DNA of 64,000 nucleotides from Ricordea florida. Lineage: Eukaryota > Cnidaria > Anthozoa > Corallimorpharia > Ricordeidae. This document shows positions 1-64,000 of the stretch, one piece after another; the stretch's first letter is position 1; the number at the start of each line of letters is the position of its first letter. The notes beneath the pieces were generated by a model that ran no database searches, had not been told where the DNA came from, and was given only the letters and a program-made list of their open reading frames with translations. The position numbers and the translations under genes are program-made. The stretch lies in assembly GCA_949710005.1 (NCBI GenBank), contig OX453274.1, positions 15,976,741-16,040,740 of the forward strand. Reading direction: 5' to 3'.

Positions 1-1039
1 TGGATTCCGAAGGGACGATCAGCGATCCGCAAGATGGTACGTTCCTGCCTGGCCTGCAAGAAGCAAAGAGCTAAAAGAATGGAGCAAGTAATGGCCGCCT
101 TACCAGTCTTCCGAACTACCGCCTATGAGCCCTGTTTTACACATACAGGTGTCGACTGCTTTGGCCCTCTGAATGCCAAAAGAGGAAGAGCCGTTGTGAA
201 ACGATGGGGCGTAATATTCACTTGTCTGAATTCTAGAGACACACATCTAGAGTTAGCTAGTTCCCTGGAAGAAGACTGCTTTATTAACGTTCTCAGAAGG
301 TTTGTCAACAGAAAGGGGACCACCTAAGTTCATCCACTCTGATAACGGGACGAACTTTGTTGGTGTGGAAAGGGAGATCAGAGGAGCTATTGAAGGCTGG
401 AACCAAGACCTGATACGTAACGAACTTTTGCAGAAAGAGTGCCAATGGATGTTTCAACCCCCGAAAGCTTCACATGCTAGCGCAGTCTGGGAACGACTTA
501 TACGAAGCACTCGAATCGCACTAAAGGCTATACTGGGTGAGAGTCTAGCCGATGAAGAAGTCCTAACAACTGTCTTGACCGAAGTTGAGTCAATACTGAA
601 TTCCAGACCACTCTGTGCGGTGTCTGATGATCCCACAGATTGTGAGCCGCTGACGCCAAACCATCTTCTGTTGCGGAGACCCATTCAAGCGTTGCCAACC
701 GGTTCCTTCGTGAAGGAAGATATCCACTCCCGGAATAAATGGAGACAAACGCAAACTTTGGCAAACCATTTCTGGAAGAGGTGACTGAAAGAGTATGTTC
801 CGGCGTTATTAGAACGTCAGAAATGGCTTAGACTGCGTCGAAACGCAGAGATCGGAGACCTGGTCCTGATCGTGGAAGAGAATTTGCCTAAGGGCCAATG
901 GCATTTGGGACGCATTGTTAAGGTTATTCCGGGAAGAGATGGCCTAGTACGTACAGTAGAGGTTAAAACAAAGTCGTCAACGTTAGTCCGTCCAATACAG
1001 AAACTTTGCCTGCTTGAGGAGGCAGATAACCTCCAATGA
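1..1039 (+). pseudogene. BEL/Pao retrotransposon integrase region (3' end of pol), broken
   Basis: This is the C-terminal part of a BEL/Pao polyprotein entering from the left edge. It starts in the integrase zinc-binding region (CLAC). The integrase core follows, with candidate catalytic Asp at 154-156 (GVDCFGP), Asp at 341-343 (SDNGTNF) and Glu at 491-493 (WERLIRS), and then the basic C-terminal region typical of BEL/Pao, which ends at a TGA at 1037-1039. There are two breaks: a frameshift between about 302 and 325, and an in-frame TGA at 782-784 where the family normally has a Trp after WKR. In life this domain would insert the element's cDNA into chromosomes. The copy is dead. Family recognition is from remembered motifs, and confidence is high. 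Confidence 0.9.
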
Positions 1040-1164
1040 GACACTGTTGCAGCCATTGGACATTAGTAGTTTATTTCCTGTCCTTGTCACAAGGATAAGC
1101 TGTAGTTTACGTTAAATCCAGGTCTAGTTTGTTGTATGCTTCAGTAGCTTCGCATGGCGGGGGG

Positions 1165-1486
1165 TGTAGAGGCCTGGTAACTAGTTTCGCTGCTCCCGCC
1201 AAAAGTAGTTCACGTGACCTGTTCTTTTTTTTGGTCATTTTCGTTTCCAGCAAGTGCGCTACTAGTTGTTGCTAGATTTACCTTTCGTTTTAGCTTCTCA
1301 ACGAACTTACGACCGTTTAAGAGCCGTTTAAGGATCGTTATACGTCTGCTGTGAGACGCTGTAATCCTGTTTGGCGCTTTGACAGCTGTTCAAGGGAACG
1401 GCTTGTAGCCCGGAATAAAAGCGGTTTTTGGTTCGTCAACTCGTGTGAATGTGTTGTGGTAAAACGAAGGTGAAAGAGTCCTTACA
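1165..1486 (+). repeat. Putative 3' LTR of the BEL/Pao element
   Basis: A G-rich tract resembling a polypurine tract (ggcggggg) sits just before TGTAGA at 1165. The segment closes with CTTACA at 1481-1486, so the ends are TG...CA with partly inverted termini, and AATAAA lies at 1414-1419 about 70 bases before the proposed end. Position, ends and poly(A) signal fit an LTR of about 320 bp following pol. The matching 5' LTR and target duplication lie outside the window, so the boundaries are inferred. Confidence 0.6.
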
Positions 1487-2794
1487 TATGGCTCTCTGAC
1501 GCATGGTTACACGTTGGAGCAAGGCAGTAAACCATTTATGACCGTTTGGACCTTTCTTTTTAGACAAAAGCGTCAATTGTGACAGCGCAATTGACTGTTC
1601 CACTTCCAGATCTTCCTCTTGAGTGATTTTTTAAAACAATTACAGGATTTTTAAGTGCTTTGCCTTTTCAACAAAGAAAACGTGACCTACGCGCTCTTGA
1701 TCATCTGCATTGTTTAGAACTGAGTTTTTTAGCGCCATGGCAACGTGACATCACACTTTAGGACTCTATACCGATGGCATAAAATGTCCTCAGTGTAAAC
1801 AAGAAATGTGTTGTGTGACACAAACCTCGTCTAAAAGGTACTTTTCCCTGAAGCTGATGTTGGCCAATATTGCATCGTTCGCCTAAAATTCGAGATAGAA
1901 CCCATGAAATAGCCCTTGTAGAAATACACTGAACATTTTGTGTCTTTTGAAACTGAAACGCTTCAGTCAGACCATTCATCTTTGTCTTCCCACCCCAACA
2001 AAGCAGCCCATAAGAATTTATTGCGTGACGACTAACGCGACGTCCATGGCATTTTGCTGCCGGTGAATTCAAGAAGTTATGCCACTGGACTGTTATAATG
2101 ACTCGTGATAGGCCTGCGTTACCATATTGGTAACTGAAGTAGTCCTTCGTTCATCGTCCTCGTGTGCTCACCATTGACCATCTTGAGTTAACTTGACTTT
2201 ATCGCGTGACTATCTCGAGTTACTATTGAGTTACTTCCATCCATCGGCCATCGTCTAAAATCCAGGGTCCTGGTTTAGTACATGCCTTCTCACTTGATAT
2301 TTATAACGACAATGAACAATAATCTATACCACAACATTAACTCATAACTATAATTATGGCAGTTGGAAGAAGACCTATCTCTTGTTTTACTGGAATCTGA
2401 CTACCGGATTTAAAAAAAGAGTAATTGCATACAAAGTATACTCTTACATTCTCCCTGTTACCTATGCCTCATACTTACCGCCAGAACTGATTCCAGCGAA
2501 CGCAAACAAGACGGTGGAAACAATCAACCCTATGCGCTCCATCACTGTGTCAGCTCTCCGTTTCCGCATTGCTTCCCTACTGAGTGCGTGATATAAGGTC
2601 CCCCAAAAGGTGTTAGGGATTGCAATATAGGACACGCGTCATTTTGCCGGCATAATAGTGCTTTTTCGGCGGCATAATAGTGCCATTTTGCAACATAACA
2701 GTTATTTCCTTTTTTAGAGCTACTATTGTCCATTTATTAAGTTAAAACTACAAAATTTATTTTAATGTTCTACATGGTTTTCATTTCTATTATC
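1487..2794. other. Non-coding stretch, no gene seen
   Basis: AT-rich sequence with only short open frames lacking recognisable motifs. I saw no splice-consistent exons or RNA genes. Confidence 0.5.
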
Positions 2795-2935
2795 GCACTT
2801 CACGGGGGTCCCGGGAAAAAAAAAATTAAGGCACAATTATGACTCACCGGGGTCCGGGAAAAAAAAAATTTACGGCATAATTATAACTCACCGGGGTCCG
2901 GGAAAACATTTTGCGGCATAATTACGATTACAATA
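2795..2935 (+). repeat. Short degenerate tandem repeat, about 50-bp unit
   Basis: Nearly three copies of a unit containing 'cggggtccgggaaaa', a poly-A run and 'ggcataattat' follow each other. Upstream (2640-2700) and downstream (2940-3020) are looser 'ggcataatagt' echoes. No coding function is evident. Confidence 0.6.
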
Positions 2936-3658
2936 GTTACAGTCGAGCATAATTTGGAGCATAATAGTCCGTTTTGGGGGCAGTGCCAAAAAGCTTAATG
3001 CTCGATTTTAGGAGCATAATGTGTCAACCCCTATTACCCACCCAGGCCCCAGAAAAAAAGTTTCCGACCGACCTGTTTTATTGAAAACCAGAAAGGATAA
3101 CGGGGTACTGTTGAGGATCACAAGTTTCTGACAATCTAGAGGTTTTCGAATGATGGTTTACAAAGGCTTACTGGAAATAAAAGAAATAATTTGCTGATCT
3201 CCCGAAACTGAGGGAAAAAAGAAGTTCTCGCAAACCTGATGGACAAAATAATCCTTCTTACACAATATAATCAAACAGTATAAAGTCTTTGTTAATACCT
3301 GTACATTGTATCTCGAGGGTGTTTGTCCTAGCGAAAATGAGGACTCTTCAAGTGTTGTGCTTGTGTGTTCTACTGCTGTCAATGCTCCTGGCGTCCGGTT
3401 TGTAACTTTCTTCTGTCTGTATATTTTGTCAAATTTTATCTCGTAAAACTAAACAAACATGAAACAATTCAAACCCCCAACTTTGGGAAGTACTTCCGAT
3501 CGGTAAAGCGACGGTGGGGGCTTGACAACATTTCTTTGGCTTCTGTTCCAATTATTAAGACGTGCAGTGTAGCAGGATGATGCGAAATATTGTTTACATT
3601 ATTAATTGTGTTAATATTGCTCGTCACATGGAGATAAATGACGGTAAAATTTCCTCAC

Positions 3659-3771
3659 AGGTCCCTACTTCATTATGCATGTTGAAGCCGTACGGTTTCG
3701 TTCTCAGAAATGTTCGCAAGCGCACTTCCCAAGACAATTCAACTACAGCATGCGTAATGAAGTAGGGACCT
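3659..3771. repeat. Inverted repeat with about 23-bp arms
   Basis: The arm beginning 'ggtccctacttcattatgca' near 3660 recurs reverse-complemented near 3748-3770 with about one mismatch, separated by about 65 bp. This may be a small hairpin or MITE remnant. Confidence 0.6.
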
Positions 3772-3948
3772 AGGTAAGATTTCCTCTCTTATAATGCATC
3801 TGTAGACTATCACCTTGAAACACTGTTTGTTGTATTCATCTGAGATATGATAACTTTATTGAAGTGTTGATTCAGTTAGCATCATACATTCGTTATACAG
3901 AGCTAAATTGATACACCGAATTTACACGAAATTAGTAAAGGTAACCAG

Positions 3949-6255
3949 AAATACGACTCCCGCAAAAACCTCGCGAAGCTACTTTTTGAAGAAGTCACAA
4001 TGCCTTTATATTTTATTTTTATGTTATTTTATGTTTTATTTTTTATATCACCATAATCCCCATTATTTTATTTGTTATGCTGTGTTTGGTACACAATTAG
4101 TGACACCTGGTGCAAATTACATGAGCAGTATACCAGTCAACACAGTGCTTAAAAATTGACCTTCATTTGGCTCTTTCACTGCCACTGAGATTGCACCAGA
4201 GGGAACAGAAGTAAAATTATTTATTATCTTGACAGGGAATATAGAGTCGATGAAGTATCACAATAATATTCACTTAACACAAATGGAAAATGATTGTAAA
4301 TCTTTTGCAGGTGGACTCTTGAAGAGTTGATATGAATACTTGTGTTTACCACAGCGTAAAACCTGTGATTTTTTTTAGTTTTATTTTCTTAGTCTCTACT
4401 GCTTTGTCTTCTTTGTTGCTACATCACTTTCAAACACAATATGCTCTTACACTGAGGATGAGTTGAATACTCCAATTATTTTTTATGTTTTTTTTTTGTT
4501 ATAATTGCATAAGAATCATTGTAAGAAGAATCTTCTGATTATGTATTTTATTGTCTACTGCAGTCATTATTTCATTCCTAGGTTACCACAATTGAGAGCA
4601 TTATGAATAGTGCATGTTTCAATTTGTGTACTCTCTTCAGTTGCAATGGTACCCCAGTGGTAGATAGAAAAATTCCTCTTCCCCCAAAAGAGATGCCATA
4701 TCAACAGAAGTGTGAGATACAATGTCATTACATAAAAAAAAAAAAAAAAAAAAAAAATTGGGGGTAAAACAATTAGATTCTAGAAAAACTTTGAATAAAG
4801 GTTTGGTAATAGTGAGTGCCAACTGTATAGTATGTGGTTGTGCTATTTTTAGGTCATATCATAAAAACAATACCTGTAAGAAAGAGTTATTGAAATCTTA
4901 ATATGTTGAAAAAGATTGCTGCACTACGTACTCCTGTTAAAAAATAATGTGAAATCAACATCAATCAGTCAAGAGTATATATATACCACATGGAAGTTTA
5001 ATTGTGCTGTTACAGAAAAAGGCAAAATATCCATTCCCAACCAGAGAATAGTATATTATTTTGAATATATGAAAATTTGTATTATAAAAACTGCAGAAGA
5101 AAGTTTTAATATAAGGATGGTATTTCATCAAAAAAGTCTTGGCAGCCAGAGGTATTGAACTTGTAACCAAAGACATATAGTAACGAGAAGCACTATCATT
5201 ATATTACTAGAAATATGACTCCCGCAAAACCTCGCAAAGCTAGTTTTTGAAGAAGTCACAATGCTTTTAACCATCAGCGTAATCCCCATTATTTTATTTT
5301 TTTATGCTTTGTTTGGTACATAATTAGTGACACCTGGTGCAAATTACATGAGCAGTATATCGCTTAACACAGTGCTTAAAAATTGACCTTCATTTAGCTC
5401 TTTCACTGCCACTGAGATTGCACCAGAGGGAGTAGAAGTAAAATTATTTATTACCTTGCCAGGGAATACAGAGTCAATGAAGTATCACAATAATATTCAC
5501 TTAACACAAATTAAAAATGGTTGTAAATCTTTTGCAGATGAAACCTTGAAGAGTTGATATGAATACTTGTGTTTACCACAGTGTAAATCCTTGTGTTTTT
5601 TTTTTAGTTTTATTTTCTTATTCTCTACTGCTTTGTCTTCTTTGTTGTACATCACTTTTAAACACAACCTATTGTTCTTACACTGAGGATGAGTTGAAAG
5701 CTCCAATTATTATTTGTTTATGTTTTTTGTTATAGTTGCATTAGATTCACTGTAAGAAGAATCTTCTGGTTAGATATTTTATTGTCTACTGCAGTCATTA
5801 TTTCATTCCTAGGTAACCACAATTGAGGGCATTATGAATAGTGGATGTTTCAATTTGTGTGCTCTCTTCAGTTACAATGGTACCCCCAGTGCTAGATAGA
5901 AAAGTTCCTCTTCCCTCAAAAGAGATGCCATGTCAACAGAAGTGTGAGATACAATGTCATTACATAAAAAAATTGGGGGTAAAACAATTGTATTCTACAA
6001 AAAGGTTTGGTAATAGTGAGTGCCGACTGTATAGAGTATATACCACATGAAAGTTTAATTGTGCTGTTACAGAAAAAGGCAAAATATCCATTTCCAACCA
6101 GAGAATAGTATATTATTTTGAATATATGAAAATTTCTATTATAAAAACTGCAGAAGAAAGTTTTAATATAAGGATGGTATTTCATCGAAAAAGTCATGGT
6201 AGCCAGAGGTATTGAACTTGTAACATATAGTAACGAGAAGCACTATCATTATATT
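3949..6255 (+). repeat. Diverged tandem duplication (two units of about 1.0-1.3 kb)
   Basis: Unit 1 (about 3949-5210) and unit 2 (about 5211-6255) share colinear blocks: 'gactcccgcaaaa' through 'gaagaagtcacaatgc', the 'gacacctggtgcaaattaca' block, the 'cactgaggatgagttga' block, and an end block from 'aaggatggtatttcatc' to 'gagaagcactatcattata'. Unit 1 has an extra poly-A run (about 4734-4757) and small insertions. Neither unit holds a convincing ORF. Confidence 0.85.
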
Positions 6256-6470
6256 ATTATCATTATTATTATCATTACTATTTTTATTACTGGTATTGAT
6301 ATTATTATTATTATTGTTATATTTTTTACGTTAAACATAATATATTTTTATGGGGTGGGATGCATGCCCTAATCTTGGTAAAGGTATTGTTACTCTACTA
6401 CTACAAGCAATACAATAATATATTCTTAATAGGCTTTCCATCAGAGGTGGTAGTAATCAAAACAGCTCCA

Positions 6471-6476
<6 letters not shown>
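6256..6476. repeat. Dispersed repeat, copy A (partner 12569-12815)
   Basis: An (ATT)-rich start is followed by a block containing 'ggggtgggatgcatg' and 'ggctttccatcagaggtggt'. Nearly the same sequence recurs at 12569-12815. Copy A lies just upstream of PLE copy 1 and copy B just downstream of PLE copy 2. Confidence 0.85.
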
Positions 6477-6531
<55 letters not shown>

Positions 6532-6540
6532 TATATAGAT
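6476..6540. repeat. (AT)n microsatellite
   Basis: About 50 bp of pure AT dinucleotide immediately precedes the 5' truncation point of PLE copy 1. PLEs often insert at such tracts. Confidence 0.95.
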
Positions 6541-6544
6541 ATAG

Positions 6545-7690
6545 TTATGGTGGCGTTATAGGGACGATGTTTTCGAGATTTGGCCGCATGGTTTACCTAA
6601 ATTGTTAGAGTTTACTGATTACATTAATTCCCTCTATTCCACCATCAAGTTTGAGCTGGTATATTCACAGCATACCATCAATGTCTTGGATCTCACTTTA
6701 CACCTTCAGGATGGGTTTATTAAGACAGATATCTATGCTAAACCTACGGATAGTCATCTTTATCTACCTTTTTCAAGTTCTCATCCAGCACATTGTAAAA
6801 GGGCTGTTCCTTATGGGGTTGCGCTACGAGTTAGACGTAATTGTTCTACCGACGATTTTCTAAACAAGAGGTGTGCTGAATACAAAGGGTACCTTATATC
6901 CCAGGGCTATAATGTCGCTTTAGTAGACAAACAATTCGACAAAGCGCTTAGTATTGAGAGATCAGAATTGCTTAAGAAAAAGGTTAAGCCTGTCAAGAGA
7001 GTTTTCCCGTTAGTTCTTGATTACAATCCTATCCTGCCTGATATTCAGAGAGCTATCAAGAAACACGCGCATCTTTTGAGGTCGTCACCCGAACTACTTG
7101 AAATCTTTCCATCTAAATCGATTTTTCCAGCATATCGCCGTACCAAAAATCTCAAAGATATTTTAGCACCATCTAAATTTCGTGGCGACAAGGGGGCAAA
7201 CCAGGCAGAGAAGGAAATGGGAGGGTGCTTCAAATGTTGTACTCGTTGTGATCTATGCAAAAACGTTTTAATTCAGGATTTCAAGTTTAAAAGCTTTTCC
7301 ACAGGCCGATCCAATAAAATAAATCAAAAATTGTCTTGCTCTTCCAAAAACGTTGTATACTTGGCCTCGTGTAATAAATGCAAATTGCAATATGTAGATT
7401 CTACCACCACAGAATTCAAAGTACGCTTTCGCAATCATAAATCGTCCATGCATACCAACAAAAAGACGTGTGAACTTGCGGTCCATTTTAACTGTACAAG
7501 GCATGAAATTTCTGAAATTAAGTTTATTGTCATCGAACAAATTACTAACCAAGGTGACGTTGCTTATATTGACAAGTTGCTATTGACGAGAGAGGCCTAT
7601 TGGACCTCCCAGCTAGTTACACTTTATCCTCATGGTCTTAATAAAAGACGCGAATTTAGGTCTAAAAATCGCGTCCGCTACAATATCTAA
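6545..7690 (+). pseudogene. Penelope-like element copy 1: RT end plus GIY-YIG endonuclease (5'-truncated)
   Basis: The frame opens at the RT active-site region (WWRYRDDVFEIW) directly after the AT tract and stays open to TAA at 7690, about 381 codons. It covers the end of the RT, a linker with Cys pairs (CFKCCTRCDLC) and a GIY-YIG-type nuclease domain (VVYLASC, KCKLQYV, RVRF-like RFRNH), ending with PHGLNKRREF. RT palm motifs A and B are missing because the copy is truncated. PLEs use the nuclease to nick DNA and the RT to copy their RNA there. It is almost identical to the matching part of copy 2 (10840-11991), with a few substitutions such as YVD for YVG in the nuclease, so one is a recent relative of the other. 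Confidence 0.9.
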
Positions 7691-8008
7691 TTAGACTAAC
7701 TATTGTACTTTTAGGCGCTCGCAGATACATTGTTGGAATTTTATCATCTGTGCGTTCTTCTAAGTTGCCATTAGCTTTGTTACGTAATCTTTTATTTCAG
7801 TTTGTATAGCATTTTGTAATTATAATTACATTTTTGTGATCCTATATAAATACTTGCGAATCTGTAGACCTACTAGTATTTTTAGCTTTTTACTTTTTAC
7901 TTTTTAACGTGTACATTGTTCCACTCTGAAGAAGGCCGAAGGCCGAAACGTCGGATTAAAAGCCGGAACAGTTAGAAGTTTGCTTCATGACGCCTCATTT
8001 TACACTTA
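7691..8008 (+). repeat. PLE copy 1 3' end with hammerhead-like structured motif
   Basis: The 3' untranslated end is shared with copy 2, ending near 'catgacgcctcattttacac'. It contains CTGAAGA at 7926-7932, a GGCC-GAA-GGCC hairpin (7934-7944) and GAAACGTC (7945-7952). TGTTCC at 7917-7922 can pair with GGAACA at 7965-7970. This resembles a hammerhead core with one extra A before stem II, but a full hammerhead stem I is not evident. About 25 bp present here near 7845-7870 are missing from copy 2. Confidence 0.75.
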
Positions 8009-8087
8009 ACTAAAATTCACATTGAAGCACGGTATCTCTTTTGATCCTTCTACTGGAAGTCATCGTTGGGCAAACCATATTATTCTG

Positions 8088-8122
<35 letters not shown>

Positions 8123-8938
8123 CAAAGAAAAATACTACTCAGAAGTGAGTAATAACATTTGCTTTATTTTCAAATGATCGCATTGATAACTGATAATATT
8201 GCAGAAGCAGTACTTTAATTAGTGACAGTGGGTATATATTATGTTGAAAATGCTAAACATAACTGCTAGATCAAGAAAATTTACAATATTTTCACTGTTC
8301 CAATGATATCAGATCACATCGTTATAAATGATTGCTCATAACAACTGCAACTCTCTGTGTTGGGAATTTCTTCAAAATGGAAACGCTATCGTTTTATTAT
8401 GAAAAATACCTACTTACATTCTCTTGTAATCCGTTGGTCGTCCTCCGATTCCGTTTTTAGACTAATAGAATTATTTTCCAGAGACATCTCCAATCGTTGA
8501 AGTCGTTCCTACTCGGTTTCACTTCTAAGTCGTTTTGCTAAATTTAGAACGCTAATATATTTCGTTATGGAATCGGTCACTCATGTCCTGTATTTCTATC
8601 AATAACACATTCAAATTCAAAACTAACTTGGTTGAATTCCTGGTCCTTTTCCCTGCTGTTTCGTTTGTCTTTTTCTGGAGCGAGCAGTTGTTGTATTGGC
8701 TGCGATGTCTGTAGTTATTCTCCCTGCTGACGTTTCTCTATCCCTGCTTTGAGTCGTGCTTTCCTTGTGCTGATTTTCACGGTATTCGAACTTACTCGGC
8801 GACGATCTCGTGCTAATCTTTCTTAAATATCTCGGAGATCATCTTACTGGGATGTACTTCCAAGACGAGTGAAATCGGTTTCCACAAAATTTACATTACT
8901 TTCAAAGAGGCATCACAGAATTCGCAATGGCAGAAATT
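8009..8938. other. Non-coding spacer, no gene seen
   Basis: AT-rich sequence with an (AT)n tract at about 8091-8121. There is no ORF or structured element that I can support. Confidence 0.5.
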
Positions 8939-8997
8939 CAGCAGTTCTCAAGTGCTCTATTATTGCCAGGTAACCTGGCCTGCGAACGGACACCTTT
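8939..8997 (+). repeat. 59-bp dispersed repeat, copy A (partner 12989-13047)
   Basis: Contains 'attgccaggtaacctggcct' and 'gcgaacggac'. It is repeated at 12989-13047 with about three mismatches. Both copies are followed by AT dinucleotide tracts, so it may be the end of a small element inserted into microsatellites. Confidence 0.8.
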
Positions 8998-9035
8998 TAT
9001 ATATATATATATATGTAATAATATATATATATATA

Positions 9036-9552
9036 TACCGTAATGATTCGATTTAGCGCCCTCCTTCCAATAAGCGCCCCCTTCTGAATAAGCGCCCCCC
9101 TTCGAATGTGTTTTTGTCAGTAAGCGCCCCTATTCCAATAAGCGCCCCCATTCTAATAAGCGCCCCATTCTTACAAGCGCCCCTATTCTAAAAAGCGTCC
9201 CTATTCTCATAAGCGGCCCGATCCGATTTGTTACTGTTACAGGTTCTGTTATTGTAAGTTACCGTAGATAAACTAATGAACATTCACCGTACCGTACATG
9301 TATATATTTACTGCTAAAATGAACAGTTCTTTGAAAAGTAACTGAACTTTTATCAATTTGTTACTGTTACAGTTTCTGTTGTTGCTAGTTATTTTAATAT
9401 TTATTAAAGTTTTGTTTTGAATATTTGGTTGTTTCTCAAAAAATTAAATAAGCGCCCTGTCCCGAATAAGCGCCCTGTCTCGAATAAGCGCCCTCTCTTG
9501 GGGTGCTCAAAGTAAATAAGCGCCCCGGGCGCTAAATCGAATCATTACGGTA
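9036..9552. mobile_element. MITE-like non-autonomous DNA transposon, TA target duplication
   Basis: The terminal inverted repeat starts CCGTAATGATTCGATTTAGC at 9038 and its reverse complement ends at 9550, about 23-25 bp nearly perfect. Both ends are flanked by TA inside an (AT)n tract, as expected of Tc1/mariner-type insertion. The interior has two arrays of an 'aataagcgcccc' unit, about 8 copies at 9060-9220 and about 4 at 9447-9530, both in the same orientation. No ORF. Confidence 0.85.
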
Positions 9553-9559
9553 TATATAT

Positions 9560-9665
9560 ATAGGCCACACCCTATAATCCAGCACAAGTAGAAGTTCACT
9601 ACAACCATCGTAGTGGTAAATCCAGGATCAGAAAACGGCGCTTCACTAGAAATCTTCTAGGAAGA
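9560..9665 (+). other. 5' leader of PLE copy 2
   Basis: About 100 bp between the MITE and the ATG at 9666. I cannot place the element's true 5' end, and no hammerhead core is visible here. Confidence 0.35.
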
Positions 9666-11991
9666 ATGGCACCACATTCCAATGCCCATCAAGCCAGTTT
9701 GCCGCCTGCCAACGATAAGAATGTACCGGATTTAAAACCCATCAATTTAACATCTGTTGAACTTTCGGATGCTGAACAATCCCTTCTGGTGAAGGGACCA
9801 GCGTTCTGTCCGGCGCCAAAGGATGTTAATTGGCAAAAAACCGTCGATGATTTGGACAAATTTGAGAGACGAATTCGTCTTGCTGTATTCTATCATGGCA
9901 AAGATCTTGACGATACTAACCGAGCAGTGGATGAACGTTTCCCAACAATTCCGTCTACTAGCAATTGGATGCCTCCAAAGTCCAGCTTTCCTGAAGTAGA
10001 ACGTTTCTTAAACAATGTGAAGAAAGACATTCTTGAGCCCAAAAACTTAAGAAGAGCTAAGGGTAATCTGACGAAAGAGGAAAGGTTAGCATTAAGTAAA
10101 CTTAAATCTAGTAGTAATGTGTTTAGAATTCAAGGTAAGGGATCCAGATTTGTTATTGTTTCTAAGAATGAGTATCAGGATAAGATGTTTGAGCAACTCA
10201 ACAACATTCTCCATTATGATAAAATTAACTATGATCCTACCATGGAGCATTTTGAAAAGATCGTGATTGGCTAGGTAAAGGTCAAATTAGTCAAGAGATT
10301 GCCACCTGGGTTGCCAACTTGGAACCGAAACCGGGGGTGGCTTTTGGAAATGTAAAAACGCATAAAGAAGGCAATCCTCTTCGCCTAATTACATCTTGTT
10401 GCGGAACGGCAATTGAAAGACTTCCGGCCTTCACTGAATTTTATCTCAAGCCCCTCGTTCAAAATTTACCTTCATTTATCAAAGATACTACTGACCTTAT
10501 TAACAAGATCCAAATTCTCAATTCCGAGAAGGGCCCCTTACCACCTGGGTGCTTGCTGGTGTCTTGGGATGTAGTTGCTATGTTTTACCAATATTGACAA
10601 TAATTTAGGAATTTCAGCTGTTAGAAAAGCTCTTGATTCTAGATCTGATAAGTTTCCATCAACTGATTGCATTGTGGAAGCTATTGAAATTTGTCTCCAA
10701 ACCAACAATTGTCAATTTTCTGGAAAAAAACTTTGTGCAAAAACACGTTACAGCCATGGGGCCCAAAAACGCATGTAGTTATGCCGACTTGGCAATGGGT
10801 TTGATTGATGAGAAAGCTAAATCTGAAGGTGCCGTGAAACCCATGTTATGGTGGCGTTATAGGGACGATGTTTTCGAGATTTGGCCGCATGGCTTACCTA
10901 AATTGTTAGAGTTTACTGATTACATCAATTCCCTCTATCCCACCATCAAGTTTGAGCTGGTATATTCACAGCATACCATCAATGTCTTGGATCTCACTTT
11001 ACACCTTCAGGATGGGTTTATTAAGACAGATATCTATGCTAAACCTACGGATAGTCATCTTTATCTACCTTTTTCAAGTTCTCATCCAGCACATTGTATA
11101 AGGGCTATTCCTTATGGGGTTGCGCTACGAGTTAGACGTAATTGTTCTACCGACGATTTTCTAAACAAGAGGTGTGCTAAATACAAAGGGTACTTTATAT
11201 CCCAGGGCTATAATGTCGCTTTAGTAGATAAACAATTCGACAAAGCGCTTAGTATTGAGAGATCAGAATTGCTTAAGAAAAAGGTTAAGCCTGTCAAGAG
11301 AGTTTTCCCGTTAGTTCTTGATTACAATCCTATCCTGCCTGATATTCAGAGAGTTATCAAGAAACATGCACATCTTTTGAGGTCGTCACCCGAACTACTT
11401 GAAATCTTTCCATCTAAATCGATTTTTCCAGCATATCGCCGTACCAAAAATCTCAAAGATATTTTAGCACCATCTAAATTTCGTGGCGACAATGGGGCAA
11501 ACCAGGCAGAGAAGGAAATGGGAGGGTGCTTCAAATGTTGTACTCGTTGTGATCTATGCAAAAACTTTTTAATTCAGGATTCCAAGTTTAAAAGCTTTTC
11601 CACAGGCCGATCCAATAAAATAAATCAAAAATTGTCTTGCTCTTCCAAAAACGTTGTATACTTGGCCTCGTGTAATAAATGCAAATTGCAATATGTAGGT
11701 TCTACCACCACAGAATTCAAAGTACGCTTTCGCAATCATAAATCGTCCATGCATACCAACAAAAAGACGTGTGAACTTGCGGTCCATTTTAACTGTACAA
11801 GGCATGAAATTTCTGAAATTAAGTTTATTGTCATCGAACAAATTACTAACCAAGGTGACGTTGCTTATATTGACAAGTTGCTATTGACGAGAGAGGCCTA
11901 TTGGACCTCCCAGCTAGTTACACTTTATCCTCATGGTCTTAATAAAAGACGCGAATTTAGGTCTAAAAATCGCGTCCGCTACAATATCTAA
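9666..11991 (+). pseudogene. Penelope-like element copy 2: near full-length RT plus GIY-YIG endonuclease, three frameshifts
   Basis: The coding region starts at ATG 9666 and ends at TAA 11991. It holds an N-terminal region, an RT with motif A-like LLVSWDVVAMF (about 10555-10590), motif B-like MGPKNACSYADLAMG (about 10756-10800) and the active site YRDD (about 10858-10869), a Cys-rich linker (CCTRCDLC) and a GIY-YIG-type nuclease (NVVYLASC, KLQYVGST, RFRNH). Breaks: a one-base loss near 10263 that leads to TAG at 10272-10274, a shift near 10584 just after motif A, and a shift around the A-run at 10722-10730. From about 10740 the frame is open to the end. The protein would nick target DNA and prime reverse transcription. 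This copy cannot make it as it stands. Confidence 0.92.
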
Positions 11992-12280
11992 TTAGACTAA
12001 CTATTGTACTTTTAGGCGCTCGCAGATACATTGTTGGAATTTTATCATCTGTGCGTTCTTCTAAGTTGCCATTAGCTTTGTTACGTAATCTTTTATTTCA
12101 GTTTGTGTAGCATTTTGTAATTATAATTACATTTTTGTGATCCTACTAGTATTTTTAGGTTTTTACTTTTTAATTTTTAACGTGTACATTGTTCCACTCT
12201 GAAGAAGGCCGAAGGCCGAAACGTCGGATTAAAAGCCGGAACAGTTAGAAGTTTGCTTCATGACGCCTCATTTTACACTT
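11992..12280 (+). repeat. PLE copy 2 3' end with hammerhead-like motif
   Basis: Same 3' end as copy 1, with the CTGAAGA / GGCC hairpin / GAAA core at 12199-12221. It ends where the (TATC)n tract begins. Confidence 0.8.
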
Positions 12281-12289
12281 ATATCTATC

Positions 12290-12331
<42 letters not shown>

Positions 12332-12439
12332 TTATCTACCTACCTACCTACCTACCTACCTACCTACCTTCCTACCTACCTACCTACCTACCTTCCTACC
12401 TACCTACCTACCTACCTACCTACCTACCTACCTACCTAC

Positions 12440-12474
<35 letters not shown>

Positions 12475-12478
12475 CATA
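12281..12478 (+). repeat. (TATC)n / (TACC)n microsatellite
   Basis: About 195 bp of tetranucleotide repeats: TATC, then TACC with a few TTCC, then TATC again. Open frames across it (YLPTYLP repeats) are artefacts of the repeat. Confidence 0.97.
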
Positions 12479-12490
12479 CATATATAAAAA

Positions 12491-12568
12491 CTCTCGGCTC
12501 GATTTACTCGGGCTTGCGAGCCACGTGGTCTGACCGGAACCGACTCGATAAGTAACCTCGCTGCGCGA
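12491..12568 (+). repeat. GC-richer dispersed repeat, copy A (partner 14437-14545)
   Basis: Contains 'ctcggctcgatttactcggg' followed by 'cttgcgagccacgtggtctg', and a small hairpin 'cctcgctgcgcgagg'. It recurs at 14437-14545 with minor changes and an extra segment. Confidence 0.8.
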
Positions 12569-12815
12569 GGAATTATCATTATTATTATCATTACTATTAT
12601 TATTACTGGTATTGATATTGTTGTTATTATTGTTATATTTTTTGCCTTAAACATAACATATTTTTGTGGGGTGGGATGCATGTCCTAATCTTGGTAAAGG
12701 TATTGTTACTCTACTACTCTACTACTATTACTATTACTCTACTACTACAATACAAGAATCTTCTTAATAGGCTTTCCATCAGAGGTGGTAGTAATCAAAA
12801 CAGCTCCAAACAATA
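12569..12815. repeat. Dispersed repeat, copy B (partner 6256-6476)
   Basis: Near-identical to 6256-6476, with an expanded 'ctactactattac' segment at about 12715-12750. Confidence 0.85.
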
Positions 12816-12988
12816 CCATTTCTTCTTTAAGGCTTAGAATCTAGTGCAGTCATTTGTCTACAAAGTTTGTGTGGAAAATCATTATTGAAAGCATAGGGCA
12901 TTTAGGAAACTTGAAACACTTGTTACTACATACAATGAATATATGAGAAAGATCATAAACATTTTGGCATTACAAAATTTATTTTCTT
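12816..12988. other. Short spacer, nothing recognised
   Basis: AT-rich, no ORF or structure. Confidence 0.4.
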
Positions 12989-13047
12989 CAGCAGTTCTCA
13001 AGTGCGCTACTATTGCCAGGTAACCTGGCCTGCGAACGGACGCCTTT
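12989..13047 (+). repeat. 59-bp dispersed repeat, copy B
   Basis: Partner of 8939-8997, again followed by an AT tract. Confidence 0.8.
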
Positions 13048-13078
13048 AAAATATAGATATATATATATATATAAATAT

Positions 13079-13273
13079 AAAAACGTTAGATAAAGCAAGG
13101 ACGGACAACTTCTGACGATAAAAAAGTTAAAAAGTTAAAAATTTAATAGAAAAAACGTTTCGGTCTTAGACCTTCGTCAGTTCTAAGACCGAAACGTTTT
13201 TTCTATTAAATTTTTAACTTTTTAACTTTTTTATCGTCAGAAGTTGTCCGTCCTTGCTTTATCTAACGTTTTT
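13079..13273. repeat. Near-perfect 195-bp palindrome made of two PLE 3' ends head to head
   Basis: The left arm 13079-13170 and right arm 13182-13273 are 92 bp each and reverse complements of one another, around an 11-bp centre. On the minus strand the left arm and centre give CTGACGA, A, a GGTC-TAA-GACC hairpin and GAAACG (13158-13180), a hammerhead-like core. The plus strand right arm has only the second half. The right arm and the sequence after it (to about 13375) match the PLE 3' end at 14227-14412. Confidence 0.93.
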
Positions 13274-13380
13274 AAATTCATTTTTGTGGTGAGGCTTGGA
13301 CTGTGAATCTTCATTGATCCTCCTGACGCAGTGGCATTCTTTGTTGGCTTGAGGCATTTTATAACCGTTTTTTTATATAT
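13274..13380 (+). repeat. PLE-type 3' terminal sequence, copy A (partner 14315-14412)
   Basis: Contains 'gtggtgaggcttggactgtg' and 'ggcattctttgttggcttga', repeated at 14315-14412. Both copies end in AT tracts. It is the outward continuation of the palindrome's right arm. Confidence 0.8.
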
Positions 13381-13394
13381 ATAAATATATATAT

Positions 13395-13620
13395 AGTTGG
13401 AATGAAGGAGGAACAGCGAACTTCTTACATGAGGTTTAATACTGTAAACGTTTCGCCCATTCGGGCTTCTTCAGTACAGTATGTTCTTAAAAAGATTAAA
13501 AATACTTAGAATAAAAAATTATATTGGTCTCTTATATATGAAAAGGTAAAATTACAAACAATAAGGAAAGAAAAAAGAAAATTACAAACAATAAGAATTT
13601 AAAAAAGCTAACATCTAATA
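13395..13620 (-). repeat. Minus-strand PLE 3' end carrying a hammerhead motif
   Basis: The minus strand reads stem I strand TACTGTA (13475-13481), CTGAAGA (13468-13474), an extra A, stem II GCCC-GAAT-GGGC (13455-13466), GAAA (13451-13454), CGTT (13447-13450) and the second stem I strand TACAGTA (13440-13446). Stem I is a perfect 7 bp and stem II 4 bp. Stem III would be only the palindromic ACGU, as in dimeric hammerheads. The rest is AT-rich 3' UTR-like sequence. Confidence 0.7.
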
Positions 13621-13821
13621 AAAAACCTAATGAATAGGGACTAATTTGTAGTACAAGGCTCTAAGGTATTACGTAATCTTATCTTATTTTTTACCGCATT
13701 GCAAGAGTCCGTTTTATCTATTTTAACTCTTTTAGTTTTTAGGTTGAATTTAACCTAGTTCTGCAATTATAACGCTGTATAATGTAATTTATGCACAGTA
13801 TTGTATTCTTTTCGTTTGGTC
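13621..13821. other. AT-rich sequence, possibly more PLE 3' region
   Basis: No ORF. It is sandwiched between PLE ends. Confidence 0.3.
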
Positions 13822-14047
13822 TATTAATAGGCCATTTTACAGTTTTGACCTAAGGAACCTAGCCTCTGAACAGAAGCGAGGCTGGAGGTGACCTTGCTTG
13901 GTTACAAACCTCCCTACCTTTCATGTGCAAATTATATTATTTACATATGAAGAACAGGAAGGTTTGTAACAGAACAAGGTCACCTCCAGCCTCGCTTCTA
14001 TTCAAAGGCCAGGGTACTAAGCACACAACTGTAAAATGGTCTATTAT
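13822..14047. repeat. Fold-back element with about 95-bp arms
   Basis: The left arm (about 13822-13915, with 'cagaagcgaggctggaggtg') is reverse-complemented at about 13956-14047 (with 'caaggtcacctccagcctcg'). The outer ends 'aggccattttacag' and 'ctgtaaaatggtct' also pair. The centre is about 40 bp. Confidence 0.85.
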
Positions 14048-14199
14048 CACCCTGTATGACGCAATTTATAGTACAGCATTGTATTTCTCGTTTTGCATTT
14101 TTTCCTGTATTGTATTAATCACGATGTATTAATAGCACAATATTGTATTTTTCATTTCGTTACGTATTCTCTCACACTGTAACCGTATTTAAACTTAGT

Positions 14200-14407
14200 T
14201 TTCGTCCTATTTCTCTTGTAACTGATGAAGGTCTAAGACCGAAACGTTTTTCTATTAAATTTTTAACTTTTTTACCGTCAGAAGTTGTCCGTCCTTGCTT
14301 TATCAAACGTTTTTAAATTCATTTCTGTGGTGAGGCTTGGACTGTGAATCTTCATTGATCCTCCTGACGCAGTGGCATTCTTTGTTGGCTTGAGGCATTT
14401 TATAACC

Positions 14408-14420
<13 letters not shown>
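14200..14420 (+). repeat. PLE-type 3' end with hammerhead-like core
   Basis: CTGATGA at 14222-14228, an extra A, the hairpin GGTC-TAA-GACC (14230-14240) and GAAACG (14241-14246), followed by the same terminal sequence as 13182-13375 and then an (AT)n tract. Only two bases could pair as stem I, so activity is doubtful. Confidence 0.75.
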
Positions 14421-14436
<16 letters not shown>

Positions 14437-14438
<2 letters not shown>

Positions 14439-14545
14439 CTCGGCTCGATTTACTCGGGCTTGCGAGCCACGTGGTCTGGCCGGAACCGACACGATTAGTA
14501 ACCTCACTACGCTCGAACTTCGGCCTCACTTCGCGAGGAAATCAT
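14437..14545 (+). repeat. GC-richer dispersed repeat, copy B
   Basis: Partner of 12491-12568, with an added segment 'cgaacttcggcctcacttcg' not present in copy A. Confidence 0.8.
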
Positions 14546-14646
14546 ACGGTTTCGAGTTCAATTTGGAATTAACTTGCACGAGTGATTTTTTTGAAAAACT
14601 CACAAATGCAAATTAATTCCAAATTGAACGAGAAAAACCGTATGAT
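14539..14646. repeat. Hairpin with about 40-bp arms
   Basis: 'aatcatacggttt' plus 'ttcaatttggaattaa' (14539-14578) is reverse-complemented at 14606-14646 with small gaps, around a loop of about 28 bp. Confidence 0.8.
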
Positions 14647-17600
14647 TACTTAATAATATAAACATGAAAAAATTCGCCTGGAGGAAGTGCCCGAAGATCT
14701 CATTGCGTATGGGCAGTGAGCATTTGACGCGGATTTGACACTTTATTTACTGATTGGCTGATGAAGATCAGCTGATAACGCTAAAAACTCAAAGAGGTTC
14801 GTTTAAAAATAAAGAATATCATAATCCAGAATATCGATGTGTACTAGTGTTACACTTTTTGCACTGGTGTTACATCTGAACTGCACAGCTCTCAACCAAT
14901 CAGAATTTTGCATTTTGTACGTTTTTCATGTATATTATTAAGATGGTAATACATGTACCTGTAATAGTGATAAATATATACAAGTCTATAATCTATGACA
15001 ATTATTACTGAGAATAACGCAATTAAGTAAATCTATAATATTTATATGCACTTATCAGATATTCGTTGAGGACAGCCTTGAACCCTCAGTAAATGCTAAT
15101 TAAGTATATATTATTATCCAACCACATTGAGTAGTGTACAAATAACATCCGAAACGAGTGCAAATATCCCACAATATTTGTACAGTTGGTTTTTTGTATA
15201 GTAGGAAACCTTTTGACTGGTTTGCCATGATGACTATGAAACATAATTAAAAATTGTCGTTATTTTAGAAACATTTAATAACATCAATTAATTTGACCAA
15301 CGATAATGAATTAATTTGGCCTACTACTGCATTAAAAGACGAAGCTGTGTTCCTGGCACTGATAACAGAAACCAATTTAACGCCGAGATAGCGAATTGAT
15401 CGAGAATTCACTGAGAAAAAACAAAAACAAAACATGGCAAACAAAACCAGAACTGACCTGAACGTCGTAAGACTGATAATAATGTCGTGATAAGAACATG
15501 TGAACTGACTCTAGATGTTCCCCAATTTTCTGAAGAATAGAATATTCAATCCATCCATAGCTACGCGACAGTTTCTGAGAAGCAAACAGGAAATGAAATC
15601 CTTAATGATTAGCCAGCGCTCGAGTCCATGAGAGGTCATGATATCAGGCATCTTGTTACAGCAGCAGTGCTTCAAATGTAAGAACCAGCCATGCTATTTC
15701 AACTTTTCCATCTGATCCTCATTTTTATCACTCCACCATTGTTGTGGGTTAACAGTCACCAGTTCATATGACCAATTGTCGTCGCCATGTAATAAAATCC
15801 GGCGATGAAAATAGAGCATAGCCAGTGTAGATATATTTTATGGCAGTGCAGAAGTTTGGTATTTTTTTCCTTAATTAGTTTCGTTTCTGGATTATTTTTT
15901 TCAGTCACAGCCTGTTCATTTTGAGCAATAGCTGTACAGTAAGTCTTCATTGAAGAAATCCATAATTTTAGTACTTAGGAAACATTCTGTCTTCAACTTG
16001 TAATTGCATCGGATGTTTGCATAGTTTTAAGACAAGTCCGCCAATTTTCCCTCCTTTTGCTTTGAGTTCCCCTTGTAAAATGCTCCCATTATTTAGCATT
16101 TTCCTACTTGCAGTTCTTTAAAATGTGGTTTATGATTTTGAAACCACGGTTGAGGTAGAGGAGTGAACACGCAACGCAGCTTGATTGATAAGATGTTTGT
16201 TTGCAGATGTTGATTGACAAGAAAAGTTTTTTGATAAAAAGCAAAACAAAGCCAAGACCAAAAAAGAAGAAAACCGGGGAATTTCATCCAGAAAGTAGGC
16301 TAAATCTCAGCGAAAGTGACAAGGGCTCATGGTTCAATCAACCTGTCAGAAAGCGAAGTGACAGACCAACATGACTCCCACTGTTCGCAAATATAAGAGA
16401 GCAGTTGGGAATGTTCGTACTTTCCCAACAAAATGGCTATTCTATATCCCCAGTACTAAAACCTACATCATATGCTTTGGAATTTGCCGGACACAAAACT
16501 TAACCAAAAGATGTCCTGTCCGTAACGAGTGCCTCCTTGAAACTGGACTGCGGCACTGGCTCCTCGGTTTGTTTTTGTTTTGGGGAAGGATGTCGCTTTC
16601 TTTTCATTTTGCCCATAGTTGACCACTGCTAAAACATGTACCCCTGGAATGTGACTGTTACACTGTCACTTTCCCGCAAAGCTCAAGTTTGCATACTCTG
16701 AACGCTAGTGATTCTGTTATTTCATTGGCTGGCAGCTTTTCAAGCTGACACATTCCTCTGTGAAGGCGTAATGTGTTCATAAATCTTTAGATGGCAAAAA
16801 CTTGCATTCGTTTTTCAAGAGAATCCCTTCTATTTTAATGAATTAATAGGATATGCAGAGTTTACGGTTTTCCCTAAAATTTGGTCAGAACATTCAGTGA
16901 TGTATATGGAACAAAGGTGTGTTGGCAAATTCTTTTATTTTCAATCCTTTTCTCATTGTGGCCTCTAATGGAAGAGGTTATGTGAATCATATGATAGGCA
17001 AACTTGACAGATCAATAAAAAGATAACCAATAGAAATAAAAGAAAATGCTGACACACTTTTGGAGATTGATGCTTTGTGATAAACACTGCACAGTTATTT
17101 TACATGAACGATCGCATTTGATACCCGATTAATTCCCTGGAACGTCAGTCTGCCGTTTTGGAGTTGATGGCTCCTACCGCCTTTGGAAAGCAAAAGGCAA
17201 AACAAAGCATAATTTTATCTAATTCTACATTTTATAACCTTTTTGTTGATTATAATTAGTTTGTGGGGGTGTCCTTGCATAAAATGTCTTTTTCAAAAGG
17301 TTTGAAGTAACCTTAAAGCAATGCAAAATAGATCACTTTCTAGTAAAACAAGTTTCAAACAATTTTCTAAATTTATTACATAATAGTCTTTTTTGATTTG
17401 GTGTTTCATACCAGTATCAATTACCAGTTCAACAATCTTTCGTAATTGTAGAATAAAGATATTTGGCTTTTTGCTTAGGAGGTACTTGATTTGCCAAGTG
17501 GTCCTCCTGCACACACTGACACGTATTTGAAAATGATTTACAGTTAATTTTTAACCTCTCTGCTATTGCATTTCTAGCATTCTGATTAGCTCATTTAATC

Positions 17601-18309
17601 TTGGTTATCATCTTATAATGTGTATTTCTTATTCTATATTTACATTTCTGTGTAGCAGACTGTCAGTTTGCAAACAGCATGCATGTTATGAGTGTATGTG
17701 ATTTTATCCTTCATTCAGCATTATTGCTGTTTTAGTAACATGTTCTGGTCCTGTGGTAAACTTAATTTTAAAACAAAACTCAGTAGGATTTAGGTACAGG
17801 TTCTAAGGATCCATTTCCTTAGAATTAACTTAAATTTTATAAGACACTAATACCAGATAGGTGATATACATGTAGTTAACTCGGCACCACTTACCTCATT
17901 AGGTTCTTACGTTATTATATCAACAAACCACAGTTTCTATGGGTTTACTGGTGTAATATACCATGTGGGATGCTAGGAGAACATCACAAGAAGAGCTTCT
18001 AAATCACGACTCCCACAATAATCCGTAGGTTCTCGACCAATCAGAACGTACGTAGTATCTGAGTCATTTTATGTTTCATATTCATTGATTAATATTCTTA
18101 AGTATTAAATGACACAAGACCTCTGATATTTATACCTGATGGTGCAATTTTGCAAAATCGACCCTCAATCGCACAATTCATTAAAAATTACATAATTCAT
18201 AAATATGAAGGAATCTTCTTCATGGATAGAAATTTAAAATATTCAGTCAATATCGAGCAAGGTGTCTTCATGTGGTTGATGGGCGAATGGTTTTTTTCCC
18301 CTTGTGCAG
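14647..18309. other. Long non-coding stretch, probably intron or intergenic DNA before the Ig gene exons
   Basis: AT-rich with scattered short ORFs that have no recognised motif. I could not identify an upstream exon of the Ig-superfamily gene or a promoter. Confidence 0.4.
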
Positions 18310-18459
18310 CTTTGTTGTCTTAAGTCAGTGGTGGTCAAGCACCTCAGTCAAATCAGCACTGCATCAGCAGAAGATTGAACAAGAACAAATGTCTAGCAAA
18401 CAGCAAATGCTGAAAAATGATTTCTTTATACTCAAAATGTCTGTAGGACAGCAGGAAAG
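18310..18459 (+). CDS. Putative internal exon upstream of an Ig-domain exon (host gene, partial)
   Basis: A strong acceptor (pyrimidine tract ending ttgtgcag at 18309) and a donor (gaaa|gtaggt at 18460) bound 150 bp. The frame starts in phase 2 and ends in phase 1. The peptide begins with a hydrophobic FVVLSQWW and continues with a Gln/Lys-rich helix (SALHQQKIEQEQMSSKQQML), which could be the end of a membrane anchor followed by a stalk. Its phase-1 end matches the phase-1 start of the Ig exon at 19092, so splicing keeps the frame. The function of the whole gene is unknown, and other exons lie outside what I can recognise. Confidence 0.5.
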
Positions 18460-19091
18460 TAGGTTTTCCCCTCTAAGACCAAGTAAAACAAGCTAGCTTT
18501 AGAAAACTTGCATACTTTACTAATTTTTTGCATAACTGTCCATTCTTATCACATAATCGGCTCCGAAATTGCTGTATAATTTCCACTTTTTTATCACACA
18601 CTATCAGAGGGCCTGACATTCAACGTGGCCTCTCCTATATGCTGAAATCAATGTTGTAAGCAATTCACAAACATTGTAATGAGGGAAATAATAAATGTGA
18701 TGCAAAAATGTTTCCAATGTAGGCTTTCATTTAAGAAGGAATGCCACGTGCATCACAATTGTATAATAATTATGTACATGTAACTGATCTATTATCCTGT
18801 AAATCCCAAAACTCCTTTCAGATGAACTCCAGCTAAAAATTTGGCAGTGAATTTCAAGTAGCTAATTTCAATTTTCTCTTGGAAACAATATAGCTAATAA
18901 CTGCAAAAATATGCAGGAATAACTGAAATCTTGAAGTTTTAATTTTAATGTTTATAAGTACACATTTTCATATTGGGAATGGGGTTGGTATTCCATAAAA
19001 CATTTCCAAACTAATATTACATTTAAAACTATTCAAAATGGTTAATGATGTATTGATGTAGTTTAATAATTATGTTTTACTTGCCCATTAG

Positions 19092-19454
19092 ATGGAGCAG
19101 TGAACTTTACACAAAAGCCAAAGAATCCAAGCTTCTTCCCAGTAGGAAGCAATGCAACCCTTGTATGGGACTACAACTTTGATGGGAGTGCAACACTGGA
19201 AGGTGTAATTTTTGATGTAAAAGTTGGATCCACCTTTGTTTCTATGATTGTGAAGATTGGTAGTGATGGCAGTGTTTTACCTCATCGGGACCAACCATCT
19301 GATTATATGGGAAGGGTTTTTATTGATGGAAAAGCTACTCTTGTCATAACAAATCTTACTCTTTATGATGACACCGAGTTTTTATGCATGGTTAAGGCGA
19401 AAGTGGGCTCAGTTCCATCATCAGTCGAGGACAAGGTCAGACTCATTGTAACAG
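19092..19454 (+). CDS. Immunoglobulin-like domain exon of a host cell-surface or secreted protein (partial gene)
   Basis: The exon is bounded by acceptor 'cccattag' (ending 19091) and donor g|gtaatc at 19455. It is 363 bp, exactly 121 codons, phase 1 at both ends, the classic layout of an Ig-domain exon. The peptide has Ig landmarks: a C-strand Trp (NATLVWDYNF), an E-strand ATLVITNL, and the F-strand D-x-x-x-F-x-C equivalent (YDDTEFLCMVKAK). The usual B-strand Cys is missing, so the canonical disulfide would not form. It is probably a V-set-like domain of an adhesion or recognition receptor. A transposon lies in the downstream intron. No further exon was found in the window. Confidence 0.75.
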
Positions 19455-19980
19455 GTAATCTTTTTTCCTTTCTCAGGTCTTGTTCATGTAATATCACCAT
19501 TATTGATGTAACAGACGCGACTCTCAAGAACTACTTATAAGGTCAAACAGTGTCGGGCGCTGAGGCAAATAAGCTTGTGAATTATATTCGGAAGCGATTT
19601 TACGAACCAAAATCGGGAAATCACAAGAAGACGAGGAATTCAGCGCATGTTATGAATTGGTCAATGGTGGTTTAATTCTTCAATCTTCAGTTGACAATGG
19701 TTGATAGTGGTTGTAAAATAAATGTCCCGGCTTGGGCCAAAGAACAGAATAACAAAAGCTTAAAACTTGCGACTTGAAAAAGCTTGTAAACTCAGAGAGA
19801 AAACGACACTAACGAAGAAACACATGATAGTGGATAGATAAGACACCTACAAATAATTGATAGATGACAGTATAATCAGAAATTCGAAAGACTAGAGAAA
19901 CAGGGAAACCTTAGCATTTGATTTTTGACAAATTTTATCTTATGATTTGCTTGGGCTCTTCGTTTTTGAGGTGTTGGTCA
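19455..19980. other. Intron-like sequence after the Ig exon
   Basis: No recognised coding signal. Confidence 0.4.
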
Positions 19981-21957
19981 CATTACAACTTCACGTCGAT
20001 TCAAGTGTGAACCTCGAAAATCGAGGTCGTTAAGTATTCATATATTCAAGCTATTGCTCTTACTCATTAATAATTCATAACTATTAATTGCCGAAAATGC
20101 GGCTCGTTTCCGAAGAGCGCAAACCCTTTGATGTAGGTGAGATATATTTCTTTTGTTTAAATGGAAGGTGCTGAAACCTCTCGGACAACAGAGGAAGTGG
20201 CTGCTTGACTGAGTTTAGGGTTAGGTAACTCGCATTTCTGTAACTTGATAAGTGTGTCATCTCAAGGGAATGAAGCTCGGACCGACCGATGTTCATTTGA
20301 AAGAACATTCACAACCCCGCTCGCTAGCTCAAGTATCTTTTGACACACACTCAATGCAAGATAAATAAACAAAGACAAATTGTCTATCTCGAAACTTGGG
20401 TTGTCTTTTTTTTTCTCTGGTAATGGCCTTCTTGATATTTTCCATCAGTTAATTTCCCCTTGTGTTTCAAGACGAAATCCCGCGCCGGTCCGCGTTTAAA
20501 ATTGTTTGCATATATCGAAAATCTCGAATCAAAGATCTTGAATTGGCGAAACTCATCTCGTCAAGACCTCTGATCTTTCTCTTTTAAGTGACGGATAACA
20601 TTTAAGACATTTAAAAAGCCGCACGCGTCAAATGTAACTTCTCTTGTCCCTGTTCTGTCCGGTTCTGCTCGCAATTTCGAAGTTGCCGTATCCGCTTTTG
20701 CCTTTATTTTAAATCACAATTAAGCTTTAAGTGGGCACTTTAATGAGACAAAAGGCAAAAGAGTTTCGGCTAATAAACAGCAATGAAAAGCAACAAACAA
20801 ATTATTACGATTTATGAGCAAGCACGCGCTTATCTCGGAATGATCTCAAGCAATCTCGAATCGAATGCGTGATATGTAAACACGTTGAGCCTAATTCCAA
20901 AAATATTCTTCAAGCTGTAGATAATTTTCTAAAGAACTCAGGACGCTTAGAGTTCACAATAACATCACAAATCCAAGTCTTGCAAGATTCGTTTAAGAGG
21001 AAAGTTAAATTTATCAATCAATCAATCAATCAATAACTTTATTAATGTGTCGATGCAGTCTAGCCGAGGGTCGAAACCCTCTACTAATAGGGGACACATA
21101 AAATTAATAAAATAAATTATAAAAGTTAAAAACCTAAATTTGATATTTATAATTTAACTACATTATTTACAATAATTCTAACAATTCTAAAATAAGTTAT
21201 TCGTAAGTAGATTACGTGCTACATAACACACAGCTCTTGCATTCGTGTTCAATTTTCTGTGAAAGGTTAATTAACGTGATCTGTCTTTTGAAAGATTGTA
21301 GAGACACACTTCTTTATTTACGGATCCTTGAAAAGCTGTCAAACCGCCCTTCTTTCAAAAAATATTAAAAGCGACATTTTTGGGAAGGAATTTAATTCAT
21401 TCAATGATCTCTCCATGGATGAATCAGTCCTAAATCCATCCTACGCGTCCCCTGGGATGTCTAAGCTAAAAGTTTCCGTTGCAGTTCGAAACCGCCAATA
21501 CGCGAATAAATAACGCATTAGTCGAATTTCGGCTTACAGTAACCAAAAATCCTCATTCAAGATCTCGTTTTGTAGCTCTCAAAATGCTCTATCTTCATAA
21601 ATACGAATCAAACTTCAAAACATTTCACGAAAAACTCAAATGCATGAAATGCCCGCGGACATTCCTTGGCGTTCACTCACACGTCAAGAACAAAAGGATA
21701 CGCTCACAAGTTCCGGCGCTCAAAGTCGCTTTAATTGCGCTATTGTTTCATTCCTTTGAAGTCGCTTTAGGTCTTCATCCAAGAGATCTCGCCTTTTCCC
21801 AAACGAATAAAACCGAACTTATTCAACACACTTCGGTGACTCAACGGTGGCTTCCGAAGTGAATGCCCAAAGGAATAAAGCGAGCCCACAAGGTAAAAAT
21901 GCCAGCAGTTTCAACCATTTCTGAATGACACACTTAAATCGACGTGAAGTTGTAATG
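19981..21957. mobile_element. Non-autonomous DNA transposon with 29-bp TIRs, about 2 kb
   Basis: The left end 19981-20009 starts CATTACAACTTCACGTCGAT. The right end 21929-21957 is its reverse complement with one mismatch. The short ORFs inside (for example 21479-21862) have no recognised domain. I cannot identify a target duplication with certainty, so the superfamily is open. A LINE tail is nested inside. Confidence 0.7.
21015..21200 (-). mobile_element. LINE (CR1/L2-type) 3' tail fragment
   Basis: The minus strand ends 'aataaagttattgattgatt' plus more ATTG units, preceded by an AT-rich 3' UTR. A short tandem tail after AATAAA is typical of CR1/L2-group LINE 3' ends. No RT sequence remains. 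Confidence 0.55.
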
Positions 21958-23072
21958 ACTACTAACCCACACAATAGAATTTGTGGGATTTTACTGGCTA
22001 TTTTCGGTCACATGGTAGCAATTAGGTATATGGGTATCAGGTTATACACCCCGGCCATGTTGACATATGTCCTTTGACTGTAAAGCATTTGTACTTGACT
22101 GCCATTCATTTCCTTGAAAGAAAATTACCACTTACATATAGATCTTGGGAGTGAAAATATTAAATTATAAGTCGCGATCGATTTGTTTTATAGATTAACT
22201 TATGTTTTTGAAACCAACTGACAATATAGTTAGTCAGACGTGATGCCTGATGAAATCCAAATACCTCATGCTGATGAACAGAGAATACGGTAAATTCTTA
22301 TTAAACATGCACCAGCATACTGTATTGTACTCCTTAGTTTTACCAGGTGTATTGATTTCTTCAGTGTAGTACAGGATCATCCTAAACTTGTAAGAGTATT
22401 AGTTTATTATGGTAAAAGAAGAACTGAGTACACAATAACCATGCTGATAAAGTATTATTCCAGCAATTTTCTTTCTTCCAACAGTAATTGTAAGAGAAAA
22501 GTATTAATGTTTTGTGATTTTTAAAGCATGCAGCAGAGAATTGTAGAATACCTATGCACTTGCTTAGTTAGAAAAGCTTGTCTACAGTTGTTTTTTAGTG
22601 AGTGCCCGATCACAAGCTCGAATAACGCCTATAGTCAAAAGACCTTGCACAGTAAAAACCTGGAGCAGTGTAACACCTATAATCAAGTAGGAAACTTGAG
22701 TCCACTCACCAAAGACCCTACTTCTAATTTATCTAAATGAGTGAAAATGGTAATACATGTAAGTATTTCAAAATCCAACCATTCCTCAGGGTGCCTCCTG
22801 GTAACAAGTGGTACCAGGTAAAAGCCAGGTACAAGGGGTGTTAAGCTTGACTGATCGTACTGCCTTCTGCATCTTTTGCAATACCTTCCCACTTCTGCAT
22901 CCTATGAGCTCAGACATCATAGTTTTCAGCCCATGTAAGCGCCCACTATTGGAGGGTGTATGCAATGATGTTGTGCTAGTGCACCTTGTGGCTGGGAAAC
23001 TGCTGCTTCAGTTCCCAGCATAAAGGGCCATGTATCAAAGTCTTTGTATTCTCCCTTTCTAGGTTGGGGACC
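21958..23072. other. Non-coding, no gene seen
   Basis: Short ORFs without motifs. Confidence 0.4.
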
Positions 23073-24530
23073 CTGTAGAAGGCACAAGTGTAATAAATGG
23101 ACCCAAGCGTAATAAAGGTCCCATCTGTAATAACTTTTGGACCCAAGCGTAATAAAGGTCCCATCTGTAATAACTTTTGGACCCAAGTGTAATGAAGGTC
23201 CCATCTGTAATAACTTTTGGACCCAAGCGTAATAAAGGTCCCATCTGTAATAACATTTGGACCCAAGCGTATTAAAGGTCCTAATTAGCTTTATACTCAA
23301 ACGGGTAATATACCAACAACAAATTATGACCAATAAGAGGTAAAAGGTATAAAGTCACCTGATTTTATCTTCCTCGTGTTCTTGGGTCCCACATTACCAG
23401 CTGTGAAACTGAATTTTAAACATAGTGAGGCAGTAGAAAAGTATTAGCTAAACGGCGCTGGCTGTTGAAAAATAAGGCTGTTTGCACTTCCAATCATTAA
23501 TTTAAGTGTAACCAAAGTGCTCAGTGCTGTTCCACTGTCCTGTTATGGAAGCCCCACTCTAGAGTATACAACGATTTGATTTCTTCTGAATGTAACAGTT
23601 CCTGTTACGTTCTGCCTGTTCTGTTCCATGCCATGAATTGCCTACTTATTGATTGGCTCCGATGTTTTATGGCCAGTGAGGGTGAGTCTAATGTTGAAAC
23701 AATGAGGATATTAATGAAATTGAGATTTTAACGAGTGGCCCCTGACATTGTACATGGTGTTTCAAAACTCATTAATAATTCATAAAGGAAAAACAAAAGA
23801 AATTAGTGTTTAACGAGTGTCTTTATACCTGATAAAAACATGGCTAGACTTTCTTTACAATTTTGTTGAGCAAAGTAAGCCCAAGTCTAGATATTAGAGC
23901 AAGAATGAGTTGATCTACACCGGAGATTTTTGGGCTCTTCAAAAAAGGAGCACGAGTGTATTGTCAGGTTCAAAAACTAGAGGCGAAGCGTAATACTTAC
24001 ACCTCACCTTTTGAGGGAGTTATGTTACTAAATGTGGTCAAATTCATTTTAGTGAAAAGATGCGAAAATGACCGAAATGAATACAGAGGGGGGGAAATGA
24101 ACACAATTCCACTGTATTGAAAACTGTTTAACCTATCAGTTTATCAACGCGAACGGAACGGGAAAGATGCGACATATTTGCTTGTTCTGAAACTCTGACC
24201 TTTTCTTAAAGCATGTTCAGTCGTGGTCAGTAATTGCGAAAACTACCCCTAGAGCCACAACAAGAGTTGTTGGCCTATATTTTTCCATTCAAATAGCTTG
24301 GTCACGTGACCTGTGACGTCAGCCATATAATTTAAAGTTTAAAATTATAGATGTACTATTGTGGACATGTCTCATATTATGTAAGTTCATTACAGATGTG
24401 AACTTTATTACGCTTGTGCCCAAATGTTATTACAGATGGGACCTTTATTACGCTTGGGTCCAAAAGTTATTACAGATGGGACCTTTATTACGCTTGGGTC
24501 CATTTATTACACTTGTGCCTTCTACAGACC
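23073..24530. mobile_element. Element with minisatellite inverted ends (fold-back type)
   Basis: The left end starts 'ctgtagaaggcacaagtgta' and runs into about 4.5 copies of a 40-bp unit (ggacccaagcgtaataaagg + tcccatctgtaataactttt) to about 23280. The right end (about 24385-24530) is the same array inverted, about 3 copies, closing with the complement of the same outer sequence. Arms are about 145-200 bp and the interior about 1.1 kb without a supported ORF. This looks like a non-autonomous transposon whose TIRs contain a tandem repeat. The target duplication is uncertain. Confidence 0.75.
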
Positions 24531-25731
24531 CACAGGCAGCACATCTCTAGAGTGACTGTCTCATCTACCCTCATCTCCTAAGCATCTCACACCTGAGCAG
24601 GTCTCCTCAAATTAACCACCACCTACTTCTTAGGACCACCCTCAAGTTCAACATCTTCCATCCCCACCTTAACCATGTGTATCACCAGGTTCAGTTTATT
24701 CTGAGAGTTAGCTATTAAAGATCTTTCATTCATCAAGGTAGGAATCTGTCACCTTTGCAGTGATGGGCCTTGACATTCTGTCAGTAGCACTGATGTTACA
24801 TGCTTTGGGTTCAGGCATACATTAAACAGCCTCGGGCATACTGCTTTCCTGTTAAATAACCCCTTGTTGGATCTTATCAGTTCAGAGATTTCTCTACCTC
24901 TTCTCATATTGGCCTCCACCCTTGTGGTCCAGGTGTTATGTACATGTAGCTTGCCAACTAACCCTGTACAACCAAAATGGAAGCATGTTCAACCTCATCA
25001 TCACATTTAACTACCTCTGATTTACTGAATCATATGCTCTCCTGATATTGATCTATGCCATGGTAAGAAATCAGTTATTGTGTAGCTGGAAGAGGGGGCG
25101 GGTGAAGAGGAGGGGTAACGGTTACTTTATACGAGGGGTTCCATTTTAGTGTCACTTTGGGAGGGCCATTTTTGGAAAATAAAACCTTTAAAGGGAGGGC
25201 TAGGATATTTTTTAGATTACAAGTATATAGCACTAGCCTTTGAATTCAGACTTCTCTTGATTTAAATTGTCAGTACTTATTGTGGGCAGAAGAACATGGA
25301 ATATTGCGATACAAAAAGTCTTAAGGCATTTGTGTTTTTCAGTGACAATGAGAAAGACAATGAAAATGACAATGATGTCAGTGACAACAAAGTGATGGTG
25401 ACAATGATGACAAAATAAAGTTTCAGACTACTTTCACTATTTCTCAGGACATCATGCAAGTGTTGGGTGATGTCCTAAGAAAGAGAGTCACAGTAGACAA
25501 CAACCAATTTGAGACCCCCACGCACAAATGCTTGGAGTTAACAAATGTACTGATAAATGTGCTGTAGGATTAACACCTCAGTTCACCATTTTTTCCGTTT
25601 TACAGCATTCTCAGTATTTCGGAGAACATGAGAAAGAAGAAAAAGAGGTTTATTCTAGCTATAAACCTATTTTTAATGACTAAAACTTACACTATTTGCT
25701 TGCTTGTGCCCACTTTTACGTTATAATTATA

Positions 25732-25735
<4 letters not shown>
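24531..25735. other. Non-coding, no gene seen
   Basis: No ORF with recognisable motifs. A few 'gacaatgatg'-type imperfect repeats occur near 25340-25420. Confidence 0.4.
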
Positions 25736-25768
<33 letters not shown>

Positions 25769-25791
25769 TATATATATATATATATATATAT

Positions 25792-25822
<31 letters not shown>

Positions 25823-25838
25823 CATATATATATATATC
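25736..25838. repeat. (AT)n microsatellite with regular 'atcatat' interruptions
   Basis: AT dinucleotides are broken at intervals of about 25-30 bp by a single C. It directly precedes the hammerhead region. Confidence 0.95.
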
Positions 25839-25840
25839 CC

Positions 25841-26010
25841 CTGATGAGTGGGCATAAGTTGCATATGCATATCCCCTGATGAGTGGGCAACCACGAAACA
25901 GGCTTGTAGGGATAAACCTGTAGTTTGTTTGTGTGTTTTTTTCTCCCGCAACAAGTACTTCGCTCTACGTTCACGTATTGAGCACTGTTTTACGATTAAT
26001 CAACTTTTAA
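25841..26010 (+). repeat. PLE pseudo-LTR, upstream copy
   Basis: Starts with a truncated duplicate of the hammerhead 5' half (CTGATGAGTGGGCA at 25841-25854), then the full ribozyme, and continues through 'cgctctacgttcacgtattg' and 'agcactgtttta'. A related sequence with the same order (ribozyme, cgctctac, gtattgagcact) lies at 26470-26630, on the other side of a nuclease fragment, matching the direct pseudo-LTRs of PLEs. Confidence 0.65.
25870..25914 (+). ncRNA. Hammerhead ribozyme (type I, minimal), PLE-associated
   Basis: Stem I is tatccc (25870-25875) with gggata (25909-25914), 6 bp perfect. The core is CTGATGA (25876-25882). Stem II is GTGG-GCAA-CCAC (25883-25894). GAAA follows at 25895-25898. 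Stem III is ACA (25898-25900) with TGT (25905-25907) and a 4-base loop. The predicted cleavage follows the GUA triplet, after A25908. All core nucleotides match the hammerhead consensus (CUGANGA...GAAA...NUH). PLEs are known to carry such ribozymes. Confidence 0.85.
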
Positions 26011-26048
26011 AATTTATATATATATATACATATATATATATTCACAAC

Positions 26049-26092
<44 letters not shown>

Positions 26093-26100
26093 CAACTAAA

Positions 26101-26274
26101 TGGTCTATCATCGCAAGAGCTCGCCCCTACAATAATTTAAGTAAACGATGTGACTTATGCCTAGCAGAAAAACTTTATATTATCAAACACAGCAATTACA
26201 ATCTCCTGAACAAACGATCTGAACTTATTTCCAAGTGCCGACATGAAAACAAGTTCTACTTAAAGAACAATTGA
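26101..26274 (+). pseudogene. PLE GIY-YIG endonuclease, C-terminal fragment
   Basis: 58 codons are open to TGA, with RCDLCLAEKLYII, LLNKRSELISKCRHENKF and a final YLKNN. This Cys-x2-Cys plus C-x-H signature is the usual C-terminus of one PLE nuclease family. A similar peptide is found on the minus strand at 39890-40047. The catalytic GIY-YIG part is missing. Confidence 0.7.
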
Positions 26275-26469
26275 CGCTCATCCTATACAATACTGAACTA
26301 TTGTTTTACGCCCCTACGCTTTTAGTTTTTAGTTTTTAGTTTAGACAGTTTACTTCACACATCCCTTTGTTCTAATAGATCCGCCTTCCTCACCTATTGT
26401 AATTAATGCGCAGCTTCTCCTATTGTTCTACTTATTGTAAATATATATATATATATACTAGCTGATAGG
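26275..26469 (+). other. 3' untranslated region of the PLE fragment
   Basis: AT-rich, ending with an (AT)n tract immediately before the second ribozyme. Confidence 0.4.
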
Positions 26470-26627
26470 GTTTTCTTCATTAAATCTGCCTGATGAGTGC
26501 GTAAGCACGAAACTCAGAGTTGCAGGGAATCATGTGTGTTTTCATTTAGTAACCCAATTCTATATACCGCTCTACACAAATGTGTATTGAGCACTATTCA
26601 GCAGTGTTTTCTACAACTTCTCACGAT

Positions 26628-26662
<35 letters not shown>
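26470..26662 (+). repeat. PLE pseudo-LTR, downstream copy
   Basis: Contains a complete hammerhead (26485-26526), then 'accgctctacacaaatgtgt' and 'attgagcactattcagcagt', parallel to 25841-26010, and ends in an (AT)n tract. Confidence 0.65.
26485..26526 (+). ncRNA. Hammerhead ribozyme (type I, minimal), PLE-associated
   Basis: Stem I is tctgc (26485-26489) with gcagg (26522-26526), 4 Watson-Crick pairs plus one G-U. The core is CTGATGA (26490-26496). Stem II is GTGC-GTAA-GCAC (26497-26508). GAAA follows at 26509-26512. Stem III is ACT/AGT (26512-26514 with 26518-26520) and a 3-base loop. Cleavage is predicted after the GUU triplet, after position 26521. All core positions match consensus. Confidence 0.87.
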
Positions 26663-26666
<4 letters not shown>

Positions 26667-27980
26667 TGCACAAAGGAAAACAGTCTCAACCATTAAATAA
26701 TTTAACCCTTTGACGCGACGCGTTTCGGCATTCGCATTCGTCAGGGGCCTGCTTTGGGCTGATTTTTATTTCTTAATCAGCCAATTAGCTTGTTAATTAC
26801 CTTACGTCACAGTAGGGCTATGACATATGAGAAATTCTATAATTTTACAGTCTACCTCATAACGTAAGTTAAAAACTGCACTAAGCACATAACTTAATGA
26901 GGGTCTCTGTTTTACACTTAGTTTCAGCCTTTCGTTTTGTTAAGGCCGTGTGGTTGTAATGTCTTCAACCTCAGTTGCCAGAAAATCTTTCTTCGTCTTA
27001 GAAGATCCCTTTTCCTATCCGCTTCCAAGTGTCCCTTTCTTATCTGTTCAATTAGCGTGATCGCAATGTCTCTTTCAAAATCATGGGTTCGTTTATTGTG
27101 TAAGAAATGTTCGCTTAATTCACAGCTGTTGTTTAAGTTCCTGATGTGGCTCCGATGGTTGTTAAATCGGATATTACAGCCAGTTTCACTCTTGCCTATG
27201 TACGGCAATTTGCAGAGTTTGCATTCAATCATATAAATAACCCATGCCGAATGACAGTCTAAATCATGATATATTTGGAAGGTCCGCTCTGCTTTGGTGT
27301 CTGTAAACGTGGTGGTTGGCCTGAGTTTTTGACACCAGCCACATCCCTTCCGGCTGCATGGTCTGCATCCATCATTTGTGTCGTCCTGTTTTGGTCTACT
27401 TCTAAACTTTGAACTGACAAGTTTGTCGCGTAGACTCTTAGGCCGTCTGTACGCAATTAAAGGTGGTTTGTCAAATATTTAGATAGGCGGTCTTTCGATT
27501 TGAAAAAGCTCCAGTTTCTATGTGCTATTTCAGCTATATACGTGGTGTGTGGATTGAAGGTAGTCACTAGAGGAATGCGGTTCATAGGTTCACGATCATT
27601 CCTTGTTTCAAGGCATTCTTCTTGGCTCATCACGAGTACGTTTTGCATTTGTTCATATACCTCCTTCCTATCATAGCCACAAGCTGCAAAAAATTCTGTG
27701 TACTCGTTAATTCTTGTGTTTAGTTTCCCAGTGTCGGAGCATATTCGGCGTAGTCTTAGCGCCTAGCTGTAAGGAATACTACGTTTCAAGTGGGGAGGAT
27801 GCGCCGAAGTCCAATGGAGATATGGATGAGTGTCTGCTGGTTTCTGGTACACATCAGTTTCAATATCACCATCCTCGTTTTTATGATTGTCGTGTGCAGA
27901 AAGTTGACTTCACTTTTCGATGCCTCGTATGTGAATTTTATAAACGGTACTACGTTGTTTATGTAGTCAATTAGGCTATG
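26663..27980 (-). pseudogene. Penelope-like element, minus strand: RT C-terminal half plus GIY-YIG endonuclease
   Basis: Read from 27980 downwards: the RT end (DYINNVVPFIKFTYEASKSE, then VYQKPADTHPYLHW), thumb and linker (INEYTEFFAACGYDRKEVYE; RIPLVTTFNPHT), the Cys-rich segment (CRPCSRKGCGWC) and the nuclease (WVIYMIECKLCKLPYIGKSE, RFNNHRSHI), ending PHGLNKTKG at 26924. Breaks include a stop after RSIPYS near 27765 and frame changes near 27457 and 27259. The RT active site is not present. The 3' region (26700-26920) has a degenerate hammerhead-like string (CTGACGA...CGAAACG, 26715-26745, minus strand). It is flanked by (AT)n at 26633-26662. Confidence 0.85.
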
Positions 27981-27999
27981 TGCACGCTGTTGGTGAGCA

Positions 28000-28165
28000 A
28001 ATGCGTAACATGGTGTGTAGTATCGTGCATCGTGTATCGTTTTCTTTTGAAAAATCGTCTAAAGTGTATCGGGTATTTGTAAAGAGCCATCGTGTATAGG
28101 GCTTCGTGCATCGAGTATTGGCAGGCAGTAAACGTGTATCGAGTATCCTCCAACGAGTATCGTGT
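28000..28165. repeat. Degenerate TATCGTG/CGAGTATC tandem repeat
   Basis: Many imperfect 'cgtgtatcg' and 'gagtatcc' units. A similar complementary-sense patch lies at 38715-38805. Low-complexity, non-coding. Confidence 0.7.
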
Positions 28166-28276
28166 TAACCTGGTTGCACTATCAAGTTCCTTCTTCGCGC
28201 AGACAAAATGTTATTTCAACTTGTACTATTGATATGAAAATATCAATAGTATTGATATGAGGAAGTTAATGAATTA

Positions 28277-31200
28277 ATGATGCAGAGCAGCCACGTTTTC
28301 CTGGTCTCCGTGTTTTTTCTATGCTTGGGTCGTTTGGAGCTGCATTCTATACCTGTGAACCATCTCCACATACTGGTAAATGTTCGTGGAACTGCTTTCC
28401 AGCTTTATGTGCTTGAGCAGTCTTCTTACGCCCCATACGGCGAGTATTTTGATGTTTGGCCTTCGTTTAGTCAATGGTTCCAGTTGTACCGAACTACGGA
28501 AATTTACATACAGCGGCGACCTACCACACCTTGCAATCAACACCTATTGAATTTACGTGTCACAACGAGCACAATTACTATTGCCGGTGGTAATTGGAAA
28601 TTCCGCAATGCTTGCCGCCCGAAATGGTCACACTGTCGTGTTGTTTATTACTCTAACTCGACTGCCACAAAGCAAATTTTGCTCCTTTCCGGCGACATTG
28701 AGCTAAATCCTGGTTGGCAGGAAATCCAGGATAGTGCCTCTGATTATTTACAGGAATTTGCGAGGACGATACACGCAGGGTCTAACAATTTAAGCATTGC
28801 ACACATTAATATTCGCAGTCTTAGAAACAAGGTAGATGAAGTGAAGCTTCTACTACAACTATGTCGTTTTGACATTCTCGCCATTACTGAAACTCACCTC
28901 GATATAAATGTCTCAAATCGACAACTTGAGATTGAGAATTACAAGATTGCAAGAAGAGATAGAAATGCTGGTACTTTAGGTGGCGGTTGCTTGGTTTATA
29001 TTGCGAACCATATTTGTTCTACGCAAATGAAATCACTCGAATGTCCTACAATTGAAGGCGTCTGGCTCAGAGTGAATATTAATTCCACCCAGTTTATTAT
29101 CGGTACCATTTACAGACCACCTTCAAGTGTTGATTTCTTCAACAATTTCCATAAAACATTGGAAAAGGTTTGGCTCCGATTTACGAACGTGCTCATCGTT
29201 GGCGATTTTAACTGCGACTATGCTTAGCGAGTCGGCAACATCGTTCCATCTACCTTCGGTGGTAAATTACAATCCTCTCTTCTACAATTTAACTACTCCG
29301 TTATCAACGATCAACCAACTAGAGTGACTGGTGATTCATCTACCTTAATTGACCTTGTAATCGCTAGTAAGTGCGGTTTGGTTAAGAACACAAAGACTCT
29401 CGAATTGGGAATCTCCGATCATATGTTAGTGCACGCATGCATGCGCACAAAAGTTCGAAGAGATCCTCCGAAGATTGTCAAAGCGCGCAGCTTTAAACGT
29501 TTTAACCGAGAGATGTTCATGAAGGATATTGAATCAGCTCCCTGGTCTGTGTGCTCGTCATTTGATGATCCGGATGACTGCTATTGGGCATGGCAGCACA
29601 TTTTTAATGTCATTTGCAACAAGCACGCTCCGTATAGAGAAATCAAGCTGAGACGTCAGTCTCTCCCGTGGATTACCCCACAGATATGCCATAAGGTGAA
29701 CCTTAGATTCAAAACTCTAGGCAGAGCCAATGAATCAAATGAGCCCGATCTATGGGCGAAATACAGAAAGCTCAGAAATCAAATCACACAGGAAGTTAGA
29801 GCCGCCAAATGTAGTTATTTCAGTGATTTGTTCAACGAAGTGAAGGACTGCAAATCCTACTGGAAGCTGATAAAAACTGCCACCTGTGAACCGGCCAAAA
29901 GGAAGCCTATTGTCGGGATCAGAAGAGAGGACGGTAGTCTTGAAACCTCTGATCAAGGCAAAGCCAATATTTTGAACGATTTCTTTTCCTCTGTTGGCGA
30001 AGAACTTGCTAACGATCTTCCTTCCTTCGATCCGGCAACCAGTGCCTCCCATATTTCTCGAGTCACGCCTTCTATCATGAACATTGACTTAAATGACACC
30101 AAAATCGCTCTAGGCCTGAAGAACCTTAAGCCAAACAAATCTTGTGGACCAGATAATGTTGCACCTAAATTATTGAAGCTCGCAGGCGATGCAATTGTGC
30201 CGTCGTTACGATGTGTTTATCTTGCTAGCGTTTGTAACAATTCGGTTTCTGCGATGTGGAAGTCTGCCAACGTCTCTTGCCTGCATAAAAAGGATGATGA
30301 ATCTGACAAGACTAATTACCGACCGATCTCTTTGTTATGTGTTCCAGGAAAGTTAATGGAGTCTTGTGTCGTTTCAACAATTACGTCGCACATTGCTGAT
30401 CACGGTCTCAGCAACAAACATCAGTGGGCGTACAAACAAGGCCACTCGACAGAACTATTACTGGCTAAAATGTCCGAGGATTGGAGACGTGCTCTCGACA
30501 ACAATCAAACTGTTGGAATCGTTTTCGTTGATTTTAGAAAAGCATTTGACTCCATCTCGCACCCTCTTCTGCTAAAGAAACTTCAGGGGCTAGGGATTGC
30601 CGGTGACCTATGGTCTTGGATTAGCAGTTATTTGTCCGAGCGTTCACAAATAACAATAGTAAATGGGGAGAAGTCTAGTCCTCGTTCTGTAAAGTTCGGT
30701 GTTCCACAGGGATCAGTTTTAGGGCCCACACTGTTTTCTTTGTATTGTAATGACTTACCTGATATCATCAACGATAATGATGGTGTCATTCACATGTATG
30801 CTGACGATACTACGATGTATGTAGTGGCGACTTCTCCAGCTTTGGTCATTATGGCCTTAAATAAGATTTTAGCTTTACTTTTCGAGTGGTGTTGCCGTTC
30901 TCTTCTAACACCACATCCCGGTAAAACCGAGTTCATGTTACTAAGTCGTAGTCGCTTTGTTGGCCCACTACCGGGTTTAAAGTTTGGTAACTGTCACATC
31001 GAGCAAGTCACGTCCTCCAGATGTTTAGGTGTTGAAGTTGACCATGAACTCAAATGGAATGTCCACGTTAGTGAATTAATTAAGAACTTTTCTCAGAAAT
31101 TAAGCCTTTTGAGATCCCTCTATTTTTTACCGATTGGGGCCAGACTTGACTTTTATTTTAAGGTTATTTTACCTTCGGTGACTTATGGACTCTTAATTTG

Positions 31201-31627
31201 GGGCTCATGTGGCAAGACATTATTTGGCAGCCTTGAACGTATTCATGTTAGGGCTGCAAAAATTATCCATGGCCTTGACTGGAATATGTCTTCTGAGGAC
31301 GTCCTTACATGCACCAACTGGAAGTCACTCAAACATATTTACTTGAAACGGGTTCTTCTTTTTGTTCATAACTGCTACCATGGAAACCCCCCGGTTCCTC
31401 TCAAAGAGCTGTTTAACAAACGCACCCCAAAATATAACTTGCGACAGAAGATGTGCGTTTCGCTGCCCCGTCCAAGGACTGAATTTTTAAAGAAATCTAT
31501 TGCGTACCGTGGCGCCACCTTATGGAACTTTTTAAGTAATGATATTAGGGCAGAAGATAATGTAAATAGTTTTAAACGTAAAGTAACCAAAAGTAATGTT
31601 TTAGACAATTTCACTTTATTCGATTAG
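28277..31627 (+). pseudogene. CR1/L2-type LINE ORF: endonuclease plus reverse transcriptase, one nonsense codon
   Basis: A single frame runs from ATG 28277 to TAG 31627 (about 1,116 codons), interrupted only by TAG at 29225-29227 inside the endonuclease. N-terminal region (about 1-140), then a 2A-like motif SGDIELNPGW (Asp at 28694). The AP-like endonuclease follows (IAHINIRSLRNKVDE, AITETHL, IIGTIYRPP, IVGDFNC, ISDHMLV). The reverse transcriptase has FVDFRKAFDS, GVPQGSVLGPTLFSLY and the active site YADD. The C-terminal LINE end is LRQKMCVSLPRPRTEF. The element nicks DNA and copies its RNA at the nick. The final 2A residue is Trp where Pro is expected. Otherwise it is unusually well preserved. 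Confidence 0.93.
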
Positions 31628-31745
31628 CTTTTTTTTTTTTTTTTTTTTATATATGTATATATATAATTTGTAATTTTAACGTTTTAGATTGTACACGACC
31701 ACATCAGCAACGCTGTATTTTAAGCTATCGTGTCTAAATAAATGC

Positions 31746-31790
<45 letters not shown>
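31628..31790 (+). repeat. LINE 3' UTR with poly-T, AATAAA and (ATT)n tail
   Basis: After the stop there is a T-run, then 'ctaaataaatgctttt' and about 14 ATT units (31749-31788), the tandem tail expected of CR1/L2 3' ends. Confidence 0.8.
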
Positions 31791-31791
<1 letters not shown>

Positions 31792-31915
31792 CTTCCTTTC
31801 TTTTACTGTGATATGTACTCCACATTTATGTACTGAAAACGTAAAAGAAACATTTTTTATCTCTGTATTCCTTACCATGGGACGTGCTCGAACTGTGATC
31901 AGCGGCAAAGGCGAG

Positions 31916-32034
31916 CCGTACGGTAGGCACGTGGTGTAAGCATCGTGTATGGCTATGGAGAGCAATGTATGCCATATATTCACTAACGGGGAAGCACTAT
32001 ATGATGCTTACACCACGTACCTACCAGCCGTACA
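31916..32034. repeat. Inverted repeat with 22-bp arms
   Basis: 'gtaggcacgtggtgtaagca' at 31923 pairs with 'tgcttacaccacgtacctac' ending at 32034 with one mismatch, loop about 68 bp. Extra pairing (gtacgg / ccgtac) extends outward. Confidence 0.7.
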
Positions 32035-33278
32035 TGCCACTAGCTTGCTTTCCTCAAATCAGCGTTCCTTGCGAAGAAAAAAAATCCCTCTGGCACCAAG
32101 CAAGGTATGAGTTGCTGAAAGTTTCAAAATGTATTGTATTGTTACAGTACTGTGCAAAAGTAATGGAAACGAAATTCGACGCATTTCGTTCTTTGCTCTA
32201 GCGAATTTTCGCCGACATTTCGGGCGAAATATAGGCGATATTTCGTCGATTTTTCTCAGAGTCAAACGAAAATTCCCAGTGGCAAAACTTCGCGGAAGCG
32301 AAATTCCGTAGCAACGGACTTACGAAAGACGGTTAAAGTGTCTGGTGAACTCGTGATCAATGCCGCATGAAACTGTGTGAAAGCGCGAAATCGCGACATT
32401 AAAGTCATGCGAAGATTAGTAACAATACGGTATATAAAAATCAGGCCCCTTAGGAGATGACTGCAAACGACAAACCTCTCTGCCGCCACTCACGGTTTCG
32501 ACTCTGAGGAAATGAAATGAATCACGTTAATAAAACATTGCGTGAAACATTGCGTGACCACATGCTAGTACAAACTTGTTTACAAATGGAGCTTAATGGA
32601 AGCAACTTTACATCACCTTACTGCACCAGTTTACGTTTTCTTCGTAATTTAACTTAAGTCACTTTTAATTTTTTTTATAAAGTCCTTAATATGCTAGACT
32701 TTGAGAAATTAACGTCGCACGAGACCAACAGCGCAACAGATAACTGAATGGCAGTGCGAAAACAGTTTTCGCGCCATTTTTATCGCGCCTTCATTATTCT
32801 CTTGCTGATCGAGGAAAAAATCGCTCAGACTATAGCTAATCTCCGCTTTAAACAACGTCAACGAATATCTAAGTTGGATATGAAAACAGGTAAAACATAC
32901 GTAGCCGCACAGCGCTGTGTTTGAATATCAGCTTCATTATTTTGATTTCATTGATTGCGTTAGGTGGTGGTCAGTCAAGTGCTGTTAGGATTTTGTGTGA
33001 AAGATGGCCAAGCGTCGTCGGGCTTGCAGATGTATAACGCAGTTCTAGACTTTACGATATAATGCCTAAAGCGGCGTGGATGCAGTGATAATTTTTTCAA
33101 GTAACTGTACCGACATAGCGTGTTGTTGCGCTAATTAATGCTTCGGCGGATAGGGCAAGTTTATTACAAAATTGACTGAAGCCTGTTACCTCGAGAAAAG
33201 CTGTTTTAATAGTATTGGAATAACTCGCAAATGGTGTACCACGCAAAGGTATGTGCCCGTTGAATGTCGATGTTACAG
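32035..33278. other. Non-coding, no gene seen
   Basis: Some 'gcgaaat'-rich low-complexity sequence occurs near 32170-32310. No supported ORF. Confidence 0.4.
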
Positions 33279-33303
33279 TTAAAGGAGAACTGAAGGCAAA
33301 AAT

Positions 33304-34297
33304 CAAGTATTTTTTTTCTTATAGTTTGGGCCTAGTATATTAATGTTTTAAACCTTTTTTTTACCATTTCGACCTTTTTTGGATTTCAAAAAATATAGTT
33401 TTACTGTGATTTTAGGCTATTGGCATTGCGGCTCAGAATGGATGGGTCAGCGGTGACTAAAGGAGTTTATGACGTATGATATGGGGAACATGTGCGAGAG
33501 ACTTACAAACATAAGGAGGGTTTTGAGTGGTGTTGACCTTGTTGTTTAGGGTAGTAACAAAGATTTGCGACATTTACGATGGAAAGATGCCTTTAAGCAG
33601 TCCTTTACATTTGTGATATCTTCACTGAAATGTTACAACTTGAACATGGGAGCGCAAGTTAACATTTTCGTCCGCAATCGAAACCAGTTGCGAGCGTTCG
33701 ATCAAATCACTCGCCGCACGAAGTAAATATGTCACAAGGATTTTTTACTCCAGTTATTTGAATTAAATATACTTATTTTGCTTTTTCTAAGATGAAATGC
33801 AACTGATTTTGAATATTTAATTACTTATATTGTTCTTAGTATAGTGAAAGAAGTCAAATCAATTTCGACAGCTGTAGCGAGTGAATGTGTTCGGAGGTAC
33901 ATGCTAGTTGAAATGAACATTGGACGTGCCAGGCCTATTCTACAGCGTCTACATTTGTGTCTTAATAGTTAATTGCATTATTATTCATTTTCATCTTCTA
34001 CATTCTTCTAAAGCTAATTCTTCTAAAGCTTTTAGGGTTTCGGGTAAGTTCGCCGCTTCACCAGCTGGAAATCCCATGACTGCAATTTCGCAAGGTACTG
34101 AGCCAGATTAATTTACAGTGCACGTCACGTTCCTTTCGCAACTGATAATGTCTCATGGCAACTTTTTGGAGTATTTCAGGCAGATTTTTTTTCCGGTATT
34201 GCGTCAATCTTTTTGGTATAAATAAAGCTATCCATTTTGCGTAAGCCTCACTACTCACTTTATGTGTATATCGATCGTTTGCACCCGTCCCGTCGTA
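33304..34297. other. Kolobok 5' subterminal region
   Basis: Non-coding sequence between the left TIR and the THAP ATG. It presumably carries the transposase promoter, which I cannot point to. Confidence 0.4.
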
Positions 34298-36787
34298 ATG
34301 GTGTATTGTTGTGCTTTTGGATGCTCGAATGATTCTCGATCTGTTAGAAAGGAGCACGGAATAAGTTTCCACCGTCTTCCTACAGAAGGTTCTCTCTTGC
34401 AAGAGTGGTTAGCAAAAATATCCCGAGTTGACTTTGTGGTTACCAAAGATACTCGGTTGTGTTCCGATCATTTCGAGCCTGACTGCTTTGAACGTGATCT
34501 TAAAGCAGAACTACTTGGGTTGAAAGCAAAACGTACATTGAAGCCGGATGCTGTACCAACAATTTTTGTCCTTCGGCCAAGGAAGAAGCCTCGATTATCG
34601 TCTGAAAACCGTTTGCAGTACGGAGCAAAGAGAGAGGTAAGAATTTGAATGAATTTTAGCTACCTGCAACTCGAAGTACTTTTAATCTTAAATGTAGAGG
34701 GACGGCTCACGCTATTGCTGAAGTCACGGCATGTCTACTTTGGTTTGCAGTATATTGCATCGCTCACCACGACGCACCATGTTTCCCCTAATAATGTCGT
34801 GGAACTAAGTACCTCTGCTGAATGCAATTCAGCAGCTGCCTCCCAAACCTCCCAGGGTGCACATGCAGAAGCTGTAGCTGGTACCTCCAGTGAATGTGAC
34901 CCAGAAGTTGGCTAGCCAAATTCCCAGGGCATTGATCATAGTGAGGTTACATTCGAGGGGCCGCTGGAACAACTTAATTTGGAGCTGATGAAAGGAAATG
35001 AAACAAGTGTAGCGACACATAAGCTTCCCAGTGATGTTGGGTGTCACATTAACACACGAGGAGCACAACTTATGAGGAAATCAACCCAGTCCCAAACGTA
35101 CAAGTCTTCATTTGATGTGATCATGTGTGACCAAAGCACTCAAACTGAAGAAATCTACCACAGTGAGGGAGCGATCTCTCCTGATGAAGTGGACCCTTCC
35201 CATGAACAGGAAATCAATGTAGACAAGTCACCTCAAAAGGATCCATCTTACATACCAGTGAAAAATGATGAAATGTCAGATCACTCAAACAATTCACAGT
35301 CAGAAACTGAAGACTCGGAAACTGTCAACTCACAAGATGATATCAAGTTCCTTGTTTTCAAAGCAGAATTAGTTAAGCTTTTTAAAAGATGCCTCAAGTG
35401 TGGTGCAGGCATAAGGAAAAGGCATGAATCCACCCAGGGTTCTCAGTTGCTTGTTACACTTAAGTGCTTAAATGGCCACACCTACTTCTGGAACACCCAG
35501 CCAATGATGAAAGGGACGGCTGCTGGAAACCTTTTGATGTCCTCATCAATTCTTCTAAGTGGAGCCACCTTCACCAAGATAGCTACATTAGCTGAAATAT
35601 TAAGGTTATCCTTTTTCAGTGAGAAAACATTTTGTAACATTCAAGACTCATATTTATTTCCAGTAATTAATGAAGTTTGGGAGGGAGAACAAAATTCTGT
35701 TTTAAGCGAGTTGAAAGACACTGAGTTGTGGCTTTCTGGAGATGGTCGTTGAGACAGCCCAGGACACAACGCAAAATATGGCACCTACACGATGATTGAT
35801 CAAAGCAGCGACAAAATTGTTGACTTCCAAATTGTTCAGGTCAGTGAGGTGACCAGCAGTAATGCCATGGAGAGAGAGGGATTTAAAAGGTGCATGGAAA
35901 ATATTCAGGGTAAGGGGGCTAAAGTGAAGGTGGTGGCAACTGATCGCCATGTAAGCATTAAGTCTGACATGAAAAGAAACTACCCTGATGTGGATCACCA
36001 ATTTGATGTGTGGCATTTATCAAAAAGTGTCACTAAAAAACTAACTGAAAAGGCAAAGAAGAAAAGCTGTGGTGATCTTTTTCCCTGGATCAAGTCAGTC
36101 TCCAACCATCTCTGGTGGTGTTCTGACACATGCAATGGGGACAAGGAACTCTTACGGGAGAAGTGGATATCGATTGTCCACCACACTGCCAACATCCATT
36201 ACCGGGACAGTGCAGATCTTTATCATGAATGTCCCCACCCACCCATCCCAAGAAATGTGGCCAGAACCAAGAGATGGCTAAGGCCAGGCTCACCAGCACA
36301 TGAGGCATTAAAAGAAGTAATATTTGAAAAAACTTTACTGAAAGACATCCAGCAGTTGACACTCAGCTGCCACACTGGATCTTTGGAGGTGTACCACAGC
36401 GTCCAGACGAAATACCTCCCCAAACGACAGCACTTTTGGTATAAGGGCATGGTTGCTCGAACACAGCTAGCAGCCCTTGACCACAATGCCAACACCAGCA
36501 GAAACCATGCCACTGCTTCAAGGGGAGACAACAAGGGAGAGCTTCGCTACAAGGTGGTCTTCCCCAAAAGAAGTAAGGAGTGGATTGCTAAACCAATTAT
36601 GGAGAAGACAACAAGGGATCACGTACACCCACTGCTGGATGCAATTGTTGAAAGAAAGATTCAAGATGCTGCTGAAAGAAGTGCCACTCTCACAGCACCA
36701 CATATTCCACGCAACATTGCCTGCACCCCTCGGCCAGATAAAGCAGACGTTATTGCAAGGCACACCTCTAAATGTTCAGATGCTTAA
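34298..36787 (+). pseudogene. Kolobok-like transposase with N-terminal THAP domain, two nonsense codons
   Basis: Exon 1 is 34298-34636 (113 codons, phase 0), donor g|gtaagaa. The intron 34637-34750 ends ttgcag and exon 2 is 34751-36787. The THAP zinc finger has C4/C5, C9, C55 and H58 (CCAFGC, RLCSDHF), and it binds the transposon's DNA. Further on is a zinc-ribbon-like stretch (RCLKCGAG, LKCLNGHTYF), then the catalytic region with GDGR, VVATDRH and HQFDVWHLSKS, which give two plausible catalytic Asp. A mixed helical region and an Arg/Lys-rich tail follow. In-frame stops: TAG at 34913-34915, and TGA at 35750-35752 right after GDGR, where relatives have Cys. No frameshift. A recently dead copy. 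Confidence 0.85.
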
Positions 36788-37623
36788 ATGAATTTGATGC
36801 AATGGTTGTTGCAGGACTTTGGGCAATATGTTTACTCTCTCTCTGTGGTATTTTTTCTGTTCATATACACCAAAACAATTCTTACCTTTTAGGTGGTTTT
36901 CTCTAGGAAAAGTTATTTCCATTTAACTTTCAAATCCAACCACTGCCAAGTTTGGGTTAATTTATTAAAGCAATGATGTTGGTGTGCTGAACGATATAAG
37001 ACCAGGCCATCTTGCCCAGTCAGCCCTTCAACAATTATTACTGCTATTATCATTTCATGGTTTGTTTTGATTGAGACTAAACATGATATACACTTGGACA
37101 CTGCTTAGTAACTACATAATGCAATAGCAAAAGAATTTAAAAAGAAACACTAAATAACATGTACTTATTTCGAATAGGCAAGATGCAAGCTCATATATCA
37201 AGTGATCGAAATACTTGTGATCGTGGATGATTATAATCTTTTTTTCTGAGAAAATGTCAGACAAGTAAAAAATGTGAAGCAGGAATGTTGTTGAAAATAC
37301 ATGCTATTCAATCTATAAATTCAAAGCAACAGCAAGCAATACATTTCTTTCAAATTAATATTTATTCAGAACAGACCATGCATATTGTGTTTGATCATGA
37401 CTATTTATTATTAATATTTCTAAGGTGAATGGAACAACTTGTTGAATATCCAAAGGAAATAGTTAAAAGAATCAGTTTATTACTGGCAATTAAAACTAGT
37501 TAATTTTAGAGGTCAATATAACGGTAAGTAAGTAAGCCGGGTACTGTCTTTGTAATTCATAAATTGGTAGGAAATCAATATCAATAAAGCATGCTAAAAT
37601 CCACGAATGTTTGTCTCGAAAAT
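36788..37623. other. Kolobok inter-gene region between the two convergent genes
   Basis: AT-rich, no ORF. It likely holds both 3' UTRs. Confidence 0.4.
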
Positions 37624-38225
37624 TTAATTTAAATCGATTTCCGCTGGTTTGAATCCGGCATATTCACCACTCTCCTTTGGAAATTCATTTCTAATTGCTT
37701 TCACAACGCACGCTGGAATCACTCGCCGGTTTTTCCTTCCCAGTACACCATGAACCCACCACGTAAACTGACGGTAGGCTGCTAAACGCCATGTTCTAGA
37801 ACAGATAAAATATATGCGGATCATGCAATGAGCAAACACTTTTGCGGCTATATTTTCAAAGCAACTAACCTGTTCTCGATGGGTTCCGACAAGGGATTAC
37901 AGCGTGCGTTGTGAATTGCAACAAGGGCAGTATTTAGCACATCCGTATCTAGGCACACAATTCTAAACTTTCCGTGGTCGGTTATGCATTCAACCCCTGA
38001 CTCGTCGAACTTTTGATTGACGGCATCCAGTTCTTGACAGCAATAACATTCATCGGCCGTCGACATCGCAACACAATTGCCCCCACAAATGCACCATTCG
38101 GTGTTTCCAACTCTAATATGGAGATTGGGTTCGCCGTCGTCTTCGTCTCTTTCTTCCTCCGAGTCAACTGGTTCTTCACCAGGAGGATAGGTTGGCTCAA
38201 ACTGAAATGGCTGTACACCGCTCAT
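37624..38225 (-). CDS. P2X7 C-terminal-domain-like (P2RX7_C) protein, two exons, inside the Kolobok element
   Basis: Exon 1 runs 38225-37870 (ATG, MSGVQPF) and ends at donor AG|GTTAGT. Exon 2 runs 37795-37624 after acceptor TTCTAG. The join keeps frame and yields 175 residues. An acidic N-terminal part (DSEEERDEDDGEP) precedes the hallmark pattern of the P2X7 cytosolic ballast domain: WCICGGNC, ECYCCQEL, a CIT block, FRIVCLDTDVL, AYRQFTWWVHGVLG, RRVIPACVVKAIR and GEYAGFK. In vertebrate P2X7 this region binds zinc ions and GDP. Here it stands alone, without channel segments. Its location inside the TIRs suggests it is element cargo, role unknown. Intact as seen. Confidence 0.8.
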
Positions 38226-38500
38226 GTTGGAAATAACAGAGGAAATCCGCGAGACAACCACACTATCGCGAACTAGCGCTTGTTTTCTTCTTGTTTACGA
38301 AATCAATGTTCCCCATATCATACGTCACAGCATACCGCTGACAAGCACTACGAGCCCACAATGAATTTCCCCGAAAAGCGGGAAAAACGCAGTTTCAAAC
38401 CTAATTTTCTCGCGAAAACCAAGAAATAGACAGTAATAACTATCTAAACTCGACTTTACTGATGTAAGGCTTTCTAAAAAAAGTGTTACAAAAAATGACA
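38226..38500. other. Kolobok 3' subterminal region
   Basis: Non-coding, includes the inner inverted block near 38309-38344. Confidence 0.5.
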
Positions 38501-38525
38501 ATTTTTCACTTCAGTTCTCCTTTAA

Positions 38526-39436
38526 AGTGAAAATATAGGAATTGTTGTCGTATAAAAAGCAACCTTGTAAGAGAGTAGTTAAAATGATGGTATTCATGAA
38601 GTGGAACATATTCAAGTGCGCTTTCAAAACATTGTGGAAACATCTTGTCTAAGTATATACAAATAAGATGGCCATACACTTTTTTACGAGTTCAATTTCA
38701 AGAAAAGATCTTTTGAAAATACCTGATACATGATACACGATGATACACAGGATACATGATGCACGATCGACCCATGCGCCATACACGATACGATACACGA
38801 TTCATTGTTCCATATTAGGCTAAATTCTACACGATAAACGGTGGAAACTAAAGTTCTTTGACGAGATTTATTAGACATTGCTGTCCTCATCGCAGAAAAG
38901 CTCCGAAAATTGTTCATTAGAGATGTCAATGTAAGAAGAAGCGATTCAAAGGACATGTCCATTTCATGAACAGTCAATCTGTAGTTTTATTTTCGAGGCA
39001 CGACTTATATTACACTAACTTGCTCTGGTTTAAGTCAGGGAACTGCCGTAAAACAATATTCTTGGACATTTCGTCCTCATATTGTTAGCCAGCTTGCTAT
39101 CTGTAAGGAAAATAGTTGTTGTGGCGACTCACGCTTAGAATTAAACTGCATTGTATGAACTTGTGGCTGCATGACTGTATTTTGAATCAAACAAAAATAT
39201 AACTTATGAAATCCGTATCGTGGTTTCGGTTTGAGATGAAATGTTACGCGTGAAACTAAAAAAAAAAACATGCATGTTAGCGCATCTTTATTGCTGTATT
39301 TTTAGAACTAACTCCTTAAGGTTCAAAATTCTTAATCCAAACGAAAGTCCAAGTTACTGTCGTACTTTGTGGCGAATTCGGTTACTTAAAATACGGTACT
39401 TTTGGCGTGCGATGCGATTAAAGTTGACACATTTCA
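38526..39436. other. Non-coding, with a TATCGTG-type degenerate repeat
   Basis: 38715-38805 is a patch of 'gatacacgat' units, complementary in sense to the repeat at 28000-28165. No gene recognised. Confidence 0.4.
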
Positions 39437-39540
39437 ATTGCTCACCAACAGCGTGCACTGAGCCATAAATTTTGTTAGGCTGTTTTCGTCCCCTTTCCAA
39501 ATCATAAAGATGTCATCAATGAAAGGTATCCAATCCAGTA
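39437..39540 (-). pseudogene. PLE reverse transcriptase active-site relic
   Basis: The minus strand encodes WIPFIDDIFMIWKGDENSLT, the YxDD-type active site of another PLE family with Phe in place of the first Tyr. Only about 35 codons are recognisable. Confidence 0.65.
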
Positions 39541-39644
39541 TTATTTGAATATATATATACCGAAGCCAAGACATTGCTCTACTTACAGTGAAGGAGGGGA
39601 ATAGACCAGTGAGTGAACTACTCAAATCCTGAGTGCATGGGTGA

Positions 39645-39698
39645 TTAATACAAGCCCGTTTCGTAGGCCACCGAAAAGGTGACCCACTCTTCAGTTAA
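39645..39698 (-). ncRNA. Hammerhead ribozyme (type I), PLE-associated, minus strand
   Basis: On the minus strand: stem I TTAA (39698-39695) with TTAA (39648-39645). The core CTGAAGA is at 39694-39688. Stem II is 25 nt at 39687-39663 and forms 10 pairs (including two G-U) around a 5-base loop. GAAA is at 39662-39659. Stem III is ACG/TGT (39659-39657 with 39652-39650). The H17 base is A39649, with cleavage after it. The GAAAC...GGCUUGUA segment is almost the same as in the ribozyme at 25870-25914, supporting common PLE ancestry. Confidence 0.85.
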
Positions 39699-39889
39699 AC
39701 TCCATTATAACACTGATGCGTTAGGGTCTATATCAAGGGGTGTGATCGCGTGAAATTCTTAATTTTTGAATTTTTAAGAAATTTTAGAATGGAAAGCGCG
39801 CGCCTGCTCGCAATCGCCTACAACTCTTTTACGAAACCTAAATCACACGAAAGCTCGAGCTACAATCTCTGGCTTTCACATGCTTGATT

Positions 39890-40047
39890 GTACCTTAGGA
39901 TGAACTTGCACCGATGTCTGCATGTAGAGACAAGTTCGTTGCGCTTGTTCAGTGTTGCCATGTGAGGCCTACAGATTAAGAAGAACTCCGTTGTAAATAG
40001 ATTGCAACGTTTTGTAAGGTTGGTGTAAGATTTTGCTTTGGCGAAAC
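39890..40047 (-). pseudogene. PLE endonuclease C-terminal relic
   Basis: The minus strand reads SYTNLTKRCNL, LICRPHMATLNKRNELVSTC, RHRCKF, the same signature as the PLE nuclease tail at 26101-26274 (NKRSELISKCRH). It lies upstream (in its own sense) of the ribozyme at 39645-39698, as a PLE 3' end should. It abuts the truncated integrase of the next element. Confidence 0.7.
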
Positions 40048-40048
40048 G

Positions 40049-40468
40049 AAACGAAAAAACATTCAACATTTCTCCACCAATGGAGACACCAAAACCAGCG
40101 TCGTGAAACGATTCAATCGCACCTTGAAAGAAAGACTCTATCGATATTTTACCATCAACAGCACGTTGACTTTCTTACCCGTGTTGCAAGATTTGGTCTT
40201 GGGCTACAACCGTTCGTATTAGCGCAGTATCAAGATGCCCCCCAACAAAGTGACTGCAAGTAATCAACAAGAAGTGTGTAACAACTTGTACGCCAAACGT
40301 TTGAACGTTACGCGTGTCAAACCAAAGTTTAAAGTAAATGATCGTGTGAGACTCAGTAAGAAGTTAATAACCTTTAAGAAAGGTTACCTACCTGGTTGGA
40401 CGGAAGAAGTGTTTATAGTATCCAGAGTCGTTCCCGGAAGTGTGATCACCTACAAAATCACAGAGTAG
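40049..40468 (+). pseudogene. Polinton-type integrase, C-terminal half, inactivated
   Basis: Recognisable by KRFNRTLKERLYRYFTINST, LQDLVLGYNRS and the C-terminal SH3/chromo-like FKVNDRVRLSKK...FKKGYLPGWTEEVF typical of Polinton integrases. The residue that is normally the catalytic Glu (VVERF in relatives) is Lys here (codon at 40106-40108). There is also an in-frame TAG at 40220-40222. The first two catalytic Asp lie in the missing 5' half. The enzyme normally inserts the linear element DNA. This copy is dead. Confidence 0.85.
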
Positions 40469-40695
40469 TTGTATTGTGGGCATTCTGGCGCAATTTGATT
40501 TTCGATCGATTTTTTTGTGAAATCGAGGTTTTGGGCGTGGTCGATTTTGTCGGATGGGTGTGGCCAAAAAGTTTGTGCATAATTAATTGGTTTGATTTTC
40601 GATCGATGACTTTTTTCGTTTGGATCGTCGATGTCCTTTGGGGGGTGGGGTGGTGGTCGATTTGTTAAAGTGGGATTTTGGGTCGAGGGTTGCAC
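40469..40695 (+). other. Spacer upstream of the 143-aa gene
   Basis: G/T-rich with a repeated 'gattttcgatcgat' (near 40496 and 40594). Apparent long frames on both strands are compositional. Confidence 0.5.
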
Positions 40696-40719
40696 CGATT
40701 GGCATACGCAAACGAAATG
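40696..40719 (+). promoter_or_regulatory. 24-bp start-site motif, copy 1
   Basis: A sequence ending GGCATACGCAAACGAAATG places its last three bases as the start codon of the gene at 40717. The identical 24 bp occur at 41239-41262, ending in the next gene's ATG. Probably a conserved promoter or 5' UTR element of the Polinton-like element. Confidence 0.75.
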
Positions 40720-41148
40720 CAAAGAAACCTGCAAATTGAATTCAACACGGTTTTCAATTATATGGAGTTGGCTCTTTACAATTGCAACAAGCTACGTAAT
40801 GATGATTTCATTACCAAGATGAGGAACGAAATGGTTGGGTTCTTTCAACATTTTGCGCCCAACGACATTTGTGAACTTTTCAAAGAGGTCGTTTCGTTTG
40901 ACTATTTGGGCTACAAGTTTAGAGTATTAACCAAACGAAGGTTGGAGGACGTTTTGAACATTGAAGGTCTTTGTAGCGATTTTCATGAACGTTGTGTAGC
41001 TAATTATGGATCTGACGAGTACGAAATCATCACGGTTAATATCCGTTTGAATGTTAGTGATGACTTGGTTGCTAGTGATGATTATGGCAAATTTCAACGT
41101 TATGTAATCGACGATGCGTTGAAAGGCAAGTTGTGTGTCCAGACTTAA
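40717..41148 (+). CDS. Uncharacterised Polinton-like element protein, 143 aa
   Basis: The start at 40717 is chosen because it is the ATG at the end of the shared 24-bp motif. An earlier in-frame start would read through the motif. The product is mostly helical and acidic (MQRNLQIEFNTVFNYMELAL, MRNEMVGFFQHFAPNDICEL), with no membrane segment, Cys cluster or catalytic motif I recognise. The frame is intact and followed 28 bp later by a hairpin. It may be an early regulatory or accessory protein. I do not recognise the family. Confidence 0.7.
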   Translation: MQRNLQIEFNTVFNYMELALYNCNKLRNDDFITKMRNEMVGFFQHFAPNDICELFKEVVSFDYLGYKFRVLTKRRLEDVLNIEGLCSDFHERCVANYGSDEYEIITVNIRLNVSDDLVASDDYGKFQRYVIDDALKGKLCVQT

Positions 41149-41175
41149 TAGGGGTAGTCAAGTTTTAAGTGATCA

Positions 41176-41204
41176 TTTTTGTAACATGGATCGTGTTACA
41201 AAAA
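41176..41204 (+). terminator. Intergenic hairpin 1 (putative transcript 3'-end signal)
   Basis: TTTTTGTAACA pairs perfectly with TGTTACAAAAA, 11 bp, around the loop TGGATCG. It starts 28 bp after the stop codon of the 143-aa gene. The same hairpin, including the loop, recurs after the next gene. Confidence 0.75.
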
Positions 41205-41238
41205 GTATAAGATTGATATTTTAGGTCGGTGTGTGTAG

Positions 41239-41262
41239 CGATTGGCATACGCAAACGAAATG
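41239..41262 (+). promoter_or_regulatory. 24-bp start-site motif, copy 2
   Basis: Identical to 40696-40719, with the ATG of the 212-aa gene as its last three bases. Confidence 0.75.
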
Positions 41263-41898
41263 GCTTACAGAATGGACGAGACGACGAGTGAATTTGTGGG
41301 ATTGATACGTAGGTCTGACGTTGGTAGGGATTGGTATATGATTCCTCAAATTCCCTACACATACGCGATGAGAATGCCAACATCATTTGACTTCTTATGT
41401 GGCAACGTGGGTCGGTTAGGAGTTAATGATTTTCTGGAAGAACACAAATTAAGCATATTATATATAGTTTCTAGTTTCAACCAGTGTTTTGTTGAGAAGG
41501 TTCGTCTTGTGTTTACCATGGCTCATTTTCCTATTGACGACAACGAGATTGTTTATGAATATTCGAAAGACTTTGACAAGTTGTGTGCCAAAGACATCGC
41601 TGAGAAATTATGTAAGGGTGCTGAAGAGTTAGCTCTGTTTGGTATGATTGACGCTGACCTCGAACGGCCATATTCTGTCGACGAGCTTCTTATCGGGGAT
41701 CTTTCAGTTGCGGTGTACATAAGTTTCAAAGACGAGTTGTTGCATGAGGCTTGGAAGGGCATACACAAACGTACTTTTCAAAATGAAATTTGGGAAGAAC
41801 TAATGTCTGTTGCATGGCACCCAAGTAGGTTTATATACTGGTGTCTTGATTTGGAAGAGTTTCAAGAGGTGAAGGAGCGTTGGGGGACTCACTGGTAA
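41260..41898 (+). CDS. Uncharacterised Polinton-like element protein, 212 aa
   Basis: The start at the motif-linked ATG gives MAYRMDETTSEF. The interior is soluble and acidic. The C-terminus has EELMSVAWHPSRFIYWCLDL, resembling the 'AWHP...WC' tail found in proteins of several large DNA viruses, function unknown. The frame is intact. A hairpin follows 13 bp after the stop. It sits between the shared motif and the hairpin, like the gene before it, suggesting co-regulation. Confidence 0.7.
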   Translation: MAYRMDETTSEFVGLIRRSDVGRDWYMIPQIPYTYAMRMPTSFDFLCGNVGRLGVNDFLEEHKLSILYIVSSFNQCFVEKVRLVFTMAHFPIDDNEIVYEYSKDFDKLCAKDIAEKLCKGAEELALFGMIDADLERPYSVDELLIGDLSVAVYISFKDELLHEAWKGIHKRTFQNEIWEELMSVAWHPSRFIYWCLDLEEFQEVKERWGTHW

Positions 41899-41910
41899 TC
41901 ATACATGATA

Positions 41911-41938
41911 TTTTTGTAACATGGATCGTGTTACAAAA
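41911..41938 (+). terminator. Intergenic hairpin 2
   Basis: TTTTGTAACA / TGTTACAAAA, 10 bp, with loop TGGATCG identical to hairpin 1. It lies between the 212-aa and Cys-rich genes. Confidence 0.75.
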
Positions 41939-41954
41939 GTGTAATTGATGGCCG

Positions 41955-42401
41955 ATGGTTGTACTGTGGCGGTACACAATGGATTGTGATCAAGGGAAAT
42001 CAAGAAACCGTTGTCCGCATGGTAGACGGAAGTATTGTTGTAAAGAGTGTGGTGGTGGAGGGATTTGTCAACATGGAAGGCACAAGGCCGTTTGTAAAGA
42101 ATGTGGCGGTTCTCAGCTTTGTCCACATGGTAGACGGAAGTATTGTTGTAAAGAGTGTGGTGGCGGAGGTATATGTCAACATGATCGACAGAAACGTCAA
42201 TGTAAAGACTGTGGCGGTGCAGGTATCTGCTTACATGATAGACAAAAAAATAAGTGTAAAGTGTGTAGCCCTCATTGTTATTGTAAACATGGTAGAATTA
42301 AGACTAATAATAAGAAGTGGATGTGTCATTTGTGTAGTGGAGAGTATGTTTGCCGTCATATTAAGTTACGAAAGGGTTGCGAAGAGTGTGGGCCTTTGTG
42401 A
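41955..42401 (+). CDS. Cys/His-repeat protein, putative zinc-binding, about 140-148 aa
   Basis: Six to seven tandem units of the form C-x-H-[GD]-R-x(3-4)-C-x2-C: CPHGRRKYCCKECGGGG, ICQHGRHKAVCKECGG, another CPHGRRKYCCKECGG, ICQHDRQKRQCKDCGG, ICLHDRQKNKCKVC, then a looser C-terminal pair. Each unit could bind one zinc. Similar 'ICxHGRxKxxCxxCGG' repeats occur in proteins of large DNA viruses and algae, perhaps nucleic-acid binding (inference). The start may be 41955 or 41979 (MDCDQGK). At DNA level the repeats are near-identical, so copy number may vary. A hairpin follows 15 bp after the stop. Confidence 0.8.
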   Translation: MVVLWRYTMDCDQGKSRNRCPHGRRKYCCKECGGGGICQHGRHKAVCKECGGSQLCPHGRRKYCCKECGGGGICQHDRQKRQCKDCGGAGICLHDRQKNKCKVCSPHCYCKHGRIKTNNKKWMCHLCSGEYVCRHIKLRKGCEECGPL

Positions 42402-42415
42402 TGTATCCAAAGACA

Positions 42416-42440
42416 TTTGTAACGCGCTTCACGTTACAAA
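42416..42440. terminator. Intergenic hairpin 3, shared by convergent genes
   Basis: TTTGTAACG / CGTTACAAA, 9 bp, loop CGCTTCA (7 nt). The stem core GTAAC/GTTAC matches hairpins 1 and 2 but the loop differs. It lies between the stop of the Cys-rich gene (plus) and the stop of the SLOG gene (minus), so it can serve both transcripts. Confidence 0.75.
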
Positions 42441-42454
42441 AGTTCACTTAATCA

Positions 42455-42838
42455 TTAGACATAAACGACTATAACTTCTCTATTGTATTTCCTAGCCAAC
42501 TTAATAGCGGATTTGGTACCTGGCGAGTAAATACAGGAGGGTAAGGCCAATACATGCGTTGCACACTCCATGATCGCTCTATTGCGAATTGGCCCAGCCG
42601 CCTTGCCATAATAGTCCCATTGAGGTTCAAACGCTTTGAATGGGATCTCCTTTTCAGTGGCAAAATCTCTGGCCAGTTCATCAACTCCTTCTGCACCCCC
42701 AGACACAATCAATTGTATGTCTGAGAGATCCAGCTTCCATTTCTTGAGGGCTTTACGTATTTGCTCTTTCAAGAAGGACATGTCATTGAAGTACCTGCTG
42801 CCAACGATTGCCAATGATGTCATGATTTGCGAGGCCAT
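42455..42838 (-). CDS. SLOG-superfamily (YspA / DUF2493-like) nucleotide-binding protein, 127 aa
   Basis: A Rossmann-like small protein: SLAIVGSRYF at the N-terminus, IVSGGAEGVDELARDFA (glycine-rich nucleotide loop), YYGKAAGPIRNRAIME and SPGTKSAIKLARK. These match the SLOG family that includes bacterial YspA and DprA/LOG relatives and binds nucleotide-like ligands. Related proteins occur in phages, where the role is unclear. The ATG at 42838 begins MASQIMTS. A second Met six residues in is possible. Intact. It lies 26 bp downstream of the 511-aa gene, so possibly co-transcribed. Confidence 0.85.
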   Translation of the reverse strand: MASQIMTSLAIVGSRYFNDMSFLKEQIRKALKKWKLDLSDIQLIVSGGAEGVDELARDFATEKEIPFKAFEPQWDYYGKAAGPIRNRAIMECATHVLALPSCIYSPGTKSAIKLARKYNREVIVVYV

Positions 42839-42864
42839 GATCTATGGATTGGCAATTTCATTTT

Positions 42865-44400
42865 TTATCTGAAGAGCATCCAAGCGGCAATTCCAACTCC
42901 AACGATTAACAGTATCAGGTTGGTTTCATGATTGGTATTTGTTTCTTCTTTGATTTCAGGGCGAGGATGAATCGTTGGTGTTGTTGTTGGTCGCGTAGTC
43001 TCTACAATTGCATGTGGCAACTTGACCTTTGAAGACCCCAGATTATGGTTGATCCCCACAGTCTTAGTCTCCAGGTTTATGTTTGTGTTGACACCAAATT
43101 TCATCCCATCAGTGGCCTTCATGAGGTTGTTGTTATACCCGATCACACTCTCCGTGTTTATGATCATGTTACTGGGCATCAACCACACTCCAGGAGCAAT
43201 GGCCAAATCAAGTCTTAATTTAGCCTCTTGAGTCGCCAGTTGATACCTTTGGATCGAACTCGAGATGTCGTTCTCGATCACACTACTCTCAAACAGGGCC
43301 AAGAATTCTTGTTGAGTTTCAATTGCTCCGCCACCCGTGCCCACAATCGAGTTTCTAGTGTTGACTTGAGCCCCCAACACACAGTAAACAAAGGCTTCAG
43401 CAGACCGATTCAACCTGCCTAGCCCAGCCTTGGTGAGTCCATAGCCACTCGTTGGTATGAACCAAGCATACTTGTAATCAGCAAAGTCATCATTACGGAT
43501 GAATGAAATGAGGTCGCCCTTTTCCTTCTTACCCCCATCATCAGCGAATTTGCCACCTTCACCAGGCCATTGGTCGGCTCCATCGTCATAGTTTCTTACC
43601 ATATGGACGTTTTGGTATCCCCCACCAACTCCATGGTACCCAGCCCCATAATCGATGAATATGTCACCCAAACCCCCGTTTCGTCCACCTTTCCATCTAA
43701 AGTCAGAGTTGTTTGAGATGCCAAATTCAGCGCACAATCGTTGATAAGCGACTTTGCTGTAAGGGTTGTTGTTGATTACAAAGGGTTGCTCATCAGGCAG
43801 TGGAAGACTCAGTTCATACAATATTCGTCTTATGGTGAAGTATACATGAAACTTGATGAAGCTACTCACGACTTTGGGGTAGTTGAGGCTCTCGAAGGGG
43901 CTAATCCCACAGCCAGAGGTCGCACACCACACTGCAAAGTTAAGCTGTTGTGGCCAGTAGTTCATGTCGGGGGCGTTCAACCACTTTCGACTTTGTTTCC
44001 CAAACTTGAAAGTTACAACTTGGGAGGCGAAAATATTACGCATCTTGGCGGTGAATTTCTTCGTATTGGACACGTATATGTCCAGGGAGGTCAGCATGTT
44101 TGTGGTGTTACTTGTGGGTTCGTCAAAGTCAACGGCGGGTATCGGGTAGTATCGTTTGGTCATGGTTAGGCTTGGCGGGAAGGAGTTCAGTGCGGGCAGT
44201 CCAAGATCAGTCCAGAGTCGCGATTTCAAACTTGGTTGCATACCATCAGTCCATGTCTTGCCAGTGGGGTCATCATAGGACATGACTGTCGTACCGTTAT
44301 CTTTCCATCTAACGTACCCCCCATATTGATCGTTCACAAATTTGAACTGGTCAAGGTCGGCCTTTGGATACTTATTTCTGAAGTCATCGAGTAAGCCCAT
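42865..44400 (-). CDS. Large putative virion-type protein with C-terminal membrane anchor, 511 aa
   Basis: ATG at 44400. The N-terminal ~70 residues (LLDDFRNKYPKADLDQFKF, WKDNGTTVM, LKSRLWTDLGL) are a domain shared with the neighbouring 157-aa protein. A large middle part is rich in aromatic and Gly residues (LNFAVWCATSGCGISPF, FTIRRILYELSLPLPDEQPF, AWFIPTSGYGLTKAGLGRL) and in repeated Asn/Thr beta-type segments. A Pro/Thr-rich linker leads to a terminal hydrophobic helix (LILLIVGVGIAAWMLF). The longest intact gene here. Size and position among small membrane and putative capsid genes suggest a structural or membrane fusion/attachment role, but I recognise no family. It has a putative promoter motif 33 bp upstream. 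Confidence 0.75.
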   Translation of the reverse strand: MGLLDDFRNKYPKADLDQFKFVNDQYGGYVRWKDNGTTVMSYDDPTGKTWTDGMQPSLKSRLWTDLGLPALNSFPPSLTMTKRYYPIPAVDFDEPTSNTTNMLTSLDIYVSNTKKFTAKMRNIFASQVVTFKFGKQSRKWLNAPDMNYWPQQLNFAVWCATSGCGISPFESLNYPKVVSSFIKFHVYFTIRRILYELSLPLPDEQPFVINNNPYSKVAYQRLCAEFGISNNSDFRWKGGRNGGLGDIFIDYGAGYHGVGGGYQNVHMVRNYDDGADQWPGEGGKFADDGGKKEKGDLISFIRNDDFADYKYAWFIPTSGYGLTKAGLGRLNRSAEAFVYCVLGAQVNTRNSIVGTGGGAIETQQEFLALFESSVIENDISSSIQRYQLATQEAKLRLDLAIAPGVWLMPSNMIINTESVIGYNNNLMKATDGMKFGVNTNINLETKTVGINHNLGSSKVKLPHAIVETTRPTTTPTIHPRPEIKEETNTNHETNLILLIVGVGIAAWMLFR

Positions 44401-44432
44401 CTTCTATCCAGAATTTGGGTAGAAGGGTTCAA

Positions 44433-44441
44433 ACGTTTAAG
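44433..44441 (-). promoter_or_regulatory. CTTAAACGT motif upstream of the 511-aa gene
   Basis: The minus strand has CTTAAACGT 33 bp before the ATG. It matches CTTAAAAGT upstream of the 157-aa and 200-aa genes. Candidate shared promoter. Confidence 0.4.
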
Positions 44442-44458
44442 CCATTAGAGGCATGTGA

Positions 44459-44932
44459 TTAATCAAGAAGGAATGACGACATGACACGAAAAACTTCAAG
44501 CACAGCACACACCGTCAAAACTTTTATTCCAAAATTTAATGTGTATTTTATTTTTTCAACGTCTTCTTCTGCTCTTTCAACACTTTCTTCCAGTCTTTCA
44601 ACATTTTCTTCTGCTTTTGCCAAATCACACTCCAATTGATTTCTAGTTTGACTGTTTTCCATGGTTATGTCATTAGTATGTATTACTTTTAAGCCACTAG
44701 GTTGTGACTCATCAATCAATCCTAAATCTATCCATAATAGTCTTTTCAAAGAGGGTGGTAAATCATCAATACATGTTTTGTCAGTGGGGTTCTCAGACAT
44801 GATTGTTTTTCCATTATAGCCCCACGTAATGTAACTTCCAGATCGGACATTACAAAGTCTGAATTTATAACGTTTAGCCTTTGGATACTTGTTTCTGAAA
44901 TCACATATTAAGTCCACCGGTATTGGCAGCAT
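44459..44932 (-). CDS. Small paralogue of the 511-aa protein's N-terminus with coiled coil and tail anchor, 157 aa
   Basis: ATG at 44932 (MLPIPVDLICDF). Residues about 10-70 repeat the domain DFRNKYPKA..., WGYNGKTIM, SLKRLLWIDLGL of the 511-aa gene next door. A heptad-like acidic coiled coil follows (NVERLEESVERAEEDVEKI), then a short hydrophobic C-terminus (VLTVCAVLEVFRVM). The upstream regions of the two genes are also alike (a shared 'ttctacccaaatt'), so this gene looks like a partial duplication of its neighbour that kept the regulatory sequence. Function unknown. Intact. Confidence 0.7.
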   Translation of the reverse strand: MLPIPVDLICDFRNKYPKAKRYKFRLCNVRSGSYITWGYNGKTIMSENPTDKTCIDDLPPSLKRLLWIDLGLIDESQPSGLKVIHTNDITMENSQTRNQLECDLAKAEENVERLEESVERAEEDVEKIKYTLNFGIKVLTVCAVLEVFRVMSSFLLD

Positions 44933-44961
44933 GGTCAAGTAATTTGGGTAGAAGAGTTTAA

Positions 44962-44970
44962 ACTTTTAAG
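44962..44970 (-). promoter_or_regulatory. CTTAAAAGT motif upstream of the 157-aa gene
   Basis: 30 bp before the chosen ATG, with the same flanking 'ttctacccaaatt' as the 511-aa gene. Confidence 0.4.
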
Positions 44971-45010
44971 ACTATTTTGGACTAGTATTTGTTTTGCTCG
45001 TATATGATAG

Positions 45011-45613
45011 TTATGGTCCTCCTTTTAGTTCTTTGAGGATTTCTTCGCGTACTCTCTGCCTCAGTACCAATGGGTCCTCTCCACTCACATTTTTTTGGGC
45101 CTTAGCCCGTATCTCAGCCTTGAGCTTTTCGAATTTCTTGAGTTCGTCCACGATCAACGAGAATTCTGAGTCAGAGATCGTATTGTCACGAAGGGCTTTG
45201 GACACCAGGTCTTCAATGGTGTTTATCTTGGATCTGGCCAGTGTGATGGTGTTTTGATGCTTCACGGCTTTCTGGGACAGTCTCTTGGATATTTGTTGAC
45301 ACGCTATGGATGCGCACACAAACACACCACTCACCACGCCCAACGGTACAGATGCGACGATTCCGACACCACTAAGCGACGTGCCCAGGCCGCCAGCCGC
45401 CAAGACGCAAGACATTATACCACAGGTCGAGCTTACATTCATGAGTGTGCCCTTGGATCGGTTGTATTTTTTGAGTACTGTCTCGTAGTGGTTTAATTCA
45501 GACTTTAGCTTGTTCAAGGCATCACAACATTGTTGAAGCCTGAATGATGGTCCATCAGTGGGAGGAGGCGCAGTGGGTTCCAAGTTAGGGTAAATCGCCT
45601 TATATTCCCCCAT
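45011..45613 (-). CDS. Putative membrane/coiled-coil protein, 200 aa
   Basis: ATG at 45613 (MGEYKAIYPNLEPTAPPP, a proline-rich start). A helical region (CDALNKLKSELNHYETVLKK) is followed by two adjacent hydrophobic segments rich in Gly/Ala (IMSCVLAAGGLGTSLSGVGI and ASVPLGVVSGVFVCASIACQ), then a long charged helical tail (DELKKFEKLKAEIRAKAQ). Looks like a small virion or host-membrane protein. Family not recognised. Intact. CTTAAAAGT lies 20 bp upstream. Confidence 0.7.
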   Translation of the reverse strand: MGEYKAIYPNLEPTAPPPTDGPSFRLQQCCDALNKLKSELNHYETVLKKYNRSKGTLMNVSSTCGIMSCVLAAGGLGTSLSGVGIVASVPLGVVSGVFVCASIACQQISKRLSQKAVKHQNTITLARSKINTIEDLVSKALRDNTISDSEFSLIVDELKKFEKLKAEIRAKAQKNVSGEDPLVLRQRVREEILKELKGGP

Positions 45614-45632
45614 TTTGGACTGAGGATCACTT

Positions 45633-45641
45633 ACTTTTAAG
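45633..45641 (-). promoter_or_regulatory. CTTAAAAGT motif upstream of the 200-aa gene
   Basis: Identical nonamer to that at 44962-44970, 20 bp before the ATG. Confidence 0.4.
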
Positions 45642-45644
45642 ATG

Positions 45645-46277
45645 TTATCTGAACCGTAAACTGAATGTGATGGGGGAACCCTTCAGATCAAGTTTCTTCC
45701 ATCCAATGTCGAGGATGCTTAAGTCGAAGTGGGTTAGGATACTCTCATGGTTTTGGACTGGCATGGCCGGGTAATCCTGTGATGGTATGTTGGCAAGGAG
45801 GTGGGAAGGTGAGAGTTTCACGAGGTCGCCATACTTAGTCTCATTCACATATGACGACTTATTGTCCACTAGACTGCACAAAAGTCTCAGCGGCTCCTTA
45901 ATCTGTATGTTTATGGGGTACAGCTTTCCAGGGGTTACGATTTCAGGCAACCCAAGAGCAACTTGGAGACCTCTTGTGAGTTTAATGTTGAAATCCTTGT
46001 TGGAGTACAGGTAATCAACGGTGTCAGTCTCAACGATAGACAGCTTGGCGTTATCTGTATCTTTCAGAAATATTGCGTGTATGCCACGTAGAGAGTATGT
46101 ACCGGGTTGAACTATTATGATGGCTTGATTATCCTCTTTGAGAAAGCCCTCTCGATTCTTGAAGTTGACCAATCGTTTGGGTACAATACAGTCGAGGAGT
46201 TGGATCTCCCGAACCTCTTCCAATGGGGGATCCAAATACACCCTGGATTCAGACTCGTACATAGTAATACTCAACAT
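45645..46277 (-). CDS. Putative minor-capsid (penton-like) beta-rich protein, 210 aa
   Basis: ATG at 46277 (MLSITMYESE). Predicted beta strands throughout: VREIQLLDCIVPKRLVNFKN near the start, AIIIVQPGTYSLRG, LRLLCSLVDNK, and the end ILDIGWKKLDLKGSPITFSL. The arrangement (early strand 'IQLLDC', G-T-Y turn, closing strand with 'L-x-x-x-G-x-P') recalls single-jelly-roll penton-type proteins of Polintons and adintoviruses. This is an inference from pattern, not an established match. Intact. Confidence 0.55.
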   Translation of the reverse strand: MLSITMYESESRVYLDPPLEEVREIQLLDCIVPKRLVNFKNREGFLKEDNQAIIIVQPGTYSLRGIHAIFLKDTDNAKLSIVETDTVDYLYSNKDFNIKLTRGLQVALGLPEIVTPGKLYPINIQIKEPLRLLCSLVDNKSSYVNETKYGDLVKLSPSHLLANIPSQDYPAMPVQNHESILTHFDLSILDIGWKKLDLKGSPITFSLRFR

Positions 46278-46286
46278 GTTGTTTGA

Positions 46287-46475
46287 TTACTTCTTCGCCA
46301 TCTTTAAACTTCTATAGTCAGCCTCTGAGAGGAATCGAGTTTTGATGATGCCACAGCTGGAACATTTACACTTCATCATCGGCCTTCCTTTGGCTGTTTT
46401 AGCAAAGGTTTCACTACCAGGCACACAATCAGTCAGCTTTTTCTCTTTGACACAATAGCTCTTCATTTGATTCAT
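46287..46475 (-). CDS. Small Cys-rich basic protein, DUF5679-like, 62 aa
   Basis: The start (MNQMKSYCVKEKKLTD) is chosen because its ATG overlaps the upstream gene's TGA as ATGA. Contains YCVK, then KTAKGRPMMKCKCSSCGIIK, like the DUF5679 pattern (YCVKC...NGRP...G.CP.CG) of small proteins in Polintons, adintoviruses and giant viruses. The first CxxC has lost its second Cys (CVKEKKLTDC). Lys-rich, so may bind DNA inside particles (inference). Ends at 46287. Confidence 0.7.
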   Translation of the reverse strand: MNQMKSYCVKEKKLTDCVPGSETFAKTAKGRPMMKCKCSSCGIIKTRFLSEADYRSLKMAKK

Positions 46476-47184
46476 GTACGTTTCCTTTTTAACTCTTCTA
46501 TGAAGTAAAGCACAACCGCCATTATTAACAGCCAAGCATGTTTCCCCAGGAATGAGACGACCTCTCCAGCAGTCTTGAATAGAAAGCTTACAATAGCGCC
46601 CACCATCCCAGGCAGCAATTCGCCAAGTTTCTTCCCAAGGTTTTTTAGCCCATCACCAACACCCTTGCCCAATCTTGAGAGCCCTTTGGAGAGGTTGGAG
46701 ACTATGACACCAATGACCACTCCAACGGCACTCATGACAGCAAAGACTGTGAATCCGTATTTCTTGAAGACGGCCTTTACACGATCCCGCAATGACATTC
46801 GTTCCTGTATCTCCTCATTCTCACCCTCCAAATTGGCTATCTCCTCCTCTCGCTCACCAATTTCCCTCTCCAGAGTCTCTATCTTACTTTCTTCCTCTGG
46901 GGTCTTCAGCGGCTTATCTCTTTGGAATCTTAGCGTCTCCTTCATTTTGGTGAGTAATCCCTTTTTCTCAGCGATCACACCATCATTAGCTTCCACAACT
47001 TCTTCTGCTCTTGGGCCTAGATTGTTTTTGATAGTGTCTGGCAATCCATCATTCAATTCATCATCACCTTTGAACAACACATAAGGTTTTGATCCTTTCC
47101 TAAGCAATTTGACGACTACTTGTTTGAATTCATTCAGTTTGGCTGTAAACTTGGACGTATCAACTTTGGGGAATCTTGATTTTT
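46472..47184 (-). pseudogene. Polinton-like membrane protein with coiled coil, 5' end disrupted
   Basis: The frame is open from about 47184 to TGA at 46472-46474 but has no good start. A one-base expansion in a C-run near 47168 shifts the extreme N-terminus, and the upstream sequence is LINE ORF1. Domains: a basic start (LLRKGSKPYVLFKGDDEL), an acidic coiled coil (TLEREIGEREEEIANLEGEN), a hydrophobic helix (FAVMSAVGVVIGVIV), an amphipathic Gly/Lys-rich stretch (LGKGVGDGLKNLGKKLGELL) and two more hydrophobic helices (VGAIVSFLF, AWLLIMAVVLYFI). A membrane-active virion protein is plausible. The ATGA overlap with the next gene suggests co-transcription. Confidence 0.65.
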
Positions 47185-47204
47185 TTCACCCGATCTTTCT
47201 TCAG

Positions 47205-47947
47205 CTCATTTGCTTTCTTCATAATGTGTTTCCTGTAGAGAGTAAGGTTTTCGTTGATAAATATACCTTGGACTTCGCGATCGCTGCCGTAGAGGAACCA
47301 GGGAAAATGTCGGCGAGGTTGATTTCTTTCAGTTCAGTTCGCTTCTTGTTAGAGTTTTTTTTGGCTAATGAATTTCACTATGATGCTTTGGGATTATTTT
47401 TACCAGAGTACAATTTGTGAGATATATCGATGTCTTCTGGCGAAATAGGCACTTGGAGTTGTTCGCCGAGTTTAATCATCACATCCTCGGTGGAGGTGTA
47501 CATCTCCTCCGGAATTCCATGAATCTCCAAACTGTTTTTACGCGTATACTGTTCCAGGTTATCTTGCTGGCCGTAAAGTTCATTAATTTCATTTAGCTGT
47601 TTTTCTGTTTTCTTTTTCAAGGATTCTACTGACTTAGTTAACTGGTCGGTTACCTTTTCTGCTCCTGTCAGGGCTTGTTTTAAGGTGTTCACTTCTGATG
47701 ACTGCTTGTTGAACGAGGCTTTTAACTCCCTCAATTCGTTCGCTACATTTCTATTTTCCGCTCGCATTTCCTGGATGGTTTGCTGGACATTTTGAAGTAG
47801 TTGCACAACTTCTTTCAGACTAATCTCATTTTCTTTGCTAGACTGGTGACCTGGCGACGTTTATTTCTTCTTCGACTGAACCTCTCTCGCCTCTTTTATG
47901 TTTCCTTCCCTTACCAGACATAAAAAAACACTATTAGCTAAGTGATG
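47205..47947 (-). pseudogene. LINE ORF1 (L1/CR1-type coiled-coil RNA-binding protein) fragment
   Basis: Starts near 47947 (MSGKGRKHKRGE) with a frame change near 47850, then a coiled coil (ELRELKASFNKQSSEVNTLK; TKSVESLKKKTEKQLNEIN) and the RNA-binding part (NSLEIHGIPEE, EDIDISHKLYSG). After a stop and frame change at about 47378 the C-terminal part is recognisable (GIFINENLTLYRK, near 47235-47270). No ORF2 sequence follows. It joins the Polinton-like membrane protein gene near 47205, so it interrupts that element. Confidence 0.7.
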
Positions 47948-47984
47948 TCAGCATTCAGAGTGGACTTACTAGCTAAAATTTCTG

Positions 47985-48860
47985 TCGAGGACGGATTTGA
48001 ATTCTCCGCTTAAAGGACACGTCCGCCCTCAACGGTGGCACGCATGCTCTCCCCCTACTGCCAAGTTAATGTTAAATTCTTTTTGGGGTAAGTTTGGCGA
48101 AAACCTCCACAAGAAAACGACCGAAGCCGTCACCACCCCAGCTCATCTCTTCCGTCTCGTGTCCGACACCCTCTTCGACATTTACGCTGTACGCATCTGC
48201 AACGATGAAATCTTAGAAGTGGACTACTCCAATCTGAAGGACGATCAACCCGACAATGGGCGTATTAACATCTTCGTGGCTGCCTTTACAACTTGTTAGG
48301 CCCGATTGAAGCTGTACTCATATCTTCAACAACTTCAACAACAAGCACTCTACTTGGACACGGACTCAGTCATATATTCATGTAAACCAGGTGAACCTGA
48401 CATTCCATTAGTTGATTACTTGGGGGACATGACAGATAAGTTAGAGGAAGATGACTACATCGTGGACTTCACGTCAGCTGGGCCAAGGAATTACGGCTAC
48501 AGAACAAAGAATGGCAAAGTCTGCTGTAAAGTAAGAGGGTTCGCGCTGAATATAAGAGGTCAAGAGCAGTTGAACTATCAAATCATGAGACAAAATCTCT
48601 TGGAGGAGTTGACAAATCCACTCGACGAAAGGCGAAACATCGAGGTCGTTATGCCGTACTTCTTTACACGTGATTCAGCCACAAAACGTCTACGCGTGGG
48701 TTCCCGTACAAAACGTTACGGATAAGTCTTTGACAAACGCGTCGTGGACCATGACACATTTCAGTCATTTCCTTGCGGGTATCACCTTTAACAACCCAGG
48801 ATTGTTCGGGGCCTGAATGATCAGGACATGGCTAACGTGGAAGCCCTGTTAGAGTTGTAA
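47985..48860 (+). pseudogene. Protein-primed type B DNA polymerase, C-terminal third, three nonsense codons
   Basis: Motif B-like AKLMLNSFWGKFGEN (near 48056), motif C YLDTDSVIYS (near 48350; Asp-Thr-Asp), and the C-terminal blocks DYLGDMTDKLEEDDYIVDFT, GPRNYGYRTKNGKVCCKVRG and GLNDQDMANVEALLEL to TAA at 48858-48860. In-frame stops at 48297-48299 (TAG), 48723-48725 (TAA) and 48789-48791 (TAA). The exonuclease domain, terminal-protein-priming region and motif A are gone. This replicates the linear element in Polintons. Here it is a relic. Confidence 0.88.
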
Positions 48861-49465
48861 ACAGTTTTATAAAGTAGTTTTTTTCAATTTCCTCGAGGTT
48901 CAGCAACGCACCTGGCACTTGTAAGGAGTGTACATGGTTTTTTACCTCATAGTATGTATATCATACCATGAGGTATAATAATGGTTGGATTTGTCACTCC
49001 ATTCCCGTAAGACAATTAGTTTATGCATTAAATCCGCATTAAATGTGAATTAAACAGGTTCCCCCTATCTCCCCTACTGGGTTTGGTTTCGTCCACAAAG
49101 TCGTGCAATTTTTTTATGTTCACATATGTGGGGGGAGGGGGTGAGACAAAGCGGCAGCACATGTTTACAAAATGGCGTCTGTTGTGTTGTGGCCGACGCA
49201 AAGATTGTCAAGGCGGGTGTTCGTTCCTTTCGCTCCATCTTTGATCAAAATACACTGTTGAAGATCTCGCGAACGAACAGGAAATGTGTTCAAGAATGCT
49301 CGAGGGCAAAGAAATGGGTTTTAAAGTCTTAAAAGTGACGATGTCTCCAAGTTGGACGACGAGTAATCGATCAGTCGTAGCAAGAGTGCACAAAACGAAC
49401 TATTCGGAATGAACACTTCATGGCCTGCAACTCAACTCAATAATGTGTTTTGATTTTGTAGTCTT
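48861..49465. other. Spacer with a 13-bp-arm palindrome
   Basis: 'acctcatagtatg' / 'cataccatgaggt' around TATAT at 48947-48977 forms a hairpin with one mismatch. 'cataccatgaggta' recurs at 50174-50187. No gene seen. Confidence 0.5.
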
Positions 49466-49467
49466 GC

Positions 49468-50150
49468 GACAACAACAACAACACACTTTATTTAGCACTC
49501 GAGATTGTTACATTGCATTCATATAATTATTATGTCTTGTAAGTTAATGTTTAAAAAGAGCGCAAGGAACTTGATAATAGTTAAAACTAATCGAGTCAAG
49601 TACTTCAGCCAAGGGTCTATCACTAAAATTTTGACAGTATGTTGTAGGAGGATACATCAACACAATAGACGAAGAGGAGAAGCAACAGAGAACTAAACAA
49701 ACCAACAAACAAATAAAACAAATAACTTGGGAGAACGGCTTAGATTTTAATTTTTATCTAGATATAATTAGAGATGAGACAAGAATTTTAGTTATTATAT
49801 CCATTGATAAAGGAATCAACCAAAAATTTCTTAAAAGAGGATCGTGGTTTACTTTTAAAAAGTTCTGAAATTGAGTTCCAGATTTTAACGCCCAAATAAC
49901 GAATGTTAAATTTTCCATAATTAGTTCTTATTCTAGGAAGGTAGTATGATCTCTTAGCTGCCAGTTTAGTATTGTATTGATGTATCCTGTTGACTGGTAG
50001 AAAGAAGCAATTAAAGACAGAAGGCAGACTATCTGAGTAAAAGTCATACATAAAGAGGGCATTGTGTAAAAAAATTATATCAGGTAATTTCAGCAGTCCG
50101 AGGTCATGAAAAATTGGATCTGAATGAGCTCTAAAGTCTGGGGAAAGGAC
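49468..50150 (-). pseudogene. 5'-truncated LINE: RT C-terminus and 3' UTR
   Basis: The minus strand encodes DPIFHDLGLLKLPDIIFLHN, FMYDFYSDSLP, SYYLPRIRTNYGKFNIRYLG and KIWNSISELFKS, ending at 49788. This is the extreme C-terminus of a non-LTR reverse transcriptase ORF. The 3' UTR ends AATAAAGTGTG plus GTT repeats near 49470. Dead on arrival by 5' truncation. Confidence 0.8.
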
Positions 50151-50499
50151 AGCACTTCATGGAATAATTACCACATACCATGAGGTAGCTCGAAGGAGCT
50201 TTTGATTTTAGTTTTTCAGCTACGCTCTAGGCACTGTTGTGTCTTGGTAAAATAGCGTAAAAAGTAGTTCCCAGCTACAAAGAGTCGAGGTGGCACCCCG
50301 ATGATACCCATCCTGGAGTTTCACCGCTGCCATATAAATATAACTGGTGTTTATAAACATAACAGATGTCTGTAAGCAACTTATTGCACACACTTCTTTA
50401 TAAGAATGTATTGTCGCATTCCCCACTCTAGTCGATTCTTTTATTTAGTCCACTTGATTGTAAACTCTCTTCTACGTAAGAGTTATTTTTTTCCGTTTA

Positions 50500-51250
50500 A
50501 GAGCGGCCGTCTGTAAATATCGAGAATTCGGCGTCAAAACTGAAATTTCGAATTCCTTCATATTTGATCAGAAAAACCCCTTTGGTAAACATTTATGAAA
50601 ATTATAATCAAAGTTTCCAAAGAGTTTCCTTTCTGGAGCCGACATAAAAAATTCGTGCCAATTAGCACTTTTTCAAATCACTTGGAAATAAAAACGGGTC
50701 AACTTAACGCGATAATCTTTCGCAGGTGAGTGAGGTATCACCAGATCAACCCGAAAATGTAAAACTATTTGAAAATACTGATTTTTCACACATCGGGTTT
50801 AAAGCGCCGAGATTCCTAGTCTTAGCGCATAGGAAAACGCTGAAAATTAAGGAAACTTTGAAAGTGAAAATCGCATACTGGTACATCGAAATTCATAACA
50901 AAATTTACATCAGAGGAAAGCTCTATTGCTGTTTTTGAACATATAAAAAAATCTGGCTTGGGCAACTTTGGATCCGAAGGCCACCGCTTGAGAGAGATAA
51001 ACGCATTGTCAATTTTCATGTGTTACGTAAAAGGAATTGTAACTGTCACGCAAGCATAAGAAAACACATTTTATAAAATCTTAGGTGTGAATGTTGAAAA
51101 TCTTTTCTCAGATACAATATGTAAGGCTAAAATGAATCTTTAATGTTTTTTTTATCTATTGTAGCTGAAAACTTCGGATAACGTGATAAAAAATTAGTAA
51201 CCAGAAAAAGGTCAAGATCAATGTCAAATGTAAACAACACGACAGTAGAA
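50500..51250 (+). repeat. Large inverted repeat, left arm
   Basis: Matches the reverse complement of about 54130-54957 along its length with small indels. Landmarks: 'agcggccgtctgtaaatatc', 'gtgaggtatcaccagatcaa', 'aaactttgaaagt' and 'gtaaacaacacga'. It contains an ORF of about 70 codons (50726-50938; PRFLVLAHRKTLKIKETLKV) preserved in the other arm with amino-acid changes. Whether it is translated is doubtful. Confidence 0.85.
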
Positions 51251-53772
51251 TCAAGGGCAATCGAGTTTTTTTCTCATTTGCTGATTACATCTAGAAACGT
51301 TTTATCGAAAAGGTGCTATTTTAGTGTTTTTTTTTTTTTGTAATTCCTGATTAAAATGTTGTGTTAGGGAAGTGATGAAAATATCACACTTCAAATAAGT
51401 TTAATACGGACACTGATCAAACAGTCATTCATCTAATTAGTCACAAATTAGAAGTGAAAAAAAAGTTACGTACACCGATCGACCCTAATAATTATTTGGC
51501 TCCTATGATAACTCATAGAAGTGTATTTTAACAGCACAGTTGCATGAAAAATTCGCGGCAAAAAATATTTTGTGCACGTACAATTGTCCACATGCAATGA
51601 TATTAAAAAGCCTCACGGCTGCTACCATTCCATTTGTTCACAAGCTCCTTCCTATACACTCTTTTTAGGCTCTACTTAAGGCCATTTACATTCGGATTCC
51701 TTTTAGTCAACAACTCTCTTTTTTCTTTATGGAAGCAGCGAGTCACGTCCATATGAAGAATGGGGGGGAGGGGGGGAATTGGTACGAAAGGTAAGTTTCT
51801 TAAGAAGAGTAAACAAAACTTTTAGCTGAAATAACAAATTCTTTAACAGCCCTTTTCTACCGCTCAAAGTTACTAGCGCGAAGATAAGTTCATACAGGTA
51901 CATTCCTGAACCAATTCTTGCAACAGGTTAACATACGCTGCTTTTCTCCGTACTGGTGGAACGGGAACAAGCAGCCCAAGCTCCGTCAGAATTGCAGGTC
52001 TCCCAATTTCAACTTTGATAGAGAGTTTGCTTTTACCAACTCACACAAATTATTTTAAGCACAGACTATGGGATGAGCCAATTTTCATTCTACCCAACTC
52101 TTGTTTCCTAGCGGCTTAACGCTACAGGATATTAGAAATTCGTTCAGCTTTGACTTTTGCTGGTCTGCGTCATCCGTTTTAGTAACAGAAAAGGCTGTGC
52201 AAGTGGTTTCTGAACCAGCCATGTAAGTGATATCGTGGCTATCTAACGTTAGATATTGAAACTTTTCAGCGATATCATCTGAGGTGCTACTGTTATCGCT
52301 TTCCCTATGAAAGAACGAGGGAAACAAAACAATGAGACTACAATACACTGAGTTTTGTATCCAGTATCATTAATAACAGTCATGTACTTACTTTTGGACA
52401 TTTAAAGAAAGAGGGGATCGGATACCGCTTCCCACTCAAGATTAATGTCAAAAAGGTTTTCTTTTTGGCCAAGAAATGTGGGTGCATCTTTTTCTCTTAT
52501 TACTGTCACTTGCATCAGTCATGAATAGCAAAGTAAACATGACTAATATCACATATCTTTTCCAAGGAAATGGTCTTCCGATCTTCTGTTTGGTTTGATA
52601 GCTCCGGCACACACGTCGCGGTTAAGATAATATCCGTAAAATCCATCGCGCCTGAGCTTGATCTTTTGATTGTCGTTCTCCCCCAAAAGAACAAGTCGGT
52701 TGCTTTTCCATCTCCGGGCACAGATCCACACCGGTTTCCACCGTTTTACGGGGATCGTCAGATTTTCCATAATGAATAATATATTTTTAATAAAAAGAGA
52801 AACTTTCCAAGTTGAAATCTGAGGAGAATGGAACTGGCCAATATCCTGTCTGAATGACTCAGAAACCCAGGAAACGGGACTTAAGGGAGTTAAAGCCAAT
52901 ACATTTCGCGGGTGAGCATGCCCCTGGACCCTCCTAGAAACTTGCGCCTTCGGCGGTCGTTTAGGAAATCGGTTACCATTTATTCTAGATCCGCGCCTGT
53001 TCTCGTTCAAAATTTGCGAAATGTACATGTGCTGCCTTCATAATGCATCGTCCGGCAGATGGCTAGAAAAATGGCTTGCAGTTGGTTTCTATTCAAAAAT
53101 AAACAATGAATTTATTACAGTCATTCAGGTATAATAAACGTGAACAGGCATTTCTTATCGTGAACGGAGCAAAATCGAATTCACTGGTGGTTTTTTTAAA
53201 GCATTCAAGTTAAATCAACTAACGCATAGGGATTTACTCATATCATAAGACAGCTTCCTTTTCGCTATAGGTTTTGAAATTGCAATCTTTTGCTGACAAG
53301 TTAAACCAGTTGACTTTTTTTGGCACCTGTCTTGCGCGAATAGATAGAAGGAAGCGAAGGAGCGTCCCAGAGAGCATTATCTGTCGGTACGCTGGATTGC
53401 TATCAGTATACAGAGGCTAGCCTGTTCAGAGCCTTTATTTTCTAATATGTCCTTGGTTTAATCATTGGCTTGCTGCTACCTAACATTACCTTCTTTGCGG
53501 GCTAGTATTTTCTGCACTTCAACACTCTAAGTGCCTACTCGAAACTCAAAATAAGAATTCTTTCGTTTTGTAATACACGGTCTCGGGACGTGTGCTAGTA
53601 GCGCTTTTCTCTCTCCCGCCCTCGCAAGCGGCCTTGAAAATGGGCGCTAGAAAGAACCGGGGAAAGAGAAGCTAAAGAAATCTCTCGGGCCCCTCTCTTT
53701 TTCTCGCTTTCCGGGCCAAAACTAGCGCCTGTCTCGCAGACTAGACACTCCCCCCCCCCACCCCTGAAAAAC
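51251..53772. other. Interior of the large inverted repeat, no secure gene
   Basis: Minus-strand ORFs at 52085-52348 and 52549-53028 could be exons (for example NLTIPVKRWKPVWICARRWK), but I recognise no family and splice sites are not compelling. Confidence 0.35.
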
Positions 53773-53995
53773 AACCCTGTATTTTGTACTTACGACTTCC
53801 AATGGAAACAAGAGTGCCAGATGTCTGAGATGTCAGTGCTGACTGAGGAAAGTCGATACCTTTATGGCCCTTTTCTGTCTTAGACTTGTGTACAGCCATT
53901 CCGGGCGGAACAGCACAGTGCCGTTTATTATTGCACCGCCAACGAAGACCATATACATCGCGACGGCGTTGATCCGAGATCACACGGATCGTGGC
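53773..53995 (-). CDS. Possible host exon of unknown protein
   Basis: On the minus strand a candidate acceptor (gatgag, ending 53996) and a strong donor (gaagtc|GTAAGTAC, near 53790) bound an open frame: RVISDQRRRDVYGLRWRC, NNKRHCAVPPGMAVHKSKTE, then a Ser/Thr-rich end. The 'RWRC...CAVP' stretch looks protein-coding, but I cannot name it. It lies inside the large inverted repeat. The exact 3' boundary of the exon may be a few bases higher than the start listed. Confidence 0.35.
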
Positions 53996-54085
53996 TCATC
54001 AAAGAAACCAATGATTCCTTGCCCAGATTAGATTAATTTGTTTTTTTGAAGCTTCATGATCCGTGTTATCTCGGATCACAAATCC
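53965..54085. repeat. Inverted repeat with about 24-bp arms
   Basis: 'tgatccgagatcacacggat' (near 53968) and 'atccgtgttatctcggatca' (near 54059) are reverse complements with one mismatch, about 65 bp apart. Each arm is itself quasi-palindromic (gatcc...ggatc). Confidence 0.65.
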
Positions 54086-54129
54086 AAATCCGAATTATGT
54101 AAAAGCAACGCACCTTCAGGGAAGTTTCG

Positions 54130-54957
54130 ATTGAGTTGTATTCAGTGTTACTTTCGTGTTGTTTACGTGACACGGATTTTGACCTTTCAATTGTTCCGGT
54201 TACGAATTTAGTAGTTGTTTTACCTGGAATTTTCAGCTACAATGGATAAAAATATATGAGAGATTCATTAAGCCTTAAATTTCGCATTTGAGAAATGGTT
54301 TTCTACATCTACAACTAAGATATTATAAAACGTATCTAAAAATGTGCTTTCTTGTGCTTGCGTGACAGTTGCAATTCCATTTATGTAAGGACATGAAAAT
54401 TCACAATGCGTTTACCTCTCTCAAGTGGTGGCCTTTGAATTGCCCAAGCCAGATTTTTTATATGTTCAAAAACAGCAATAGAGCTTTCCTCTGATGTAAA
54501 TTTTGTTATGAAATTCGATGTACCAGTATGCGATTTTTACTTTCAAAGTTTCCTTAATTTTCAGCGTTTTCCTATGCGCTAAGACTAGGAATCTCGGCGC
54601 TTTAAACCCGATGTGTGAAAAATCAGTATTTTTAAATATTTTTACATTTTCGGGTTGATCTGGTGATACCTCACTCACCTGCAAAAGATTATCGCGTTAA
54701 GTTGACCCATTCTTATTTCCAAGTGATTTGAAAAAGTGCTAATTGGCACGAATTTCTTATGTCGGCTGTGACGTTGACACGGCATTTCACTTTTTGCCCA
54801 GTTTCTCCATAAAGGAAACTCTTTGGAAACTTTGATTATAATTTTCATAAATGTTTTACCAAAGGGATTTTTCTTACCAAATATGAAGGAATTCGAAATT
54901 TCAGTTTTGACGGCGAATTCTCGATATTTACAGACGGCCGCTCTTAATATCCGTGTT
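54130..54957 (-). repeat. Large inverted repeat, right arm
   Basis: Reverse-complement partner of 50500-51250. It contains about 45 bp (near 54765-54805) absent from the left arm, and the matching ORF on the minus strand (54466-54684). Confidence 0.85.
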
Positions 54958-55218
54958 GGTTTGTTTGATTTGCTCAATGGTCTTTACTCTTACTGTTGCG
55001 AGACAAATAAATAAATGAATAAATAAGCCTGTATTCTCTGTTCGTACAGAAAAAAGAATGATAAACATACTTTCTCTACGAACTCAAGTATTGCTTTGAA
55101 ACTGACAACTAAAATAATTTGAGTAGTCTACAATGGGAGCGATCCCTAACTTAAATATTCTCTGATGCAAATGAATATATCAAGGACCATATATTTGAAC
55201 TGCGGAGTAATATGTAAT
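54958..55218. other. Short non-coding spacer
   Basis: An (AAATG)-like tract near 55005-55025. Nothing else. Confidence 0.4.
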
Positions 55219-55440
55219 GACATTAATTGATATTCGCAGTTATGTACACAACTTAAGGAGCTGTGAAATTAAAGCCTGAAAAAAAAAAAAAACTCAGGCC
55301 TAAACGGGATTCGAACCCATGACCTCAGCGATACCGGAGCACCGCTCTACCAACTGAGTTATCAAGCCAACTGGGAGCTGGTCATGATCATGTTGTGAGT
55401 TCATGTTTGTGAGAACTCACAACATGACCAGCTTTTATTT
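55219..55440 (-). mobile_element. tRNA-derived SINE
   Basis: The minus strand carries a tRNA-like head with A box TAACTCAGTTGG (55361-55350) and B box GGTTCGAATCC (55317-55307), with D-arm 'ctcagttggtagag', followed by 'caggcctgag', a T-run and 'caggctttaatttcacagct' then 'aagttgtgtacataac'. An imperfect anticodon arm indicates it is not a functional tRNA. Similar tRNA-headed repeats are very common in coral genomes, from memory. A plus-strand copy of the tail lies at 55438-55515. Confidence 0.8.
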
Positions 55441-55515
55441 CAGGCTTTAATTTCACAGCTGCTTAAGTTGTGTACATAACGGCGATGATCAATTAATGTC
55501 ATTACTTAAATATTC
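55372..55515. repeat. Inverted SINE end: hairpin plus second tail
   Basis: 'agctggtcat...atgttgtgagttc' (55376-55404) pairs with 'gaactcacaacatgaccagct' (55412-55432). The tail sequence 'caggctttaatttcacagct' then repeats at 55439 in the opposite sense to the first tail. The whole 55219-55515 segment can therefore fold back. Confidence 0.7.
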
Positions 55516-56282
55516 TCTAAGCGTTAATCATGCTATTCTTTAACTTAAAAACTAGATAATTTTAGTCGCCACTTAAAACTTTAAACTCACGAACTCCTTC
55601 TTGATATCCACTTGATACCAAACAACTTCAATTCTTCCTTGGATAGCTTCTTCAGCCACGGCGAACGGCACTATATATCTCCAAATCACTCTTTACCACT
55701 TTAGACTACCTCCTAGCTTCCGTACATAAGTGTACGATCTATGCGATAACGCTCTTTAAGTACTTTCAGAGACAGTTCTAGAATACAACTAGTCGAAAGA
55801 TTACAACAATAACTATTTATAGCGGGGCTCCCACGCGCGCGAAGCGCGCGTGGGACACAGCCCCATACTCATGGAATATGGTCAACCGCTTTTCTTTTGG
55901 TTGTCACGTGACTGACCGAGCGTACGTACGTACGTACGTACGCGTCTACAGATTGTACGGGTAGGGTAGGGGAGACTATCAAATGGAAGGGAGGGGTATC
56001 TCAGGCGTGTTTTGGCAAATCCACATCTTTTATATTGGACATTCACAATATGTCAATTGGAGGTCAATTGACAGCTGTCAAAACGGGATAGCCACTGACC
56101 AGCATCACATGACCAAATTGTGGGCTCATGTGTTAACTCATCGAGTTCTGGTAGCCCGCGTATTTTTGGCGGGAAATTGTGTTGACGACTGAAAATAAAT
56201 TTTCAGTTCATTGTCTTTTTGAGACAATATTATTACTCTACACTGTGAAACTTTTACTAAAGGATAAACGAAACAATTTCTA
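55516..56282. other. Spacer with GC-rich hairpin and (CGTA)n
   Basis: A hairpin 'cccacgcgcgc'-gaa-'gcgcgcgtggg' at 55831-55855 inside 'ggggctccc...agcccc'. (TACG)n at about 55920-55942. 'gcggggctccc' at 55828 is repeated inverted ('gggagccccgc') at 61748-61758. Confidence 0.6.
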
Positions 56283-57073
56283 TTGCTATTGTCAACAAAC
56301 AATAGCAGAGAAAATATAATTGGCAGAACACAGGGTTCAGGTGAAGAGCAACGGGAAAGAGAGCGGAAGAGAGCAAGAATTAACTGGGGAAGAATGAGCG
56401 ACGAAGATCTCCAAAGAAGGCGAGCTCGGGAAACAGAAAGGAGACGAAATTATAGCGAAGAACGCCGACAAGCAGAAAGAGTCCGGGCTCGAGAAAACTT
56501 ACAAAATGTTAACGAAGAACGCCGGGAAGGGGAAAGACTCCGTGCTGTGGAAAACAGACAAAATTGTAGCGAAGAATGCCGAGAAGCGGAAAGACTCTGT
56601 GCTGTGGAAAACAGACTAAATTTTAGCGAAGAATCCCGAGAAGCGGAAAGACTCTGTGCTGTGGAAAACAGACAAAATTTTAGCGAAGAACGCCGAGAAG
56701 CGGGAAGACTCCGTGCTGTGGAAAACAGACAAAATTGTAGCGAAGAATGCCGAGAAGTGGAAAGACTCTGTGCTGTGGAAAACAGACAAAATTTTAGCGA
56801 AGAACGCCGAGAAGCGGAAAGACTCCGTGCTGTGGAAAACAGACAAAAGTGTAGCGAAGAATGCCGAGAAGCGGAAAGACTCCGTGCTGTGGAAAACAGA
56901 CAAAATTGTAGCGAAGAACGCCGAGAAGCGGAAAGACTCCGTCCTGTGGAAAACAGACAAAATTTTAGCGAAGAATGCCGAGAAGCGGAAAGACTCTGTG
57001 CTTTGGGAAACACAAAATTTTAGCGAAGAACGCCGAGAAGCGGAAAGACTCCGTGCTGTGGAAAACAGACAAA
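56283..57073 (+). pseudogene. Arg/Glu-rich repeat protein gene built from a 57-bp minisatellite (left part)
   Basis: ATG at 56283. The first 60 residues are non-repetitive and charged (EEQRERERKRARINWGRM, DLQRRRARETERRR). From about 56450 there are about 11 copies of a 57-bp unit encoding the 19-residue repeat RQNFSEERREAERLRAVEN with C/R/F variants, predicted alpha-helical and highly charged. A two-base-shorter unit near 57005 shifts the frame (stop at 57021-57023). The array is split by the ISL2EU insertion at 57074 and continues at 60462. Parent gene unknown. Similar charged N-terminal arrays occur in some transposon proteins. Confidence 0.6.
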
Positions 57074-57098
57074 ATAGACCCTTCTCCAAAATGGCGCC

Positions 57099-57131
<33 letters not shown>

Positions 57132-57139
57132 GTTTCATT

Positions 57140-57418
57140 ATGACGGAAAGCGTAGAGAGAAATGTGACGCAGAATGGAAACTTCGAGAGATCTATTTTAG
57201 AGTGTTCGAATAAGTGGCTCGAAAGCAAGAAGGGAAGGAAAAAAGGAGACAAGTACTACCTGGAAACGTACCTTGAGAATGTCAAGATATTGTTTTCTGA
57301 GGATTGCTGCGTCGTAAAAGCAAGATGTTATCGCTCGATGAGGAAAACCGAAGCACCACATAAACTAAGAATTGTATTTGATAGTTTGGAAGAAGACGGC
57401 ATCGAAGTTACCACTCAA

Positions 57419-57466
<48 letters not shown>

Positions 57467-57617
57467 TTTACACACGTAACGGTAAAATTACACGATGACG
57501 ACTCTCCAACCTCCCATCTACAACAGTGGCATAAACCTCGAGGTCCTTCGCTAGAGCCACAAAGATGGTTTGCTTCCGAGTTTGTGAAACCACGAATAGA
57601 TCGAAAGCCTCGCGAAA

Positions 57618-57648
<31 letters not shown>

Positions 57649-58468
57649 CGATCCCAGACCTATCGAACAACGGCTGATTACCGAAAGACACGTTCAACAA
57701 CTTGGAGAAAACATCTCAGTTGAGAGTCCTACCACTTATGCTTCTTGGCTTCAATACTCTAACTCAGCAACACACAAGTCCCTTCCATGGGGGAATTTCT
57801 TGGAAGGGTGTCCTTTAGCAAATCAGTTAAGGGATATATATCCACCGGGCTTTGTAGATACTGTTTACAGTGAGGACCTTGAGGCAGTGTTTGACTTTCC
57901 CGTAGAAATTACTTTACCTGAACTCGTTAGGAAAGGGCCACCACCAACAGTGCCAGAAGAAGAAAAACCCTTCCTATCAAATGTCATGTTATCTCGAGAA
58001 AAAGCGTTGGAAATTGAGAAGAATACGAGAAGTCAGTCCAGTTGCTCAACTTGGTACCAAGAGCGAGCATTCAGAATAACTTCTTCAAGATTCGGTGAAG
58101 TTGTTTCTAGAAAAGCACCAGTTAATGATAGGTTCTTACATACTTTATTTTCATCAACAAAGGTGCAGACTGAGGCCATGAAATATGGTCTAGACATGGA
58201 ACCAATGGTTGTCAAAGAGTTCAAGGAATTATCAGGCCCTCAAGTAGAAGTTTTCAAATGTGGGTTGTTGATTCATCCTGACATTTACTGGATGGGTTGT
58301 TCGCCTGATGGTATTATTTATGATCCTAATAAGAATCCATCGGTTGGAATTCTGGAAATTAAGAGCTTGTTTTCAATGAAGGGAAAGTCAATTGAGGAAT
58401 GTTTAGAACTTAAAAGGGACATTTGTATTCATCGAGATAACAATGGAGAAATAAGACTCAAGCATAAC

Positions 58469-58506
<38 letters not shown>

Positions 58507-58507
58507 A

Positions 58508-58542
<35 letters not shown>

Positions 58543-58669
58543 GAAGGAGGGGTCAGAAAATCTTTTTGTACAAAAAATTGAGTTTGATCCTGGAGTTTTT
58601 CACAAAGTCACTTCCAAAGTTCATGAACTTTATTTTTCTCACTGCTTGCCTTATTTTTTGAGGCAATAA
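57140..58669 (+). CDS. SWIM zinc finger plus YqaJ-type recombinase/exonuclease protein of ISL2EU, 509 aa
   Basis: ATG 57140 lies just inside the left TIR. N-terminal region, then a SWIM zinc finger (QCSCKAGTGKCQHLAALF, C-x-C-x6-C-x-H) around residues 94-112, a linker, and a C-terminal PD-(D/E)XK nuclease of the YqaJ/lambda-exonuclease type: RAFRITSSRFGEV, MKYGLDMEPMVVKEF, the acidic residues in GCSPDGIIYD and GILEIKSLF, and KYYFQLQGLMG. This family resects DNA ends. In ISL2EU its role in transposition is unproven. Full frame intact to TAA 58669. Confidence 0.9.
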
Positions 58670-58849
58670 GCAGATAACTGATGACCAACAGCATGCAAAG
58701 TGTAAATTTGTGTTTTGTACATGCATGTTTTTGTGCAAAATACAAGGGAAAGAAACAGACTTCTGGATCTCTTAACTGTTGTGATTTTACATAATAGAAG
58801 GTGTTTAATTTTTTTACAATAAATCCAGGCACTTTATTGACCAGAATGA
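58670..58849. other. ISL2EU intergenic region between convergent genes
   Basis: AT-rich, with AATAAA on the plus strand near 58819, serving as a likely poly(A) signal. Confidence 0.5.
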
Positions 58850-58889
58850 TCAGTCTTCATACTTTTCCTGGTCAATAATTGGGGACTGA

Positions 58890-58930
<41 letters not shown>

Positions 58931-58961
58931 TGCTCCTGCCAGAGACAGGGGCACAACATTA

Positions 58962-59008
<47 letters not shown>

Positions 59009-59013
59009 GATGT

Positions 59014-59053
<40 letters not shown>

Positions 59054-59073
59054 GTTAAACTGGGCCTTATCCA

Positions 59074-59158
<85 letters not shown>

Positions 59159-59204
59159 ACCCTTTTCCAACAGCTCTAGAATTCCACTTTGTTTTGTGAT
59201 GTCC

Positions 59205-59271
<67 letters not shown>

Positions 59272-59272
59272 A

Positions 59273-59329
<57 letters not shown>

Positions 59330-59345
59330 CAAGGATGATGGTTTG

Positions 59346-59377
<32 letters not shown>

Positions 59378-59464
59378 TCTGGTGGCTGGGTACCTTTCTT
59401 TAAAAGGAATGGGCATAGTTTCCTCAATCAGGTCTCTGCTTTGCCAGATGGGAATGGATCCCAA

Positions 59465-59512
<48 letters not shown>

Positions 59513-59558
59513 TGCCCTTGATATTTTAAAAAGGTAAGCTAGATGCTCCTCTGGGAAG

Positions 59559-59648
<90 letters not shown>

Positions 59649-60301
59649 CGGTGATTTTCATCTGCATTAATGTCAGATCTCCAGTATTTCATACCCTTAC
59701 ATCTACTGACAATAAAGTTAAACAACTGAAAAAACACAGTCCAGTTTACAATACCTGTGTAAAATCGAATTAACTGGTCCTGTTTACGGAAGTTTTCAGC
59801 AGAAAAACACACGTGTTTGTCCTCCTTTAAGGCGCCGGCAACCTCTTGCTCTCCCTTTTCCTTTTTGAAATGCTCAAACCTTTCACTAAGTTCTTTCAAC
59901 TGTGCATTAGTTCCTTCCAGATCACTTTGCAGTCTGTCAATAGCAGCTTGTTTTCTTTCGCAGTGCGGGCAGATCTTTCGTTGCCGTTTCTTTCGTGGCG
60001 CCTTCAAAGCTTCACCTTTACGCTTTCCTTTGCTCACAAAAGTACTCCGAGATCGTTTTTCAATAGACCATTTAAAAATAGTTGGAACAGAACCTTTCTT
60101 CAGAACAGTTTTCTTTCCTTTTCCTTCTTCGCTAACTGTGTAATCTTCCTCGCAGAAGTGCTTCGAGCAGACGCGTGTGTTCTCTGTAACAGCGAAATGA
60201 TCTCCCTCGTCGCGGCGAATTTTAGCAATCCACTGGTCTTTAAGCTCTCGTTTCTTGGGAAAACGGTGAAATCGAAGGTTCTTATTCTTCTTTGATGTAG
60301 T

Positions 60302-60336
<35 letters not shown>

Positions 60337-60340
60337 TCAA
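58850..60340 (-). CDS. THAP-DDE transposase of ISL2EU, 496 aa
   Basis: ATG at 60340 just inside the right TIR (an ATG two codons later is possible). The N-terminal THAP zinc finger has C7/C8, C12, C58 and H61 (NCCVPFC, RVCSKHF) and ends near GSVPTIFKW. A CxxC (KICPHCERK) and a coiled coil follow. Then a helix-turn-helix (HLAYLFKISRATVSRIFLSW). The DDE catalytic domain (DDE_Tnp_4 type) has D325 (ILDCTEIKI), D378 (TGSISDKDI) and E447 (HIHVERAISRIK). Cuts and pastes the element using the TIRs. No stops or shifts, so possibly active. Confidence 0.93.
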
Positions 60341-60461
60341 TTTTTGTAAATCTTCCTACAAAAAATGCCGGAAATCGATCTCTGCGACTCCAGATGTCAA
60401 CAAACTATACCCCCAGTTTCCAGACCTCTCTCGGCCGGCGCCATTTTGGAGAAGGGTCTAT

Positions 60462-61090
60462 TGTAGCGAAGAACGCCGAGAAGCGGAAAGACTCCGTCCT
60501 GTGGAAAACAGACAAAATTTTAGCGAAGAATGCCGAGAAGCGGAAAGACTCTGTGCTTTGGGAAACACAAAATTTTAGCGAAGAACGCCGAGAAGCGGAA
60601 AGACTCTGTGCTGTGGAAAACAGACAAAATTTTAGCGAAGAACGCCGAGAAGCGGGAAGACTCCGTGCTGTGGAAAACAGACAAAATTGTAGCGAAGAAT
60701 GCCGAGAAGTGGAAAGACTCTGTGCTGTGGAAAACAGACAAAATTTTAGCGAAGAACGCCGAGAAGCGGAAAGACTCCGTGCTGTGGAAAACAGACAAAA
60801 GTGTAGCGAAGAATGCCGAGAAGCGGAAAGACTCCGTGCTGTGGAAAACAGACAAAATTGTAGCGAAGAACGCCGAGAAGCGGAAAGACTCCGTCCTGTG
60901 GAAAACAGACAAAATTTTAGCGAAGAATGCCGAGAAGCGGAAAGACTCTGTGCTTTGGGAAACACAAAATTTTAGCGAAGAACGCCGAGAAGCGGAAAGA
61001 CTCCGTGCTGTGGAAAACAGACAAAATTGTAGCAAAGAACGCCGAGATACCCTGCTAAAAGCCATGCACGAGAGAAACCTCGGCTCGTAG
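60462..61090 (+). pseudogene. 57-bp minisatellite gene, right part after the ISL2EU insertion
   Basis: About 10 further 57-bp units. About 400 bp here (60597-61015) repeat 56646-57060 almost exactly, variants included, so a block of seven units was duplicated. The frame ends CSKERRDTLLKAMHERNLGS at 61090. Short units with a two-base loss (near 60560 and 60960) break the frame. Confidence 0.65.
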
Positions 61091-61870
61091 GGTGAAGCAG
61101 AGAAGGTTTTTTGCTCATGATTATGAATTATAGGATTGAAGAAACCCTGAAGTTCTTGAGTGCTTAATAATTTTACGATTTCATTTAATAATTCAATTTG
61201 AGTGGCATCCATAACTCAATTTAATTATAACATAACAAAAAGGAAAAACATTTACATTTATTTTGCTTCCACGCAGGCTATATACTGGAACTCAGATATC
61301 AAGCTAAATTAAGTAAAAAATGCTAGCGGAACTGTCTAAATGTGTTTTGATATAGATAGTTTTATCTAAGCCCTTTTGCATCCATTTTACCATACCTTGG
61401 AGTAAACATTTATTTTACTGAGGTGTTCGTTTTAACACGAAAATGACAAGAGTTGTGTCGTGCATTTCCCAGTAGCGTGTACAAATCTTTTAAATACATT
61501 TACACAAAAAGAATGGTCAATTTCATCAGGAATAGAATACAGTACATTGATAATTTGTGTTTTTTGTAGAATATACTCCATGACTTTGTAGGTAGAAAGA
61601 CCGTACTAATGGCAGACGAAAGCTTTGACAAAAATCATAGCGAGTTAACCGACCTCGACACTAAACTATAGTTAAAAACGTTTGTGAATTCCTTCACAAT
61701 ATTTTAGAATGCTTTTAAAGTTTAAAGTGAAATGAAAGTACTAAACGGGAGCCCCGCTTTTAGGCTTGGCTAAATCTATATATTAGAAATATTACCTAAC
61801 TTGTTTACGTCATGTTAGTGCGTTGTAGAATTCTCTAGAACTAAGATTGCGTGACAACGCAAATATTCGC
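61091..61870. other. Non-coding, no gene seen
   Basis: AT-rich. 'gggagccccgc' at 61748 is the inverted partner of 55828. Confidence 0.4.
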
Positions 61871-62815
61871 ATACTTAATGTTTGGAATCTTCTAATGACA
61901 TTACATCTTTGTCAAAGTTATGGGTCCTGATGTCGTGTAGGAAATGCTCTGTAAGCTCGCAGATACTGATTTTCCTTTTTATATGGTTTCTTTGTTTGTC
62001 GTAGTCGTAGATTGAAGTCGTAGATTGAAGCTTGTCTCGCTGTTTCCCACATACCGTAATTTGCAGACCACACATTCTATGATGTAAATGACACATATCT
62101 ATTGACAATCCACTTTGCGAAATATACTGAAAGCCTCCTCGTCGTCCTGAGAACCTTGGAAGGTTGAAGTCTTTGTCATGCGTATACACCAGCTACATTT
62201 TGTTTTGTTACAAGGTCCGCAGATGCCCGTCGTGTCCCTGTTTCTTTCTGTTGTTTTGGTTTTCAATTTGGTGCTCACGTTTTTGGGATATCGGAGACTT
62301 TGAATTCGCCTATATGCGACCAGTGACGGTTCCTGGAAAATCCGTTCTAACCACTCCTTTGATTGAAGGAAGTACCAGTTTTTGTTGACGATGTCTGCTA
62401 TAAAAGAGGTTTGTGGGTTGTATGTTGTCACCACAGGTAATGGATCGGAAGTCTCTTTTTCCTTCGACGTTCGCAGGCTATCTTGTTGCGTTAGTGAAAG
62501 GAGTTTGCACGTTTCATTGAGCACCCTTTTCGCCTTGTAGCCACAGGCGACAAAAAAGTCCGAGTATTCGTTTATTCTTTAAGTATATCGCTTGATGTGC
62601 AAATTCCTCTGAGCCTTAGTGCTTGTATTTAAGATGAGGTTGGTGTCCTGAGGTGCAGTGAGAGTATGGGTGGGTGCCGGCGGATTTCTGGTAAACGTTG
62701 GTACTGATGTTACCTCCTGCATCTTTTATGACCTTCGTATCCGAGAAGTTTATAGAATCAGAGGAAATCTCGTGTTTGAATTTGATCGATGGTACTACCT
62801 CATTAAACTTTAATG
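61871..62815 (-). pseudogene. Penelope-like element relic, minus strand: RT end plus GIY-YIG nuclease
   Basis: Read downward from 62815: RT end (FNEVVPSIKFKHE, VYQKSAGTHPYSH), thumb/linker (RINEYSDFFVACGYKAKR; PVVTTYNPQTSFIADIVNKN), Cys-rich linker (GICGPCNKTKCSWC), nuclease (IECVVCKLRYVGNSE) and tail (ICELTEHFLHDIRTHNFD). Several stops and frame changes (near 62580, 62630, 62099-62189). Same general family as 26663-27980 but more decayed. Confidence 0.8.
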
Positions 62816-63676
62816 TGTGAAAACCTCTGCTTGTTTCGTGAAAAAGTTCTAATTTGGCAGCTCCCTAAGTATAGGGCTAAATCTGCGAGTGTCGGAAAGC
62901 AAATCGGGTAGCACTGAAGGTGTCTCAGAAACCGCTTCGCAAAAAAATGAAATAAATCGAATTGATCCAAAGAAATGTGATATTTGTACATGGGACACAA
63001 TGGCTGACTCTCACGGAAATCAGCCAAATCGGAAAAGGTCCGAAATTACCTTATCCTTTCTTAAGCGGACAGCCTCTTAAACATTTCCGTAATAAGGTGG
63101 TTTCAGACTGGGTTAGTTCCAAGGTAGACAGGTTGACGATTCGTCTCTTAAGAATTTCCTCTTTTGCCAAAGCCGTTATTTTTCTTGAATGCATCCGTCT
63201 TTTTTTATTCCTAGTACTTTCCTTTCCAAATTTCCAATTTTATTCGTTTTATCATGATGGCTTCTTATTTGTGTCCGTTTTCTTATAAAAAATTATCCGG
63301 TTGTTTCTGTTCCGAATGTCTTAAATCAAAAGGTCGTCTCTGCGGGTCAAAAATCTTAAAACCTTGTTCAGAATGTTTGAACACTGCAACTGCATTGATG
63401 CCAGCACTTAACAAACAACAATTGTAGTTTAGTCTAGAACTTAAAAATACAGTACTTCTGTCAGTAAATTGTGAAGAGTCATGTATGGGCCATTACTGGA
63501 TGACATGAACAAACTTCCTGTTAATGACTCACTGTATTATAATGTATACACCGAATGCAAATATGGCGGACCACTCGTGGGGCCCGGGGCGAGTTGCACG
63601 AAGTCGAGATTAGTTAGACCACGATTTGTTGTGGCAACGAAGACGAGCAACGCATCTTTCTTGAAGTATTCTCACT
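62816..63676. other. Non-coding, no gene seen
   Basis: Short ORFs without motifs. Presumably includes the promoter of the THAP gene. Confidence 0.4.
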
Positions 63677-64000
63677 ATGCCTACGGGTTGTTGCGTTCCT
63701 TTGTGCAATCAGAAAGGCGTGATATCGTCAACAGGAGAGAAAGTGTCGTTTTTTGGGTTTCCGAAATCGCCCATAAGGAGAAAAGAATGGATTCATGCGA
63801 TCCGCCGAGACGAAGGAAAGCTGTGGCACATCACACGCGATACGAAAGTATGTTCCCTGCATTTCAGACGAGAAGACCTCAGGAAATCTTTTAACGGGCG
63901 AAATTACGTTGCAGCAGGCGGTGTGCCGTCAAAATTTGCTTGGTCTGTTCCTTCCCCAAGAAAAAGAAAAGCACCTACGGAAAGATCTTCGTCAGTAAGC
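63677..64000 (+). CDS. THAP-domain protein, 5' part (runs off the window)
   Basis: ATG at 63677, with 108 codons open to the window end. THAP zinc finger: GCCVPLC at residues 4-10 (C5/C6, C10), FFGFPKSP, the invariant Trp in RRKEWIHAIRRDEG, VCSLHFRRED (C-x2-H), then GGVPSKFAWSVPSPRKRKAP, where the domain ends. The layout resembles the THAP of the ISL2EU transposase (VPTIFKWSIEKRSR), so this may be the start of another THAP transposase. A host THAP gene cannot be excluded. Confidence 0.75.
   Translation, partial: MPTGCCVPLCNQKGVISSTGEKVSFFGFPKSPIRRKEWIHAIRRDEGKLWHITRDTKVCSLHFRREDLRKSFNGRNYVAAGGVPSKFAWSVPSPRKRKAPTERSSSVS

What the first reader, a model, noticed from the sequence alone, without database searches (positions are those of the whole stretch)
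40049..48860. Polinton-like element with an unusual gene set
Integrase and protein-primed PolB remnants bracket a set of intronless genes: two motif-linked unknown genes, a Cys/His repeat protein, a SLOG protein, a 511-aa putative virion protein, membrane proteins and a DUF5679-like protein. No recognised double-jelly-roll capsid, packaging ATPase or protease. Either these were deleted or this is a distinct lineage.
Basis: partly seen in the sequence, partly recalled or inferred. Interest (0 to 1): 0.8.

Follow-up and report, generated by a model that had tools for sequence, protein, structure and literature searches.

The report
Half a polinton inside another polinton

Summary
The genes are real, but the brackets are not theirs. 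Window 40464-47180 is the left part of a polinton family (Y) whose 511-aa gene has at least 84 copies in this genome. Similarity to six other copies starts at 40464 in five of six, at an AGTAGT terminal repeat, and stops at 47180 in all six. Beyond that point those copies carry a predicted capsid gene, an A32-type packaging ATPase, an rve integrase and a polymerase-like gene. Five copies seen to both ends measure 15.6-17.9 kb with 5-bp target duplications. The integrase remnant and the PolB remnant belong to another family (X); Y sits in X's integrase gene, and three X copies show the uninterrupted site. Y's right half was likely lost in a deletion that ran into a repeat. 'Deleted' is supported, 'capsid-less lineage' is not. 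Y looks recently mobile: terminal repeats differ at 0-11 of 240 sites within a copy, 8-34 between copies; dN/dS is low. A 200-aa membrane protein carries late-domain-like motifs. The 511-aa protein's fold stays unknown.

The parts
40048..40463 (+). Remnant of the integrase gene of polinton X (3' part before the chromodomain-like end), the insertion target of Y
   Evidence: 11 other long DNA matches in the genome at 87-96%; three X copies continue past 40463 as X; not present beside the six Y copies
40459..40463 (.). CACAG, predicted left target-site duplication of Y (right partner lost)
   Evidence: 5-bp duplications at 5 of 5 Y copies seen to both ends; prediction for this copy
40464..40710 (.). 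Left terminal inverted repeat of Y, starting AGTAGT (about 245-265 bp)
   Evidence: inverted match at the right end of five copies
40717..41148 (+). 143-aa protein, predicted early gene, unknown function
   Evidence: starts at the shared leader; same length in four other copies; no family
41260..41898 (+). 212-aa protein, predicted early gene, unknown function
   Evidence: starts at the shared leader; no family above cut-off
41955..42401 (+). 148-aa Cys/His repeat protein (54-nt units)
41178..42440 (.). Three palindromes TTTGTAAC..GTTACAAA at 41178, 41913, 42416, one after each left gene
   Evidence: 2-3 of them in each of six other copies
42455..42838 (-). 127-aa SLOG-family protein
   Evidence: PF10686 5.3e-11
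42865..44400 (-). 511-aa protein with a C-terminal hydrophobic segment; predicted membrane-anchored virion protein, fold unknown
   Evidence: 890 relatives, 120 listed; at least 84 copies in this genome; hydropathy; poor model
44459..44932 (-). 157-aa protein: N-terminus resembling that of the 511-aa protein by eye, coiled coil, hydrophobic segment
45011..45613 (-). 200-aa protein with a hydrophobic hairpin and N-terminal YPNL and PTAP (late-domain-like)
   Evidence: 69 relatives; motif counts
45645..46277 (-). 210-aa protein, predicted penton-like single jelly roll
   Evidence: 59 relatives; model pLDDT 79; fold matches
46287..46535 (-). DUF5679-like zinc-ribbon protein (82-aa ORF)
   Evidence: PF18930 8.5e-6, 26.3 bits against cut-off 27
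46472..47180 (-). 3' part of a 314-aa gene (coiled coil, two hydrophobic segments), cut at 47180
47180..48054 (.). Part of a low-copy repeat (LINE-like by eye, no family hit), truncated at 47180, natural end at 48054
   Evidence: seven other copies; other copies run on past the left point and end at the same right point
48055..48870 (+). 3' part of the PolB gene of polinton X
   Evidence: six other full-length DNA matches at 93-94%; PF03175 on one piece; paired with X integrase within 20 kb at 6 of 11 places

Best explanation
Window 40464-47180 is the left part of a polinton (family Y) lying inside the integrase gene of a second polinton (X), and its right half, which in other copies in this genome holds the packaging ATPase, the integrase, the predicted capsid gene and a polymerase-like gene, was likely lost in one deletion that ran into a neighbouring repeat. 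Shown: the common left end at AGTAGT, the break at 47180 in 6 of 6 comparisons, inverted terminal repeats and 5-bp target duplications at five complete copies, the uninterrupted target site in three X copies, and X integrase paired with X PolB elsewhere. Inferred: Y's integrase likely inserts the linear DNA and makes the 5-bp duplication; Y's polymerase likely copies it; the genes reading inward from both terminal repeats are likely early genes; the leftward block (predicted capsid, ATPase, penton-like and membrane proteins, 511-aa protein) is likely a virion operon. Low dN/dS and near-identical terminal repeats within copies suggest that the lineage replicated under selection until recently, as a virus or as a self-copying transposon. 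The window copy has no right end, integrase or polymerase and is likely immobile.
For: Left start and right stop of similarity; ends and duplications; genes beyond the break; ATPase at the expected place in 64 of 84 copies, 0 of 84 on the wrong side and 0 of 84 on the opposite strand; X integrase and PolB on one strand within 20 kb downstream at 6 of 11 places, three of them 12.1 kb apart; uninterrupted site in 3 of 3 X copies read; repeat truncated at 47180 but not at 48054; terminal-repeat differences; dN/dS.
Against: The right-hand target duplication of this copy is lost, so its insertion cannot be closed. The capsid match passes its cut-off in one of two copies scanned (24.8 and 20.8 bits, cut-off 24); the integrase match is just under its cut-off (32.4 and 31.5, cut-off 32.6); the polymerase-like gene scored no polymerase family, only Rho_N and Endonuclease_7 above cut-off, and one of three motif patterns was not found. 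No protease was found. Five of 11 X integrase matches have no PolB within 20 kb. One deletion is the simplest path, not a shown one.
Confidence: 0.88

Rival explanations
1. A distinct polinton lineage without the usual capsid, ATPase and protease; the flanking integrase and PolB are its own.
For: In the window copy no such gene is recognised; Y lacks a recognised protease also in complete copies.
Against: Complete copies carry ATPase, integrase and a Capsid_N protein; the flanking genes are X's and are interrupted by Y's end.
Confidence: 0.04
2. A short non-autonomous derivative of Y (left part only) that spreads as such, helped by complete copies.
For: 20 of 84 copies of the 511-aa gene have no listed ATPase at the expected place.
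Against: The window copy has no right terminal repeat; its right break abuts a truncated repeat; in six of six copies examined Y continues past this point.
Confidence: 0.04
3. A gene cluster of polinton origin kept by the host for its own use.
For: The window Y genes, apart from the one cut at 47180, are open; dN/dS in the family is low.
Against: 75 of 84 copies of the 511-aa gene and 146 of 150 of the ATPase are open too, so an open frame needs no host use, and selection seen between copies is explained by replication of the element.
Confidence: 0.03

Closest known systems
Polintons/Mavericks (Polintoviruses; PMC4028283 and PMC8097293, passages read)
   Same: 15-20 kb size, inverted terminal repeats with AGT ends, short target duplication, rve integrase, packaging ATPase, predicted capsid and penton-like proteins
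   Different: 5-bp duplications in five of five copies, where the vertebrate elements have 6 bp; no protease found; polymerase-like gene with Rho_N and endonuclease VII domains that scores no polymerase family; a set of proteins with hydrophobic segments and a 511-aa family of unknown fold
Meldviruses that join polinton-type enzymes to virion genes resembling those of larger viruses, such as Meld23486 (PMC11071296, sections 10 in part and 25 read)
   Same: Polinton-type integrase combined with an A32-type ATPase and a Capsid_N (large-DNA-virus type) capsid candidate
   Different: No sequence of those records was available here, so kinship was not tested
Mavirus penton (6g41, 6g42), Sputnik chain 3j26_N and PBCV-1 capsid chain 6ncl_a6
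   Same: Predicted fold of the 210-aa protein; the mavirus match spans nearly its whole length
   Different: Fold-level match only, 9-18% identity, rmsd 6.0-6.7 for the virophage chains over 168-196 residues
Late domains of retroviral Gag (abstract of PMC2958808 in the listing)
   Same: YPxL-like and PTAP motifs near one end of a membrane protein
   Different: Motifs only; binding untested, and a YxxPhi sorting signal fits the first motif as well

Membership tests
Polinton/Maverick (family Y, complete copies) | Inverted terminal repeats with AGT-type ends | tested here: met
   AGTAGT at both ends of five copies, about 245-265 bp
Polinton/Maverick (family Y, complete copies) | Short target-site duplication (5 or 6 bp, recalled from Pritham and colleagues; 6 bp in vertebrate Mavericks, PMC8097293) | tested here: met
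   5 bp in 5 of 5 copies seen to both ends; not the 6 bp of vertebrate Mavericks
Polinton/Maverick (family Y, complete copies) | RVE-family integrase | tested here: met
   PF00665 1.1e-7 and 2.2e-7 in two copies, bits just under the cut-off
[quoted passage not shown]
   1,185-codon open stretch with Rho_N and Endonuclease_7 and two polymerase-like motifs, but no polymerase family and no match to the third motif pattern
Polinton/Maverick (family Y, complete copies) | FtsK/A32-type packaging ATPase | tested here: met
   PF04665 1.9e-11; at least 150 copies
Polinton/Maverick (family Y, complete copies) | Double jelly-roll major capsid protein | tested here: inconclusive
   PF16903 above cut-off in one copy, below in another; no model made
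Polinton/Maverick (family Y, complete copies) | Single jelly-roll penton protein | tested here: met
Polinton/Maverick (family Y, complete copies) | Adenovirus-like cysteine protease (found in 74% of polintons, PMC4028283) | tested here: inconclusive
   No protease family in the ORFs scanned
Adintovirus (definition in PMC11071296) | Integrase with a C-terminal chromodomain | tested here: inconclusive
   Y integrase gave rve but no chromodomain family; X integrase ends in a chromodomain-like sequence by eye
Adintovirus (definition in PMC11071296) | PolB with OTU-like domain and a hexon recognisable by BLASTP | not tested
   No adintovirus reference sequences were at hand

The most novel reading that the evidence does not exclude
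Family Y is a still-moving polintovirus lineage whose particles contain a membrane and leave the cell through the ESCRT machinery: its 200-aa membrane protein carries late-domain motifs (YPx-hydrophobic, in some members with PTAP or PSAP) as retroviral Gag does, and the 511-aa protein, conserved in hundreds of relatives, is a new class of membrane-anchored virion protein.
Probability: 0.2. Interest if true: 0.75.

Novelty: new member of a known kind. Interest (0 to 1): 0.45.

Why it matters
It removes an apparent capsid-less polinton and puts a testable case in its place: one genome with at least 84 copies of the 511-aa gene and 150 of the ATPase gene of an 18-kb virus-like element, most of them open, and with terminal repeats identical over 240 bases in three of five copies examined. 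Whether polintons of animals still form particles is an open question (PMC8097293, abstract), and a lineage this recent and numerous is a good place to look. The late-domain-like motifs give a specific prediction of how such particles would leave cells, and the 511-aa family (890 relatives, no known fold) is a concrete target for structure work.

Tried and rejected

YPx-hydrophobic in the 200-aa protein can also be a YxxPhi sorting signal. The 11 of 56 P[TS]AP are inflated by relatedness: 8 are close relatives of the window protein, 3 are distant. In this genome 6 of 6 other copies keep YPxL but only 4 of 6 PTAP (two have ATAP). A second, related polinton (Z) abuts the polymerase-like gene of the copy on C7, but its end could not be defined. 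Whether Y prefers other polintons as targets was not tested.

Dropped before counts: one search used 18 of 20 loci (two of another length); one search used 56 of 69 relatives as N-complete by a motif rule, and per gene 4-6 of 6 copies, those with an open frame listed; one search used the 120 listed of 890 relatives. Only the best candidates were scored (84 of 6012; 150 of 5024), so copy numbers are lower bounds.

Papers: PMC11071296 outline, section 10 parts 1 and 2 of 3, and section 25; PMC11071308 outline with abstract; PMC4028283, PMC8097293 and PMC4642659 passages; the rest search listings. The library search for polinton with ESCRT gave two papers, neither read and neither on this by title; DUF5679 gave none. 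Pritham and colleagues (5- or 6-bp duplications, high copy number in Trichomonas) is recalled, not read. The names LINE-like, chromodomain-like, late domain and polymerase motif for particular stretches are my reading by eye or recall; no call named them.
Full report
What was claimed.

The genes are there. The ORFs, the SLOG protein (PF10686 5.3e-11), the DUF5679-like protein (26.3 bits, cut-off 27), the Cys/His repeat protein and several proteins with hydrophobic segments were confirmed. The 511-aa protein has 890 database relatives; the 120 listed are 47-96% identical. The 210-aa protein has 59 relatives. Of 34 contig lengths among the nearer 511-aa relatives, 11 recur among the 210-aa relatives; shifting the lengths by 1-200 bases gives 0.12 on average and 2 at most. 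Of 86 lengths among the farther relatives none recurs. So the two genes travel together in other genomes, at least in the nearer group.

The window's own genome decides the case. It has 538 Mb in 48 contigs. The 511-aa gene has at least 84 copies, window copy included, the others 93-98% identical; 75 of 84 have no stop. I fetched pieces around six other copies. DNA similarity between the window and these copies begins at 40464 in five of six (in the sixth, C1, whose end is variant, at 40497) and ends at 47180 in six of six. At 40464 stands AGTAGT, and the same end occurs inverted at the far side of five copies. The five copies seen to both ends are 17,917, 17,676, 17,691, 17,620 and 15,555 bp long and show 5-bp duplications, read from the flanks printed: TCATA, CAAAT, CCCTT, CATAA, CAAGC. 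In the sixth (C7) the right side is cut by another element.

What the window copy lacks. To the right of the point matching 47180 the other copies hold a 314-aa gene (whose 3' part is the window's 211-aa ORF), several unknown genes, a 203-aa protein with a hydrophobic segment, an A32-type ATPase (PF04665 1.9e-11), a 389-411-aa capsid candidate (PF16903 1.8e-5, above cut-off, in one copy; 3e-4, below cut-off, in another), an integrase (PF00665 1.1e-7 and 2.2e-7, both just under the cut-off) and, on the other strand, a polymerase-like gene: an open stretch of 1,185 codons in one piece, with Rho_N 4.8e-7 and Endonuclease_7 2.8e-5. That stretch holds the strings KLMNNSVFG and FTDTDS, which I read as polymerase motifs from recall; a pattern for the third motif found nothing, and no polymerase family scored. 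One copy (C1) lacks some of the middle genes and the copy on C7 has a broken capsid frame. No protease family scored in the ORFs scanned. The ATPase gene has at least 150 copies, 96-100% identical, 146 of them without a stop. Of the 84 copies of the 511-aa gene, 64 have an ATPase copy on the same strand on the expected side, median 6.7 kb away; 0 of 84 on the wrong side, 0 of 84 on the opposite strand. Both lists are capped, so 64 is a lower bound. The window copy is one of the 20 without.

Whose are the brackets? The integrase DNA (40048-40463) gave no match in the pieces around the six Y copies, and Y's own integrase shows no similarity to it (best E 0.81; only the remnant could be compared). 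It has 11 other long matches in the genome. The PolB DNA (48055-48870) has six other full-length matches. At 6 of the 11 integrase places a PolB match lies downstream on the same strand within 20 kb, at three of them 12.1 kb away; at 5 of 11 none does. They thus form one family, X. In three X copies read across the site, the 25 bases before 40464 match at 25, 24 and 25 of 25, and the sequence then continues as X and not as Y; in two of the three, one frame is open through the whole stretch read and ends in a chromodomain-like sequence. Y therefore lies inside the coding sequence of X's integrase.

The right break. Between Y's break and X's PolB lie 875 bp of a low-copy repeat with seven other copies. 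In three copies compared, the repeat ends at the same right point as in the window but runs on to the left for hundreds of bases beyond the point where the window joins Y. So the repeat is truncated exactly where Y is, as expected if one deletion removed everything from inside Y to inside the repeat, the right half of Y and X's middle included. The single deletion is inference. The repeat looks like the 5' part of a LINE by eye; no family scored beyond coiled coils.

How recent and how selected. Terminal repeats of one copy differ at 0, 2, 0, 0 and 11 of 240 sites; repeats of different copies differ at 8-34 of 240 (15 comparisons, 5 of them with the window). So the copies diverged mainly before they were inserted. 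Median dN/dS: 511-aa 0.11 (18 loci, window included), ATPase 0.04, integrase 0.07, 314-aa 0.11, 200-aa 0.12, capsid candidate 0.14, 210-aa 0.27, 203-aa 0.36 (4-6 copies each). This is what an element replicating under selection leaves, whether as a virus or as a self-copying transposon. The loci for the 511-aa value were the best matches to the window protein and the other genes were taken only where open, both a bias towards low dN.

Late-domain-like motifs. The 200-aa protein begins MGEYKAIYPNLEPTAPPP and has two adjacent hydrophobic segments. Of 69 relatives, 56 count as N-complete by my rule; in their first 32 residues 50 carry YPx-hydrophobic (30 of them YPxL) and 11 P[TS]AP, against means of 2.9, 1.1 and 0.1 in 1,000 shuffles. 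Shuffles ignore relatedness; eight of the 11 are close relatives. In this genome 6 of 6 other copies keep YPxL and 4 of 6 PTAP. Such motifs recruit ALIX and ESCRT-I in enveloped viruses (abstract of PMC2958808, seen in the listing). A YxxPhi sorting signal is not excluded.

Gene signals. In the window each of the three left genes is followed by a palindrome TTTGTAAC..GTTACAAA (two or three of them in each of six other copies), and the first two begin at the same leader, which also occurs at the right terminal repeat of five copies.

Known kinds. Y meets the polinton features of inverted repeats with AGT ends, short target duplications, integrase and packaging ATPase; a penton-like protein is predicted, capsid and polymerase are probable, a protease was not found. 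Buck and colleagues describe animal meldviruses that join polinton-type enzymes to virion genes resembling those of larger viruses (PMC11071296, sections read), which is close to this gene set. High copy numbers of Mavericks in one genome are known from Trichomonas (recalled). I therefore call it a new member of a known kind.

Noticed in passing
L036 (G000:C7:8692500-8699529), base 640 in element orientation: The polymerase-like gene of this Y copy is cut by a second, related polinton (integrase 69% alike in DNA, a 1,523-aa ORF without family), so nesting of polintons is seen twice; the end of the second element was not found.
   Followed up: partly
41178-41202, 41913-41937, 42416-42440: A 25-nt palindrome follows each left gene of Y, the third shared with the facing SLOG gene; a possible transcript end signal.
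   Followed up: partly
44400-45650, upstream of minus-strand genes: Related stretches with CTTAAA stand upstream of the 511-, 157- and 200-aa genes, and TTTAAA upstream of the 210-aa and capsid-candidate genes; possibly a late promoter.
   Followed up: partly
50497-50950 and 54454-54947: Large inverted repeat, 91-97% complementary in pieces, with about 3.5 kb between the inner arms.
   Followed up: no
56330-57142 and 60453-61094: Two arrays of a 57-bp tandem repeat with an inverted pair of 56 bp between them.
   Followed up: no
35792-36787: Mutator-like transposase fragment (PF20700 7.6e-5, below cut-off).
   Followed up: no
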